Shown piece after piece: positions 1 to 64,000 of a stretch of 64,000 nt of DNA (the first letter of the stretch is position 1; every line of letters starts with the position of its first letter). The notes beneath the pieces are model-generated. The model made no database searches and had not been told where the DNA came from. It saw only the letters and a program-made list of their open reading frames with translations. Location of the stretch: NCBI RefSeq assembly GCF_014217835.1, contig NZ_CP055263.1, forward strand, positions 2,297,501-2,361,500, read 5' to 3'. The stretch comes from Metabacillus sp. KUDC1714. GTDB taxonomy: Bacteria > Bacillota > Bacilli > Bacillales > Bacillaceae. Both the position numbers and the translations under genes were made by a program.

Positions 1-1807
<1,807 letters not shown>

Positions 1808-1882
1808 AAGCGTTAAATGAAGTGAATTGAATTGTGAATCGTTATCTAGTTTTGAAGGAATATCCTTTCAATTTCATAAATT

Positions 1883-1999
<117 letters not shown>

Positions 2000-2010
2000 A
2001 AGAGAGAAAA

Positions 2011-2038
2011 AGATCAGTAGAGATACTGGTCTTTTTTT
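2011..2038 (+). terminator. rRNA operon terminator
   Basis: A 9-bp stem (AGATCAGTA / TACTGGTCT, one G-U pair) with a 4-base loop is followed by a run of seven T. It lies 12 bases after the 5S rRNA and should end the rrn transcript. Confidence 0.9.
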
Positions 2039-2347
2039 ATTACGTTGAAAAAATTTAGAAAATATCCTCCTTTCTAATTAAGTTAAAGGTTTGATGTGTA
2101 AAGATAATCATTGGGTGGAAGATTATAAAGAACTGGGTTATTGGTTGTAAAGCCTTAAAAATATGATTAGGAACAGTGACATTTTTACAGGTCTTTATTT
2201 AATACCTTTTATAGAGTTTAATAAGTTTATGTGCATTTAGTTATTTTAAAATATCTTTTCTTCACTTTACATATCTGAATATTCAGTAATTATTAGGAAA
2301 TCATATTAGTATTCTTAAGCATCGTAACTTTTTTCAAAAGATTAACT

Positions 2348-2376
2348 TTGACCCATTGTATCAGTGAAAATATTTT
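2348..2376 (+). promoter_or_regulatory. Candidate sigma-A promoter for yebE-yebG
   Basis: TTGACC and TATTTT are separated by 17 bases, ending about 40 bases before the yebE start. The rest of the 2,039-2,417 gap is AT-rich and holds nothing else I can support. Confidence 0.4.
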
Positions 2377-2417
2377 AGTAAAATATAGCCTACTTTATTG
2401 TTATCTGAGGAGGAGTT

Positions 2418-2963
2418 GTGTTGCTTCACAACAGCATTACTATGGTTATAATCATTTTGGTCATTAATATCGTTTATGTCTCATTTTTTACGATCAGAAT
2501 GATTTTAACGTTAAAAGGTCAGCGTTATTTAGCTGCATTCATAAGTATGTTTGAGGTTGTTATTTATGTTGTTGGTCTTGGCTTGGTGCTTGATAACTTA
2601 AATGAGATTCAAAACTTAATTGCATATGCAGTAGGATATGGGATTGGTGTTATAGTAGGGATGAAAATAGAAGAGAAACTAGCTCTGGGTTATATTACGG
2701 TTAATGTTATTACAACAGAACATGATAAGGACTTGCCAAAGCAATTGCGGGAAAAAGGATATGGAGTTACAAATTGGATGGCAAATGGATTAGAAGGTGA
2801 TCGTTTATCGATGCAAATTCTTACTCCACGAAAATATGAGCTTAAGCTTTATCAAACAATAAAAGAGCTAGATCCTAAGGCGTTTATTATTGCCTATGAA
2901 CCAAAAACGATTCACGGTGGCTTCTGGGTGAAAGCTGTACGGAAAGGGAGAATTAAGGCATGA
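2418..2963 (+). CDS. yebE: UPF0316 / DUF2179 membrane protein, YebE-like
   Basis: A 181-aa protein with hydrophobic segments at about residues 5-30, 38-60 and 65-85. These are followed by a soluble C-terminal domain of the DUF2179 type (about 95-175), as in B. subtilis YebE. The molecular function of the family is not established; related DUF2179 domains are thought to sense small ligands. The GTG at 2418 was chosen because GAGGAGGAG at 2407-2415 precedes it at close range. The next gene overlaps by 4 bases (ATGA), so the two are translationally coupled. The pair lies directly upstream of the pur operon, as in B. subtilis. Confidence 0.85.
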
Positions 2964-3160
2964 CTACTAAGCCTAAAAAGCAAAAGTTTATTGTTGAAGA
3001 TAACGAAACCATTGATGACTGTTTAGATAGAATGCGTCAAGAGGGCTATTTTCCAGTTAGAAGAATGGAGCAGCCTATCTTCAAGGAAGAGATTCGAGAT
3101 AATATCGTTGAACATGTACCTTGTGGTAGGATGATCGTATTTGAAGGGAAATTGCTGTAA
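2960..3160 (+). CDS. yebG: NETI motif protein, YebG-like
   Basis: A 66-aa basic protein containing the family-defining tetrapeptide NETI at about residues 15-18, followed by a DCLDRM helix. It matches the small NETI-motif family found in Bacillaceae next to yebE. Function is unknown. It overlaps the end of yebE by 4 bases. The PurR boxes of the pur operon start only a few bases after its stop. Confidence 0.82.
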
Positions 3161-3163
3161 AAG

Positions 3164-3199
3164 ACGAACATTAACATACTAATAAAATAAATCGTTCGA
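3164..3199 (+). promoter_or_regulatory. Paired PurR boxes of the pur operon
   Basis: ACGAACATTA at 3164-3173 matches the PurBox core (CCGAACATT) in 9 of 10 positions. An inverted second box, CGAACG read on the minus strand at 3193-3198, follows after about 16 bases. Two inverted boxes at this spacing are how the B. subtilis PurR repressor binds when PRPP is low. They lie just upstream of the -35 element, as expected. Confidence 0.7.
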
Positions 3200-3206
3200 T
3201 TTTACG

Positions 3207-3235
3207 TTGACATTGATAGTCTTCATTGTTAAGAT
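3207..3235 (+). promoter_or_regulatory. Sigma-A promoter of the pur operon
   Basis: A perfect TTGACA (3207-3212) is followed after 17 bases by TAAGAT (3230-3235). It lies between the PurR boxes and the riboswitch aptamer, so the transcript would start about 20 bases before the aptamer. Confidence 0.75.
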
Positions 3236-3263
3236 AATACATGTAAATAAGCGATAACGATAA

Positions 3264-3332
3264 CCTCATATAAAATTGGGAATATGGCCCAGAAGTTTCT
3301 ACCCGTTGACCGTAAATCATCGGACTATGAGG
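3264..3332 (+). promoter_or_regulatory. Guanine-type purine riboswitch aptamer
   Basis: P1 is formed by CCTCATA (3264-3270) and TATGAGG (3326-3332). Inside are the conserved purine aptamer strings AATATGG and AGTTTCTACC, and the J3/1 strand reads GGACTATG. The C in ACTATG is the residue that pairs with the ligand; adenine riboswitches have U there. It is therefore of the guanine/hypoxanthine class. It controls purE and the genes downstream by the attenuator that follows. Confidence 0.95.
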
Positions 3333-3376
3333 GAAAGTGTACGTATATACGATTCGGATGAAAAATGATTAATCCG

Positions 3377-3439
3377 GGCTCGATATACTGTACTTTCTCT
3401 ATAAAAGGAGAAAGTACAGGTATCGAGCCTTTTGTGTTT
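3377..3439 (+). terminator. Riboswitch-controlled attenuator before purE
   Basis: A long hairpin is formed by GGCTCGATA...TACTTTCTC and GAGAAAGTA...TATCGAGCC around a short loop, followed by TTTTGTGTTT. It lies 45 bases after the aptamer and 50 bases before purE. Purine binding would favour this terminator. Confidence 0.9.
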
Positions 3440-3490
3440 GTATAGAATAACCATTTGTATCAAAGTAAGTAATCTAAAGGTGGGGAAAAG

Positions 3491-3979
3491 ATGAAGCCGC
3501 TTGTTGGGGTTATTATGGGAAGTACATCTGACTGGGAAACAATGAAGCATGCATGTGAGATATTAGATGAGCTAAACGTACCATATGAAAAGAAGGTAGT
3601 TTCTGCACATCGTACTCCTGATTACATGTTTGAATATGCGGAAAATGCTAGAAATAGAGGTTTAAAGGTAATTGTTGCTGGTGCAGGTGGTGCAGCACAT
3701 CTACCGGGAATGGTTGCAGCGAAAACAACACTACCTGTTATTGGTATTCCAGTTCAATCAAAGGCATTAAATGGTCTTGATTCATTACTATCAATAGTCC
3801 AGATGCCAGGAGGAGTCCCAGTAGCAACAGTTGCTATTGGTAAAGCCGGGGCAACGAATGCTGGATTGCTTGCAGTTGAAATTCTTTCAACAGGAGATCA
3901 AAGTTTAGCTGACAAACTTGATACTAGAAGAGAAGAGCTTCGTATAAAGGTCCTAGAGAGCAGTGATGAACTTGAATAG
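3491..3979 (+). CDS. purE: N5-carboxyaminoimidazole ribonucleotide mutase (PurE)
   Basis: The 162-aa protein converts N5-CAIR to CAIR in purine synthesis. The class I PurE hallmarks are visible: GSTSDWETM near residues 10-18 (phosphate loop), SAHRTPD near 38-44 with the catalytic His, and [11 protein letters not shown] near 64-74. Length is typical. AAAGGTGGGG precedes the ATG. It is the first gene of the pur operon, after the riboswitch attenuator. Its 3' end overlaps purK by about 14 bases, giving translational coupling. Confidence 0.97.
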
Positions 3980-5096
3980 TAAAAGAATCCTTCCAGGTCA
4001 GACTATAGGAATTATCGGTGGTGGACAGCTTGGGCGAATGATGGCGATCGCTGCAAGACAACTTGGCTATCGTATCGCAGTATTAGATCCAACAGAAAAT
4101 TGCCCATGTGGCCAACTTGCTGATATAGAGATTACAGCAAGTTATGATGATTTGGATGCAATAAAAAAACTTGCTGAAATTAGTGATGTTATTACTTATG
4201 AATTTGAAAATATAGATTATACTGCTTTGACTTGGTTAGAGGAAAATGCATATTTGCCTCAGAAAAGTTCATTATTGCTGCTTACACAAGATCGTGAAAC
4301 AGAAAAGGCAGCAATTGAAAAAGCAGGATGTGTAGTAGCTCCGTATCAGATCATTCACAATGAAGTAGAGCTAACAGATGCAATTAAGCTACTTCAATAT
4401 CCTAGTGTCTTAAAAACGTGTAGAGGCGGTTACGATGGAAAGGGTCAGGTTGTACTTCGTACAGAACAAGATTTAGCTGAAGCAAAAAAACTTTTATTAC
4501 TTGGAACATGCATTTTAGAGAAATGGGTTCCTTTTGATAAAGAAATTTCAGTTATCGTCACGAGATCTGTCAATGGAGAAACAAAGACATTCCCAGTAGC
4601 TGAAAATATCCATAAAGATAATATTTTATATCAAAGCATTGTACCTGCAAGAGTTACAGAAGAGATCATAACTAAAGCACAAAAGTTAGCAATAAAGCTT
4701 TCAAATAGCTTCGAACTTGTTGGAACACTTGCGGTAGAAATGTTTTTAACAATAGATGGAGACATTTTCATTAATGAATTAGCTCCACGCCCACATAATT
4801 CTGGTCATTATACAATTGACTTATGTGAAACAGATCAATTTGAACAACATATTCGAGCAGTGTGTAACCTTCCTTTAGGGCGTACTACATTACTTCAAAG
4901 TGGAATGATGATTAACCTTTTAGGGGAAGATTTAAGTATTATCAATGACCATATCTCGTTACTCGAAACTGCTAAGCTCCATCTTTACGGTAAGAAGGAA
5001 CCAGTTGCTAAACGTAAGATGGGACATGTTACTCTTATAAGTGAATCAATAGAAAAAGACATAGAAAACATTAACCATATATGGGGCCAAAAATAG
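3966..5096 (+). CDS. purK: 5-(carboxyamino)imidazole ribonucleotide synthase (PurK)
   Basis: An ATP-grasp enzyme that carboxylates AIR to N5-CAIR using ATP and bicarbonate, the partner of PurE. The N-terminal fold shows [13 protein letters not shown] near residues 14-26. The ATP-grasp part includes [12 protein letters not shown] near 150, and the metal-binding end of the domain is seen in [14 protein letters not shown]. About 376 aa, the normal length. A GTG lies one codon upstream (3963); I prefer the ATG. It overlaps the 3' end of purE. Confidence 0.95.
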
Positions 5097-5111
5097 AACG
5101 GAGGCAAAAAG

Positions 5112-6404
5112 ATGATTGAACGTTATACAAGAGAAGAAATGGGATCTATTTGGACGGAAGAAAACAAATTTAAAGCATGGCTAGAGGTTGAAATTCTTGC
5201 TTGTGAAGCTTGGGCTGAATTAGGTGTTATTCCTAAAGAGGACGTTGCTCTTCTTCGCAAAAACGCTTCATTTGATGTTAATCGTATCAATGAAATCGAA
5301 CTAGAAACCAGACATGATGTAGTAGCATTCACTAGAGCTGTATCTGAGACGTTAGGTGAAGAGCGCAAGTGGGTTCATTATGGCTTAACTTCAACTGATG
5401 TAGTAGACACAGCGCTTTCTTACTTGCTTAAACAAGCAAATGATATTCTTTTAAAAGATATTGAGAACTTTATTCAAATTTTAAAAGATAAAGCACAAGA
5501 GCATAAATATACAGTTATGATGGGGCGTACACATGGTGTTCATGCTGAACCTACAACATTTGGCTTAAAGCTTGGTCTTTGGTACGAAGAAATGAAGCGT
5601 AACCTAGATCGCTTTAAACGTGCGGCATCAGGTGTTGAATTCGGCAAGATATCTGGAGCGGTTGGAACATACGCAAATATTGATCCATTTGTAGAAAAGT
5701 ATGTGTGTGAGAAATTAGGAACACAACCTGCGCCAATCTCAACTCAAACGCTACAACGTGATCGTCACGCAGATTACATGGCAGCATTAGCTTTAGTAGC
5801 AACTTCAATTGAAAAATTCGCGATCGAAATCCGTGGATTACAAAAGAGTGAAACACGTGAAGTTGAAGAATCCTTTGCAAAGGGTCAAAAGGGATCTTCT
5901 GCAATGCCACATAAACGAAATCCAATCGGATCAGAAAACATGACAGGTCTTGCACGTGTGATTAGAGGCTATATGTTAACAGCTTATGAAAATGTGCCGT
6001 TATGGCATGAAAGAGATATTTCTCACTCATCTGCAGAACGTATTATCTTACCAGACGCAACAATTGCATTAAACTACATGTTAAATCGTTTCGGAAACAT
6101 TGTGAAGAACTTAACTGTTTTCCCTGAAAATATGAAGCGTAATATGGACCGCACACAAGGCTTAATCTATTCTCAACGTGTATTACTAGCTTTAATTGAT
6201 ACAGGTATGACAAGAGAAGAGGCTTATGACCTTGTTCAACCTAAAGCAATGGAAGCTTGGGAGAAACAAGTACCATTCCGTGGGCTAGTTGAAGCTGAGG
6301 AAAAGATTACATCACGCCTTTCTGCTGAAAAGATTGAAGATTGCTTTGATTATAACTATCACTTAAAAGGTGTAGATGCAATTTTTGAACGTTTAGGTCT
6401 ATAA
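5112..6404 (+). CDS. purB: Adenylosuccinate lyase (PurB)
   Basis: The 430-aa protein splits SAICAR to AICAR plus fumarate and also adenylosuccinate to AMP. Fumarase/aspartase superfamily marks are clear: a signature loop [11 protein letters not shown] near residue 262, with the catalytic Ser, and TSTDVVDTA and [14 protein letters not shown] in the substrate site. GGAGG lies 7 bases before the ATG. It is third in the pur operon and followed by a hairpin before purC. Confidence 0.97.
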
Positions 6405-6417
6405 AAACAATAAAAAA

Positions 6418-6448
6418 TAGCAAGGGTCTACTAAAAAGCCCCTTGCTA
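6418..6448 (+). terminator. Hairpin between purB and purC (no clear T run)
   Basis: A 9-10 bp stem (TAGCAAGGG / CCCTTGCTA) with a loop of about 12 bases begins 14 bases after the purB stop. It is followed by AACTTTGATT rather than a T tract. It could act as a weak terminator or an RNA-processing or stability hairpin within the operon. The 133-base gap here is the longest between the early pur genes. Confidence 0.5.
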
Positions 6449-6537
6449 TAACTTTGATTACTTTACAGGGTTAGATTATCTTACAAATAATACGTACTAG
6501 CCTAAAAGTTCCCAATATTCTGTTTAGGAGGGCTACC

Positions 6538-7257
6538 ATGATTACTGATAAACTTGAGTTACTTTACGAAGGTAAAGCCAAACGCATTTATAAAACGAAT
6601 GAACCAAACATCTTACTAGTATCTTATAAAGATTCTGCAACAGCCTTTAACGGTGTGAAAAAGGAAGAGATTACTGGTAAGGGCCGCTTAAACAATGAGA
6701 TTTCAACATTGATATTTGAAAAGCTTACAGCTAATAATATTGAAAATCATTTTGTGAAGCGCCTATCTGAGACAGAGCAACTTGTGAAAAAAGTGACAAT
6801 TATCCCACTTGAAGTTGTTGTTAGGAATGTTGTTGCTGGAAGTCTTTCTAAACGACTTGGTATTGAAGAAGGAACAGAAATCAAAGAAACACTTGTTGAG
6901 TTCTACTATAAAGATGATGAATTAGGTGACCCACTAATTACTGAGGATCACATTGCACTATTAAACCTTGCAACGAAGGAGCAAGTTGAAACGTTAAAAA
7001 CACTTGCTAAGCAAGTAAATGAAGTATTAAAGGCTCACTTTTTATCATGTGATGTACGATTAATTGATTTTAAACTAGAATTTGGAGTCACTGAAGAAGG
7101 AAACATCATTTTAGCTGATGAAGTTTCACCAGATACTTGTCGTTTATGGGATATTAAAACAAATGAAAAATTTGATAAAGATGTATTCCGTCGAGGTATA
7201 GGTAGCTTAACTGATGCATATGAAGAGATTTTAACTAGACTTGGAGGCCAATCATAA
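6538..7257 (+). CDS. purC: SAICAR synthetase (PurC)
   Basis: The 239-aa enzyme joins CAIR with aspartate using ATP. It starts with [11 protein letters not shown], the SAICAR synthetase N-terminal signature. The conserved [13 protein letters not shown] segment is seen as [14 protein letters not shown] near residues 86-99, and [12 protein letters not shown] near 199 carries substrate-binding residues. An AGGAGGG site precedes the ATG. Its last base is shared with the purS start. Confidence 0.97.
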
Positions 7258-7511
7258 TGTACAAAGTAAAAGTTTATATCACGTTAAGAGAAAGTGTATT
7301 AGATCCACAAGGAAGCGCAGTTAAGAGTGCATTACACAGTATGTCTTATAATGAGGTTCAAGATGTTCGTATCGGAAAATATATGGAACTAACAATTGAA
7401 AAGTCAGATCGTGACCTTGATGTAGCCGTTCGTGAAATGTGTGAAAAATTACTTGCTAATACAGTGATTGAAGACTTTAGCTATGAGGTACAGGAGGTTG
7501 TCACAAAGTGA
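7257..7511 (+). CDS. purS: FGAM synthase subunit PurS
   Basis: The 84-aa subunit bridges PurQ and PurL in the three-part FGAM synthase of Gram-positive bacteria. It shows the PurS pattern [17 protein letters not shown] at the N-terminus and RIGKYMEL in the middle. The start overlaps the stop of purC by one base, and its end overlaps purQ by 4 bases. This packing suits equal amounts of the subunits. Confidence 0.95.
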
Positions 7512-8191
7512 AATTCGCTGTGATCGTTTTCCCAGGATCTAACTGTGATGTTGATATGTATCATGCTATTAAAGATGAGCTTGGTGAAGAAGTAGAGTAT
7601 GTATGGCATGACGAAACAGATTTAAGTGGTTTTGATGGAATTTTATTACCAGGTGGTTTCTCTTATGGAGATTACTTACGTTCAGGTGCTATTGCTGGTT
7701 TTTCTAATGTTATGAAAGAAGTTGTAAAAGCAGCTGAAGCAGGTAAGCCTGTCCTTGGCGTATGTAATGGATTCCAGATTTTATTAGAAGTAGGATTACT
7801 TCCAGGAGCGATGAAAAGAAACGAGAACTTAAAGTTTATGTGTCGACCAGTAAATCTAAAGGTTGCCAATAATGAGACAGCTTTTACGTCTACATATAAA
7901 CAAGATGAGATTATCTCCGTTCCGATTGCACATGGAGAAGGGAATTATTATTGTGATGAAGAAACACTTCAAACGCTTAAAGCAAACAATCAAATTGTGT
8001 TTACGTACGAAACGAATCCAAATGGGAGCTTAGTGGATATCGCTGGTATTACTAATGAACGTGGAAATGTTTTAGGAATGATGCCACATCCTGAACGTGC
8101 GGTTGACGAGTTACTAGGAAGTGCAGATGGATTAAAATTATTTCAATCAATTGTGAAAAACTGGAGGGAATCTCATGTCACTACTGCTTGA
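7508..8191 (+). CDS. purQ: FGAM synthase glutaminase subunit PurQ
   Basis: A class I glutamine amidotransferase of 227 aa that feeds ammonia to PurL. It shows the FPGSNCD N-terminal motif, oxyanion-strand [11 protein letters not shown], the catalytic Cys in GVCNGFQ near residue 86, and the His-Glu pair in [14 protein letters not shown] near 195. The GTG start at 7508 overlaps the purS stop by 4 bases and has AGGAGG a few bases upstream. Its 3' end overlaps purL. Confidence 0.96.
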
Positions 8192-10403
8192 ACCAACTAA
8201 CCAGATGATAAAAGATGAAAAAGTCTACAGACAAATGGGTGTAAGTGATGATGAGTTTGCCCTTATTGAAAAGATAATCGGTCGTCTTCCAAATTACACT
8301 GAAATCGGAATTTTCTCAGTTATGTGGTCTGAACACTGCAGCTATAAAAATTCTAAGCCTATTTTGAAGAAATTCCCTATAACAGGAGAAAAAGTATTAC
8401 AAGGTCCTGGTGAAGGAGCGGGGATTGTCGATATCGGTGACAATCAAGCGGTTGTGTTTAAAATTGAAAGTCATAACCACCCTTCAGCAATTGAGCCATA
8501 CCAAGGTGCAGCAACTGGTGTGGGTGGTATCATTCGTGACGTATTCTCTATGGGAGCAAGACCAATTGCAATCTTAAACTCTTTACGCTTCGGTGAATTA
8601 CAAACGCCACGTGTTAAATATTTGTTTGAAGAGGTTGTTGCTGGTATTGCTGGCTACGGTAACTGTATTGGGATTCCAACAGTAGGTGGGGAAATCCAAT
8701 TTGACAGCTCATACGAAGGAAATCCGCTTGTTAATGCAATGTGTGTTGGGTTAATTAATCATGAAGATATTAAAAAAGGTCTGGCAAAAGGCGTTGGCAA
8801 CACGGTTATGTATGTTGGAGCTAAAACTGGTCGTGATGGAATTCATGGTGCGACATTTGCATCTGAGGAATTGACTGAGGATTCTGGCGAAAATCGTCCA
8901 GCTGTTCAAGTTGGGGATCCATTCATGGAGAAACTATTACTAGAAGCTTGTCTTGAAGTCGTAAAAAATGATGCTCTAGTAGGTATTCAAGATATGGGTG
9001 CTGCCGGATTAACAAGCTCATCAGCTGAAATGGCTAGTAAAGCTGGATCTGGTATCGAAATGAATCTAGACCTTATCCCACAACGTGAAACAGGCATGAC
9101 GCCATATGAAATGATGCTTTCTGAATCACAAGAAAGAATGCTACTTGTTATTGAAAAGGGAAGAGAGCAGGAGATCATTGACCTGTTTGAAAAATATGAT
9201 TTAGAAGCTGTAACAGTAGGTAAAGTTACAGACGATAAAATGCTTCGTCTTTTCCATAAAGGAGAAGTAGTTTGTGAGCTTCCAGTTGATGCACTAGCTG
9301 AAGAAGCACCAGTTTATCATAAACCTTCAGCAGTACCTGCGTACTTTGAAGAGTTCCAACAAATGGACGTAGCGCCAATTCAAGTGGATAACTATAAAGA
9401 GACGCTTATTAATTTATTAAGCCAACCGACAATTGCAAGTAAAGAATGGGTATATGATCAATATGATTATATGGTACGTACAAATACAGTTGTAGCACCA
9501 GGCTCTGACGCTGCAGTTGTTCGTATTCGTGATACGAAAAAGGCATTAGCAATGACAACTGACTGTAATTCTCGTTACCTTTATTTAGATCCTGAAGTTG
9601 GCGGACAAATTGCAGTAGCTGAAGCTGCACGTAATATTGTTTGTTCAGGTGCAACACCATTAGCTATTACAGATAACTTAAACTTCGGTAATCCTGAAAA
9701 GCCTGAGATTTTCTGGCAAATTGAAAAAGCGGCAGACGGTATTAGTGAAGCATGTCGTGTGTTAGATACACCTGTAATTGGTGGAAATGTATCGTTATAC
9801 AATGAAACGAACGGAACGGCAATCTATCCTACACCTGTTATTGGTATGGTTGGGTTAATTGAAGATACAGACTATATTACGACTCAAGATTTCAAAGCTG
9901 CTGGAGATCTTATTTACTTAATTGGGGAAACTAAGCCTGAATTCGGTGGAAGTGAGCTTCAAAAGCTAACTTACGGAAAAATCTTTGGTAAATCACCAGA
10001 GCTTGATTTAGAGAAGGAAAGAAATACATTAGGACAGCTTTCAAAAGCGATCCGTGCAAATACAGTAGCATCTGCTCATGATGTATCAGAAGGTGGAGTT
10101 GCTGTTGCCCTAGCAGAGCCTCTATTTGGTGGTAACGGGCTTGGAGCAACTGTAACACTTAATGGTGATGCAACAACTGCATTATTTAGTGAATCACAAA
10201 CAAGATTTGTTGTTTCAGTGAAAAAGGAAAGTCAACAAGCGTTTGAACAACTGGTTAATGCGGTTTGTATTGGCGAAGTAACTGATACAGGAAAACTTAT
10301 CATAAATAACGAAAACGATGAATCACTTGTCGATGCATCTGTTGAAGAATTGAAGGATGCATGGAAAGGAGCTATCCCATGCTTGCTGAAATCAAGGGAT
10401 TAA
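8175..10403 (+). CDS. purL: FGAM synthase synthetase subunit PurL
   Basis: The 742-aa small-type PurL converts FGAR to FGAM using ATP and ammonia from PurQ. Features: [15 protein letters not shown] near residue 50, [24 protein letters not shown] near 95, and a second AIRS-like half after about 420 with [10 protein letters not shown]. Size and domain order match B. subtilis PurL. The start overlaps purQ by 17 bases and the end overlaps purF by about 25. Confidence 0.97.
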
Positions 10404-11791
10404 ATGAAGAGTGTGGCGTTTTTGGAATTTGGGGGCATAAAGAAGCGGCTCAAATTACGTACTATGGTTTACACAGTCTTCAGCACAGAGGTCAAGAAGG
10501 TGCAGGGATTGTTACAACTGATGGTGAGAAGCTAACAGGCATGAAGGGGTTAGGCCTAATTTCCGAGGTTTTCGGAAATGGTAAATTGAACCAGTTATCT
10601 GGTAAAGGGGCTATAGGACATGTTCGTTATGCGACTGCAGGTGGAGGCGGATATGAAAATGTCCAGCCTTTACTTTTTAAATCACATAGCGGAAGTTTAG
10701 CACTCGCACATAACGGAAACCTTGTTAATGCTAATCAGCTTAAACATCAGCTTGAGAGCCAAGGTAGTATTTTTCAAACAACTTCGGATACAGAGGTGCT
10801 TGCACATCTAATAAGAAGAAGCGGCTATAAGGATATGAAGGAAGCTGTCAAAAGTGCGTTATCAGTGATTAAGGGAGCATATGCTTTCTTAATTATGACT
10901 GAAACAGAAATGATGGTTGCGCTAGATCCTAATGGTTTGCGTCCTTTGTCAATCGGTGTAATGGGAGATGCTTATGTCGTTGCTTCAGAAACATGTGCCT
11001 TTGATGTTGTTGGAGCAAAATACGAAAGAGATGTTCAACCAGGAGAGCTGTTAATAATTAATGATGAAGGAATTCGCTCTGAGCGTTTCTCAATGAATAT
11101 TAATCGTTCAATTTGTAGTATGGAGTATATTTATTTCTCTCGTCCAGATAGCAATATTGATGGAATTAATGTTCACACAGCTCGTAAAAACCTCGGTAAA
11201 CGTTTAGCTGTCGAGTCTGAAATTGATGCTGATGTTGTAACGGGTGTACCGGATTCTAGTATTTCTGCTGCGATTGGATTTGCTGAGTTAACTGGTATCC
11301 CATATGAGCTAGGCCTGATTAAGAATCGTTATGTAGGACGTACTTTTATACAACCTTCACAAGAATTACGTGAGCAAGGTGTAAAAATGAAGTTATCGGC
11401 TGTACGTGGTGTTGTTGAGGGAAAACGAGTTGTTATGGTAGATGACTCTATTGTACGTGGAACAACTAGTAAACGAATTGTAACAATGCTTCGTGAAGCT
11501 GGTGCAAAAGAGGTTCATGTTCGAATCAGTTCACCGCCAATTGCGAATCCTTGTTTCTATGGAATTGATACTTCCACACACGAGGAACTGATTGCATCAA
11601 GCAATTCAGTAGAAGAAATTCGTCAAATGATTGGGGCAGACAGCTTAGCCTTTTTAAGTGTAGAAGGTTTACTTGAGGGCATTGGTCGCACATATGAAGG
11701 TGAAACCAAAGGGCAATGCCTAGCATGCTTCACAGGTCGTTACCCTACAGAAATATATCAAGATACTGTGCTTCCACATGAGAAGGCGTAA
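10379..11791 (+). CDS. purF: Amidophosphoribosyltransferase (PurF)
   Basis: Catalyses the first committed step, PRPP plus glutamine to phosphoribosylamine. The start was set at the ATG in TCCCATGCTTGC (10379) because it gives [11 protein letters not shown] followed by Cys12. This matches the 11-residue propeptide of B. subtilis PurF that is removed to expose the N-terminal Cys nucleophile. AAAGGAG lies upstream. An ATG at 10361 is also open but lies before that site. The PRPP loop is [14 protein letters not shown]. Cys residues near the C-terminus (GQCLACF) fit the [4Fe-4S] type of enzyme. About 470 aa. Confidence 0.96.
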
Positions 11792-11796
11792 ATAAG

Positions 11797-11875
11797 AAAA
11801 AGCAAAAGCACACGTTTAGCGTATGGGAGTTACAAGTTCACTTCTGCTTTAGTGCTAGAGCTGGATAATAAGCAA
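11797..11875 (-). repeat. Degenerate copy of the dispersed palindromic element
   Basis: The purF-purM gap holds AAAAGCAAAAGCAC near the left and GCTAGAGCTGGATAAT near the right. These resemble the ends of the fuller repeat after purH (AAAAGCGCAAGCGCC and GGCGCTGGAGCTGGAT), and the inner string AGTTCACT is also shared. It looks like a worn or shortened member of the same family, in the same orientation. Confidence 0.45.
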
Positions 11876-11960
11876 AACCAGATAGGAATCGACATTTCGA
11901 TTCCTGTCTTACTTTAACATAAATTTATCATTTTAAGAGATTGCTGAGGAGGAATCAGAC

Positions 11961-13001
11961 ATGTCCGACGTTTATAAACAAGCCGGTGTGGATATCGAAG
12001 CAGGCTATGAAGCTGTTTCAAGAATGAAAAAGCATGTTGCCAAGACAATGCGTGCGGGAGTAATGGGTGGACTTGGTGGCTTTGGTGGAATGTTTGATTT
12101 AAGTGAATTAGATTATAAAAAGCCTGTTCTCGTTTCAGGTACGGATGGCGTAGGAACAAAATTAAAACTTGCATTTATGGCTGATAAGCATGATTCTATT
12201 GGGATTGACGCCGTAGCAATGTGTGTAAATGATATTTTAGCTCAAGGTGCTGAGCCATTATTTTTCTTGGATTATTTAGCATTAGGAAAGGCTGTTCCAG
12301 AAAAGATTGAGCAAATTGTAAAAGGAATCGCCGATGGTTGTGAAGAATCTGGTTGTGCATTAGTCGGTGGAGAGACTGCTGAAATGCCTGGATTATATGA
12401 AGAGGACGAATATGATGTAGCTGGTTTTTCAGTTGGAGTAGTTGAAAAAGATCAGATTGTAACTGGAGAAAATATTAAGCCAGGACACGTTTTAATAGGT
12501 CTTTCATCTAGTGGCTTACACAGCAACGGATTTTCATTAGTTCGTAAAATTCTTCTAGAGGATCAACAACTTGATTTAAAAACTGTATATGAACCATTTA
12601 CTAAAGACTTAGGTGAAGTTTTATTAACACCAACAAGAATATATGTTAAACCGGTACTTGATGTTGTTAAAAAATCCCAAATAGACGGTATGGCACATAT
12701 TACAGGTGGCGGATTTATTGAAAATATCCCACGGATGCTTCCTGAAGGAACAGGTGCTGAAATTGATTATGGTTCATGGCCATTCCCAGAAATTTTTGAT
12801 TTCCTCAAAGAAAAAGGCGAGCTTAGCCGTGAAGATATGTTCAATGTCTTTAACATGGGAATTGGGTTTGTTTTAGCTGTTAAAGAAGAGCTATTACATG
12901 ACGTCATTCAGCAGTTAGAAGGAAATGGTGAAAAGGCATATATCATTGGCCGAGTGACAAAAGGATCTGGCGTTTCGTTCGGTGGAGGCGCGCTTCGATG
13001 A
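11961..13001 (+). CDS. purM: AIR synthetase, FGAM cyclo-ligase (PurM)
   Basis: The 346-aa enzyme closes the imidazole ring of AIR using ATP. Conserved strings: [12 protein letters not shown] at the N-terminus, [13 protein letters not shown] near 65, [11 protein letters not shown] near 140 and [17 protein letters not shown] near 235. AGGAGGA lies just upstream of the ATG. The stop overlaps the purN start by 4 bases. The 169-base gap from purF is filled by a degenerate repeat. Confidence 0.97.
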
Positions 13002-13564
13002 AGAAAATAGCCGTTTTTGCATCAGGAAATGGCAGCAATTTTCAAGCGATACTTGATCAAATACAGCTCGGTGCAGTGAAAGCGGAAATTGGTCTTGTTG
13101 TTTGTGATAAACCTCAAGCAGGCGTAGTAGACCGTGCGAAATCAGCTGGTATACCAGTCTTTTGTTTTGTCCCAAAGGAATTTAAAACAAAAGATGAATT
13201 TGAAAGTGAAATTTTAGCTGCTTTACAAAAACATCAAATTGATTTTGTTATTCTAGCTGGTTATATGAGGTTAATTGGTTCTACATTGCTAGGTGCGTAT
13301 ACAAATAAAATCGTGAATATTCACCCTTCCTTATTGCCGGCTTTTCCAGGGAAAGATGCTATTGGCCAAGCTTTTCATGCAGGTGTTAAAGTAACCGGTG
13401 TTACAGTTCATTTTGTTGATGCTGGTATGGATACTGGACCAATTATTGCTCAGCAAGCAATTGAAATTACAAATGAAGATACTGCCCTAACAATCGCGGA
13501 TAAAATTCATAAAGTTGAACATGCCTTGTATCCAAAGGTGATCGGGGAGTTAGTGTCAAAATAA
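12998..13564 (+). CDS. purN: GAR formyltransferase (PurN)
   Basis: The 188-aa enzyme transfers a formyl group from 10-formyl-THF to GAR. Marks: [12 protein letters not shown] near residues 7-18, [11 protein letters not shown] near 88, and the catalytic Asn-His in [13 protein letters not shown] near 105. The formyl-folate site is visible in [17 protein letters not shown]. It overlaps purM by 4 bases, and purH follows after 18 bases. Confidence 0.97.
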
Positions 13565-13582
13565 AGCTAAGAGGTGAATGAA

Positions 13583-15121
13583 ATGACAGTCAAACGCGCG
13601 CTTATTAGTGTGTCAAATAAAGAAAATCTCGTTCCTTTTGTTAAAGAGTTAATAGAGTTAGGTGTTGAAGTCATCTCAACAGGTGGAACGAAATCATTAC
13701 TAGAAGAAAACGGTTTGAATGTAATTGGTATTTCTGAGGTTACTGGATTTCCAGAAATTATGGACGGACGTGTAAAGACGCTTCATCCTAATATCCACGG
13801 TGGTTTACTAGCTGTCCGTAACAATGAAAGTCATATGAATCAACTTAAGGAAAATAACATTGAAACAATCGATATGGTTGTTGTGAATCTTTATCCTTTT
13901 AAAGAAACAATTTCAAAACCGGATGTTAAATTCCAAGATGCAATTGAAAATATTGATATCGGTGGTCCTTCAATGCTACGTTCTGCAGCTAAAAACCATG
14001 AAGATGTAACTGTTTTAGTTGATCCACAAGATTACAGTGTTGTTTTAGAGGAATTAAAAGCATCTGGAGCGGTTTCATTAGCACAAAAGCAACGTCTTGC
14101 TGCAAAGGTATTTAGACATACAGCAGCATATGATGCATTAATTGCAGAATTTTTAACAAACACGATTGGTGAAGAAGACCCAGAATCAGTCACATATACA
14201 TTCGAGAAAAAGCAATCTCTTCGTTATGGAGAAAATCCTCATCAAAAAGCAACTTTCTATCAGAAGCCTTTCGTACCAGTTGCGTCAATCGCAAATGCGA
14301 AACAGTTGCATGGTAAAGAGCTTTCATTTAATAACATTAAAGATGCTGATGCAGCATTGCAAATTGTCCGTGAATTTACAGAACCAGCTGCAGTTGCCGT
14401 TAAGCATATGAATCCATGTGGTGTTGGTGTTGGAACTTCGACATTTGAGGCATTTACACGTTGTTATGAAGCTGATAAAACATCGATTTTCGGTGGCATT
14501 GTTGCTTTGAACCATGAGGTTGATTTAGCAACAGCTGAAAAGCTTCATGAAATCTTCCTTGAAATTGTGATTGCACCTTCTTACAGTCAGGAAGCTTTAA
14601 ACGTATTAACAGGAAAGAAGAATCTTCGTATTTTAACAATTGATGTTTCAGCACTTTCAAAACCAGAAAAACAGCTTCAATCTGTCCATGGTGGATTATT
14701 AGTACAGGATGAGGATATACTGTCTCTTGATGATGTTGAGGTGACAATCCCTACGAAGCGCGAGCCTTCTCCTGAAGAGTGGAAGGATCTAAAACTAGCT
14801 TGGAAAGTAGTAAAACATGTAAAATCAAATGCAATTGTTCTTGCTAAGGATGAAATGACAGTTGGAGTTGGAGCAGGTCAAATGAACCGAGTAGGATCAG
14901 CGAAAATTGCTATCGAGCAAGCTGGTGAAAAAGCACAAGGTAGTGCACTTGGCTCTGATGCATTCTTCCCAATGTCTGACACAGTTGAAGCAGCAGCAAA
15001 AGCTGGTGTAACAGCTATCATCCAACCTGGTGGATCAATTCGTGATGAAGATTCAATCCGCATGGCTGATGAATATGGAATCACAATGGTATTCACAGGA
15101 GTACGTCATTTTAAACATTAA
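13583..15121 (+). CDS. purH: AICAR formyltransferase / IMP cyclohydrolase (PurH)
   Basis: A bifunctional enzyme doing the last two steps to IMP. The N-terminal IMP cyclohydrolase domain (1-200) shows [13 protein letters not shown] and [13 protein letters not shown]. The formyltransferase domain shows [12 protein letters not shown] near 215, [13 protein letters not shown] near 270 and a C-terminal FTGVRHFKH. The ATG at 13583 was chosen because AAGAGGTG lies 6 bases before it; a GTG three codons upstream sits inside that ribosome binding site. 512 aa. Confidence 0.96.
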
Positions 15122-15270
15122 GAACAAAAGCGCAAGCGCCTTGATCAGCGACGAGAAACAAGAGCACTCCGTATGAGATAAAGGAAACACGAAGAGCGTA
15201 AGCGATTCGATGTTGACTTAGCGTATAAGGAGTGTGAAGTTCACTAGGCGCTAGGCGCTGGAGCTGGATG
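15122..15270 (-). repeat. Dispersed palindromic intergenic element, minus orientation
   Basis: On the minus strand it begins CCAGCTCCAGCGCC and ends AAGGCGCTTGCGCTTTTG. These are the same ends as the elements at 28634-28790 and 43464-43620, here inverted. The inner part contains self-complementary strings such as CACTCC / GGAGTG. It fills the purH-purD gap, so it would be transcribed as part of the pur mRNA. Confidence 0.75.
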
Positions 15271-15319
15271 TCAAAGCGCTTATCCAAAGTACAAGAATTA
15301 TAATTTTTTAAACATATAA

Positions 15320-16682
<1,363 letters not shown>

Positions 16683-16710
16683 GGGAACACCTCCAAGATG
16701 AATAAATAAG

Positions 16711-16740
16711 GGGCTGGCTTTTTAAGCCAGTCCCATTTTG
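16711..16740. terminator. Bidirectional terminator after purD
   Basis: GGGCTGGCTT and AAGCCAGTCCC form a strong stem with a 2-3 base loop, with A-rich sequence on the left and CATTTTG on the right. It can stop the pur transcript on the plus strand. It also lies between DUF2892 and the EYxxD gene on the minus strand. Confidence 0.8.
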
Positions 16741-16748
16741 ATTAATAA

Positions 16749-17015
16749 TTACGATGGATTAAATACAATCTTTTCATCATCTTCTTCATAGCCCTCTTCG
16801 TCGTCAAAGAAATATCCATTAGAATTTTCAAACATATAAGTGATTGGACAGAAACGTAGAATTCCCTCTCCGACCTTCATTGCCCCAAGTACGATAACAA
16901 TTAAATATGAATCTCTCCAAGGTTTTTTACAATATCTAGATGTAGCCCAAGCTAGTATGGACAGGCCACATGTAATACGTATTAAAGAATTGACGATGCC
17001 TATATTTGGTCGCAT
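16749..17015 (-). CDS. DUF2892 family small membrane protein
   Basis: About 88 aa. Residues 1-60 match DUF2892: MRPNIGIVNSLIRITCG, a first hydrophobic segment, a polar turn, then VIVLGAMKVGEGILRFCPITYMF. The family is typically RPNIG...R...G with two membrane helices. The C-terminal 25 residues are very acidic. I chose the ATG at 17015 because AGGGAGGT precedes it; a longer frame to 17051 lacks such a site. Function unknown. It is divergent from the adenine-deaminase-like gene. Confidence 0.8.
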   Translation of the reverse strand: MRPNIGIVNSLIRITCGLSILAWATSRYCKKPWRDSYLIVIVLGAMKVGEGILRFCPITYMFENSNGYFFDDEEGYEEDDEKIVFNPS

Positions 17016-17126
17016 CAAATTTACCTCCCTAAAATTGTCATAAAAATGCAATAAAACTTTAATGCGTTAATAAATTCCATATGTTAACATAGTATTAAGT
17101 TAGTAACTAAAATTGGAGGGTTTTTT

Positions 17127-18869
17127 ATGCCCGAGAGAAAATTTCAATGGAAAATTAGTCAAATCCGAAAACAAATAGATGTTTTATCAAACAAATGTGC
17201 ACCAACTATTGTCTTAAAAAATGCAACTTATCTTAATTCTTACTTGCGTCAATGGGTTAAAGCTCATATTTGGATAGTCGAGGATCGAATTGTCTATGTG
17301 GGAGACAATTTACCAGAGTATACAAATCAAACCGAAATGATTGATTGTACAAACAAAGTGGTAGTGCCAGGATACATTGAACCACATGCTCATCCATTTC
17401 AATTATATAATCCCCATACGTTAGCAAAGTATGTATCGCAAACAGGTACAACATCATTTATAGGTGATAATCTTTTTTTTCTTTTACAATACGAGAAAAA
17501 GAAAGCGCTTACGTTTTTGGATGATATGGGGAAATTACCATATCACTTTTATTGGTGGGCTAGATTTGATTTGCAAACAGAGGTACATGGTGAGGATAAA
17601 ATTTTCTCCCATGATTTTCTTAAAACGTGGTTAGAGCATAAATCTGTTGTTCAAGGAGGAGAATTAACGAGTTGGCCAAAGCTACTAGATGGTGATGACT
17701 GGATTTTATATTGGCTAAGAGAAACTAAGCGAAGAGGAAAACGGATAGAAGGACATTTTCCAGGAGCTTCAGATAATACTTTAATGAAAATGAAACTATT
17801 TGGTGTTGACAGTGATCATGAATCTATGACAGGTAAAGATGTGATAAACCGTCTGAAAATGGGGTATACTGCTGCCTTAAGACATTCATCAATTCGTCCA
17901 GATCTCGCAATCCTTCTTAAGGAGATACAGGATGAGGGACTAACAACATATGATCATTTATATTATACTACTGATGGGGCAACCCCTACTTTTTATGAAA
18001 ATGGAATGATTAATCGTTGTATAGATATAGCTTTAGATTGCAATGTTCCTTCAATTGATGCATATAATATGGCAGCATTCAATGTAGCGAAATATTACCA
18101 ATTGGAAGAGCAAATAGGTGTTATTGCTCCAGGAAGAATTGCTACTCTAAATATTTTAGATAGTATTGACAAACCTGACCCATCTTCTGTTATGGCAAAA
18201 GGAACATGGGTTCTAAAAGAGGGTCATTGTCAGGAGGATAAAGAAGTTGTTGAATGGGCTGAATATGGTATTCAATCAGCAGATATAAAATGGGATCTAA
18301 CAATAGATGATTTACAATTTTCAATGCCTCTTGGGATGAAGATGAGGAATGCTGTTATTATGGAGCCGTACTCGATTACAATCGATAGCTCTGTTAATGA
18401 GCTATCCGAAATACATGACGAAAGCTTTCTAGCTTTAATTGACCGTAATGGAAAATGGAGAGTAAATACAGTGATAAAAGGTTTCTCCAAACAGGTACAG
18501 GGCTTTGCAAGTTCCTATTCCACAACTGGAGATATCATTATCATTGGTAAAAATAAAACTGAAATGCTTGCTGCCTTTACTCGAATGAAGGAGATCGGCG
18601 GAGGAATTGTGTTGACTGAGAATGGAAATGTTACATTTGAAATGCCGTTAGAGATAAATGGAAGCGCTTCAATAGAGGAGCTTGAAGAGGTTATGAGAAA
18701 ACAGAATCAGTTGAACACTCTATTAAAAGAAAGAGGGTATGGCTTCGATGATCCTGTTTATTCCTTGTTATTCTTGTCTTCAACGCATTTACCATATATT
18801 AGAATAACACCTAGAGGTATTTTTGACGTAATGAAAAAAACGGTACTCTTTCCATCGATAATGCGTTAA
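17127..18869 (+). CDS. yerA: Adenine deaminase-like amidohydrolase (YerA)
   Basis: A 580-aa metal-dependent hydrolase of the amidohydrolase superfamily. The N-terminal composite domain is followed by the metal site IEPHAHPFQLY near residue 88, and an adenine deaminase C-terminal domain lies at about 400-570. Length equals that of B. subtilis YerA. The family is annotated as adenine deaminase, but the B. subtilis enzyme with proven activity is AdeC, so the substrate of YerA is unsettled. GGAGGG lies before the ATG. Position next to pur genes is conserved and fits a purine role. Confidence 0.85.
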   Translation: MPERKFQWKISQIRKQIDVLSNKCAPTIVLKNATYLNSYLRQWVKAHIWIVEDRIVYVGDNLPEYTNQTEMIDCTNKVVVPGYIEPHAHPFQLYNPHTLAKYVSQTGTTSFIGDNLFFLLQYEKKKALTFLDDMGKLPYHFYWWARFDLQTEVHGEDKIFSHDFLKTWLEHKSVVQGGELTSWPKLLDGDDWILYWLRETKRRGKRIEGHFPGASDNTLMKMKLFGVDSDHESMTGKDVINRLKMGYTAALRHSSIRPDLAILLKEIQDEGLTTYDHLYYTTDGATPTFYENGMINRCIDIALDCNVPSIDAYNMAAFNVAKYYQLEEQIGVIAPGRIATLNILDSIDKPDPSSVMAKGTWVLKEGHCQEDKEVVEWAEYGIQSADIKWDLTIDDLQFSMPLGMKMRNAVIMEPYSITIDSSVNELSEIHDESFLALIDRNGKWRVNTVIKGFSKQVQGFASSYSTTGDIIIIGKNKTEMLAAFTRMKEIGGGIVLTENGNVTFEMPLEINGSASIEELEEVMRKQNQLNTLLKERGYGFDDPVYSLLFLSSTHLPYIRITPRGIFDVMKKTVLFPSIMR

Positions 18870-18906
18870 AATATAAAAGTGGAAAAGTAGATAAGGTTGT
18901 GTTTTT

Positions 18907-19950
18907 GTGTTTAAAGGAAAATTTTCAATTGCTATATTTTCAATGCTTATAATAATAAGCGCTTGCAGTAATAAGGAAGAACAACGTTCAGTTGAAAATA
19001 TAGATTCTAATCAGAAAGAAGAAAAGCCAGTTGCTGCTGAAGTTGAAGAAAAAGTGACTTACCCGCTCACTGGAGTAGAAGCAGAAGAAACTGAACTAAA
19101 CCAACGTCCGATAGCTGTTATGATAAATAATCATCCAAGTGCAAGACCACAATCAGGCCTTCATAAAGCTGATGTTGTGTACGAAGTTCTTTCAGAAGGA
19201 AGTATTACAAGATTTTTAGCAATCTTTCAAAGCGAAGTACCTGACATAATCGGACCTGTAAGAAGTGCAAGAGAATATTATGTTGATTTAAGTAAAGGCT
19301 TTGATGCACTTTATATTAGTCATGGTTGGAGTCCTACTGCTAAAGAAAAGCTTGAAGCAGGCGAAGCGGATTATTTAAATGGATTATTTTATGATGGTAC
19401 TTTATTTTGGAGAACTGATCATCGAAAGCCTCCCCATAATTCCTATATTTCAAGCGAAAATATAGCGAAGGGTGCAGAGGACAATCATTATGAAATAACC
19501 GCTGAAGTTGAGCCTTTTGAGTTTCTTTCTGAGGAAGAAGTGGTAAATTTAAAAGGTGAACCTGTAAACAATTTTGTTATTAAATATGACAACTCTCAAA
19601 CATGGCATGCGACATATGAGTATAATCAAACTAAACAAAGTTATAGCAGATTTAGTAATAATGAACAAACGGTTGATTTAGAAAGTGAAGAGCCGATCCA
19701 ACTATCAAATGTGTTTGTTGTTGAAATGGAACATAATGCTATCGATAATTATGGAAGACGGGGAATTAATTTAACTTCTGGAGGAAAAGCTTTACTTTTC
19801 CAAAATGGACTTATGCAAGAAGTAGAATGGGAAAACCGTGATGGTAGAATTCTCCCTGTAAAAGATGGAGAACTTATAAAGTTTGTACCAGGAAGAACGT
19901 GGATAAATGTAGTTCCAGACATTGAGAAAGCATTTCTAATTCAATCGTAA
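18907..19950 (+). CDS. yerB: DUF3048 lipoprotein YerB
   Basis: A 347-aa secreted lipoprotein. A basic start, a hydrophobic stretch and the lipobox IISAC place the lipidated Cys at about residue 20. Two DUF3048 halves follow, with the typical RPIAVMINNHPSARPQSG, GPVRSAREYYVDLS and WRTDHRKPPHNSY strings. Function is not established. The GTG start has only a weak AAGG upstream. It follows yerA by 37 bases and precedes yerC by 19, as in B. subtilis. Confidence 0.85.
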   Translation: MFKGKFSIAIFSMLIIISACSNKEEQRSVENIDSNQKEEKPVAAEVEEKVTYPLTGVEAEETELNQRPIAVMINNHPSARPQSGLHKADVVYEVLSEGSITRFLAIFQSEVPDIIGPVRSAREYYVDLSKGFDALYISHGWSPTAKEKLEAGEADYLNGLFYDGTLFWRTDHRKPPHNSYISSENIAKGAEDNHYEITAEVEPFEFLSEEEVVNLKGEPVNNFVIKYDNSQTWHATYEYNQTKQSYSRFSNNEQTVDLESEEPIQLSNVFVVEMEHNAIDNYGRRGINLTSGGKALLFQNGLMQEVEWENRDGRILPVKDGELIKFVPGRTWINVVPDIEKAFLIQS

Positions 19951-19969
19951 TAGTAAAAGGAGAATGTAT

Positions 19970-20278
19970 ATGCAAATAGAGAAGCTACGTGGAAAAGAAC
20001 TTGATCAGCTTTTTGAATCTATTTTGTCATTAAAAGATTTAGAAGAATGTTATCGATTCTTCGATGATCTTTGTACAGTAAATGAAATCCAATCGCTTGC
20101 ACAAAGACTTGAAGTAGCGAGAATGCTGCGAGAAGGATATACTTATCATAAGATAGAAACCGAAACGGGAGCGAGTACTGCAACCATTTCTCGTGTAAAA
20201 CGTTGTTTAAATTATGGGAATGATGCCTATACAATGGCATTAGAACGAGTGCACGATCAGAAGGAACCAACCGAATAA
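19970..20278 (+). CDS. yerC: YerC/YecD family TrpR-like DNA-binding protein
   Basis: The 102-aa TrpR-like protein has a helix-turn-helix at about residues 55-80: SLAQRLEVARMLREG, then YHKIETETGASTATISRVKRCL. The ATG at 19970 was preferred over that at 19964 because AAAGGAG ends 7 bases upstream of it. It is likely a DNA-binding regulator; targets are not known to me. A terminator follows at once. Confidence 0.88.
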   Translation: MQIEKLRGKELDQLFESILSLKDLEECYRFFDDLCTVNEIQSLAQRLEVARMLREGYTYHKIETETGASTATISRVKRCLNYGNDAYTMALERVHDQKEPTE

Positions 20279-20286
20279 ATTTGGAA

Positions 20287-20312
20287 AGCACCGAGGATAT
20301 CGGTGCTTTTTC
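20287..20312 (+). terminator. Terminator after yerC
   Basis: AGCACCGA and TCGGTGCT form an 8-bp stem with a 5-base loop, followed by TTTTCTTT. It lies 9 bases after the yerC stop. Confidence 0.9.
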
Positions 20313-20503
20313 TTTGTGTAAAAGTAAATAATAAAAGGATATGCACTTTATAAGGAAAACCTCCTTAGTAAAAAACAGCGTTTGTCTACGCCTTTTTATT
20401 TCATTTTGATGAAAGCGAAATGGATCATCCGTATTTAAGTTTTTTGCCTCCATGTTATTTGCTATAATAATGAAATGGATGTTTTTGAATGGAGGAATCC
20501 TAC

Positions 20504-21187
20504 ATGTATGATATTAACGAGTGGAAACATGTGTTTAAACTCGATCCAGATAAAGTAATAAGTGATGAGGACTTAGAGAAAATTTGTGAATCTGGAACAG
20601 ATGGTATTATTGTTGGGGGAAGCGATAATATTACGGAAGAAAATGTTTTGAACTTAATGTCTAGGATCCGTCGCTATCTTATTCCCTGTGTTTTAGAAGT
20701 ATCAACAGCTGAATCAATTATTCCTGGCTTTGACCTATATTTTATCCCTACAGTATTAAATAGCAGAAGCACAAAATGGATGATTGATTTACATCATGAA
20801 GCAGTGAAGGAATATGGAGAAATTATGAATTGGGACGAGCTAATTGTTGAAGGGTATTGTATTTTAAATCCCGATTGCAAAGCTGCGGCACTAACAGATG
20901 CAAATACTAATCTCTCACTTGATGATGTAACAGCATACGCAAGAGTTGCTGAGAAAATGTACCAGCTCCCTATTTTTTATCTAGAATATAGCGGAATGCT
21001 TGGAGATCTAGCAGTAGTTGAACAAACTAAGAAGGTATTAACAAAAACAAAGTTATTCTATGGTGGAGGCATTACTTCAGCAGAAGAAGCTAATCGTTTT
21101 GCTCAATTTGCTGATGTTGTAGTAGTAGGAAATGTTATCTACACTGATTTAAAGGCAGCTCTAACAACAGTAGAAGCTGTAAAATAA
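20504..21187 (+). CDS. pcrB: Heptaprenylglyceryl phosphate synthase (PcrB)
   Basis: A TIM-barrel prenyltransferase of 227 aa that joins heptaprenyl diphosphate to glycerol-1-phosphate. Marks: [16 protein letters not shown] at the start, [11 protein letters not shown] near 44, YFIPTVLNS near 78, [10 protein letters not shown] near 160 and [11 protein letters not shown] near 187. The start MYDINEW was chosen by its match to B. subtilis PcrB and by GGAGG 10 bases before. An upstream ATG at 20489 overlaps that site. A TGCTATAAT extended -10 lies at about 20461-20469. The gene is paired with pcrA as usual. Confidence 0.93.
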
Positions 21188-21193
21188 ATTTTT

Positions 21194-21223
21194 TTGAACT
21201 CAACCTCAATCTTTTGATAAAAT
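21194..21223 (+). promoter_or_regulatory. Candidate promoter for pcrA
   Basis: TTGAAC (21194-21199) and TAAAAT (21218-21223) are spaced by 18 bases, just before the pcrA start region. Confidence 0.4.
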
Positions 21224-21254
21224 AGAACATATGTTTGTTAAGGTGGTGAAGAAG

Positions 21255-23483
21255 TTGCAATTCTTATCAAATCAATTACTTTCAGGTTTGAATGACATGC
21301 AACAAGAGGCAGTAAAAACAACGGATGGTCCGTTATTAATCATGGCGGGTGCGGGTAGTGGTAAAACCCGTGTGTTAACCCATCGGATTGCATATTTAAT
21401 GACTGAAAAACAAATTGCTCCATGGAATATTTTGGCGATTACATTTACAAATAAAGCAGCACGTGAAATGAAAGAGAGAATTCAACGGATTTTAGGACCT
21501 GGTGCTGATGAAATTTGGATTTCAACCTTTCACTCTATGTGCGTTCGAATTTTGCGTAGAGATAGTGACAGAATGGGAATTAATCGTAACTTTTCTATTC
21601 TTGATACGACAGATCAATTGTCGGTTATTAAAACGGTGCTTAAAGAAAAGAACCTTGATCCTAAAAAATATGAGCCAAGAAGCTTATTAGGTTCAATCAG
21701 CAGTGCGAAAAATGAACTGATAACACCAGAGGAATATGATAAATCAGCTAACAGTCACTATGAACAAATGGTTAGTGATGTATACAGGGAATACCAGAAG
21801 AAACTACGCAAAAATCAATCTCTTGATTTTGATGATTTGATTATGACAACCATTCAATTGTTTCAACGTGTACCTGAAGTGCTTGAATCTTATCAACGTA
21901 AATTTCAATATATTCATGTTGATGAGTACCAGGATACGAACAGAGCTCAATATATGTTAGTAAAGCTTTTGGCCTCACGGTTTAAAAACCTTTGTGTTGT
22001 AGGTGATTCAGATCAATCAATTTATCGCTGGCGTGGTGCAGATATTGCGAATATCCTTTCCTTTGAAAAGGATTATCCTCAAGCGAATGTAATTTTGCTA
22101 GAACAAAACTACCGTTCAACGAAGTTAATTTTAGAGGCTGCAAATGAGGTTATTAAAAGGAATTCAAATCGTAAGCCGAAGAAGCTTTGGACTGAAAATC
22201 AACAAGGGGCAAAGATTACGTACTATCGTGCAGATAGTGAAGCAGCAGAAGGGCAATTTGTTGCAGGGAGAATCAAACAGCTGGTAGATTCAGGACAAAG
22301 AAAGCTTTCAGAAATTGCAATTCTTTATAGAACAAATGCACAATCAAGGATTATTGAGGAAGTATTACTTAAATCAAATCTAAATTACACAATCGTCGGA
22401 GGCATTAAGTTCTATGATCGTAAAGAGATTAAGGACTTACTCGCTTACTTACGATTAATTGCAAACCCAGATGATGATATTAGCTTAGCTCGTATCATCA
22501 ATGTACCAAAACGTGGTGTTGGTTCGACATCTGTTGATAAAATAGCTAATTATGCAATAGACAATGATTTATCTTTATTTCAAGCATTAGATGAAATTGA
22601 ACAAATAGGTGTTAGTGCAAGAGTTATAAACGCTTTAGTTGAATTTCGTGAATTGATTCGAAACCTTGGTAATATGCAGGATTATTTATCTGTTACGGAG
22701 CTCGCCGAAGAGATCATTGAGAAATCTGGTTATCGAGAAATGCTTAAACTAGAAAAAACAATTGAAGCACAAAGTCGTTTAGAGAATATCGATGAGTTTT
22801 TATCGGTCACTCAAACCTTTGAAAAGCAAAACGAAGATAAAAGTCTTGTGGCCTTTTTAACAGATTTAGCACTTGTATCTGACATTGATAAACTTGAAGA
22901 AGATGAGCAGGAACAAAGTGATGCACTTGTGTTAATGACCCTTCACTCAGCAAAGGGATTAGAGTTTCCTGTTGTGTTCTTAATTGGACTTGAGGAAGGG
23001 GTTTTCCCTCATAGCCGTTCATTAATGGAAGAGGATGAGATGGAGGAAGAACGTCGTCTTGCTTACGTAGGGATTACTCGGGCTGAAAAAGACCTGTTCA
23101 TTACAAATGCACAAATGCGTACGTTGTTTGGGCGGACAAGTATGAATCCTGAGTCACGATTTATTTCTGAAATTCCAAGTGAGTTGATTGAGAATCTAAA
23201 TGAAGTAAAGAAATCTACTTCTCCTTCTACCCTTACCTCTGCTTTTAATTCAGGTCGTCGTCTTGAAAAGCGCCCACCAGTTGCAAAACCTATTGCCGCT
23301 TCAACTGGCGGGGACGGAATTTCTTGGGCTGTTGGAGATAAAGCTGAACATAAAAAGTGGGGAATTGGTACTGTCGTAAGTGTAAAAGGTACAGGGGAAG
23401 GAAAGGAATTAGATATTGCGTTCCCAAGTCCTGTTGGAATAAAGCGTCTGCTTGCAAAATTTGCACCAATTAATCGTGTTTAA
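21255..23483 (+). CDS. pcrA: ATP-dependent DNA helicase PcrA
   Basis: A superfamily 1A helicase, 3'-5', for replication and UvrD-like repair. Motif I is AGAGSGKT near residue 35, motif II is DEYQDT near 224, motif III is [14 protein letters not shown] and motif IV QNYRSTK. Motif V is [11 protein letters not shown] near 570 and motif [14 protein letters not shown]. The C-terminal end [18 protein letters not shown] is the RNA-polymerase-binding Tudor-like tail. I chose TTG at 21255 because AAGGTGGTG lies 6 bases before it and it matches the B. subtilis start; an ATG at 21231 is also open. 742 aa. Confidence 0.95.
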
Positions 23484-23520
23484 AGAGAAGATAGTTCGGT
23501 AGAAAGGATTGGACATCTGA

Positions 23521-25527
<2,007 letters not shown>

Positions 25528-25542
25528 GAGGTGTGGAATCAC

Positions 25543-26727
25543 TTGAAAAAGAAACTAATTATGGTGTTAACAAGCTTTTTTGTATTAACAGCTTGTGCAC
25601 CAAACTTTGGAGAGCAAGAAGAAATCGTGCAGGAAATAGAGGACGAGTCAAAGGAACAGGCGATTATCCCAAAATACAATATTTCAGATTCGTATTACAA
25701 GATGATTTTGCCATTTAAACCAGGGGAAGCAAGAGGACTTGTTTCAGAACAATTAAATACCCGCTTAGATATTGATGAATTTGAAACAGGTTTAATGAGG
25801 GTTGCCCAAGACACATTTTCTCCTGATAAATATTTATATCAAGAAGGTCAATATTTAACTGGAGAAGTCATTCAAGGTTGGCTAAATCGAAAGCTAACCG
25901 GTGAAAAGTTAAAAAATGAACAAGAAAAAGCGAAAGAGGCAAAGAAAGAATATACTGAGATCGGGCTAAATCCAGCATTGCCTGAGGAGGGGAATCTTGA
26001 GGAATTACATTCGGAAAATCCGATCTACTTATCCCACATTCTTGAACATAATTATTTAATCCGAGAGGATGATACAGTTGAATTAGGTGGAGTTGTCATT
26101 GGTCTAGCGATGAACTCTGTTCATTATTTTCAACAGGAAGACGGGTATGCTCGTGAGAAGCGAATAAGTACAAGTGAGCTTTTAGCAAAAGGGAAAGAAT
26201 ATGCTCAACAAGTGATTAATCGTGTAAGAAACACAAAAGGATTGGGAAATGTTCCAATTGTTATTGCGATATATGAACAAGAAAAAAAATCTTCGATTGT
26301 TCCTGGTAATTTCGTAACGAAAACGGTTGTGAAGGCGGGAAGTAATAGTCTTGGTAAGTGGGAAGGAATTGATGAGGATTATTATTTCTTTCCATCAGAT
26401 GAAGCGACAAGTGATTATCGAGATGATGCACAAATGTTCAATCGTTTTAAATCTGATGTTGAGGAATTTTTCCCTAATTACACAGGTGTAATTGGAAAAG
26501 CCTTTTATAAAAACGGAGAATTAAATTATTTAGATATAGAAATTCCGATGCAATTTTACGGAAAAGCGGAAGTGATCGCCTTTACACAGTTTGTAACAGG
26601 TAAGGTTATGGAATATTTCCCTGACTATGTAACACTTGAAGTTAATGTTATGTCTACTACAGGACAGGAAGCGCTAATACTGAAAGAGCCAAACCAAGAA
26701 GAGCCAACTGTTCATATTTATAAGTAA
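25543..26727 (+). CDS. camS: CamS family sex pheromone lipoprotein
   Basis: About 394 aa with a lipoprotein signal: KKK, a hydrophobic core and lipobox VLTAC. The body matches CamS/YerH: GLVSEQLNTRLDIDEFETGLMR near 65-90 and a C-terminal half with PNYTGVIGKAFY and EVNVMSTTG. In Enterococcus and Staphylococcus the signal peptide of CamS yields a peptide pheromone; the role of the protein body in Bacillus is unknown. TTG at 25543 was chosen, with AGAGGTG 8 bases upstream; a GTG at 25531 lies inside that region. It is last in the pcrA-ligA-camS run. Confidence 0.9.
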   Translation: MKKKLIMVLTSFFVLTACAPNFGEQEEIVQEIEDESKEQAIIPKYNISDSYYKMILPFKPGEARGLVSEQLNTRLDIDEFETGLMRVAQDTFSPDKYLYQEGQYLTGEVIQGWLNRKLTGEKLKNEQEKAKEAKKEYTEIGLNPALPEEGNLEELHSENPIYLSHILEHNYLIREDDTVELGGVVIGLAMNSVHYFQQEDGYAREKRISTSELLAKGKEYAQQVINRVRNTKGLGNVPIVIAIYEQEKKSSIVPGNFVTKTVVKAGSNSLGKWEGIDEDYYFFPSDEATSDYRDDAQMFNRFKSDVEEFFPNYTGVIGKAFYKNGELNYLDIEIPMQFYGKAEVIAFTQFVTGKVMEYFPDYVTLEVNVMSTTGQEALILKEPNQEEPTVHIYK

Positions 26728-26740
26728 ATGTAAGGTGAGG

Positions 26741-26777
26741 ATGCAAGCTAAGGACAAAATCTTAGCTTGCATTTTTA
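26741..26777 (+). terminator. Terminator after camS
   Basis: ATGCAAGCTAAG and CTTAGCTTGCAT form a perfect 12-bp stem with an 8-base loop, followed by TTTTTATG. Confidence 0.93.
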
Positions 26778-26812
26778 TGTTTGTAAGAAAATAATAATAT
26801 GCTTTTACTTTG

Positions 26813-26826
26813 GAAAAGCGCTTTGA
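26813..26826 (+). promoter_or_regulatory. Possible CcpA (cre) site upstream of pruA
   Basis: GAAAAGCGCTTTGA resembles the cre palindrome TGAAAGCGCTTTCA in 11 of 14 positions and overlaps a TTGACA at 26823-26828. Carbon catabolite control of proline catabolism would make sense, but the site is 200 bases from the start codon and the -10 is unclear. The rest of the 26,778-27,029 gap shows nothing I can name. Confidence 0.35.
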
Positions 26827-27029
26827 CATTTACCTCAGTGCTAATTTTTTAAAGTCAACACCGAACGCTAAAGGAACTAGAAAGAAAAGATACTCATTTC
26901 TATCAATAGGTATGCATACGAATGAAGCATAAGAGCTCAAACACAAGATCAGTTTTATGTGTGAGTTTGAATGAAGGAAATGTCATGATCTTAACGCTCT
27001 ATCTTAAAATTTAAAGGAGGCGTTCGAAA

Positions 27030-28577
27030 ATGGTAGTACCTTATAAGCACGAACCATTTACAGACTTTTTAGTAGAAGAGAATAAACATGCGTTTGAAGC
27101 AGGTCTTAAAGTTGTTCACTCCTATTTAAATCACGATTATGACTTGGTTATCGGTGGAGAGCGTGTGGCAACAAAGGATAAAATCATCTCTATAAACCCT
27201 GCAAATAAGGAAGAAATTATTGGTTCCGTATCTAAGGCAACTAGGGAGCATGCGGAAAAAGCGATGCAGATTGCAGATGAAACGTTCAAATCTTGGCGAA
27301 AGTCTAAGCCGGAAATGAGAGCAGATATTTTGTTTCGGGCCGCTGCTATTGTTCGGAGACGTAAACATGAGTTTTCGGCACTTCTTGTAAAAGAAGCAGG
27401 GAAGCCTTGGAATGAGGCAGACGCTGATACTGCTGAGGCAATTGACTTTATGGAGTATTACGGTCGACAAATGTTGAGCTTAAAGGATGGGATTCCTGTT
27501 GAGAGTCGACAAATTGAATATAACCGTTTTAACTACATACCGCTTGGAGTAGGTATCGTTATTTCTCCATGGAATTTCGCATTTGCGATTATGGCTGGGA
27601 TGACTTCAGCTGCATTCGTTTCTGGGAATACAGTTTTATTAAAGCCAGCTAGTACAACACCGGTTGTTGCAGCAAAATTTATTGAAGTATTAGAGGAAGC
27701 AGGATTACCGCCAGGTGTCGTTAATTATGTACCGGGAAGCGGTGCTGAGGTAGGAGATTATTTAGTTGATCACCATCGAACCAGGTTTATTAGTTTTACT
27801 GGCTCGCGTGAGGTTGGTGTAAGGATATATGAGCGGGCTGCAAAGGTTCATGAAGGGCAAATTTGGTTAAAGCGTGTTATAGCAGAGATGGGTGGAAAAG
27901 ACACGATTGTTGTTGATTCATCTGCTGATTTAGAATTAGCAGCACAATCAATTGTCGCATCTGCTTTTGGATTTTCAGGTCAAAAATGTTCTGCATGCTC
28001 TCGCGCTGTTATTCTTGAAGACGTATATGATCGAGTGTTAACTCGAGTTGTGGAAATCACAAAGAATCTAACAGTTGGTAATACAAAGGAATCAACGATT
28101 TATATGGGTCCTGTCATTGATCAGGCTGCCTATGAAAAAATACTAAGCTATATTGAAATCGGTAAAGTGGAAGGGAGATTAGTCGCTGGAGGGAATGGTG
28201 ATAACTCACAAGGCTTCTTCATCGAGCCGACCATTTTTGCAGATGTTAGTGAAAATGCCAGAATTATGAAAGAAGAAATTTTTGGCCCAGTCGTTGCCTT
28301 TTGTAAGGCGAGAGATTTTGATCATGCAATTGATATTGCCAACAATACAGAATTTGGACTCACAGGTGCTGTTTTAACAAATAATCGTTCACATATAGAA
28401 AAGGCTCGAGAAGACTTTCATGTAGGAAATCTCTATTTTAACCGTGGCTGTACAGGAGCTATTGTAGGTTATCAACCATTTGGTGGTTTTAATATGTCTG
28501 GGACTGATTCAAAAGCAGGGGGACCTGATTATCTACTGCTGCATATGCAGGCAAAAACAACGTCTGAAATGCTATAA
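27030..28577 (+). CDS. pruA: L-glutamate gamma-semialdehyde (P5C) dehydrogenase
   Basis: The 515-aa aldehyde dehydrogenase oxidises P5C/glutamate semialdehyde to glutamate with NAD+, the second step of proline and arginine breakdown. The catalytic Glu lies in [11 protein letters not shown] near residue 287 and the catalytic Cys in [12 protein letters not shown] near 321. The P5CDH-specific N-terminus [10 protein letters not shown] is present. AAAGGAGGCG precedes the ATG. No proline dehydrogenase gene is next to it. The proline symporter downstream shares the pathway. Confidence 0.94.
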
Positions 28578-28581
28578 ACAG

Positions 28582-28628
28582 TAAAGGGACTGACTAAATT
28601 TTGAGTCAGTCCCTTTATTCCTTTTTTT
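28582..28628 (+). terminator. Terminator after pruA
   Basis: TAAAGGGACTGACT and AGTCAGTCCCTTTA form a 14-bp stem with a short loop, followed by TTCCTTTTTTT. Confidence 0.95.
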
Positions 28629-28633
28629 AAAGG

Positions 28634-28790
28634 TAAGAAAGTATAAAATTTTGTACTTAGTTTTGGTGGTCTAGCTCCAGCGCTTAGACCCTCTTGGGTC
28701 TAAGCCACAAATGAATTGAAGACAAAGAACTCTTCTATTCATTTGCGTCTTATGCTTGTCGGGTCTGAACAAGGCGCTTGCGCTTTTCTT
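28634..28790 (+). repeat. Dispersed palindromic element, 157 bp
   Basis: It begins TAAGAAAGTATAAAATTTTG and continues through CTAGCTCCAGCGC to a right end CAAGGCGCTTGCGCTTTTCTT. An inner stem is formed by AAATGAATTGAAGA and TCTTCTATTCATTT, and an outer local hairpin by CTTAGACCC / GGGTCTAAG. The copy at 43464-43620 has exactly the same length, the same first 35 bases or so and the same last bases, but different stem bases. It ends one base before the stop codon of the next gene on the minus strand. Confidence 0.85.
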
Positions 28791-28791
28791 A

Positions 28792-29223
28792 TTAACCCTT
28801 CCAAAAATACCGTTCATCATCCTGATCTACAGAGAGTTCAACATCGGTTTTTGTAGTACTGATGACCTTAGTGTTTGTATCTTTGTAATCCTCGCGAGTT
28901 GAATTGTGATTATCTGTTTTTTTCTCACTTTGAATCGACCGTTGTTCAGTGAGTGCTTGAATTAATTGGGATGTTAGCTCGCTACGCTTTTGATACTCAT
29001 TAAGGAAGAGTGTAATGGCGATGATCATTCCTCCGCCAATTATGCATGATATGTAAGGTCCAATGGTTGAACCAGTCATTTGAAGAATCATGAAGGGAAT
29101 GGATCCCCCATAGATTTCCTGTTCTTCTTGTACCGCCTTTATGGCCATTGAAATATGATTTATAATTCCGGCTGCACCTAGAAGGATTAAAAAGCCTCCA
29201 AAGCCGAACAAAAATTTCTTCAC
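28792..29223 (-). CDS. Hypothetical membrane protein
   Basis: About 143 aa, not recognised. Two hydrophobic segments (about residues 4-25 and 44-75) with a polar stretch KAVQEEQEIYGG between them are followed by a charged, likely coiled or disordered C-terminal tail from about 80 on, ending RYFWKG. I favour the GTG at 29223, which has CAGGAG 8 bases upstream; a longer frame starts at 29241. The stop codon abuts the repeat element. It may be specific to this group of bacilli. Confidence 0.65.
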   Translation of the reverse strand: MKKFLFGFGGFLILLGAAGIINHISMAIKAVQEEQEIYGGSIPFMILQMTGSTIGPYISCIIGGGMIIAITLFLNEYQKRSELTSQLIQALTEQRSIQSEKKTDNHNSTREDYKDTNTKVISTTKTDVELSVDQDDERYFWKG

Positions 29224-29544
29224 AAAGTCCACTCCTGACAATGATTCATTTTGTACATCTTATCATGTTTCAGAAGAATCTTCTAGAAATTCAAATCATC
29301 TCCAATTAAGTTTACGAGAAAAATAAATGAAGAAAATAAAAAAAGTTTTATAGCGAAATTACTTTGGATTTTTTTCTTGTAAAAGACAAACTTCTGCAAA
29401 AAAACAAGCTGATTTTTTAGGAGAATGCAAACTTAATTTTATGAATTTAAATGAATAGATATAATGAATAATAGGATATAGTGTCTAATCGATACGTTTT
29501 TATGAATAAATATACATTTGAGAATAATTTATGAACGAGTAAAT

Positions 29545-29573
29545 TTGTGAGGTCTGTCATATTGTGTTACGAT
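29545..29573 (+). promoter_or_regulatory. Candidate sigma-A promoter for the symporter pair
   Basis: TTGTGA (29545-29550) and TACGAT (29568-29573) are 17 bases apart. The leader to the first small gene is then about 105 bases. The remainder of the 29,224-29,687 gap is AT-rich with no other support for a gene. Confidence 0.45.
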
Positions 29574-29687
29574 TGTAAACGTCTTGTGGGCATCGTCAAC
29601 CTACTAAACTATTATGGTTAATCATCATGAAATTGCATAAGCTTGCATAAGGATTTGTTGATAGCATATTTAGGAGGTGAAGCATCG

Positions 29688-29795
29688 ATGGAACATGCAT
29701 TAACAGGAGCAACTATATTTTGGTTATTTGTACCAATGCCATTGCTTATTTTATTGTCACTTGTAACATACTTTACTGAAAGGAGAGATAATTAA
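29688..29795 (+). CDS. Symporter small accessory protein (35 aa)
   Basis: A 35-codon frame, MEHALTGATIF at the start and TERRDN at the end, with a strong TAGGAGGTGA 9 bases upstream. Residues about 8-29 are one hydrophobic helix (FWLFVPMPLLILLSL). Its stop is 2 bases before the putP start, and the putP ribosome site AAGGAGAG lies inside its last codons, so the two should be coupled. It fits the family of tiny proteins encoded directly before sodium:solute symporters. It may assist or stabilise the transporter; this is inference. Confidence 0.75.
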   Translation: MEHALTGATIFWLFVPMPLLILLSLVTYFTERRDN

Positions 29796-29797
29796 TA

Positions 29798-31270
29798 ATG
29801 GAAATTAATTTGCCAACATTAACAGCAATTATCATTTATTTAATAGGAATGTTAGTAATCGGGATAATTGCAGCAAAAATGACAAGTAATTTATCTGATT
29901 ATGTATTAGGTGGAAGACGTCTAAGTGCAGGAGTTGCTGCTTTAAGTGCGGGTTCATCCGATATGAGTGGATGGCTAATGCTAGGTTTACCAGGTGCTAT
30001 GTATCTTGGTGGAATGGGAGAAGCATGGCTAGCAATTGGTTTAGCAGTTGGTGCATACTTGAATTGGCAATTTATCGCTAAACCCTTTAGGGTATATACT
30101 GAAGTTGCAAATGATTCTATAACTGTACCAGACTTTTTTGAAAATCGCTTTCGTGACGGTTCAAAGATTCTTCGAGTAGTTTCTGCTATTGTTATTCTTG
30201 TATTCTTTACATTCTACACATCGTCAAGTCTTGTAGGTGGTGCGGTTCTTTTAGAAAGTTCATTTGGAATGGATTACACGTTAGCTTTATGGGTTGGAGC
30301 AGCCGTTATTCTTTCATATACGTTTTTTGGAGGGTTTTTAGCTGCAAGCTGGACTGACTTTATTCAAGGGATTTTAATGTTATTAGCCCTAATTATTATA
30401 CCAATTACTGTTATATATGAACTTGGTGGTTGGGGTGAAACAATACAAAAGGTCGGAAATATTGATCCATCTTATCTAGATATAACAACAGGTGCAACGT
30501 TTATAGGAGTCGTTTCACTACTAGCTTGGGGCCTAGGGTATTTTGGTCAGCCTCATATCATAGTTCGCTTTATGGGAATCAAATCGACAAAAGAAATTCC
30601 AAAAGCGCGTTTAATTGGGATGACATGGATGATTATTTCACTATTTGGAGCAATTTTTATCGGCTTTTCGGGAATTGCTTACTTTGCTGAAACTCCTCTT
30701 GAGAACTCAGAAACTGTCTTTATCATGTTTTCACAAGTGTTATTTAACCCATGGGTAGCTGGTTTCTTACTTGCAGCCATTCTTTCGGCAATTATGAGTA
30801 CTGTGGATTCTCAGTTACTAGTTTCTTCAAGTGCTTTAACACAGGATTTTTATAAAGCAATTTTTAGAAAAGAGGCAACACAAAAGGAAGAAATGCTCGT
30901 AGGTAGAATTGCAGTACTTGTTATCGCGGTTATTGCTATCCTACTAGGATATGATCGTGATAGTAAAGTTCTGGAACTAGTAAGCTATGCTTGGGCTGGT
31001 TTTGGTGCTGCATTTGGTCCAGTAATAATCTTGAGCTTGTTCTGGAAGCGTATGACGAGAAATGGTGCATTGGCAGGAATTATTGTTGGTGCTGTAACAG
31101 TAATTATTTGGTCAAATCTTACAGGTGGAATTTTTGATCTGTATGAGCTAGCACCAGGATTCATATTTGCATGGATTGCAATTATGATTGTAAGTTTAAT
31201 AGGAAAGGCGCCTTCAGAAGAAGTCCAAAATGAGTTTGATATGTTTAAAGAAGAATTGAAAAAATCCTAA
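29798..31270 (+). CDS. putP: Sodium/proline symporter (PutP/OpuE type)
   Basis: A 490-aa member of the sodium:solute symporter family with about 13 membrane helices. Helix 2 has SAGSSDMSGWLMLGLPGAMY, which includes the Na+- and proline-contact residues. LGYFGQPHI near 245 and the SAIMSTVDSQLLVSSSALTQDFY segment near 328-350 are family signatures. In B. subtilis two such proteins exist: PutP for proline as nutrient and OpuE for osmoprotection. Sequence alone does not tell them apart here. Nearby pruA favours nutrient use. A 35-aa partner gene precedes it. Confidence 0.92.
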   Translation: MEINLPTLTAIIIYLIGMLVIGIIAAKMTSNLSDYVLGGRRLSAGVAALSAGSSDMSGWLMLGLPGAMYLGGMGEAWLAIGLAVGAYLNWQFIAKPFRVYTEVANDSITVPDFFENRFRDGSKILRVVSAIVILVFFTFYTSSSLVGGAVLLESSFGMDYTLALWVGAAVILSYTFFGGFLAASWTDFIQGILMLLALIIIPITVIYELGGWGETIQKVGNIDPSYLDITTGATFIGVVSLLAWGLGYFGQPHIIVRFMGIKSTKEIPKARLIGMTWMIISLFGAIFIGFSGIAYFAETPLENSETVFIMFSQVLFNPWVAGFLLAAILSAIMSTVDSQLLVSSSALTQDFYKAIFRKEATQKEEMLVGRIAVLVIAVIAILLGYDRDSKVLELVSYAWAGFGAAFGPVIILSLFWKRMTRNGALAGIIVGAVTVIIWSNLTGGIFDLYELAPGFIFAWIAIMIVSLIGKAPSEEVQNEFDMFKEELKKS

Positions 31271-31280
31271 TATAGAATTA

Positions 31281-31323
31281 AAACATCCTTCTTCTATTTA
31301 TTTAGAGGAAGGATGTTTTTTTT
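31281..31323 (+). terminator. Terminator after putP
   Basis: AAACATCCTTC and GAAGGATGTTT form an 11-bp stem followed by a long T run. Confidence 0.93.
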
Positions 31324-31413
31324 GTATCTAAAGTAAAAGTTGGAAATTATATAGTTAGTTGAAGGAGGACAATAGCTTTAAGTTGGCTTGTTATATGCTT
31401 TTCTTAGGAATTG

Positions 31414-31443
31414 TTGATTAAATAGTCCTTAGTTTGGTATCAT
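31414..31443 (+). promoter_or_regulatory. Candidate promoter for gatCAB
   Basis: TTGATT (31414-31419) and TATCAT (31438-31443), with TG before the -10, are spaced by 18 bases about 40 bases before gatC. Confidence 0.4.
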
Positions 31444-31484
31444 CAGAGTATTGTGAATGAACGATTTTGTGGAGGTGAAAGGAT

Positions 31485-31775
31485 ATGTCAAGAATTTCAA
31501 CTGATCAAGTTAAACACGTAGCTAATTTAGCACGCTTATCAATTAATGAAGAGGATGCGGAGCTTTTTGCTAGTCAGTTAGATGCAATCATCACGTTTGC
31601 TGAGCAACTAAATGAAGTAGATACTGAAAATGTTAAACCAACGTCACATGTATTAGATATGAAAAATATTATGCGCGAGGATATTCCGAAAAAGGGATTA
31701 GATAACGAAGAGGTTGTTAAAAATGCTCCAGATCATGCTGATGGGTATATTCGTGTACCATCAATTCTAGAATAA
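31485..31775 (+). CDS. gatC: Glu-tRNA(Gln)/Asp-tRNA(Asn) amidotransferase subunit C
   Basis: The 96-aa subunit clamps GatA and GatB together. It begins [17 protein letters not shown] and contains the conserved [15 protein letters not shown] and MREDIP strings. TGGAGGTG lies 8 bases before the ATG. gatA follows after 13 bases. Confidence 0.96.
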
Positions 31776-31788
31776 GGGAGGGACAAGC

Positions 31789-33246
31789 ATGGCGCTTTTT
31801 GATCATAAAATATCAGAATTAAAAGAACTTTTACATAAAAAAGAAATCAAAGTTTCTGAACTAGTTGATGAATCTTATAATCGTATTCAAGAGGTAGACG
31901 ACAAAGTTGGCGCGTTTTTAACTTTAAATGAGGAAAACGCACGTACATATGCGAAGGAATTAGATGAAGCATTAGGTAGTCGTGACGAGTTTGGCTTATT
32001 AGTTGGTATGCCAATTGGAATAAAAGATAATATTGTTACAAAGGGTTTGCGGACTACATGTGCAAGTAAAATTCTAGAAAACTTTGATCCTATTTATGAT
32101 GCTACCGTTGTTAAACATCTTCAAAATGCTGAAGCTGTTACAATCGGTAAATTAAATATGGATGAGTTTGCGATGGGTTCTTCTACAGAAAACTCAGGCT
32201 ACAAACCAACGAGAAATCCTTGGAATCTTGAAACAGTACCAGGTGGTTCAAGTGGTGGATCAGCAGCAGCGGTTGCAGCAGGTGAAGTTCCTTTTTCATT
32301 AGGCTCTGATACAGGTGGGTCGATTCGTCAGCCAGCAGCTTTTTGTGGAGTTGTTGGGTTAAAGCCTACATATGGTCGTGTTTCACGCTTTGGATTGGTA
32401 GCATTTGCATCTTCTTTAGATCAAATTGGACCAATTACACGAAATGTTGAAGATAATGCATTCCTTTTACAAGCAATTTCTGGTGTTGATGAAATGGACT
32501 CTACATCGGCAGATGTTGAAGTGCCAGACTTTCTTTCATCATTAACTGGTGATGTAAAGGGATTGAAAATTGCCGTGCCAAAAGAGTATCTTGGTGAAGG
32601 TGTTAAGGAAGAAGTAAAGCAATCTGTTCTAGATGCACTTAAAGTGTTAGAAGGACAAGGAGCAACATGGGAAGAGGTATCATTACCACACTCTAAATAT
32701 GCTCTTGCTACTTACTATTTATTATCTTCATCAGAAGCATCTGCAAATCTTTCTCGCTTTGATGGTGTGCGCTACGGTCACCGTTCTGATAATGCAGAAA
32801 GCTTAATTGAGTTGTACAAGCAAAGTCGTGCAGAAGGATTTGGTGATGAAGTAAAACGCCGGATTATGCTTGGCACATTTGCGTTAAGCTCTGGTTACTA
32901 TGACGCATACTACAAAAAGGCTCAAAAGGTTCGAACATTAATTAAAAAAGATTTTGAAGATGTTTTTGAAAAATACGATGTTATTATAGGGCCAACAACA
33001 CCGACACCAGCATTTAAAATTGGTGAAAATGTAAAAGATCCGTTAACAATGTATGCAAATGACATTTTAACGATCCCAGTGAACCTAGCAGGTGTACCTG
33101 GTATTTCAGTTCCTTGTGGTTTATCCAATGGTTTACCACTTGGGTTACAAATTATTGGTAAGCATTTCGACGAGAGTACAATTTACCGAGTTGCCCATGC
33201 GTTTGAGCAAGCAACAGATCATCATAAAGCAAAACCTGAACTGTAA
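31789..33246 (+). CDS. gatA: Amidotransferase subunit A (amidase)
   Basis: The 485-aa amidase releases ammonia from glutamine for the transamidation of Glu-tRNA(Gln). The Ser-cisSer-Lys triad is visible: Lys in [10 protein letters not shown] near residue 79 and serines in [16 protein letters not shown] near 152-167. [16 protein letters not shown] follows. GGGAGGG precedes the ATG. It is the middle gene of gatCAB, as in other bacilli. Confidence 0.97.
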
Positions 33247-33260
33247 GGGGTGAGAAACCA

Positions 33261-34691
33261 ATGAATTATGAAACGGTTATCGGACTAGAAGTCCATGTTG
33301 AGTTAAAAACAGAATCAAAAATCTTTTCAAGTGCACCAAACCATTTCGGAGCGGAACCTAATACAAATACAACTGTTGTCGAATTAGGTTATCCTGGTGT
33401 TTTACCAGTATTGAATAAGAAGGTTGTCGACTTCGCTATGAAAGCATGTATGGCACTAAATTGTGAAGTTGCCACTGAAACAAAGTTTGATCGTAAAAAT
33501 TACTTTTATCCGGATAATCCAAAGGCATACCAAATTTCTCAATTTGATAAGCCGATTGGTGAAAACGGATGGATTGATATTGAAGTAAACGGTGAAACGA
33601 AAAGAATCGGGATTACACGTATTCATATGGAAGAGGATGCTGGTAAGCTAATCCACTCTGGTGACGGCTACTCATTAGTTGACCTCAACCGTCAAGGTAC
33701 ACCACTTATTGAAATCGTATCTGAACCAGATATTCGTACACCTGAAGAAGCATATGCTTATTTAGAAAAACTAAAAGCTATTATTCAATATACAGAGGTT
33801 TCTGACTGTAAAATGGAAGAAGGCTCACTCCGCTGTGATGCTAATATTTCACTTCGTCCAGTAGGGCAAGAAGAATTTGGTACGAAAACAGAGCTGAAAA
33901 ACTTAAACTCATTTGCATTTGTACAAAAAGGTTTAGAATATGAAGAAAAACGTCAAGAAAAGGTTCTCCGCTCAGGTGGTGTGATTGACCAAGAGACGCG
34001 TCGCTATGATGAGGCCACAAAAAAGACGATCTTAATGCGTGTAAAAGAAGGTTCTGACGATTATCGTTATTTCCCTGAACCAGATCTTGTTGAGCTTTAT
34101 ATTGATGAAGAATGGAAGGAACGAATTCGCGCGTCCATTCCCGAGCTTCCAGACGATCGTCGTAAACGTTATATTGATGAGCTCGGTTTACCTGAATATG
34201 ATGCACAAGTATTGACGATGACAAAGGAAATGTCCGACTTCTTCGAACAAACTCTAGAGGCTGGGGCGGAAGCAAAGCAGGCTTCTAACTGGATCATGGG
34301 TGAAGTATCAGCATACTTAAATGCTGAAGGTAAAGAGCTGAAGGATGTGGCTCTTACAGCAGAAGGATTAGCTGGTATGATCAAACTCATCGAAAACGGA
34401 ACCATTTCTTCTAAAATTGCAAAGCAGGTTTTCAAGGAGCTTATTGAAAATGGCGGAGACGCTGAAAAAATCGTAAAAGAAAAAGGCCTCGTTCAAATTT
34501 CTGATGATGAAACACTTCGTAAATTTGTTACAGACGCTTTAGATGCAAATCCACAATCTGTCGACGATTTTAAAAATGGCAAGCAAAAGGCTATTGGTTT
34601 CTTAGTTGGTCAAATTATGAAAGCGACAAAAGGACAAGCCAATCCACCAATGGTTAATAAGTTGTTGATGGAAGAAATTCAAAAACGTTAA
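33261..34691 (+). CDS. gatB: Amidotransferase subunit B
   Basis: The 476-aa subunit binds and phosphorylates the misacylated tRNA. It starts [17 protein letters not shown] and has the signature [12 protein letters not shown] near residue 90, HMEEDAGK near 125 and [14 protein letters not shown] near 192. A C-terminal YqeY-like tail (about 350-476) is present. AAGGGGTGAG precedes the ATG. A terminator closes the operon. Confidence 0.97.
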
Positions 34692-34718
34692 TAGTTTAAA
34701 GTAGCCTGTCAGCCTGAT

Positions 34719-34754
34719 AAAGCAGTGGAACTTAAAGTCCACTGCTTTTAATTT
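34719..34754 (+). terminator. Terminator after gatB
   Basis: AAAGCAGTGGA and TCCACTGCTTT form a perfect 11-bp stem with an 8-base loop, followed by TAATTTT. Confidence 0.9.
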
Positions 34755-34799
34755 TGGGTTATATATTAACAGGCTCTGGCCTGTAATGACTAACTGCTG

Positions 34800-34940
34800 A
34801 TTTTTTGCACTTTTGTAGCGGATACGTAAAATTCCTTCGAGTGTGCGAGTCCAAGGGAGACCCAATGGTGCAAAACACAAAGGAGGCTCCTTGACGGCCG
34901 GCAGAAAGTGAACGCATGTCTCGGAAATCACAACCAAGTT
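34800..34940. repeat. GC-richer structured intergenic block (possible repeat)
   Basis: This block stands out from its AT-rich surroundings. TTTTGCAC at about 34803-34810 can pair with GTGCAAAA at about 34869-34876, and AGGAGG/CTCCT is self-complementary near 34881-34892. It contains CCAAGGGAGACCC and GACGGCCGGC. It does not share the ends of the other repeat family. I see no credible gene in it. Confidence 0.35.
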
Positions 34941-35039
34941 TAACAGAGCCTATTAAAAGGTATTAATAAGTTGAAAGTTTGTTTAGATTCTATTAAACTG
35001 TTAATATAAACTATAACGTTTTGGTTTTGGGGTGATAAC

Positions 35040-35440
35040 ATGGGGCAGAGAATCTAAGAATCGGTGAATTAGCTGGAATTACTAACGTGACGAAAAGAAC
35101 AATTGACTATTATACAACAATAGGTTTGTTGAAGGCAGAACGTTCTGCTTCGAATTATCGGTACTATGATCAATCCGCTATAGAGCGTCTACACTATATT
35201 GAAAAGTGCAAAGCAGAGGGAATGTCTTTAGACAAAATAAAAAAAGAAATGTTAGAGAAAGATGCGGAGGAAATAGATGTTCACGAATTAAGATTGAGAA
35301 TTAGAGGGCTAGAGAATGATGTATCTGAAATTCTTACCCATCTCGATAGGAATGATCCAAAAAGTCAGGAAGAGATGAAAAAGCAAATATCTCATGAAAG
35401 CCTTTCGTTAATACAAACATTGCTACTATTAATCAATTAA
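35040..35440 (+). pseudogene. MerR-family regulator with apparent frameshift at the start
   Basis: The frame encodes LRIGELAGITNVTKRTIDYY, TTIGLL and YRYYDQSAIERLHYIEKC, a clear MerR-type helix-turn-helix, then a coiled-coil tail, about 130 aa in all. In that frame no ATG, GTG or TTG exists before the first helix; the codon before it is a TAA at 35037-35039. An ATG at 35040 with GGGGTGAT upstream is out of frame and stops after five codons. One extra G in the GGGG run at 35042-35045 would join this ATG to the frame. Starting at the GTG at 35087 would drop the first DNA-binding helix. It could be a sequencing error, a true mutation or an unusual start. Confidence 0.55.
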
Positions 35441-35458
35441 AACTTATTTAACAATAAT

Positions 35459-35496
35459 AGGAGGTGTAGGTCTTACTCTTGTAAGACTACTCATTG
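35459..35496 (+). promoter_or_regulatory. Ribosome binding site joined to a TTG start by a hairpin
   Basis: AGGAGGTG at 35459-35466 lies 27 bases before the only usable start, TTG at 35494. Between them GTCTTAC (35470-35476) and GTAAGAC (35481-35487) make a perfect 7-bp stem with a 4-base loop. If folded, the effective spacing becomes about 9 bases, which is optimal. Confidence 0.5.
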
Positions 35497-36789
35497 GCCA
35501 CGATAAACTTATTTTTACTTGCTTTATTAATAGCTTTCACTGCATTTTTTGTAGCAACAGAATTTGCTATTGTGAAAGTACGTACGTCTAGAATTGATCA
35601 ACTTATTGCTGAAGGGAAAAAAGGTGCAGTTTCTGCTAAAAGGGTAGTATCTCATTTAGATGAGTATTTATCAGCCTGTCAATTAGGGATCACTGTAACT
35701 GCTTTAGGAATTGGTTGGTTAGGAGAACCTACGTTTGAAGAGCTGTTACATCCTATTTTTGAATACTTTCATTTGAATGAATCAATTGCAAGCATTTTAT
35801 CATTTGGAATAGCCTTTGCGATCGTAACATTTTTGCATGTAGTAGTTGGTGAGCTAGCTCCTAAAACGGTTGCTATTCAAAAGGCTGAGGCTCTAACCTT
35901 GTATTTATCTGTTCCAATTATTTGGTTTTACAGAATTATGTATCCTTTTATTTGGTTGCTTAATGGTTCGGCTCGTTTGCTTGTTGGGATCTTTGGATTA
36001 AAGCCTGCCTCAGAGCATGATTTAGCTCATTCAGAGGAAGAGCTTCGTATCTTATTATCAGAAAGCTACAAGAGTGGAGAAATTAATCAGACAGAGTTAA
36101 AGTATGTAAACAACATTTTTGAATTTGATGAGAGAATTGCGAAAGAAATAATGGTTCCTCGTACTGAAATGGTGAGTATATCGATTGATGATTCTCTTGA
36201 TGAAATATTGAATATTGTAAGAGAAGAAAACTATACAAGATACCCAGTAGATGATGGAGATAAAGATAACATACTTGGTTTTGTGAATATGAAGGAATTG
36301 TTAACTGACAAGGTTATGAATCAAGATCGTGTAAAAGAGTTAAAGCTATCAGCCTATATAAATCCAGTTATCAGTGTTATTGAGACGATAGCCATTCACG
36401 ATTTATTAGTTAAAATGCAAAAAGAACGTACTCACATTGCTATTTTAATTGATGAATATGGAGGTACTTCTGGCTTAGTTACTGTTGAAGATATTTTAGA
36501 GGAAATTGTTGGAGAAATTAGAGATGAATTCGATGAAGATGAAATACCTGAAATTCGTAAATTGAAGGAAAATCATTTTATTTTAGATGGAAAAGTTTTA
36601 ATTGGAGATGTAAACAATCTACTAGGAACAAACTTATCGGATAAAGAAATTGACACAATTGGCGGTTGGTTCTTGACTGAAAATATCGATGCTAAAGCTG
36701 GAACGGAAGTCGAAAAGGAAGGTTTTATATTCAAAGTTAGTAATATTGATGGACACCATATTCAATATTTAGAAGTTCAAAAAGTGTAA
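35494..36789 (+). CDS. HlyC/CorC family membrane protein with DUF21 and CBS domains
   Basis: About 431 aa. A DUF21 (CNNM) membrane domain spans residues 1-185, starting [21 protein letters not shown]. Two CBS domains lie at about 205-335 ([19 protein letters not shown] and [19 protein letters not shown]), then a CorC_HlyC domain at about 350-430. Members are linked to Mg2+ or other cation export and resistance; the name hemolysin is historical. The first membrane helix begins at the third or fourth residue, so the start must be close to the TTG at 35494, which has no near ribosome site except through the hairpin. Confidence 0.88.
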
Positions 36790-36801
36790 AGATTGTAGGT
36801 A

Positions 36802-36832
36802 AAGACGTTCCTTTAATGGAACGTCTTTTTTT
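36802..36832. terminator. Terminator between two converging genes
   Basis: AAGACGTTCC and GGAACGTCTT form a 10-bp stem with a 6-base loop and a T run on the right. It can also serve the minus-strand antiporter gene. Confidence 0.9.
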
Positions 36833-36849
36833 AGATATTGTTTTAATCT

Positions 36850-38370
36850 TTATACAGATTGATAGGAATTACTAGTTTCCTCATCTATTTGATCTTGTTT
36901 CTCTTGAAGAATTTGTTTTAACTTTGGTTTACTGCTCTTGGATGCAAGGATATAGAGAAAATCTCCTAATTTAATCCTTGTGTTTCCGGTTGGGGTAATG
37001 AGTTGATCATTTCGAATGATTGCGTTAACTAACGTACCATCTGGGAATGGAATATCAAGAAGTGTTTTACCTACTAAGTTTGAGTCTGAATCAATTTCAT
37101 ATTCAATCATTTCTGTATTTACTTTTCCAAGAGATACAAGCTCAAGTGAATGCATGGGCGTAGCCTTTTTAGGACCAGTTAATCCTAGTTTGTCAGCTAA
37201 GTTCGTAACGGTTGCTCCTTGTATTAAACAGCTAGTAAGAACGACGAAAAATACAACATTAAAAATGAGTTGGCTACCTTCAATATCTGCTAATAATGGG
37301 AAAGTCGCAAGTACAATTGGTACTGCTCCTTTTAAACCTGCCCATGAAAGAAAGACTAATTCTTTATTTGTAAACTTCATCTTTATCGTTGACACATAGA
37401 CGGCGACTGGTCTAGCTATAAGCATAAGAATCGCTGAAATTAAGATGCCCTTAAAGATAATATCCCAAGTGAATAGGTCAGATGGGAAGACGAGAAGTCC
37501 CAATATAACAAACATTGAAATTTGCATCATCCATGCAAAGCCCTCTGAAAAGCGGAAAATTGAATGTCTATAAGCAATTTCTGCATTTCCAATAATGATA
37601 GCTAATACATACACTGCAAGAAGTCCGCTTCCGTTCATGAAAGCTGTAATTCCGTATGTGAGTAAGGCAAAGGCGATGGCGAAAATGGGATAAAGACCAC
37701 TAGAATCAAGGTTTATCTTATTTAATGCTTTAACTGCTAATTTACCTGCGATAAAACCAAATAATACACCAAGACCCATTTGGACAAAGAACGAACCGAT
37801 CATCGTTATGATGCTAGTTTCAGGAATAGTAATCATTTCAATCATAGCAACTGTTAAAAATACGGCCATAGGATCGTTTGACCCTGATTCAGCCTCTAAT
37901 GTCGTACCAATTCGTTCATTAATATTTTGTCCTTTTAACACAGCAAATACCGCTGCAGCATCTGTCGAACCAACAATGGCTCCAAACAAAATTGCTTCAA
38001 GCCAGCCTAGATCAAGAATAAGCTTTGCTGCGACGGCAACAATACCAGATGTTAAAAGAACACCAACTGTTGCAAGGGAAAGGGAGGGAATTATGACAGG
38101 GCGAAGAGTTTTCCATTTTGTTTGAAGTCCACCTTCAAATAGAATAACAACAAGTGCAAAGACACCAATCATTTGGGCAGTACTTGCATTATCAAAATAA
38201 ATAATACCTAATACGTCGCTTCCCATTACCATACCAACCATCATAAATAAGACAAGGGCAGGTACGCCTAGCCTTGCGGAAAATTTTGTTGTTAACACTC
38301 CTGCTATTAATAGAATGGCTGTTAGTAAAATAAATGTGTCTGTGTGTAAAATATCAGCAAACATATACAT
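36850..38370 (-). CDS. Potassium/proton antiporter, NhaP/CvrA type with TrkA-C domain
   Basis: About 506 aa. An N-terminal Na+/H+ exchanger domain with about 12 helices spans residues 1-390, with FEGGLQTKW near 80, the ion-site GAIVGSTDAAAVF near 132 and ESGSNDPMAVFL near 163. A soluble TrkA-C (RCK_C) domain follows at about 405-490, usually a nucleotide- or ion-responsive regulator. Such COG3263 proteins exchange K+ (or Na+) for H+ and help pH and turgor control. The frame begins TTG-ATG; I chose the ATG. It lies tail-to-tail with the preceding gene. Confidence 0.88.
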   Translation of the reverse strand: MYMFADILHTDTFILLTAILLIAGVLTTKFSARLGVPALVLFMMVGMVMGSDVLGIIYFDNASTAQMIGVFALVVILFEGGLQTKWKTLRPVIIPSLSLATVGVLLTSGIVAVAAKLILDLGWLEAILFGAIVGSTDAAAVFAVLKGQNINERIGTTLEAESGSNDPMAVFLTVAMIEMITIPETSIITMIGSFFVQMGLGVLFGFIAGKLAVKALNKINLDSSGLYPIFAIAFALLTYGITAFMNGSGLLAVYVLAIIIGNAEIAYRHSIFRFSEGFAWMMQISMFVILGLLVFPSDLFTWDIIFKGILISAILMLIARPVAVYVSTIKMKFTNKELVFLSWAGLKGAVPIVLATFPLLADIEGSQLIFNVVFFVVLTSCLIQGATVTNLADKLGLTGPKKATPMHSLELVSLGKVNTEMIEYEIDSDSNLVGKTLLDIPFPDGTLVNAIIRNDQLITPTGNTRIKLGDFLYILASKSSKPKLKQILQEKQDQIDEETSNSYQSV

Positions 38371-38381
38371 CAACTCACTTT

Positions 38382-38939
38382 CTATAGATTTACGTCAAGC
38401 TTGATTTGTACTGCGGATTGGGTTGTCACTCCTATATATTGTCGTGTTTCCGATGGGGTGGAGTGCTGGAGTCTTTTTTGAATGAGAGAGATTGCAATTC
38501 CCTTTCGATAGGCATGGTATCCGAATGTTTTGCGAAGCGTGTGTGTCCCAATTGATTCGTTAATTCTTGCTTGTTTAGCGGCCTCATTAATAATTCGATA
38601 GGCTTGCTGGCGGGTAATTGGATCGTTGGATTTTCTAGATTTAAAAAGGTAATCGTTAAAATCTAGTGACCCATCTAAAATACAGGATTTTAATGCGTTA
38701 CGAACTTGTAAGTTAAGGTATACCGGAGGATTTGTGTGTACCGACGATTGGAGGTAATGATAGTATTCACCAGTTTCGGTCATAAAATCTTTTACGTGCA
38801 AATGTAATAAATCATGGATTCGAATACCTGTATTTATGCCGAGCATAAACAAACAGTAATCACGGGGTGAGCGACACTCTAAATATGACTTAATAGAAAG
38901 AATTTGTTGTTCATCTTTAATTGCTTCTACAGTTTTCAT
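38382..38939 (-). CDS. Stand-alone tyrosine recombinase/integrase catalytic domain
   Basis: The 185-aa protein consists of the catalytic domain only, without the N-terminal core-binding domain of XerC/D. The motifs visible are Arg40 in NTGIRIHDLL, His133 and Arg136 in GTHTLRKTFGYHAY, His159 in RLQHSTPSE, and the nucleophile Tyr168 in TRQYIGV. The usual beta-hairpin lysine (KTGK) is replaced by SSVHTNP, so activity is open to question. Small proteins like this occur in bacilli, often alone. Only 8 bases separate its end from the antiporter start, so the two may be co-transcribed. Confidence 0.88.
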   Translation of the reverse strand: MKTVEAIKDEQQILSIKSYLECRSPRDYCLFMLGINTGIRIHDLLHLHVKDFMTETGEYYHYLQSSVHTNPPVYLNLQVRNALKSCILDGSLDFNDYLFKSRKSNDPITRQQAYRIINEAAKQARINESIGTHTLRKTFGYHAYRKGIAISLIQKRLQHSTPSETRQYIGVTTQSAVQIKLDVNL

Positions 38940-38953
38940 TCAAAATTACCCCT

Positions 38954-39005
38954 TTATGTTACATAATATGATTATAACATAGGATTATGTTACATGATAT
39001 GAATA
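38954..39005 (-). promoter_or_regulatory. Direct repeats flanking the recombinase promoter
   Basis: Two 21-bp copies beginning TTATGTTACAT (38954-38974 and 38985-39005) match at 19 positions and lie 31 bases apart, about three helix turns. Between them on the minus strand is TGTTATAAT, an extended -10 element. Such placing suggests an operator for the recombinase gene, or a binding site for the recombinase itself. Confidence 0.5.
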
Positions 39006-39186
39006 AGCCTCAGAGTTGTCTGGAAAATTTCAAGTAAATTAATAAAGTATTTATTGTTTAAGGTGCCCAAAGTGATTTACAACATTGCGAAATTAAAGGT
39101 ACTATTAATATGTAACTTAAAATACGAAGGCTCATGTTTCGATATGGAGTTCTTATTGTTTTGGAGTATTTGAGAGGGGAAAGTTG

Positions 39187-40323
39187 ATGGAAAATTCACG
39201 TCATCCAAAAGCTGAGATATTTAAAAAGCTAATATTAAATAATCGTTTTGTGCTTTTTTTAATGATTTTATTATTAATTGGAATAAATATATTAATCTTT
39301 AGAGAGGTCTCGTTTATCTTTACACCATTAGAAGTTCTGTTTAAAACAGTGCTTTTACCTATTATGATGGCAACAGTGCTTTATTATTTGTTAAATCCAA
39401 TTGTTAACTATCTTGAAAAATTAAAAGTTAAAAGGGTCTATTCAATCCTTTTGTTATATCTCATTATTATTGGCTTAATCAGCATTTTAATTGTATCTGT
39501 TATCCCTTTTTTACGAGAGCAAATTATGAGTTTAGTTCATAGCTTTCCACAATATACGAAAGATGTAGAGGAATTGATAGAACAGATTGTTGGAAGTCAG
39601 TTTGTTAATGAGGCCCAAAAAACATTAAATATTAATGTACCTGATCTAGCAAATAATATTTCTAATCAGGTTTCAAAAATTGTAAACAATACATGGATGG
39701 GAATTGGAGTTTTTGTAGGAGCAGTCAAGGACTTCATCTTAGCATTAATTATCATGCCATTCATTTTGTTTTATTTATTAAAAGACGGAAAAAAACTGCC
39801 TAAATATATTTTAAGTTTATTGCCAGTGTCATTTCGTAGCCAGACATTTGATGTTATGAAGGAAATCAATAATAGTATTAGCCTTTATATTAGGGGACAA
39901 ATTATCGTCAGTTTTTGTATCGGGTTTTTATTATTTATCGGTTTTTTAATTATAGGTCTTGAGTATGCTTCCTTGTTAGCTCTCATAGCAGCTTTTACAA
40001 GTATTGTCCCTTATTTAGGACCTGCAATTGCGATTACTCCAGCATTAATTATCGCGATTGTTACTTCACCGATCATGCTACTAAAACTAATTATTGTTTG
40101 GACAGTTGTCCAACTAATAGAGGGGAAATTTATTTCTCCACAAATTATGGGGAGAAATCTTCATATCCATCCAATTACGATTATCTTTGTTATCCTAACA
40201 GCAGGAAATCTATTTGGGGTAATCGGGATTATTTTGGCGGTCCCAGGATATGCCGTTTTAAAGGTTATTATTACCCATTTGTTTGAGGAGTTAAAAACTA
40301 GAAGTGAATTATATAATGATTAA
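39187..40323 (+). CDS. AI-2E family transporter
   Basis: About 378 aa with roughly 7-8 membrane helices. The family core is seen as [17 protein letters not shown] near 200, [17 protein letters not shown] near 238 and [15 protein letters not shown] near 278. [22 protein letters not shown] near 311 is the typical motif. Members include YdbI and YubA of B. subtilis and E. coli TqsA. Substrates are mostly unknown; some act as Na+/H+ antiporters. The ATG at 39187 was preferred over the TTG one codon upstream; GAGAGGGGAAA precedes it. Confidence 0.88.
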
Positions 40324-40341
40324 TCGAATCGATAATTTTAG

Positions 40342-40369
40342 CAGAGGTGTAAAAGCCTCTGTTTTTTTG
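40342..40369 (+). terminator. Terminator after the AI-2E gene
   Basis: CAGAGG and CCTCTG form a 6-bp stem (extendable by one pair) with a 7-8 base loop, followed by eight T. Confidence 0.85.
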
Positions 40370-40432
40370 CCTATAAAACGCATGTATGAGTAACCGTATT
40401 TTTGGGAAAATAATCAAAACCAAAAACCCTAA

Positions 40433-40471
40433 TGTAAAGGTTTTGTAAATTTTATATAAATATATTGTAAA
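40433..40471 (-). promoter_or_regulatory. Probable PhoP box upstream of the phosphate transport pair
   Basis: On the minus strand the hexamers TTTACA, TTTATA, TTTACA, TTTACA occur at plus positions 40466, 40455, 40444 and 40433. They are spaced exactly 11 bases apart, which is the repeat pattern bound by PhoP dimers in Bacillus (TTAACA-like direct repeats). Confidence 0.6.
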
Positions 40472-40492
40472 TTCGACAAAATGCAATAAAAT
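40465..40492 (+). promoter_or_regulatory. Candidate promoter for the DUF47-pit operon
   Basis: TTGTAA (40465-40470) and TAAAAT (40487-40492) are spaced by 16 bases. The -35 overlaps the last hexamer of the Pho box. Confidence 0.4.
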
Positions 40493-40542
40493 AAGACATT
40501 GGATGAAGAAAAAAATAGATAGAATCTATGGAGGGTTTTCTA

Positions 40543-41163
40543 ATGGTGTTTGGATCAAAAAAAGATGTGTTTTTTGAGAAGATTTTAACGGTTGCTAAAA
40601 ATGTAGAAGAATCTGCAAAATATTTAATTGATCTAAAAGTAAAAAATGTTAGTGATCTAAAAGAAATAGCATCAGTAATGAAAAACTATGAGAGTAAAGG
40701 CGATACTTACATACATGAGTTGATTGTTGATTTAAATAAGACCTTTATTACACCAATTGAACGCGAAGATATTTTACAGTTAGCAATGAAAATGGACGAT
40801 ATATTAGATGGCTTAGAGCAATGTGTAGCCTATTATGAAATGTTCTCTTTTACAGAATTTGATGAGCACATCGATAAATTTGTAGCTTATATTTATGATA
40901 GTACTATCGAAGTTACTAAAGCGATGGAATTATTATCAAACAAGAAATTGCTTGATATGAGAGCACATGCAATCAAAATTAAGGATATCGAATCAAAAAG
41001 TGATGAGCTTTTAAGGGTATCAATTAAAAACTTATTTGCTACACAAAAAGATCCTATTAAAATCATGCAACATAAGGAAATATATGAAATGCTTGAGAAA
41101 GTTACAGATAGCTGCCAAGATGTAGCGAATACAATCGAAACTATTATCATGCGTAACGCATAA
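40543..41163 (+). CDS. ykaA: DUF47 family PhoU-like protein, YkaA-like
   Basis: The 206-aa all-helical PhoU-like protein is thought to modulate the adjacent Pit phosphate permease. It starts MVFGSKKDVFFEKI and has the family patterns YESKGDTYIHELIVDLNKTFITPIEREDI near 50-80 and KMDDILDGLEQ. I chose the ATG at 40543, with GGAGGG upstream; the longer frame from 40528 starts before that site. pit follows after 19 bases. Confidence 0.9.
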   Translation: MVFGSKKDVFFEKILTVAKNVEESAKYLIDLKVKNVSDLKEIASVMKNYESKGDTYIHELIVDLNKTFITPIEREDILQLAMKMDDILDGLEQCVAYYEMFSFTEFDEHIDKFVAYIYDSTIEVTKAMELLSNKKLLDMRAHAIKIKDIESKSDELLRVSIKNLFATQKDPIKIMQHKEIYEMLEKVTDSCQDVANTIETIIMRNA

Positions 41164-41182
41164 GGGAGCGTTAATAATAATT

Positions 41183-42181
41183 ATGGATACACTTCTATTA
41201 CTAACAATCTTAGTTGTTATTTGTGCGTTAGCATTTGATTTTATCAATGGGTTTCACGATACAGCAAATGCTATTGCAACTTCTGTGTCTACACGTGCTC
41301 TGTCACCAAGAAAAGCGATTATTTTGGCTGCTGTAATGAACTTTGTCGGTGCTTTAACTTTTACCGGTGTAGCTAAAACGATAACAAAGGATATTGTGGA
41401 TCCTTTTGCACTTGATAATGGTTCAGTTGTCATTTTAGCGGCTCTTATTGCCGCGATCGCTTGGAATCTTATCACATGGTATTATGGTATACCGAGTAGC
41501 TCCTCCCATGCGTTAATTGGTTCTATAGCAGGTGCAGCTATTTCAGCAGCAGGTTTTGGTATCCTGAATTGGAATGGATTTATCAAAATCCTTCAGGCGC
41601 TACTTATTTCACCATTTTTAGCTCTAGCTTTTGGATTTGTCATGATGAGTCTGTTTGCTGTTCTATTCAGAAGAACGAATTTATACAAATCTAATAAAGG
41701 TTTTAGGTTATTTCAAATTGGGACAGCTGCTCTACAATCATTTACACACGGAACAAATGATGCTCAAAAGGCAATGGGGATTATTACAATGGCGCTTATT
41801 GCTGCTAATTACCAAACATCTTCAGATATTCCGATGTGGGTTCGTCTTTCAGCTGCGACTGCAATGGGAATTGGTACGTCCATCGGTGGATGGAAAATCA
41901 TTAAGACAGTTGGCGGTAAAATTATGAAAATCCGTCCGGTAAATGGAGCGGCCGCTGATCTAGCTTCAGCACTAATTATTTTCGGGGCAACTACTATTCA
42001 CCTCCCAGTTAGTACAACTCATGTTATCTCTTCTGCTATTATGGGGGTTGGTTCTGCTCAACGTGTAAAAGGCGTAAAATGGGGAGTAGCTCGAAAAATT
42101 GTTATAACATGGGTAATCACTTTACCAATTTCAGCTATTTTAGCAGGAATAACTTATCAAATATTAAATTTATTTTTTTAA
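41183..42181 (+). CDS. pit: Low-affinity inorganic phosphate transporter (Pit)
   Basis: The 332-aa PiT family permease has about 10 helices and two repeats. The first signature is FDFINGFHDTANAIATSVSTRAL near 15-37. The second is FTHGTNDAQKAMGII near 189, with the GxxNDxx type motif. YGIPSSSSHALIGSIAG and LPVSTTHVISSAIMGVG are the other family strings. It takes up metal-phosphate with H+. It is co-transcribed with the DUF47 gene, and a terminator follows. Confidence 0.95.
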   Translation: MDTLLLLTILVVICALAFDFINGFHDTANAIATSVSTRALSPRKAIILAAVMNFVGALTFTGVAKTITKDIVDPFALDNGSVVILAALIAAIAWNLITWYYGIPSSSSHALIGSIAGAAISAAGFGILNWNGFIKILQALLISPFLALAFGFVMMSLFAVLFRRTNLYKSNKGFRLFQIGTAALQSFTHGTNDAQKAMGIITMALIAANYQTSSDIPMWVRLSAATAMGIGTSIGGWKIIKTVGGKIMKIRPVNGAAADLASALIIFGATTIHLPVSTTHVISSAIMGVGSAQRVKGVKWGVARKIVITWVITLPISAILAGITYQILNLFF

Positions 42182-42233
42182 GATGAAATACAATCCGTAC
42201 TTATAGCATTGATTTTTACTATATAAATGATAA

Positions 42234-42269
42234 AGGACTCTACTTCTTTTAAGTAGGGTTCTTTTTTTT
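42234..42269 (+). terminator. Terminator after pit
   Basis: A stem of AGGACTCTACTT and AAGTAGGGTTCTT (with one or two G-U or mismatch pairs) is followed by TTTTTTT. Confidence 0.85.
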
Positions 42270-42333
42270 CTTGATAAGTGCTTAGCTCAGTCTAGTGGCT
42301 AGTAGCATTGGTCGAAGACGAACCCTTTAATAA

Positions 42334-43092
42334 TTATTCCTTTAGTAAATGATGGATTAATCGCTCTCTATCATCAAAAAATTGCTTCATAATCGAATAA
42401 TGATTTGTATCCTCGAGCCTTGATTCATTGATACCTGATTCTGTTAGTTCTAAAATTTTCGCTTTAGGATAGGACATAATAATTGGCGAGTGTGTAGCAA
42501 TTATAAATTGTGAGTTTTCATTCACCAAATCATTAATCCTTGTTAACATGGATAATTGTCTTAATGGCGAAAGGGCTGCCTCTGGTTCATCTAAAATATA
42601 GATACCGTTACCCCGAAAACGGTTTGTAAAAGTTGCGAAGAAGGCTTCCCCATGTGATTGCTCGTGAAGTGATACTCCACCGAAGGAGTCAATAATACGC
42701 GGTCCGTCCGATTCTGGGTCATTGTCTAATTCTTCAATATTTGAAGCAACATTGTAAAAGCTTTCCGCACGAAGGAAAAAGCCATCTTTTGGCTTCGTTA
42801 CCCCTTTCGTTATACTGAGGTAATTTTCGAGGTTTGAATGAGAATCATATGTTGTGAAATTGAAGTTCAAAGATCCTCCCTCTGGATTAAACCCAATTGA
42901 AATCGCGATAGCCTCTAATAATGTAGATTTACCCATACCGTTTTCACCAATAATAAAGGTTACGTTAGGGTGAAGGGATAGTTCATTTAAGGACTTAATG
43001 CTAGGTAAAGTAAAAGGATAGATATTGAATGAAGGAACCTCGTCTTTTTTGAGTTTTATACCTCTAATATATTGCTGATTAAACATACTCAT
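42334..43092 (-). CDS. AAA/ABC-type ATPase (COG3910-like)
   Basis: The 252-aa soluble ATPase has Walker A GENGMGKST near residues 49-57 and an ABC-like signature SLHEQSHGEAFF near 140. Walker B is IYILDEPEAALSP near 165 and the H-loop IATHSPIIM near 198. This arrangement is typical of single-domain SMC/OLD-like ATPases. No nuclease or partner gene is next to it, so a role in defence or repair cannot be claimed. It is a single gene on the minus strand, with intergenic DNA on both sides. Confidence 0.82.
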   Translation of the reverse strand: MSMFNQQYIRGIKLKKDEVPSFNIYPFTLPSIKSLNELSLHPNVTFIIGENGMGKSTLLEAIAISIGFNPEGGSLNFNFTTYDSHSNLENYLSITKGVTKPKDGFFLRAESFYNVASNIEELDNDPESDGPRIIDSFGGVSLHEQSHGEAFFATFTNRFRGNGIYILDEPEAALSPLRQLSMLTRINDLVNENSQFIIATHSPIIMSYPKAKILELTESGINESRLEDTNHYSIMKQFFDDRERLIHHLLKE

Positions 43093-43463
43093 AATAAGCC
43101 TCCGCTCAAAATTACCTTTTCTCCTATTTTAGCAAAGTTTTCAGATTACTTCTGTGCTTTTCTCCATTCATAACAATTAAAAAGTAATCTTTCGTTCTGT
43201 GGGGATAAGAAACATTATAAAAAGAACAATTGGTGAAATTGATAATTAAAAACTTTACTTTTCTTTAAAAACATGGTGATAATAATAGTTGGGCATTTAA
43301 CGGAAAAGAAGTTTTGTTGTCTCTTAAATTGGGCACATTATTGATATAACTAATATTTGCGATTCTTGTACATATTGAATAAAGTTATTGCTTAACCACC
43401 ATAAAATTTTGGCTTATTGCAGAGTCTATATGGTGAGTGCATTAGTTTATATTTTTTATCGGT

Positions 43464-43620
43464 TAAGAAAGTATAAAATTTTGTACTTAGTTTTGGTGTC
43501 TAGCTCCAGGCGCCATCGGCTCGAGGTCATAAGTCAAGTAGGAATTGAAGGTATAGTGCACCTTCTATTCCTACTCGCCTTATGCTTGTCGCCGATAGGC
43601 GGGCGCCTTGCGCTTTTCTT
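43464..43620 (+). repeat. Dispersed palindromic element, 157 bp
   Basis: Same ends and length as the copy at 28634-28790. The left end is TAAGAAAGTATAAAATTTTG..., then CTAGCTCCAGGCGCC; the right end is GGGCGCCTTGCGCTTTTCTT. The inner stem is GTAGGAATTGAAGGT with ACCTTCTATTCCTAC and the outer stem GGCGCC-ATCGGC with GCCGAT-...-GGCGCC. It occupies part of the 43,093-43,679 gap; the AT-rich 43,093-43,463 part holds nothing else I can name. Confidence 0.85.
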
Positions 43621-43679
43621 ATACTATCTCGGTAGTGTAAATATGCAAAATACATTCTTTAGATAATAGGATGATGGGG

Positions 43680-44591
43680 ATGAAAAAGGCAAGAATTATC
43701 TATAATCCAACTTCAGGTAGGGAGCTTTTTAAAAAGCATTTACCAGAGGTATTGCAAAAATTTGAACAAGCTGGGTATGAAACGTCATGCCATGCAACAA
43801 CTTGTGAAGGAGATGCAATTCAAGCTGCTAAGGTTGCTGGTGAGCGGGGCTTCGATTTGATCGTAGCAGCAGGTGGAGATGGGACAATTAATGAGGTAGT
43901 TAATGGAATAGCTGAGCTTGTAGAAAGGCCACAACTTGCAGTCATTCCAGTTGGAACAACTAATGACTTTGCAAGAGCGATTGGGATTCCATTAAACAAT
44001 GTTATTCAGGCAGTTGAGGTGATATTAAATGGTGAGCCTCAAAAAATTGATATCGGTCGTGTAAACGATCATTATTTTATAAATATTGCAGGTGGAGGTC
44101 GTTTAACTGAGCTTACATATGAAGTGCCTAGTAAGCTAAAAACAATGGTCGGGCAGCTTGCTTATTATTTAAAAGGAATGGAAATGCTACCGTCTATCCG
44201 TCCTTCTGAAGTGGAAATTGAATATGATGGTAAGCTTTTTCAGGGTGAAATTATGCTATTCCTAGTGTCACTAACGAATTCAGTTGGCGGCTTTGAAAAG
44301 CTAGCTCCAGATTCCAAGTTAAATGATGGAATGTTTGATTTATTAATCTTGAAAAAAGCGAACTTGGCAGAATTTATCCGTGTCGCTAGTTTGGCTTTAA
44401 GAGGCGAACATATAAATGATGAGCACATTATTTATACAAAAGCGAATCGGGTAAAGGTTACAAATAATGATAAAATGCAGTTGAACTTAGATGGTGAATA
44501 CGGTGGCCTGCTTCCAGGAGAATTTGTTAACCTCTATCAGCATATTGATGTGATGATGTCATCTGACAAAGCTAGACAAATGGAGGAATAG
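43680..44591 (+). CDS. dgkB: Diacylglycerol kinase (DgkB)
   Basis: The 303-aa lipid kinase recycles diacylglycerol from lipoteichoic acid synthesis to phosphatidic acid. Marks: YNPTSGRELFKKHLPE near 8-23, AAGGDGTINEVVNG near 65-78, PVGTTNDFARA near 95 and PDSKLNDGMFDLLILKKA near 212. The ATG at 43680 gives MKKARIIYNPTSG, matching B. subtilis DgkB in start and total length. Frames from 43671 add three residues. It is followed by a terminator and rlmCD, as in B. subtilis. Confidence 0.95.
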   Translation: MKKARIIYNPTSGRELFKKHLPEVLQKFEQAGYETSCHATTCEGDAIQAAKVAGERGFDLIVAAGGDGTINEVVNGIAELVERPQLAVIPVGTTNDFARAIGIPLNNVIQAVEVILNGEPQKIDIGRVNDHYFINIAGGGRLTELTYEVPSKLKTMVGQLAYYLKGMEMLPSIRPSEVEIEYDGKLFQGEIMLFLVSLTNSVGGFEKLAPDSKLNDGMFDLLILKKANLAEFIRVASLALRGEHINDEHIIYTKANRVKVTNNDKMQLNLDGEYGGLLPGEFVNLYQHIDVMMSSDKARQMEE

Positions 44592-44621
44592 AAACTTGGC
44601 AGAATGAGGCCAGGTTTTTTT
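44592..44621 (+). terminator. Terminator after dgkB
   Basis: AAACTTGGC and GCCAGGTTT form a 9-bp stem (one G-U pair) with an 8-base loop, followed by TTTT. Confidence 0.8.
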
Positions 44622-44684
44622 CTTGATTGCGCATTATACTACGATTAAATAAGAAAATTAGTTTGCATGAAAAGGAAGAACAAA

Positions 44685-46070
44685 ATGCCAAAATTACAAG
44701 CACCCGTTATGAAAAATGAATATTACGAAGTAACCTTTGAAGACTTAACTCACGAAGGTGCAGGTGTTGCCAAAGTAGAGGGATTCCCTATTTTTGTAGA
44801 AAATGCACTCCCAGATGAACGTGGGAAAATTAAAGTGATTAAGGTGAAAAAGGGATTTGCTTTTGGTCGTTTAATTGAACTATATGAAACAAGCAAAAAT
44901 CGTATTGAAGCACCTTGCCCAATCTACTCTCAATGTGGAGGGTGTCAGCTTCAGCATTTTAGTTATGAAGGTCAACTTAACTTTAAGAAAAAGCAAGTAG
45001 AACAAGTGCTTGTACGAATTGGGAAGCTAGATCTTAACAACGTAAAGGTTCATCCAACACTCGGAATGAATGATCCATGGAATTATCGAAATAAGGCACA
45101 AGTCCCTATAGGAGAGCGGGAAGGTGGACTTGTAGCAGGCTTTTATCAAAAACGAAGCCACGATATTATTGACATGGAACGATGCCTAATTCAACAAGCT
45201 GAAAATGATAATGTAGTTCAGGCTGTAAAGAAAATATGTGAACAGTACGGGATTCGCGCTTATAACGAAGAAAAGCATAAAGGATGGTTACGTCACATAA
45301 TGGTGCGCTATGGCCTCGTTACAAAAGAAATGATGGTCGTATTCGTAACGAAAACCAATGACTTTCAGCATAAGCATGAAATCATTTCACAAATTACCGA
45401 ACTATTTCCTCAAGTAAAATCTATTGTACAAAATATAAACAACAAACGCACGAACGTTATTTTCGGCGATGAAACAAAGGTACTCTGGGGAGAAGAATAT
45501 ATCTATGACAAAATTGGTGATGTGAAGTTTGCCATTTCAGCTCGTTCCTTTTATCAAGTAAATCCTGAGCAAACAAAAGTGCTTTACGATAAGGCTTTAG
45601 AATATGCAGGGCTTACAGGTGAAGAATCAGTTATTGATGCATACTGTGGGATTGGAACCATATCACTATTCCTTGCCCAAAAAGCTAAAAAAGTATTTGG
45701 TGTTGAGGTTGTCCCAGAAGCAATAGAAGATGCAAAGCGAAATGCAGAGCTAAATGGAATTACAAATGCTGAGTTTGCAGTTGGAGAAGCTGAGGCTGTT
45801 ATTCCTGAGTGGAATAAGCAAGGGAATAAAGCAGATGTAATTGTAGTGGATCCGCCACGAAAAGGCTGTGATGAAACCTTACTTAAGACAATACTGGACA
45901 TGAAGCCTCATCGGGTAGTGTATGTTTCCTGTAATCCTGGGACACTTGCGAGGGATCTGAATGTACTTGAGCAAGGTGGGTATGAGACGATTGAGGTGCA
46001 GCCGGTGGATATGTTTCCGCATACGACACATGTGGAGTGCTGTTCACTACTTGTAAGAAAAGATAATTAA
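44685..46070 (+). CDS. rlmCD: 23S rRNA (uracil-C5)-methyltransferase RlmCD
   Basis: About 461 aa. An N-terminal TRAM domain (about 10-68) is followed by a [4Fe-4S] motif [15 protein letters not shown] near 80. The SAM-binding TrmA-type core has [13 protein letters not shown] near 321, DPPRKGC near 388 and the catalytic Cys in [12 protein letters not shown] near 416. In B. subtilis the homologue methylates both U747 and U1939 of 23S rRNA. The start at 44685 was chosen because AAAGGAAG lies 6 bases before it; ATG 44667 lacks such a site. Confidence 0.93.
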
Positions 46071-46087
46071 AGATGTAATAGTGAGTA

Positions 46088-46115
46088 GAGAGCCTTCCCT
46101 GAGTTGGGAGGCTCT
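46088..46115 (+). terminator. Hairpin after rlmCD
   Basis: AGAGCCTTCC and GGGAGGCTCT pair around a 7-base loop, followed by TAATTAATT. The T run is poor, so termination may be partial. Confidence 0.6.
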
Positions 46116-46234
46116 TAATTAATTGTCATGAACTACGGAGACAAATAGCCTGACCTTTAGAGTAATCACCTGCTTGTTCCCTAATAAAAAAAGACTTTTC
46201 TAAGCCTGAGACTCAGTAAGTCTTAGCATATTTC

Positions 46235-46567
46235 TTAAAATGAATAAATATGTTCAATTAGCGTTTTTACAGTTTCCAATTCCATCCTTGAATCTGTACG
46301 ATCTTCTTCCTCAATTAGTATCCTTAATCTGCTAATAGTCTCATAAAGATCCTTATATTCAGCTTCCCCACCTACTAATTGTACTTTCCAAAGATTTTTA
46401 TCATAATAACTACTCAAATCATCCATTTGTTTTTTTGCAAGAACCCAATCCTCTTTATTTAAGGAGTGTTCCAAGTTAGCAATTTTTTCATTGAATTCAT
46501 CTTTGCCAAATTGATTTGTACTTACTAATAAGATAATGGCTATTAATAAAATCGGATACATTTTCAT
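46235..46567 (-). CDS. DUF4363 family protein
   Basis: The 110-aa protein has one N-terminal hydrophobic segment (about 3-20, MYPILLIAIILLVSTN), which may be a signal or an anchor. A helical domain follows with EHSLNKEDWVLAKKQMDDL and RLRILIEEEDRTDSRMELET, the DUF4363 pattern. Function is unknown. GGAGGCTG lies before the ATG on the minus strand. It is the last ordinary gene before the hydrogenase locus and points away from it. Confidence 0.75.
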   Translation of the reverse strand: MKMYPILLIAIILLVSTNQFGKDEFNEKIANLEHSLNKEDWVLAKKQMDDLSSYYDKNLWKVQLVGGEAEYKDLYETISRLRILIEEEDRTDSRMELETVKTLIEHIYSF

Positions 46568-46613
46568 ATCAGCCTCCTAAGTCATTCCTCTTTTAACGTA
46601 CCCCAAGCCTTCT

Positions 46614-46642
46614 TTTACCAAAAACTCGGTATGAAATAAAGT
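46614..46642 (+). promoter_or_regulatory. Candidate promoter of the hydrogenase locus
   Basis: TTTACC (46614-46619) and TAAAGT (46637-46642) are 17 bases apart, about 60 bases before hypA. I see no clear Fnr-type palindrome here. Confidence 0.35.
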
Positions 46643-46704
46643 GGTCTTTTTAATAAAGCTAAGCATAAACATTTAGGAGAGATAATAATAGAAGGGTGTT
46701 AAGG

Positions 46705-47061
46705 ATGCATGAGATGTCGCTTATGTCGGAAATTATTAACATAGTTTCAGAAGATGCTAGACTACATGGTTTTAACAAAGTGGATAAAATAGATGTGATT
46801 GTTGGTGATTTATCAAATGTACTGCCTGATGCTCTAGAGTTAGCATTTTTGCATTTTCGGAAACAAGGATTAGGCATTCTAGATGAAAATACGAAATTAC
46901 ATTTTATACGTGAAGTGGCGAAAGCAAAATGTCAAAGGTGTCTGTTAGAGTTTACCCCCGACTATAGAATAGCACTATGTCCCAAGTGTGGACTAGCAAA
47001 TTGTATACTCGTTTCCGGTGAAACCTTTAGGGTTGAATCATACGAAGGAAGTGATGAATAG
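46705..47061 (+). CDS. hypA: Hydrogenase nickel insertion protein HypA
   Basis: The 118-aa maturation factor delivers nickel to the large subunit together with HypB. The N-terminal Met-His-Glu (MHEMSLMSEI) binds nickel through His2. The zinc site is CQRC (76-79) plus CPKC (92-95). The ATG at 46705 restores this required N-terminus and has GAAGGGTG upstream; a GTG three codons earlier is less likely. It is the first gene of the locus, and the stop overlaps hypB. Confidence 0.93.
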   Translation: MHEMSLMSEIINIVSEDARLHGFNKVDKIDVIVGDLSNVLPDALELAFLHFRKQGLGILDENTKLHFIREVAKAKCQRCLLEFTPDYRIALCPKCGLANCILVSGETFRVESYEGSDE

Positions 47062-47720
47062 TGAAAATTAAGCTGCAAGAAGATGTGTTAAAAGATCAAA
47101 ACTTGGCTGCTGCATTCAATAGAGAAACCTTTAAAAAAACCCATACTCTTGTCATTAACTTAATGAGCTCTCCAGGAGCGGGTAAAACGACTTTACTTGA
47201 AGAAACAATGAAAGTGTTAAGGGATGAGTTTCATATGGCTGTGATTGAAGGTGATTTAGCAACGGATAGGGATGCAGAAAGATTACGTCTTCTAGGAATC
47301 AAAACGGTTCAAATCAATACGGTAGGAGGCTGTCACCTTGATGCAAGGATGATTGCAAAAACATTACCAGAATTTGACCTAGAATCGGTCGATATTCTTT
47401 TTATCGAGAATATTGGGAATTTAGTTTGCCCATCTGGTTACGATTTAGGACAAGATTATAAAGTGGTGGTTTTAAGTGTTCCTGAAGGAAATGATAAAAT
47501 CCCGAAATATCCTGTCATGTTTAGACGTACAGATGTAACCATCATTAATAAAATCGACCTCCTACCTTATGTATCTTTCAATTTAGAAGAAGCGATAAGA
47601 AATTTACAAGAAATTAATCCACAAGCGCAATTGAAAGCATTATCCGCCAAAACGGGTGAAGGGATGGAAGAATGGATCAATTGGATAAAGGATGCTTATC
47701 GTCAATGTACAAAGCGATAA
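47061..47720 (+). CDS. hypB: Hydrogenase nickel GTPase HypB
   Basis: A 219-aa SIMIBI-class GTPase. Walker A is SPGAGKTTLLEE near 37-48. The metal and dimer site is GGCHLDA with Cys91 and His92, switch II ENIGNLVCPS near 128, and the guanine motif NKIDLLPY near 160. The start has neither the His-rich stretch nor the CxxCGC motif of some HypB proteins, so it should not store nickel. The GTG start shares its first base with the hypA stop. It overlaps hypF by 16 bases. Confidence 0.94.
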   Translation: MKIKLQEDVLKDQNLAAAFNRETFKKTHTLVINLMSSPGAGKTTLLEETMKVLRDEFHMAVIEGDLATDRDAERLRLLGIKTVQINTVGGCHLDARMIAKTLPEFDLESVDILFIENIGNLVCPSGYDLGQDYKVVVLSVPEGNDKIPKYPVMFRRTDVTIINKIDLLPYVSFNLEEAIRNLQEINPQAQLKALSAKTGEGMEEWINWIKDAYRQCTKR

Positions 47721-49990
47721 AAGTAATCGTGAAAGGAAAGGTGCAGGGAGTTGGTTTTCGCCCATTTATCTACAATCTTTCAAAAAAATATCATCTCAAT
47801 GGATCAGTCCAAAATAATTTCGATAGGGTCGTCATCATTGCAGAAGGAGAAGAAAGGCTGGTAAAGAAAATGGTGGACGAAATCAAAAAGTCTCCGCCTA
47901 AATTGGCAAAAATTAATGAGATCAACATTCATCAAATTCCACTCGCTCATTATAAAGAATTTACGATTATTCCCAGCGTGAAAAACGGAAGGTCTATTCC
48001 CTGGATACCTGCGGATGCGGCGATTTGTGAAAAATGTTTGGAGGAAATGAACGACCCATATAATCGACGTTTTCACTATCCATTTATTAATTGCACTCAA
48101 TGCGGACCGCGCTATACGATTATCAGTCGTCTTCCATATGATCGTTCAAATACGACAATGAAGGAATTTCCTATGTGCCTTGATTGTGAAGTGGAGTATG
48201 AAGATCCATGGAATCGGCGGCACCATGCTCAGCCTATTTGTTGTTCAGATTGTGGACCAACACTTACGCTTTATAACCAAGGTGGGAAAACATTGGCTGA
48301 AAATCAATCAGCCATTACGCAAACGGTTGATCTAATCAAAAAAGGAAAGATTGTGGCCATTAAAGGAATAGGTGGCTTCCATTTAGCTTGTGATGCTTAT
48401 CAAGAGAAGGTAGTTGACCAATTAAGACTTAGAAAGAAACGACCACAGAAACCGTTGGCGATCATGGTTAAATCTATAGAGGTGGCAAGAAATCTTTGTT
48501 TTATTTCCAGCCAAGAAGAAAACCTCCTAACGAGCCCTGAAATGCCGATTGTTATTTTAAAAAGAAAAAGAGAGGGAGTAGTACCACCAAATATTTCTCC
48601 CGGTTTATCGACTATTGGGGTGATGCTGCCTTATACGCCTTTACATCATCTTTTATTTGAAAATCATAAATTAGAATGTATCGTGATGACGAGTGCTAAT
48701 CCTTCTGGTCTGCCCATGTTATATAGTGATGATCATTTAGAACACCTACAAAACATATGTGATAACATCTTAACTCATAACCGTAAAATTGATTTTCCCA
48801 TTGATGATTCCGTTGTTCAATGTGATGCAGAAAATGCGATATTTGTACGGCGTGCTAGAGGATTTGTTCCAGAGCCGCTTAAAACAACATCCAATGTAGA
48901 TCATATTATTGCATTAGGTGGAAACCAAAAGAATACATTTTCTGTTGGAAAACAGAATAACATTGTCATGAGTCCTCATGTAGGTAATTTAGAAAACGAA
49001 GAAATGATTGACTCTTTTGAAGAACAACTCCATCATTATAAAGAATTTCTAGGGGTTAAAGAAAAATATATGGCTATCGACAAGCACCCATTATACGCAT
49101 CCACTTCTATTGCAACAAAACTTAACCGTAAAATCATATCCATTCAACACCACCATGCACACCATGTATCTTGTATGGAAGATAACGGTCTTAACAAACC
49201 TTGTTTAGGGATTATATTAGATGGTACAGGATACGGAGAAGACGGAAATATTTGGGGATTTGAATTTCTATATGGAGATGCAAAATCTTTTGAACGACTG
49301 GCTCACTTGAAATCCACTCCTCTTCCAGGTGGAGAAAAAGCCGTGAAAGAACCGTGGAGAAATGCAGTTGGGATGCTGCTTTATTACTGGCCGCAAGAGG
49401 GAAAAGAATTATGTATGAAACTTTTTCCTGAGAGATTAAAAGAAATAAACATTATGGAACAAATGATAGTCCATCAGATGAATACGCCTATGGCTGGAAC
49501 ATGTGGCCGCTTATTTGATGCCATTAGTGCCATTCTCGGTATTTGTTCGATTTCAACGTATGAAGGAGAGGCAGCGATCAAATTATCTGATTATATGAAT
49601 AGAACCGAACTTGAAAGTACAGGGGAGATGTATTCATATCATTTAATAACACACACTCCAAACCAAATTCAACTTGACTTATCTCCTATGATTTATCAAA
49701 TCATTCAAGACAAATTTCAACAACAATCCATTACTACAATCATACAGAAATTTCATAACACATTGGTGTCTTGCTGTGTACAAATGGTTTTAAAAGTTGT
49801 GAAAAACAGACCTGATCTAAATAGAACGGTCGTACTGTCAGGAGGATCCTTCCAAAATGTTTTTCTTGCCAGAGAGATTCAAAAAGGTCTTGAGAAAGAA
49901 GGATTTAACGTCTATACACATAAACATGTCCCATGCCACGATGGAGGCTTATCATTAGGACAAATCATCATTGCTGCTCATCAGTTGTAA
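47705..49990 (+). CDS. hypF: Carbamoyltransferase HypF
   Basis: About 761 aa, making the carbamoyl group that becomes the CN ligands. An acylphosphatase domain (about 1-90) holds KVQGVGFRPFIYNL. Two zinc motifs follow (CEKC...CTQCGPR and CLDC...CSDCGP, about 108-185). A YrdC-like domain (about 200-380) has GIGGFHLACDA, KKRPQKPLAIM and MTSANPSG. The Kae1-like C-terminal domain has HHHAHHVSCMED near 480 and VVLSGGSFQNVFL near 705. The ATG at 47705 gives the standard MYKAIKV start; an upstream ATG at 47672 is open too. Confidence 0.94.
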   Translation: MYKAIKVIVKGKVQGVGFRPFIYNLSKKYHLNGSVQNNFDRVVIIAEGEERLVKKMVDEIKKSPPKLAKINEINIHQIPLAHYKEFTIIPSVKNGRSIPWIPADAAICEKCLEEMNDPYNRRFHYPFINCTQCGPRYTIISRLPYDRSNTTMKEFPMCLDCEVEYEDPWNRRHHAQPICCSDCGPTLTLYNQGGKTLAENQSAITQTVDLIKKGKIVAIKGIGGFHLACDAYQEKVVDQLRLRKKRPQKPLAIMVKSIEVARNLCFISSQEENLLTSPEMPIVILKRKREGVVPPNISPGLSTIGVMLPYTPLHHLLFENHKLECIVMTSANPSGLPMLYSDDHLEHLQNICDNILTHNRKIDFPIDDSVVQCDAENAIFVRRARGFVPEPLKTTSNVDHIIALGGNQKNTFSVGKQNNIVMSPHVGNLENEEMIDSFEEQLHHYKEFLGVKEKYMAIDKHPLYASTSIATKLNRKIISIQHHHAHHVSCMEDNGLNKPCLGIILDGTGYGEDGNIWGFEFLYGDAKSFERLAHLKSTPLPGGEKAVKEPWRNAVGMLLYYWPQEGKELCMKLFPERLKEINIMEQMIVHQMNTPMAGTCGRLFDAISAILGICSISTYEGEAAIKLSDYMNRTELESTGEMYSYHLITHTPNQIQLDLSPMIYQIIQDKFQQQSITTIIQKFHNTLVSCCVQMVLKVVKNRPDLNRTVVLSGGSFQNVFLAREIQKGLEKEGFNVYTHKHVPCHDGGLSLGQIIIAAHQL

Positions 49991-50023
49991 GATGACAAAA
50001 GAAAATGAAGGTGGTGAATTCAA

Positions 50024-50275
50024 TTGTGCTTAGGAGTACCCGCTAAAGTCATTGAAATAGAAGAGCAAAGAGCTCTAGTAGATGTGATGGGTTCGAGGAT
50101 GTATGTAGGGATCTTTTTTGTTCCAGAGGTTAGGATAGATGATTATGTTTTACTCCATGCTGGGCAGGCCATGACCATAGTGGATGAGGAATTTGCCAAG
50201 GAAAGTATAGAAGAATGGAGGAATGTGTTAGATGGTAAACATGGAACTTTTTTCGGAACCGACCTTAACTCGTGA
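50024..50275 (+). CDS. hypC: Hydrogenase assembly chaperone HypC
   Basis: The 83-aa chaperone carries the Fe(CN)2CO unit with HypD and docks to the large subunit precursor. It has the obligatory Met-Cys N-terminus MCLGVPAKVIEIE and the VDVMGS and YVLLHAGQAMTIVDEE strings. The TTG start at 50024 is supported by AAGGTGGTG 7 bases before it and by the need for Cys2. It overlaps hypD by 44 bases. Confidence 0.93.
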   Translation: MCLGVPAKVIEIEEQRALVDVMGSRMYVGIFFVPEVRIDDYVLLHAGQAMTIVDEEFAKESIEEWRNVLDGKHGTFFGTDLNS

Positions 50276-51338
50276 GTCAGTAGAGGCTGTTATCGATTTA
50301 GCGAAGAAATTTAAAAAAGAAAAAGGTAGAATCCCGGTATTTATGGAGGTATGTGGTTCACATACGATGGCCTTAGCCAAAACAGGAATAAAAACTAGAT
50401 TGAAAGATTATGTACACCTTATTGCTGGGCCGGGATGTCCTGTATGTGTCACAGATCAAAAGTCGATCGATGCGATGATTCAATTATCAGAAGAGTCTAA
50501 CACGATTCTTTGTACATTTGGCGATATGATGCGTGTTCCTGGTTCTAAATTTACCCTAATGAAAGCGAAAACAGATGGAAAGGATATCAGAGTCGTTTAC
50601 TCTCCGTTAGATAGTGTGAAAATAGCAGAAGAAAATCCAGATAAGGAAGTCATTTTTTTAGGAATTGGATTTGAAACAACGATTCCAATTCTCGCTCTTG
50701 CTGTTAGAGAGGCAACAAGAAAGGAGTTAAAGAATTATTCGATATGGATGACAACAAAATTGGTGGAACCTGTTTTAAGAGTCCTTCTTAGTTCAGGAGA
50801 TGTAAAACTTGATGGATTTCTTTTACCTGGTCAGGTTTCCATTGTTATAGGAAAACAGAGCTACCGTTATTTAGCGGAAGAATTTGATATTTCGGGGGTC
50901 ATTACTGGTTTTGAACCCGTTCAATTGCTCAGTGGGATTTATAAGCTGCTACATCTTCTGCTGGAAAAAAGGGTTAAGATCCTTAATGATTATACATATG
51001 TTGTAAGTGATGAAGGAAACGTAGTTGCTCAAAACTTAATAGAAGAATATTTAGAAACTCATGACGAGGCATGGAGGGGGATAGGTACCATCCCAAAAAG
51101 TGGATTAGTGCTTAAAGAACAATACGCGCTATACGATGCGAAAAAGAAGTTTAAAATTTCGATAGGGGAACCGAGAGTAACAAAATGCCGCTGTGGTGAA
51201 ATCGTTCGAGGATTAATTACACCAGAAGAGTGTGTGCTGTTTAATAAAGGTTGTACTCCCACCCACCCTATTGGTCCTTGTATGGTATCAACAGAAGGAA
51301 CCTGTGCGGCACATTATCATTTCATGAGGGAGGTGTAA
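50232..51338 (+). CDS. hypD: Hydrogenase iron-cofactor scaffold HypD
   Basis: The 368-aa [4Fe-4S] protein on which the Fe(CN)2CO group is built. The key Cys is in MEVCGSHTMAL near residue 41, GPGCPVCVTDQ lies near 69, and FLGIGFETTIP near 138. A C-terminal Cys set holds the cluster: CRCGEIV, CVLFNKGCTPTHPIGPCMVSTEGTC. The ATG at 50232 has GGAGG 10 bases upstream; ATG 50241 is an alternative. Confidence 0.93.
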   Translation: MVNMELFSEPTLTRESVEAVIDLAKKFKKEKGRIPVFMEVCGSHTMALAKTGIKTRLKDYVHLIAGPGCPVCVTDQKSIDAMIQLSEESNTILCTFGDMMRVPGSKFTLMKAKTDGKDIRVVYSPLDSVKIAEENPDKEVIFLGIGFETTIPILALAVREATRKELKNYSIWMTTKLVEPVLRVLLSSGDVKLDGFLLPGQVSIVIGKQSYRYLAEEFDISGVITGFEPVQLLSGIYKLLHLLLEKRVKILNDYTYVVSDEGNVVAQNLIEEYLETHDEAWRGIGTIPKSGLVLKEQYALYDAKKKFKISIGEPRVTKCRCGEIVRGLITPEECVLFNKGCTPTHPIGPCMVSTEGTCAAHYHFMREV

Positions 51339-51343
51339 CCTTG

Positions 51344-52351
51344 GTGCAGCGAATTAGTCTTGCTCATGGAGAAGGTGGAGAATTAACACACCAACTCATT
51401 CAAGACATCTTTATTCAATCATTTGGACATTCAGAGCAAACACAGTTTGATTCTGCCATTCTTGCCATTCCTTCACAAACAATCGCTGTAACAACAGATA
51501 GTTACGTGGTAAAACCTATTTTCTTTCCAGGTGGAAATATAGGGAAACTGGCGATCACAGGAACAGTGAACGATTTAGCTGTAAGTGGTGCTATTCCTCA
51601 CGTGATAACTTCCGGATTTATTATCGAAGAAGGGTTTCCAATAAAAAGTCTAAAAGAGATTGTCAACACGATGGCATGGGAAGCAGAAAGAGCCGGGGTA
51701 AACATCATCGCCGGTGATACAAAAGTAGTCGAAAAGGGGAGTGTGGATGGCCTATTTATTAATACGACAGGGATCGGTGTAATGCAAAAACAACATCGAT
51801 TGAAACCTGAAGCGATTCGAGAAGGAGATTCCGTAATCATTAGTGGAACAATCGGGGATCATGGGGTCGCAATTTTGAGTGCACGTAACGAGCTTGGGTT
51901 GCTAACAGATGTTAAGAGTGATTGTGCATCATTAAACCACCTGATACATGAACTCTTGGAGGAAATCAAAGGGATTCGGATCATGCGGGATCCGACAAGG
52001 GGTGGCTTAGCCACAGCACTAGTAGAACTATGTGAAGACTTTCGTATTACAGTTGAAGTAGATGAAGCTTCAGTTCCAGTACGTAAGGATGTTCAAGGTG
52101 CCTGTGATATTTTGGGTTATGATCCTCTTTATCTAGCAAATGAAGGGAAAGTAGTGATCATCGTGGATTCAAATGATAAACAAAAGGCGCTTGATATCTT
52201 GAAGAATCATGAGATGGGAAAGGATGCAAGTGTGATTGGTCAAATTACTTCCTGTCATATTCAATCAGGGAAATTACTTTTAAAAACAGCTGTTGGCACA
52301 ACAAGAAGACTTAATCGCCTGTCTGGCCAGCTTTTGCCTAGAATTTGTTAA
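51344..52351 (+). CDS. hypE: Carbamoyl dehydratase HypE
   Basis: The 335-aa PurM-like enzyme converts the carbamoyl group on its C-terminal Cys to a thiocyanate. It starts ISLAHGEGGELTHQLI, has TVNDLAVSGAIPHVIT and GDTKVVEKG, and ends with PRIC, the invariant C-terminal Cys. The GTG at 51344 (or TTG at 51341) follows GAGGGAGGTG at 51327-51336. A longer frame from 51251 lies within hypD and is not needed. It is the last of the six hyp genes. Confidence 0.93.
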   Translation: MQRISLAHGEGGELTHQLIQDIFIQSFGHSEQTQFDSAILAIPSQTIAVTTDSYVVKPIFFPGGNIGKLAITGTVNDLAVSGAIPHVITSGFIIEEGFPIKSLKEIVNTMAWEAERAGVNIIAGDTKVVEKGSVDGLFINTTGIGVMQKQHRLKPEAIREGDSVIISGTIGDHGVAILSARNELGLLTDVKSDCASLNHLIHELLEEIKGIRIMRDPTRGGLATALVELCEDFRITVEVDEASVPVRKDVQGACDILGYDPLYLANEGKVVIIVDSNDKQKALDILKNHEMGKDASVIGQITSCHIQSGKLLLKTAVGTTRRLNRLSGQLLPRIC

Positions 52352-52407
52352 ATCATTTTGATATGTAAGCATAGGATAGGAGGAAACCGCCTAAAGGGGA
52401 GAACATC

Positions 52408-52935
52408 ATGAATAACATCGAAATGATTAGAATGCAAATAAATTATCTTGTTACACAAGCCCGTCATGATATCTATACGTTATCTACATTGAGTGACACT
52501 TCCATGAAGCCGCAAATTCTTCAACGGTTATGGGATGCACTATCTACTATCCATTTTCTGAGTGATTGGCTGGCAAATCAAGCTAAGACTAGTTCTCATA
52601 ATTTATCTTCTCAACCATCTATTCCAGGTCTTTCAGGGGCATTATATCAGTCACAAATTCCTCCCATTACTCCTTTACCCACTCCACCTATATCACAGTC
52701 TAATCAACGTACGTTTACTATTGGAGAATTGGCCACATTTACTGGGAAAAATGGGAGGCCTGCTTATGTTGCGGTCAATGGCATTGTCTATGATGTGACT
52801 AACAACCGGGCCTGGGCTGCTGCTACCCACTTTGGCTTAATTGCAGGCAAAGATTATACGCAGGAATTTGCTTCTTGTCATGCTGGGCAACAATCAATCT
52901 TAGCTGCACTACCCGTTGTAGGGAGGTTGGTTTAA
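52408..52935 (+). CDS. Cytochrome b5-like domain protein of the hydrogenase locus
   Basis: A 175-aa soluble protein. Residues 1-58 form a helical N-terminal part (IEMIRMQINYLVTQARHDI) and 59-100 a Ser/Pro-rich linker. Residues 101-175 form a cytochrome b5-like haem or steroid binding domain: FTIGELATFTGKNGRPAYVAV, NGIVYDVTN, THFG and CHAGQQSILAALPVVG. His141 and His158 are placed to be the two haem ligands. No signal peptide or membrane helix is seen. Its stop overlaps the start of the small subunit gene (TAATG), and it follows hypE by 56 bases, so it is part of the enzyme operon. I infer an electron carrier or regulator; direct evidence is lacking. Confidence 0.8.
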   Translation: MNNIEMIRMQINYLVTQARHDIYTLSTLSDTSMKPQILQRLWDALSTIHFLSDWLANQAKTSSHNLSSQPSIPGLSGALYQSQIPPITPLPTPPISQSNQRTFTIGELATFTGKNGRPAYVAVNGIVYDVTNNRAWAAATHFGLIAGKDYTQEFASCHAGQQSILAALPVVGRLV

Positions 52936-53840
52936 TGGAAGGACAAATTTTGCCGCCAGAATCTTTAACAAATGAAGCCATTGCGGAAAGGTTAACAAGT
53001 ACGGCACTAAAGAGCCTTAAAAAGGGGACTATTAAGAAAAAAAACCTGATTTATTTAGAATTAAATGGTTGTTCCGGTAATATCATTTCCTTGTTAAACG
53101 GGCAGAATCCCGACTTTGAGTACACGTTAAATTCGATGGTTGATCTTAAGTTTTGCAATAGTTTAATGGCTGCTGAAGGAGAGCGGGCCATCGAGAAACT
53201 AATAAAGGCGATGGACGAAGAGTATATTTTAGCAGTTGAAGGAGCTGTGGCGTTAAAAAATAATGGTTTATACAATATTATCGGCAACTGGCAAGGAAAG
53301 CCTCTTACAGGCCTTCAAGCAGCACAGATGCTCGGAGAAAAGGCTTCACATATTTTTGCAGTGGGGGCTTGTGCCACACATGGAGGGGTATCAGCAGCAA
53401 AACCCAATCCATCCCAATCTGTTGGGCTGCAACAGGTCCTGCCAAACAAAAAGATGATTAAACTTCCCGGATGTCCTGTTCATCCAGACTGGTTTTTAGG
53501 GACATTAGCGCATCTTTTATTATATGGGGAGCCGGAAACAGATAACCTAGACCGGCCTTTAATGTTCTATAGCACGCTTATCCATGATCGTTGTCCAAGA
53601 AGGCCGTTTTTTGACCGTGGGATTTTTGCTGAAAAGTTAGGAGAAAAAACATGTCTATTCAAGCTTGGATGTCGAGGACCCGTGACGAGAGTAGATTGTC
53701 CAACAAGGCAATGGAATGGTCATGTGAATTGGCCGATAGGAGATAATACGCCATGCATTGGCTGTGCTCAGTTTGGTTTTCCAGATGCCATGGCGCCGTT
53801 CATTAGCTATGACACGACAAGGGTGGTGAAGAATGAGTAA
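52935..53840 (+). CDS. [NiFe]-hydrogenase small subunit, cytosolic
   Basis: The 301-aa electron-transfer subunit. Proximal cluster ligands are Cys46 (LNGCSGN), Cys146 (GACATHGG) and Cys180 (LPGCPVHPDW); the usual first Cys is Leu43. Distal cluster: His217 and Cys220 (IHDRCPRRPF), Cys240 and Cys246. Medial: Cys255, Cys274 and Cys277 (PCIGC). There is no RRxFxK Tat signal and no C-terminal membrane helix, so it should stay in the cytoplasm. CSGN and the following SLLNGQNP resemble cyanobacterial HupS and group 2a enzymes. GGGAGG precedes the ATG. Confidence 0.9.
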   Translation: MEGQILPPESLTNEAIAERLTSTALKSLKKGTIKKKNLIYLELNGCSGNIISLLNGQNPDFEYTLNSMVDLKFCNSLMAAEGERAIEKLIKAMDEEYILAVEGAVALKNNGLYNIIGNWQGKPLTGLQAAQMLGEKASHIFAVGACATHGGVSAAKPNPSQSVGLQQVLPNKKMIKLPGCPVHPDWFLGTLAHLLLYGEPETDNLDRPLMFYSTLIHDRCPRRPFFDRGIFAEKLGEKTCLFKLGCRGPVTRVDCPTRQWNGHVNWPIGDNTPCIGCAQFGFPDAMAPFISYDTTRVVKNE

Positions 53841-55239
53841 GAGAATCGTGATTAATCCGTTGACACGAATTAGCGGTTTTATGGAAATTGATGTGATGAT
53901 CGATCAGAATCAAGTCGTTGATGTCAAAACAAAAGGAAATTTATTTCGCGGCTTTGAGCAAATGTTAGTAGGCAGAAGTCCGTTCGATGCCGTTTATTTT
54001 ACTCAGCGAATATGCGGCATTTGCTCTGCAGCCCACTCCATGGCTTCATCCCGTGCTTTAGAAGATGCTTTAAACATTGAACCAATGGAACAAGGAAAAT
54101 ATTTACGAGATATCATCCATTGTTGTGAGTTTTTACAAAATCATATCCGCCATTTTTATCAATATACTGTTCCTGACTTTGTAAAGATTGAACAAAACTC
54201 TCTTTTCCAGTCCGACCATGACGACTTTCGATTACCCAAAAACATTAATGACCGGATCACACAGCATTATTTTGATTCCCTCAAGTTCAGTCGTTTAGCT
54301 CACGAGATGTTAGCTGTTTTAGGCGGGAAAGCTCCCCATAATCATGGGGTTTTTATTGGAGGGATAACCACACAGGCAACAGCAGAGAAAGTCGTTCATA
54401 TCGATTCTATTTTGGATAAAATATCCAAATTTATTGATGAAAAAATGATCCCGGATGTATATGACATTGCGCGCTTCTATGCAGACTATTTTCGCATGGG
54501 CGGAGGGTATGGCAACCTTTTAACCTACGGGGCTTTTAACCATTATAAGGAGTTAGGCACACTATATGTGGATTCGCTTGTATCCACAATGGAATCTGTT
54601 GAAGCATTTGATGAAAGTAAAATTCAAGAAAAAATAGATTACTCCTATTTCAACTCAATAAATAACAGCAATCAACCAAATGAGGCAGTGACAGAGCCGG
54701 ATATGGACAAAGAAAAAGCCTATTCCTGGGTGAAGGCACCAAGATATAAGGGTCTCCCTTTTGAGGTCGGGCCGTTGGCCAGGTTGATATTAAGTGGATC
54801 GTATAGCAACGGAATCTCCGCTATGGACCGAACGATTGCCAGAGCACTAGAAGCAAAGAAAATCTCAGAAATTATGAAAATATTACTTCAGCAAATCATT
54901 CCAGGAGTAGATGTGCAAAAAAAATATGAACTTCCAGAATTGGCATCTGGAAGGGGGTTAGTAGATACAACGAGAGGAGCACTAGGCCATTGGTTAAAGA
55001 TTCAAGATAAGAAAATCTCCTTCTATCAAATCATCACTCCTTCCACATGGGATTTTTCAACGAGGGATGATAATGGTTTTAGAGGTACGGCTGAAGAAGC
55101 CTTGGTCGGTACACATATTCAGAATCCAGATAAACCTGCAGAAATTGGCAGAATTCTTCGTTCCTTTGATCCGTGTATGTCATGTGCGACTCATGTATAT
55201 AGTCCAGGAAAACAAGTAAAAACGATAAAGGTGTTTTAA
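53833..55239 (+). CDS. [NiFe]-hydrogenase large subunit
   Basis: The 468-aa catalytic subunit. The N-terminal nickel motif is QRICGICSAAH with Cys61 and Cys64. The C-terminal motif is DPCMSCATH with Cys448, Cys451 and His454. Fourteen residues follow His454 and would be removed by the protease encoded next. Other family strings: NPLTRISGFMEI, NLFRGFEQMLVGR and GGKAPHNHGVFIGG. It is shorter than classical group 1 enzymes (about 550-600). The start overlaps the small subunit gene by 8 bases, so subunits are made together. Confidence 0.94.
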   Translation: MSKRIVINPLTRISGFMEIDVMIDQNQVVDVKTKGNLFRGFEQMLVGRSPFDAVYFTQRICGICSAAHSMASSRALEDALNIEPMEQGKYLRDIIHCCEFLQNHIRHFYQYTVPDFVKIEQNSLFQSDHDDFRLPKNINDRITQHYFDSLKFSRLAHEMLAVLGGKAPHNHGVFIGGITTQATAEKVVHIDSILDKISKFIDEKMIPDVYDIARFYADYFRMGGGYGNLLTYGAFNHYKELGTLYVDSLVSTMESVEAFDESKIQEKIDYSYFNSINNSNQPNEAVTEPDMDKEKAYSWVKAPRYKGLPFEVGPLARLILSGSYSNGISAMDRTIARALEAKKISEIMKILLQQIIPGVDVQKKYELPELASGRGLVDTTRGALGHWLKIQDKKISFYQIITPSTWDFSTRDDNGFRGTAEEALVGTHIQNPDKPAEIGRILRSFDPCMSCATHVYSPGKQVKTIKVF

Positions 55240-55694
55240 TGGAAAACATAATCGTTTTAGGTATTGGCAATATATTAATGATGGATGATGGAATTGGAAT
55301 TGATCTAATTGAGCAACTATCCAAGCTGAATCGTACACCTCATGTATCTTTTTTGATTGGAGAATCAGATATTGATTACTGCATGGATCAAATAATGAAC
55401 GCTACATTTGTAATCATTGTGGATGCTGTATTTTCAGGAAACGAACCAGGGGAGCTTACCGTTTATCCACTTGCCAATTTACATGAATATCAAACTTTAG
55501 ACATCTCAGCGCATAACTTTCACTTGTTTCAATCATTGTATCAACAGAAAGAATCAATAAAGGGGTATCTCATAGGAGTGGAACCTTATGAGATCAGGTT
55601 CCATATTGGATTAAGCAAAACTTTAAGAGAAAAATGGAAAACGATTTTACAAGATGTATCACAGACTATTGATAGCTTGATTGCTAAGAATTGA
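55239..55694 (+). CDS. Hydrogenase maturation protease (HyaD/HupD family)
   Basis: The 151-aa peptidase cuts the C-terminal extension of the large subunit after nickel insertion. It starts IIVLGIGNILMMDDGIGID with Asp16 as the first metal ligand. It has VDAVFSGNEPGEL with Asp62 and ISAHNFHLF with His92, the three nickel-sensing ligands of the family. Its first base is the last base of the large subunit stop. It ends the hydrogenase operon; no clear terminator follows. Confidence 0.92.
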   Translation: MENIIVLGIGNILMMDDGIGIDLIEQLSKLNRTPHVSFLIGESDIDYCMDQIMNATFVIIVDAVFSGNEPGELTVYPLANLHEYQTLDISAHNFHLFQSLYQQKESIKGYLIGVEPYEIRFHIGLSKTLREKWKTILQDVSQTIDSLIAKN

Positions 55695-55798
55695 GTGTGT
55701 TATATAGATCTTCAGATTATAAGTTAAAATAAATAGAAGAACATTCCCTAAGCATAGGCATATGATGTTTTTGTATATCTGTGAAGGGAATGAAAAAA

Positions 55799-56686
55799 AT
55801 GTACAATGTCCCTAGTATGTATCCATATCAAAATCAATATCATTATTATGTTAATGCACCAATGCATAACTATGAAAGACAGTCTGTTTACAGGAATATT
55901 CCTAATGGTACTAACCAATATGGTTTTAAAGATTATGGACCAGAACCATTTGTAGTTAATATCAATGAGGCTACGAAGCGAAACAAAACCTATCGTACCG
56001 CTTTATGGACAGGGAATCGTTTGCAAGTTACTTTAATGAGTCTCAATGTTGGCGAAGATATCGGTTTGGAAATGCATCCTGACGTTGATCAGTTCTTACG
56101 TATTGAACAAGGACAGGGAATTGTTCACATGGGCAAGAGTAAAGATAATTTTGACTTTGAAAGAAATGTCTATGATGATTTTGCAATAATGATACCTGCT
56201 GGAACATGGCATAATCTAACCAATACAGGAAATATTCCGTTAAAACTTTACTCGATATATGCTCCTCCTAACCATCCATTTGGTACTATTCATGTTACCA
56301 AATCAGATGCAGTAGCTACGGAAGAAGCTTATGGTCATCGTAATGACAAAAATACAATTATAAAAAATTCAAATATGTTTAGACCCAAAAATATTGATAC
56401 AACAAATTCAAACACCTCTAAAACTAGCTTTTCTAAAGAGGAAGCATCAGCAATAGCTTTACTTTTAGGTATTGATTTTACCAAAAGTAAATTTGATTTA
56501 AATGAGTTTTGGATGGGAGTAAATACCGAACTTGAACATGGAAGAAAATACAATCAGACTAATGTTACTGCGGATGAACCTATCACTACTGGGAAAATTG
56601 CACTAGCTCATCTCAACGAATTTCCTGATTATTATAAAAGGTTAAAAGTGCTTGAGGAAGAAGCAAAAGCGTATTGGAACAAATAA
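55799..56686 (+). CDS. Cupin protein with C-terminal DUF5661 domain
   Basis: About 295 aa. The N-terminal 45 residues are rich in Tyr, Asn and Gln (PYQNQYHYYVNAP), like many spore coat proteins. A cupin barrel lies at about 60-165 (EMHPDVDQFLRIEQGQGIVHMG and MIPAGTWHNLTNTG) with metal-type His and Glu. DUF5661 follows at about 205-290 (LLLGIDFTKSKFDLNEF, GKIALAHLNEFPDYYKRL). Function is unknown. The start MYNVPSMYPY was chosen, with GAAGGG about 10 bases before; ATG 55790 is possible. A spore-surface role is only inference. Confidence 0.75.
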   Translation: MYNVPSMYPYQNQYHYYVNAPMHNYERQSVYRNIPNGTNQYGFKDYGPEPFVVNINEATKRNKTYRTALWTGNRLQVTLMSLNVGEDIGLEMHPDVDQFLRIEQGQGIVHMGKSKDNFDFERNVYDDFAIMIPAGTWHNLTNTGNIPLKLYSIYAPPNHPFGTIHVTKSDAVATEEAYGHRNDKNTIIKNSNMFRPKNIDTTNSNTSKTSFSKEEASAIALLLGIDFTKSKFDLNEFWMGVNTELEHGRKYNQTNVTADEPITTGKIALAHLNEFPDYYKRLKVLEEEAKAYWNK

Positions 56687-56699
56687 TATACCAGATAAA

Positions 56700-56733
56700 A
56701 AAGGTCAAGCAGAAATCTGGTTGACCTTTAGTT
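56700..56733 (+). terminator. Terminator after the cupin gene
   Basis: AAAGGTCAA and TTGACCTTT form a 9-bp stem with a 12-base loop, followed by AGTTTA. Confidence 0.75.
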
Positions 56734-56807
56734 TAAGAAAGATTGCAATTTATTATTTCCACCTTAATTGATTAAAAAAACAAAAACCAATAAGAAGGAA
56801 AATGGAC

Positions 56808-57422
56808 TGACCCATCTAAATGAGACTTAGAAAAAACACTTAAGCTGCCTGTTCTCCAAACTCAATTGAGACAGGTAGTATAATTTTGCCTGAATACGTA
56901 TTTGGTTATAATAATACATGTATTGATTTACTATTTGCACTACTTTAGAATTAGATATAGATGCTCTTCTTTGAGTATTGAATCCTTCCGACTTTAGCGA
57001 GGAGTGAAAGGATTCTATGACGGCATTATCATGGCAGTTTCCTTTTCGGGACATGCTTGTGATGATGCCTTTTTCTTTAGCTAAATTTTGAAAAGCATAA
57101 GATGTATAAACAGAACCTTGATCAGTATGAATCAGTATCCCTTCTTTTGGTTTTCTTTTCTCTACAGCTTCACTAAGTGTATCTTTAACCAGATCTACAT
57201 CCTGACTCTCACTCACTTTGTAGGTTACAATCTCGTTATTATAAAGGTCTGTTTCATTATCGCTTTATTACTCATTCCTTGTAACTTTAATTCTACAGCT
57301 TGCCACTTTACTTCCTCGGGGTAGTGAACTCTTGTGCCCATAAAGAAAAACACCTCCAAAATCGTTTAGATAACTAATACGACTCAAGGGGTGTTTTTTC
57401 CTTGTCTCATTTTACTGGGTCA
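56808..57422 (-). mobile_element. Internally deleted IS3-family element with both ends
   Basis: The left end TGACCCATCTAAATGAGAC... and the right end (minus strand) TGACCCAGTAAAATGAGAC... match over about 34 bases, including a shared GAAAAAACAC. The enclosed 615 bp is less than half the size of a complete IS150-like element. No clear target duplication is seen next to the ends (GAC and CTC). It lies between the cupin and collagen-like genes. Confidence 0.8.
56827..57341 (-). pseudogene. IS3-family transposase remnant (OrfA start joined to OrfB end)
   Basis: From 57341 the frame reads MGTRVHYPEEVKWQAVELK, the N-terminus of an IS3-family OrfA. It stops after 38 codons. Without a gap another frame continues as DLYNNEIVTYKVSESQDVD and then the last part of the OrfB integrase core: HTDQGSVYTS, SRKGNCHDNAVIESFHSSLK with the final catalytic Glu, and YYYNQIRIQ. 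The middle (rest of OrfA and the first half of OrfB with two catalytic Asp residues) is deleted, so it cannot be active. Confidence 0.8.
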
Positions 57423-57574
57423 CTCTAACTAGAATCTGAGGGGTTTTTATAATCTGATAATTGATGCTAATAAGAAAGGTGTAGAAATATCTATAGTTCT
57501 AGATAATTAGCACAGGCAACATGTCCAATATATTAATAGAATGAATGTAGATTCTGAATTAGGAGGGATATTTA

Positions 57575-58825
57575 TTGGAATTTTGTACGAATTGTGGTTT
57601 TAACGATGAGTTATGTAGATGTTCATCAAACTATAACCAGCCTTTTAATTATCAGTCTAGAGCCCTAAAAAGATCGTGTAAAGAGTATAATTGTTCCTGT
57701 TCTAGTTGTTGTCCAAAACCAGGAACTCCAGGACCACAAGGACCTCCGGGACCTCCAGGACAGACAGGTGCGACAGGACCACAAGGACCTCCGGGATCAA
57801 CAGGTGCGACAGGACCTCAAGGCTTAACGGGTCCTCAGGGACCAGTAGGACCACCGGGGCCAGCAGGAGGACCAGTAGGACCAGCAGGACCAGCAGGACC
57901 AACAGGCCCAACAGGGTCACCAGGAATTCCAGGACCAACAGGGCCACAGGGGCCAACAGGGGCACAAGGAACTCCAGGAACAACAGGAGCTACGGGAGCT
58001 ACGGGTCCACAAGGACCTATAGGCCAAATAGGACCACAAGGACTAGCAGGTCCAACAGGCCCAACAGGCCCAACAGGACCACAAGGACCACAAGGAATTC
58101 CAGGACCTGCAGGGGGATCAGGGGGACCACCGGGTCCACAAGGACCAATAGGACCACAAGGACCAACAGGAGCAACAGGACCACAAGGAGTTCCAGGACC
58201 AACAGGTCCGCAAGGAGAACCAGGAGAACCAGGAGCAACAGGAGCAACAGGAGCAACAGGACCGCAAGGAGTTCCAGGGCCAACAGGGCCACAAGGAATC
58301 CAAGGGCCTGCAGGACCTGCAGGAGCAACTGGACCACAAGGAATAGCAGGACCAACAGGACCACAAGGACCAGCAGGAATACAAGGACCAGCAGGAGGAG
58401 TATTAGACTTTGCAGATTTTTATGCATTGATGCCCCCTGATAATGCCGCAACAGTTGGAGCAGGTGGAGACGTAGATTTTCCGAGGAATGGACCTACTAT
58501 TGCTGGTAGTGGTATTTTCCGCCAAACTGCCGATTCATTTTTCTTGTCTGCCATTGGAACTTATCAGGTCTTGTTTCAGGTGAGTGTCAGCGAAGCAGGC
58601 CAACTGGTTTTAACTCTCAATGGGAATGACCTAGCCCATACAGTGGTCGGGCGAGCAACGGGTACTTCTCAGATAGTAGGAATGGCTCTTGTGGAAACGA
58701 CAAGCATCAATTCAATACTCACTGTACGAAATCCTGCTGGCAATTCCCCGGCACTAACCATCACGCCTCTCTCTGGAGGAACAAGACCTGTTTCAGCACA
58801 CCTTGTTATCACGCGACTCCGATAG
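57575..58825 (+). CDS. Collagen-like spore-surface protein (BclA-type)
   Basis: A 416-aa protein. Residues 1-49 are Cys-rich (CTNCG, CRC, SCSSCC) instead of the usual exosporium leader LIGPTLPPIPP. Residues 50-273 are about 75 Gly-X-Y triplets such as [13 protein letters not shown]. Residues about 275-416 form a beta-rich BclA/C1q-like C-terminal domain ([21 protein letters not shown] near 327, HLVITRLR at the end) that should trimerise. TTG start with AGGAGGGA 5-8 bases before. Such proteins form the nap of the spore surface; localisation here is inference. Confidence 0.88.
57722..58395 (+). repeat. Collagen-like Gly-X-Y coding repeat tract
   Basis: Tandem 9-base units of the type GGACCAACA / GGACCACAA encode Gly-Pro-Thr and Gly-Pro-Gln. 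The tract is GC-rich relative to its neighbours and repetitive enough to vary in length by recombination. The long open frames on the other strand and in other phases are a by-product. Confidence 0.9.
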
Positions 58826-59632
58826 TCGGGAAAAAAAGAATGACATACTCTATAACAAATCAAGCTGTAGGTTTGTTTGGTAGGCAGCTTTCGAGCCTCT
58901 AACAACTCGTTACTCTCAGTGTTCTAGGAAGCGCTCGATTCTTGAAATAGAGGGGAGGTTTGAACTTAAACCTCCTCCAATCAAAGTTATTCTTTATCAA
59001 AGATCTGAATCGCAATATACGTATAAACATTTATTTGAGGTAATAACAATTTGACCACATGACCACCCAATGACCACATACTTAAGTTTTTATAGTGCTC
59101 TATTAATCTATAAGCCAGAAAGAGGTTTGATTTACGCACTTAAAACAATTTAATAATATTAAATAAATTAAGGATTAAAAAATATCCAATACAACGCACA
59201 CTGAATGCGTTGCACAACTCATGTTAAAAGTTGAAACCCCTAAATAAACACCCTGAATCCAGTTGAAAATCTTTTTTTCTTCGGGGTTTTTTCGTTTACA
59301 ACCTTATATAAGTTTATGGGGGAAGTGTCAATCGGTCTTTGTAAGGTAGGGAGTATAGATGGAATCTTGAGAGTTACCTGTTTAATGATCTCATTTTACT
59401 TGATAATATTGTAATTCCAAAGATTGTGAAAAATGTTGATGCTTCCCCTCAATTCATCCACTTGATGTGAAATAGCTGGTCAAAAAACAGAATATGCAAT
59501 ATTTATATTGGTTAGCTCAAGAGGAAGTAAAACAAATGTGTTGACTTATGGTTATTATTGCATTTCAATTAGGTGAAATAGTTATAATAATCCTTTTGAA
59601 TTCAATATAATCATTAGCCATGGGGGAAAGAT
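58826..59632. other. 807-bp region without a supported gene
   Basis: Two hairpins are visible: GGAGGTTT / AAACCTCC at about 58954-58977, and CAACGCA / TGCGTTG near 59197-59217. AAACCCC near 59234 and GGGGTTTTTT near 59283 could form a distant terminator stem. The rest is AT-rich; short frames have no ribosome sites and no family features. It separates the collagen-like gene from the lactose-type genes. Confidence 0.5.
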
Positions 59633-60667
59633 ATGAAAAAAGAGAATGTAACAATATATGACATTGCTAAAGAAGCTAATGTATCTCCAGCAACGGTTTC
59701 GAGAGTCTTAACCGGAAATGCAAAAGTTCGCCCACAGACAACGCGGAAAATAGTTGATGTGATTGAAAAATATAATTTTAGACCAAATAGTTTAGCAAGA
59801 AGCTTATTCCATAAGCAATCGAAAACAATTGGCTTTATTTTACCAGACATAAATCATCCGTTTTTCTCGACATTGGTTCAAAGTAGTGAGGCTCATGCAT
59901 TGGAATTAGGGTATACAACATTTTTGTGTAATACGAGGAACAACTCAGAAAATGAATCTAAATACTTGCAAAGCCTAGTAGAAAAACAGGTGGATGGGAT
60001 TATCTATCTTGGTGGGAGAATTAATGATACTGACACTGATCAGGAATATGCAGAAGAAATGAAGACAGTGATGGAAAGAATTCCAGTTGTTTTTGTTAAT
60101 GGCCAAATGAACGGGGTAGATGCCCATATTGTTAGAACTGATGAAGAGTCAGGGATTGAAAAGCTTGTTGAATTGTTATTAAATTTAAATCATAAAAAGA
60201 TTGGTTTTCTTGGTGGAAAAGAAGGAATAAGTTCAACTGATGTAAAAAGGAATACATTTGTTAAAATGATGGAAAACAAAGGGATAAGTGTTAACGAAGA
60301 TTGGGTTTTGGGTACTGGGTTTAGTATTGAATCTGGTGAAGAAGTTGCTGGACAATTGCTCAATCTAAAAGATAGGCCTACAGCGGTTATCTGTGCCAAT
60401 GATTTTGTTGCGATCGGGGTAATAAAGGTTCTTACCAAATTTGGGTTAACGGTTCCAGATGATGTTTCCGTTGTCGGGTTTGATGATATTTACTTGGCGC
60501 AGCATTTTCCTCCAGGAATTACGACTGTAAGCCAGAATTATGATCATTTGGGTCAAACTGCTATCAATGTACTTGTAAATTTAATTAATGAGAAAGAAGC
60601 AGAGAGAGAAACGGTTATTCCAACATCACTAGTATTAAGGGATTCTTGTAGAATATTTTCAGAATAA
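59633..60667 (+). CDS. LacI family transcriptional regulator
   Basis: The 344-aa repressor has an N-terminal helix-turn-helix VTIYDIAKEANVSPATVSRVLTG (residues 6-28) and hinge FRPNSLARSL. A periplasmic-binding-protein-like sugar domain follows (GFILPDINHPFFSTLVQ near 67; VPDDVSVVGFDDIYLAQHF near 275). GGGGGAAAG precedes the ATG. It lies upstream of, and in the same direction as, the beta-galactosidase, so it probably controls it through the operator in between. The effector is likely a galactoside; this is inferred from context. Confidence 0.92.
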   Translation: MKKENVTIYDIAKEANVSPATVSRVLTGNAKVRPQTTRKIVDVIEKYNFRPNSLARSLFHKQSKTIGFILPDINHPFFSTLVQSSEAHALELGYTTFLCNTRNNSENESKYLQSLVEKQVDGIIYLGGRINDTDTDQEYAEEMKTVMERIPVVFVNGQMNGVDAHIVRTDEESGIEKLVELLLNLNHKKIGFLGGKEGISSTDVKRNTFVKMMENKGISVNEDWVLGTGFSIESGEEVAGQLLNLKDRPTAVICANDFVAIGVIKVLTKFGLTVPDDVSVVGFDDIYLAQHFPPGITTVSQNYDHLGQTAINVLVNLINEKEAERETVIPTSLVLRDSCRIFSE

Positions 60668-60799
60668 TAAATTAATATTGCTTCTTTTCAAAATTCAAGT
60701 TACGATAAAAAAGTAATGGGTTTCGTATTTAAAGGAATATAAATGTATAGTATTCAAACTTACTACACTAGATTTATGTTCTTTTATTCTCGGCAATAA

Positions 60800-60813
60800 T
60801 GAAACGGGTTTCA
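60800..60813. promoter_or_regulatory. Palindromic operator before the beta-galactosidase
   Basis: TGAAACGGGTTTCA is a 6-bp inverted repeat with a 2-base centre, the form bound by LacI/CcpA-type dimers. It overlaps a possible -10 (TAATGA). It differs from a perfect cre by one central base, so either the local LacI protein or CcpA could bind. It lies 57 bases before the start codon. Confidence 0.6.
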
Positions 60814-60855
60814 AAATGTATGAGTTGAATGAGAAAGAGAAATATAAATTCATAG

Positions 60856-64000
<3,145 letters not shown>

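Follow-up and report, generated by a model that had tools for sequence, protein, structure and literature searches.

A [NiFe]-hydrogenase cassette with an adjoining cytochrome b5-type gene in Metabacillus sp. KUDC1714: a possible cytosolic hydrogen-uptake system

What is a complete [NiFe]-hydrogenase locus doing in the chromosome of Metabacillus sp. KUDC1714, and to what would such an enzyme hand its electrons? We addressed this in a 64-kb window (the whole stretch of DNA analyzed, 64,000 nucleotides, to which all coordinates refer). Our preferred answer, drawn from sequence comparison and given a probability of roughly 60%, is that a self-contained mobile cassette has supplied a cytosolic H2-uptake [NiFe]-hydrogenase that would pass its electrons to an adjacent b5-type heme protein.

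What does the locus encode?

Ten open reading frames occupy positions 46705-55694 of the forward strand in the order hypABFCDE, cytochrome b5-type, small subunit, large subunit, and protease, and in profile searches each matches its own family. The maturation genes begin with hypA for a nickel metallochaperone (46705..47061; PF01155, E 1.4e-23) and hypB for the nickel-inserting GTPase (47061..47720; TIGR00073, 275.7 bits against a cut-off of 121.2). They continue with the carbamoyltransferase gene hypF (47705..49990 with a refined start; TIGR00143, 812.9 bits, cut-off 466.1), the chaperone gene hypC (50024..50275; TIGR00074, 72.9 bits, cut-off 48), hypD (50232..51338, precise start uncertain; TIGR00075, 415.4 bits, cut-off 192.8), and hypE (51335..52351; TIGR02124, 435.2 bits, cut-off 251.6), whose GTG start, as read from the sequence, overlaps the hypD stop. 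The gene for the b5-type heme protein (52408..52935; PF00173, E 2.8e-7) leads into the small subunit (52935..53840; PF01058 and PF14720), the ATG of which overlaps the b5 stop, then the large subunit (53833..55239; PF00374, E 6.7e-111), and finally a HycI/HyaD-type maturation protease (55239..55694; PF01750; TIGR00072, 106.1 bits, cut-off 47.45). Seven of the nine gene junctions overlap; the gaps are 33 bases between hypF and hypC and 56 bases between hypE and the b5 gene.

These matches bear out a sequence-only reading of the same DNA, which had described ten genes in this order on one strand, mostly with overlaps. It had also reported the absence of a Tat signal, a HyaC-type cytochrome b, NAD-reducing subunits, and a sensor kinase, and both the N-terminus of the small subunit and the ten-gene profiles agree: no cytochrome b561, NAD-reducing subunit, or kinase was found among the ten genes of the cassette by ORF list and profile search, nor do these ten genes encode an acceptor for the b5 protein. 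PF00374 found a single gene in the 5.76-Mb, one-contig host genome, and a search of the host for a NicO nickel transporter returned one partial match (28.6 bits, cut-off 27.7).

Comparison of the window genes with up to eight related loci gave dN/dS values of 0.03-0.43 for every computable gene pair (0.03-0.12 for the large subunit where computable). By this measure the cassette genes are under purifying selection. The idea of a decaying island in Metabacillus sp. KUDC1714 was ruled out by these values together with the open frames.

Are the active site and clusters intact?

The large subunit retains both nickel-binding motifs, RICGIC and DPCMSC, and carries a C-terminal extension (DPCMSCATH plus 14 more residues). 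At the column of the usual proton gate, Glu25, stands Ser14, and the Tat-less branch to which the enzyme belongs has serine there in each of its 34 rows. Glu25 has long been thought essential for proton transfer in [NiFe] hydrogenases. HofG of group 1h, an active enzyme, has Val at this column, although its row is distant and the alignment there less sure. As recounted in one paper, Glu25Gln abolished activity in D. fructosovorans, and the same change in T. roseopersicina left about 50% (PMC3325256). By analogy, the serine could mean low or zero H2 turnover.

Asp123 belongs to a proposed alternative proton route, yet its position here is Asn103, with asparagine also in the other rows shown. 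A column scan for titratable residues gained in the Ser14 rows returned His96, Arg106, Tyr111, His171, Tyr245, and Asp332, which are substitute candidates only. The gas-channel positions Val74 and Leu122 correspond to Ile63 and Tyr111 in the window.

In the small subunit, the ligand positions for the proximal, medial, and distal clusters are all present, the medial one being of the three-Cys-plus-Pro type. The proximal motif reads CSGN, with asparagine in place of the second cysteine. The sequence-only reading overlooked this ligand and the serine at Glu25, which we judge to be more unusual than the gene layout.

Where would the enzyme work, and with which partner?

The small subunit has no Tat signal: there is neither an RR pair nor a hydrophobic stretch ahead of the first cluster motif. 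Nor does the RRxF[LI] motif occur in any row of the Tat-less branch (34 rows, that for locus L099 without its N-terminus). Judging from these N-termini, the enzyme is apparently soluble and most likely cytoplasmic.

The neighboring b5-type protein combines an N-terminal helical hairpin (residues 2-62), a proline-rich linker, and a Cyt-b5 domain at about residues 100-175. An NCBIfam search gave no match for it, and its nearest solved structure is cytochrome b5 6nzx (E 7.2e-11). His141, Cys157, and His158 are invariant in all 16 aligned sequences, which makes the two histidines candidate axial heme ligands. In an AlphaFold2 model, the hairpin reaches a pLDDT of about 78-93 per ten-residue block; the b5 part is mostly below 50. 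Of the 29 distinct Bacilli loci whose large subunit is intact, 28 have the b5 gene immediately 5' of the small-subunit gene; L020 is the exception. In L020 and L125, the subunits are present and no b5 gene was found nearby. Within the host genus, PF00173 is confined to 2 of 21 genomes, the same two that carry the hydrogenase.

The group 1 references lie closer to the large subunit than the group 3 reference does. The lineage of the large subunit contains Bacillota alone and lies outside the 1a [NiFeSe], 1b, 1c, 1d, 2a, and 2b references used, a set that included none known as 1e, 1f, 1g, 1i, 1j, 1k, or 1l and from which the Alteromonas plasmid large subunit, a fragment only, was excluded. In the careful tree, support is 98/95 for the clade without Glu25, 97/86 for the Tat-less clade, and 100/99 for the clade of L119, L115, and the Bacilli. 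The single 1a [NiFeSe] reference, 5jsu, lies outside the clade (SH-aLRT 97 with 47 rows; 91/85 with 32 rows), and the HoxC and Huc references (2a/2b) form a separate clade (100/98). The b5-bearing relatives L115, L119, L123, and L124 join the window's clade. A Tat-type RR pair is found in 12 of the 13 deeper relatives, and among these 13 Tat-type relatives a PF01292 cytochrome b561 follows the large subunit in all seven tested; in the Tat-less branch both are missing, with b5 instead.

How did the cassette reach this chromosome?

Upstream of the cassette lies rlmCD (44667-46070); downstream come a gene for a cupin/DUF5661 protein and, beyond it, a short ORF with an integrase core (56827-57216; PF00665). 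G001, the genome whose rlmCD is closest to that of the host (93% at the nucleotide level), has no hydrogenase, and its homology to the window ends with that gene. Only 2 of the 21 genomes of the host genus carry the hydrogenase; 19 do not. Large-subunit identity is 96% with the copies in Neobacillus and Niallia and only 84% with that of Metabacillus idriensis, from the same family as the host. Together these sequence comparisons support a cassette that is patchy within the host genus and has moved horizontally among spore-forming Bacillus relatives.

Several further claims of the sequence-only reading hold on these data. It had placed the locus between rlmCD and an accessory zone with an IS remnant and had taken it for an acquired unit, and the flanks, the empty rlmCD site in G001, the 19 genomes without the genes, and the pattern of identities all accord with this. 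The search that it suggested, for the same ten-gene order among relatives, found that order in 13 of the 17 named loci. Its view that the layout does not match the usual group 1 or 3 is upheld by the tree and the missing partners, with a precedent in acetogenic Clostridium (PMC9431212). An ordinary 1d or 2a enzyme was rejected on the same two grounds. Its further idea, that H2 may serve an aerobic spore-former as an energy reserve, is a conjecture.

Four loci (L013, L014, L020, and L025) lack hypF or more. Each of the four genomes has another hypABFCDE set, which adjoins a HyaB/HoxG-like large subunit, so a cassette apparently dispenses with its own hyp genes only where others in the genome can stand in for them; the loss as a sign of death was rejected for the same reason. 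The cassette also decays, as stop codons in the large subunit of L100 (genome G214) indicate; decayed copies elsewhere are L188, L189, and L100.

Has such an enzyme been described before?

The nearest case that we found in print is a Tat-less [NiFe] hydrogenase, assigned to group 1a by HydDB and adjoined by a b5 gene, in three acetogenic clostridia, C. carboxidivorans, C. drakei, and C. scatologenes; its authors left the location of the enzyme open (PMC9431212). As described there, that enzyme resembles the window's: both lack a twin-arginine signal and both are flanked by b5, a pairing that extends to the Bacilli loci counted above. Unlike the present host, the clostridia are acetogens with, according to the authors, only a few heme-pathway candidates, and the available part of the account does not mention a ten-gene cassette or a change at Glu25 (PMC9431212). 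Within the open-licence literature, no Bacillus b5-linked hydrogenase was found.

Among solved structures, the best sequence match is the Desulfovibrio [NiFeSe] enzyme of group 1a, 5jsu. It is exported, has a CxxC proximal site, and, unlike the window, keeps Glu25. In group 2a, HupSL of N. punctiforme has asparagine at the second proximal cysteine (PMC4070099), as does the Huc-like locus L048 (CNGN), and the Huc-like small subunits seen share the lack of a Tat pattern; yet group 2a keeps Glu25, its large subunit lies elsewhere in the tree, and the window's b5 has no match in the Huc-like stretches (most about 4.5 kb). Group 1d (HyaAB, HoxKG) has the two-subunit uptake-type core in common with the window but has a Tat signal, a cytochrome b subunit, Glu25, and extra cysteines at its proximal cluster; the window has neither the cytochrome b partner nor the six-Cys proximal site. 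HofG, which also lacks the glutamate, has a very distant large subunit and other accessory genes.

How might it work?

By homology, the hyp genes and the protease would build and close the Ni-Fe site. H2 would be split there; its electrons would pass along the small subunit's three Fe-S clusters, the proximal one probably with asparagine ligation, reach the heme of the neighboring b5-type protein, and go on to the respiratory chain or some different acceptor. With serine replacing Glu25, the protons would leave by a route without the usual glutamate. As for ancestry, the tree and the loci suggest that the forebears were exported by Tat and paired with a membrane cytochrome b561, and that this branch gave up both and acquired b5 as partner in place of b561. 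The full maturation set, intact nickel ligands, purifying selection, b5 linkage, invariant histidines, and missing RRxF[LI] motif argue for this reading, as do the b561 of the Tat-type relatives, the clade support, and the second hyp sets in the four genomes with reduced loci. Against it stand the residues at Glu25 and Asp123, the lack of a b5 acceptor in the cassette, the two b5-less loci, the poor b5 model, and the decay in L100.

A cytosolic hydrogenase need not be of the uptake type, and the enzyme might mainly evolve H2, drawing electrons from b5 and serving as a valve for surplus reductant when O2 is limiting. Other classes of the phylum supply related branches, and the name of one host, Bacillus sp. 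DNRA2, may hint at low-O2 life. We consider this unlikely: b5 heme potentials are usually far above the H+/H2 couple, so that evolution from b5 would be uphill, and the large subunit sides with group 1 rather than group 3. It is quite unlikely that the hydrogenase serves as an H2 sensor, reducing b5 so that b5 or its hairpin signals to a regulator. The isoleucine and aromatic residue in the gas channel do resemble the Ile and Phe of regulatory HoxC, and the cassette is without a membrane partner, but it also lacks a kinase or regulator, HoxC sits elsewhere in the tree, and a search of the host for [NiFe], not [FeFe], enzymes found no second large subunit to regulate.

The uniform serine and the Asn at Asp123 would also fit loss of the proton gate with no H2 turnover, the same cofactors serving another redox role. 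This is very unlikely in our judgment, given the retained maturation set, protease, and C-terminal extension, the purifying selection, and the active HofG with its Val. We give the least credence to a simple group 1a assignment, that is, an ordinary periplasmic uptake hydrogenase. HydDB counts [NiFeSe] variants, the best solved relative among them, under 1a, and it placed the Tat-less clostridial enzymes there (PMC9431212); but its 1a is described as periplasmic (PMC5037454), the window protein has no export signal, and the [NiFeSe] reference falls outside the clade, with careful support of only 91/85.

If the cytosolic uptake enzyme is active, it would be a natural experiment against the view of Glu25 as required for [NiFe] proton transfer, and a soluble three-protein system (301, 468, and 175 residues) that brings along a compact maturation set and could be used to study how electrons reach a b-type heme and how well the enzyme tolerates O2. 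Bacillaceae not expected to use H2 would gain this capacity, and the enzyme would show how the trait spreads. Tentatively, and at somewhat less than even odds, this Bacillota lineage may combine H2 catalysis without Glu25, a membrane-to-cytosol shift in which Tat and b561 were traded for soluble b5, O2-hardening through the Asn-ligated proximal cluster and a narrowed gas channel, and a portable uptake cassette in aerobic spore-formers.

Which candidate control signals flank the cassette?

A terminator scan placed a terminator-like hairpin 3' of rlmCD (46088..46116, forward strand), one of 14 such sites in the 64-kb window against 7.2 expected. Its block is common to other genomes (90% identical in L185 and L188, 84% in L189). 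An operator palindrome 5' of hypA, suggested by visual inspection of some rows, proved on scoring not to be common to them, which leaves a CATA box as the sole upstream candidate. In the window this is GCATAAA (46663..46669, forward strand), about 40 nucleotides 5' of hypA and a possible promoter -10 element; CATAA/G starts 37-42 nucleotides before the ATG in 13 of the 17 upstream regions, among which those of L026 and L190 are near-identical.

The cassette and its setting

The locus is a genuine, selected and mobile hydrogenase cassette, of putative activity, from an under-described lineage. The sequence-only reading had placed ten genes on one strand at 46705-55694 (+), mostly with overlapping junctions, and this is borne out: hypABFCDE, a b5-type protein, the [NiFe] small and large subunits and the protease each have a Pfam match, and 1-44 bases are shared at 7/9 junctions. 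NCBIfam concurs with Pfam for every cassette gene but b5, which has no NCBIfam match. The start of hypE (GTG, 51335, +) lies on the hypD stop, and that of the small subunit (ATG, 52935, +) on the b5 stop. The best NCBIfam model for the large subunit, NF033181, reaches 487.7 bits, short of its cut-off of 600, so the protein is not a standard member; no other PF00374 gene was found in the 5.76 Mb host genome.

Selection is evident in the cassette genes, whose dN/dS is 0.03-0.43 where computable (against L010, L011, L012, L015, L016, L018, L024 and L026, fetched loci of relatives); a pair was skipped when its dS was saturated or a stop interrupted it, as in every L024 pair except hypC. For the large subunit it is 0.03-0.12 in seven of these eight loci.

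A GCATAAA box lies upstream of hypA at 46663-46669 (+), and a CATAA/G box occurs 37-42 nt 5' of hypA in 13/17 upstream regions; as a putative -10, its CATA would be reminiscent of sporulation sigma factors. A Cupin_2 plus DUF5661 gene (55781-56686) adjoins the cassette, as it also does in L015, L016 and L020, and may belong to either the moving segment or the landing site. The IS remnant noted in the accessory zone is a short integrase-core ORF (PF00665, 56827-57216) downstream of the cassette, and a collagen-like gene occupies 57575-58825. The end of a 23S rRNA gene, a 5S rRNA and a purine riboswitch (1-1999 and 3246-3347) are also present, the two rRNA features marking an rRNA operon at the window start.

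Horizontal acquisition

That the cassette is an acquired unit, as had been proposed, is upheld by genome G001, which has an rlmCD 93% identical in nucleotides and no hydrogenase; its identity to the window ends at 46043 and resumes only at 60561. The large subunit is 96% identical to those of Neobacillus and Niallia versus 84% to that of Metabacillus idriensis, and the cassette flanks vary between genera. In M. idriensis (genome G066, locus L188, 5266-6794) and in G069 (L189, 6482-6790), there are decayed pieces about 5 kb away from an rlmCD-like gene, with matches to window 53765-53876 and 54014-54164. Those of L188 join a stretch matching window 55453-56739 (the protease-gene end and the cupin gene) at 95.5% nucleotide identity; the L188 rlmCD is 73.7% identical to that of the window. 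M. idriensis has an intact cassette elsewhere in its genome (L026).

Distribution and gene order

The large subunit occurs in 2/21 genomes of the host genus, and a match to it in 5/80 of the family sample: the two host-genus copies, a fragment and, in another genus, two intact copies. G066, a genome with one of the intact copies, also holds a second, broken piece. Some PF00374 match was present in 79/398 genomes of the class sample and 185/398 of the phylum sample. The loci taken were hand-picked by eye and hence give no phylum-wide frequency of the lineage: from the class, 16 whose large subunit spans about 470-483 residues and 3 in which it is longer, plus one host-genus stretch; from the phylum, 16 of about 470 residues and 4 longer.

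A named-genome scan gave 17 loci with 79-96% identity to the window large subunit, titled Neobacillus, Niallia, Bacillus (three), Rummeliibacillus, Metabacillus (two), Rossellomorea, Peribacillus, Lysinibacillus, Halobacillus, Cytobacillus, Paenibacillus, Bacillales bins (two) and Chryseobacterium. The suggested search for a shared ten-gene order found it, with all ten genes, in 13/17. Damage occurs among these same-order loci, with L015 hypB and L026 hypC each aligning across a stop; L024 hypE is in two pieces. The locus titled Chryseobacterium sp. ISL-80 (L019) carries a Bacillus cassette and nests beside Cytobacillus in the tree; its assembly is probably mislabelled or contaminated. L100 (genome G214, 3528-12397) keeps the cassette from hypB onward, b5 included, and its large subunit has stop codons.

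Phylogenetic place

The proposed comparison with reference groups was made in a quick tree of 78 of the 119 large subunits gathered, the rest being hand-dropped as near copies of kept types. There the window's large subunit belongs to a 47-row Bacillota clade (SH-aLRT 97) that stands apart from the 1a, 1b, 1c, 1d, 1h, 2a, 2b and 3d references; it may still fall among 1e, 1f, 1g or 1i-1l, groups outside the reference set of our trees. A second, more careful tree has 54 rows: the two longest branches (1h and 3d) were dropped and two further plasmid references added. It supports the Bacillota clade at 91/85, its subset lacking Glu25 (the usual proton-gate glutamate) at 98/95, the Tat-less branch at 97/86 and the group of L119, L115 and the Bacilli at 100/99.

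Catalytic and cluster residues

The absent Glu25 is the feature that a specialist would test first. In the 47 clade rows this column (D. fructosovorans numbering) holds Ser in 34, Asn in 7, Glu in 3, His in 2 and Gln in 1; of the 31 outside rows, HofG has Val and the other 30 have Glu. The rows with Ser make up the Tat-less branch. Grouped by their residue here, the rows show a single further column that loses a conserved titratable residue: residue 49 of the window's large subunit, Asp in 30/33 Glu rows. Bulky residues at the gas-channel positions Val74 and Leu122 slow gas entry. Tyr replaces Leu122 in 31/34 Tat-less rows, versus Leu in 30/31 outside rows; Ile at Val74 (44/47 clade rows) is not special to the clade, since 9/31 other rows have it too.

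According to PMC3325256, the D. fructosovorans enzyme lost its activity on Glu25Gln exchange, the T. roseopersicina enzyme kept about 50% with the same exchange, and Arg487Ile and Asp103Leu cost the latter all activity. The window large subunit keeps the Arg487 equivalent and has Asn103 for Asp103 (Ser in the [NiFeSe] reference, 5jsu). Asn replaces the second proximal Cys in all readable Bacilli rows (28 of 29), as it does in N. punctiforme HupS; with the substitutions seen in nature at the proximal site, H2 evolution by the A. macleodii enzyme was measurable (both PMC4070099).

Export signal and electron partner

In 12/13 basal rows the small subunit has an RR pair ahead of its first cluster motif, nine of these rows fitting the strict RRxF[LI] pattern, and cytochrome b561 (PF01292) directly follows the large subunit in all seven basal loci tested (of 13). 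No RRxF[LI] was seen in the small subunits of the 34-row branch, where the L099 ORF is without its N-terminus; the RR pairs at residues 22 and 34 of L125 could be a worn Tat motif.

The b5 gene lies 5' of the small subunit in L115, L119 and 28/29 Bacilli rows, and also in the broken copy L100, outside those 29. In L123 (4024-4272) and L124 (4558-4797), whose proximal motif is CSGD, it lies 3' of the large subunit, the place of b561 in Tat-type loci. None was found near the subunits of L125 and L020. On the simplest reading, the b5 protein would have taken b561's role when export was lost. A SelO-type protein adenylyltransferase gene stands just 5' of b5 in L115 (6607-8118).

The b5 model begins with two N-terminal helices (pLDDT means of 78-93 over ten-residue blocks), followed by a loose Pro-rich linker and a poorly modelled b5 domain. 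His141, Cys157 and His158 are invariant in 16/16 sequences (from the window and 15 of 17 loci, L020 having no b5 and L023 being left out); His141 and His158 are candidate axial heme ligands. Within the host genus PF00173 is confined to the two hydrogenase-bearing genomes. A count of transmembrane stretches gave none for the b5 proteins of L115, L119, L123 and L124, and by eye that of the window has none either.

Our search of open-licence literature found no description of such a Bacillus cassette. HydDB describes group 1a as periplasmic, including [NiFeSe] variants (PMC5037454), and group 2a is linked to atmospheric H2 uptake (PMC7784904). PMC9431212 gives each Clostridium acetogen studied one 1a enzyme, in none with a Tat signal, and places a b5 gene beside it in three; we take this enzyme to be the nearest case in print.

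Loci short of hyp genes

L014 is without hypF and has a split hypB, L013 is without hypFCDE, L025 has no hyp gene, and L020 has neither hyp genes nor b5. hypD was found in 16/16 genomes searched (that of L019 left out), twice in those of L013 and L014, and a HypF finger pair lies elsewhere in the genome for all four deficient loci. These genomes carry a full hypABFCDE next to a large subunit that is closest to HyaB or HoxG (L195, L196, L197, L199); in the L013 genome the second hypD (L198) is distant and accompanied by a hypB. Since a second hyp set is present in 4/4, loss of the cassette's own hyp genes appears confined to genomes in which another set can stand in, a pattern in favour of a b5-type enzyme still in use. 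In the L020 bin, a glyoxalase-like/Arr (rifampin ADP-ribosyltransferase) fusion ORF (8067-8864) lies 5' of the small subunit, in b5's place.
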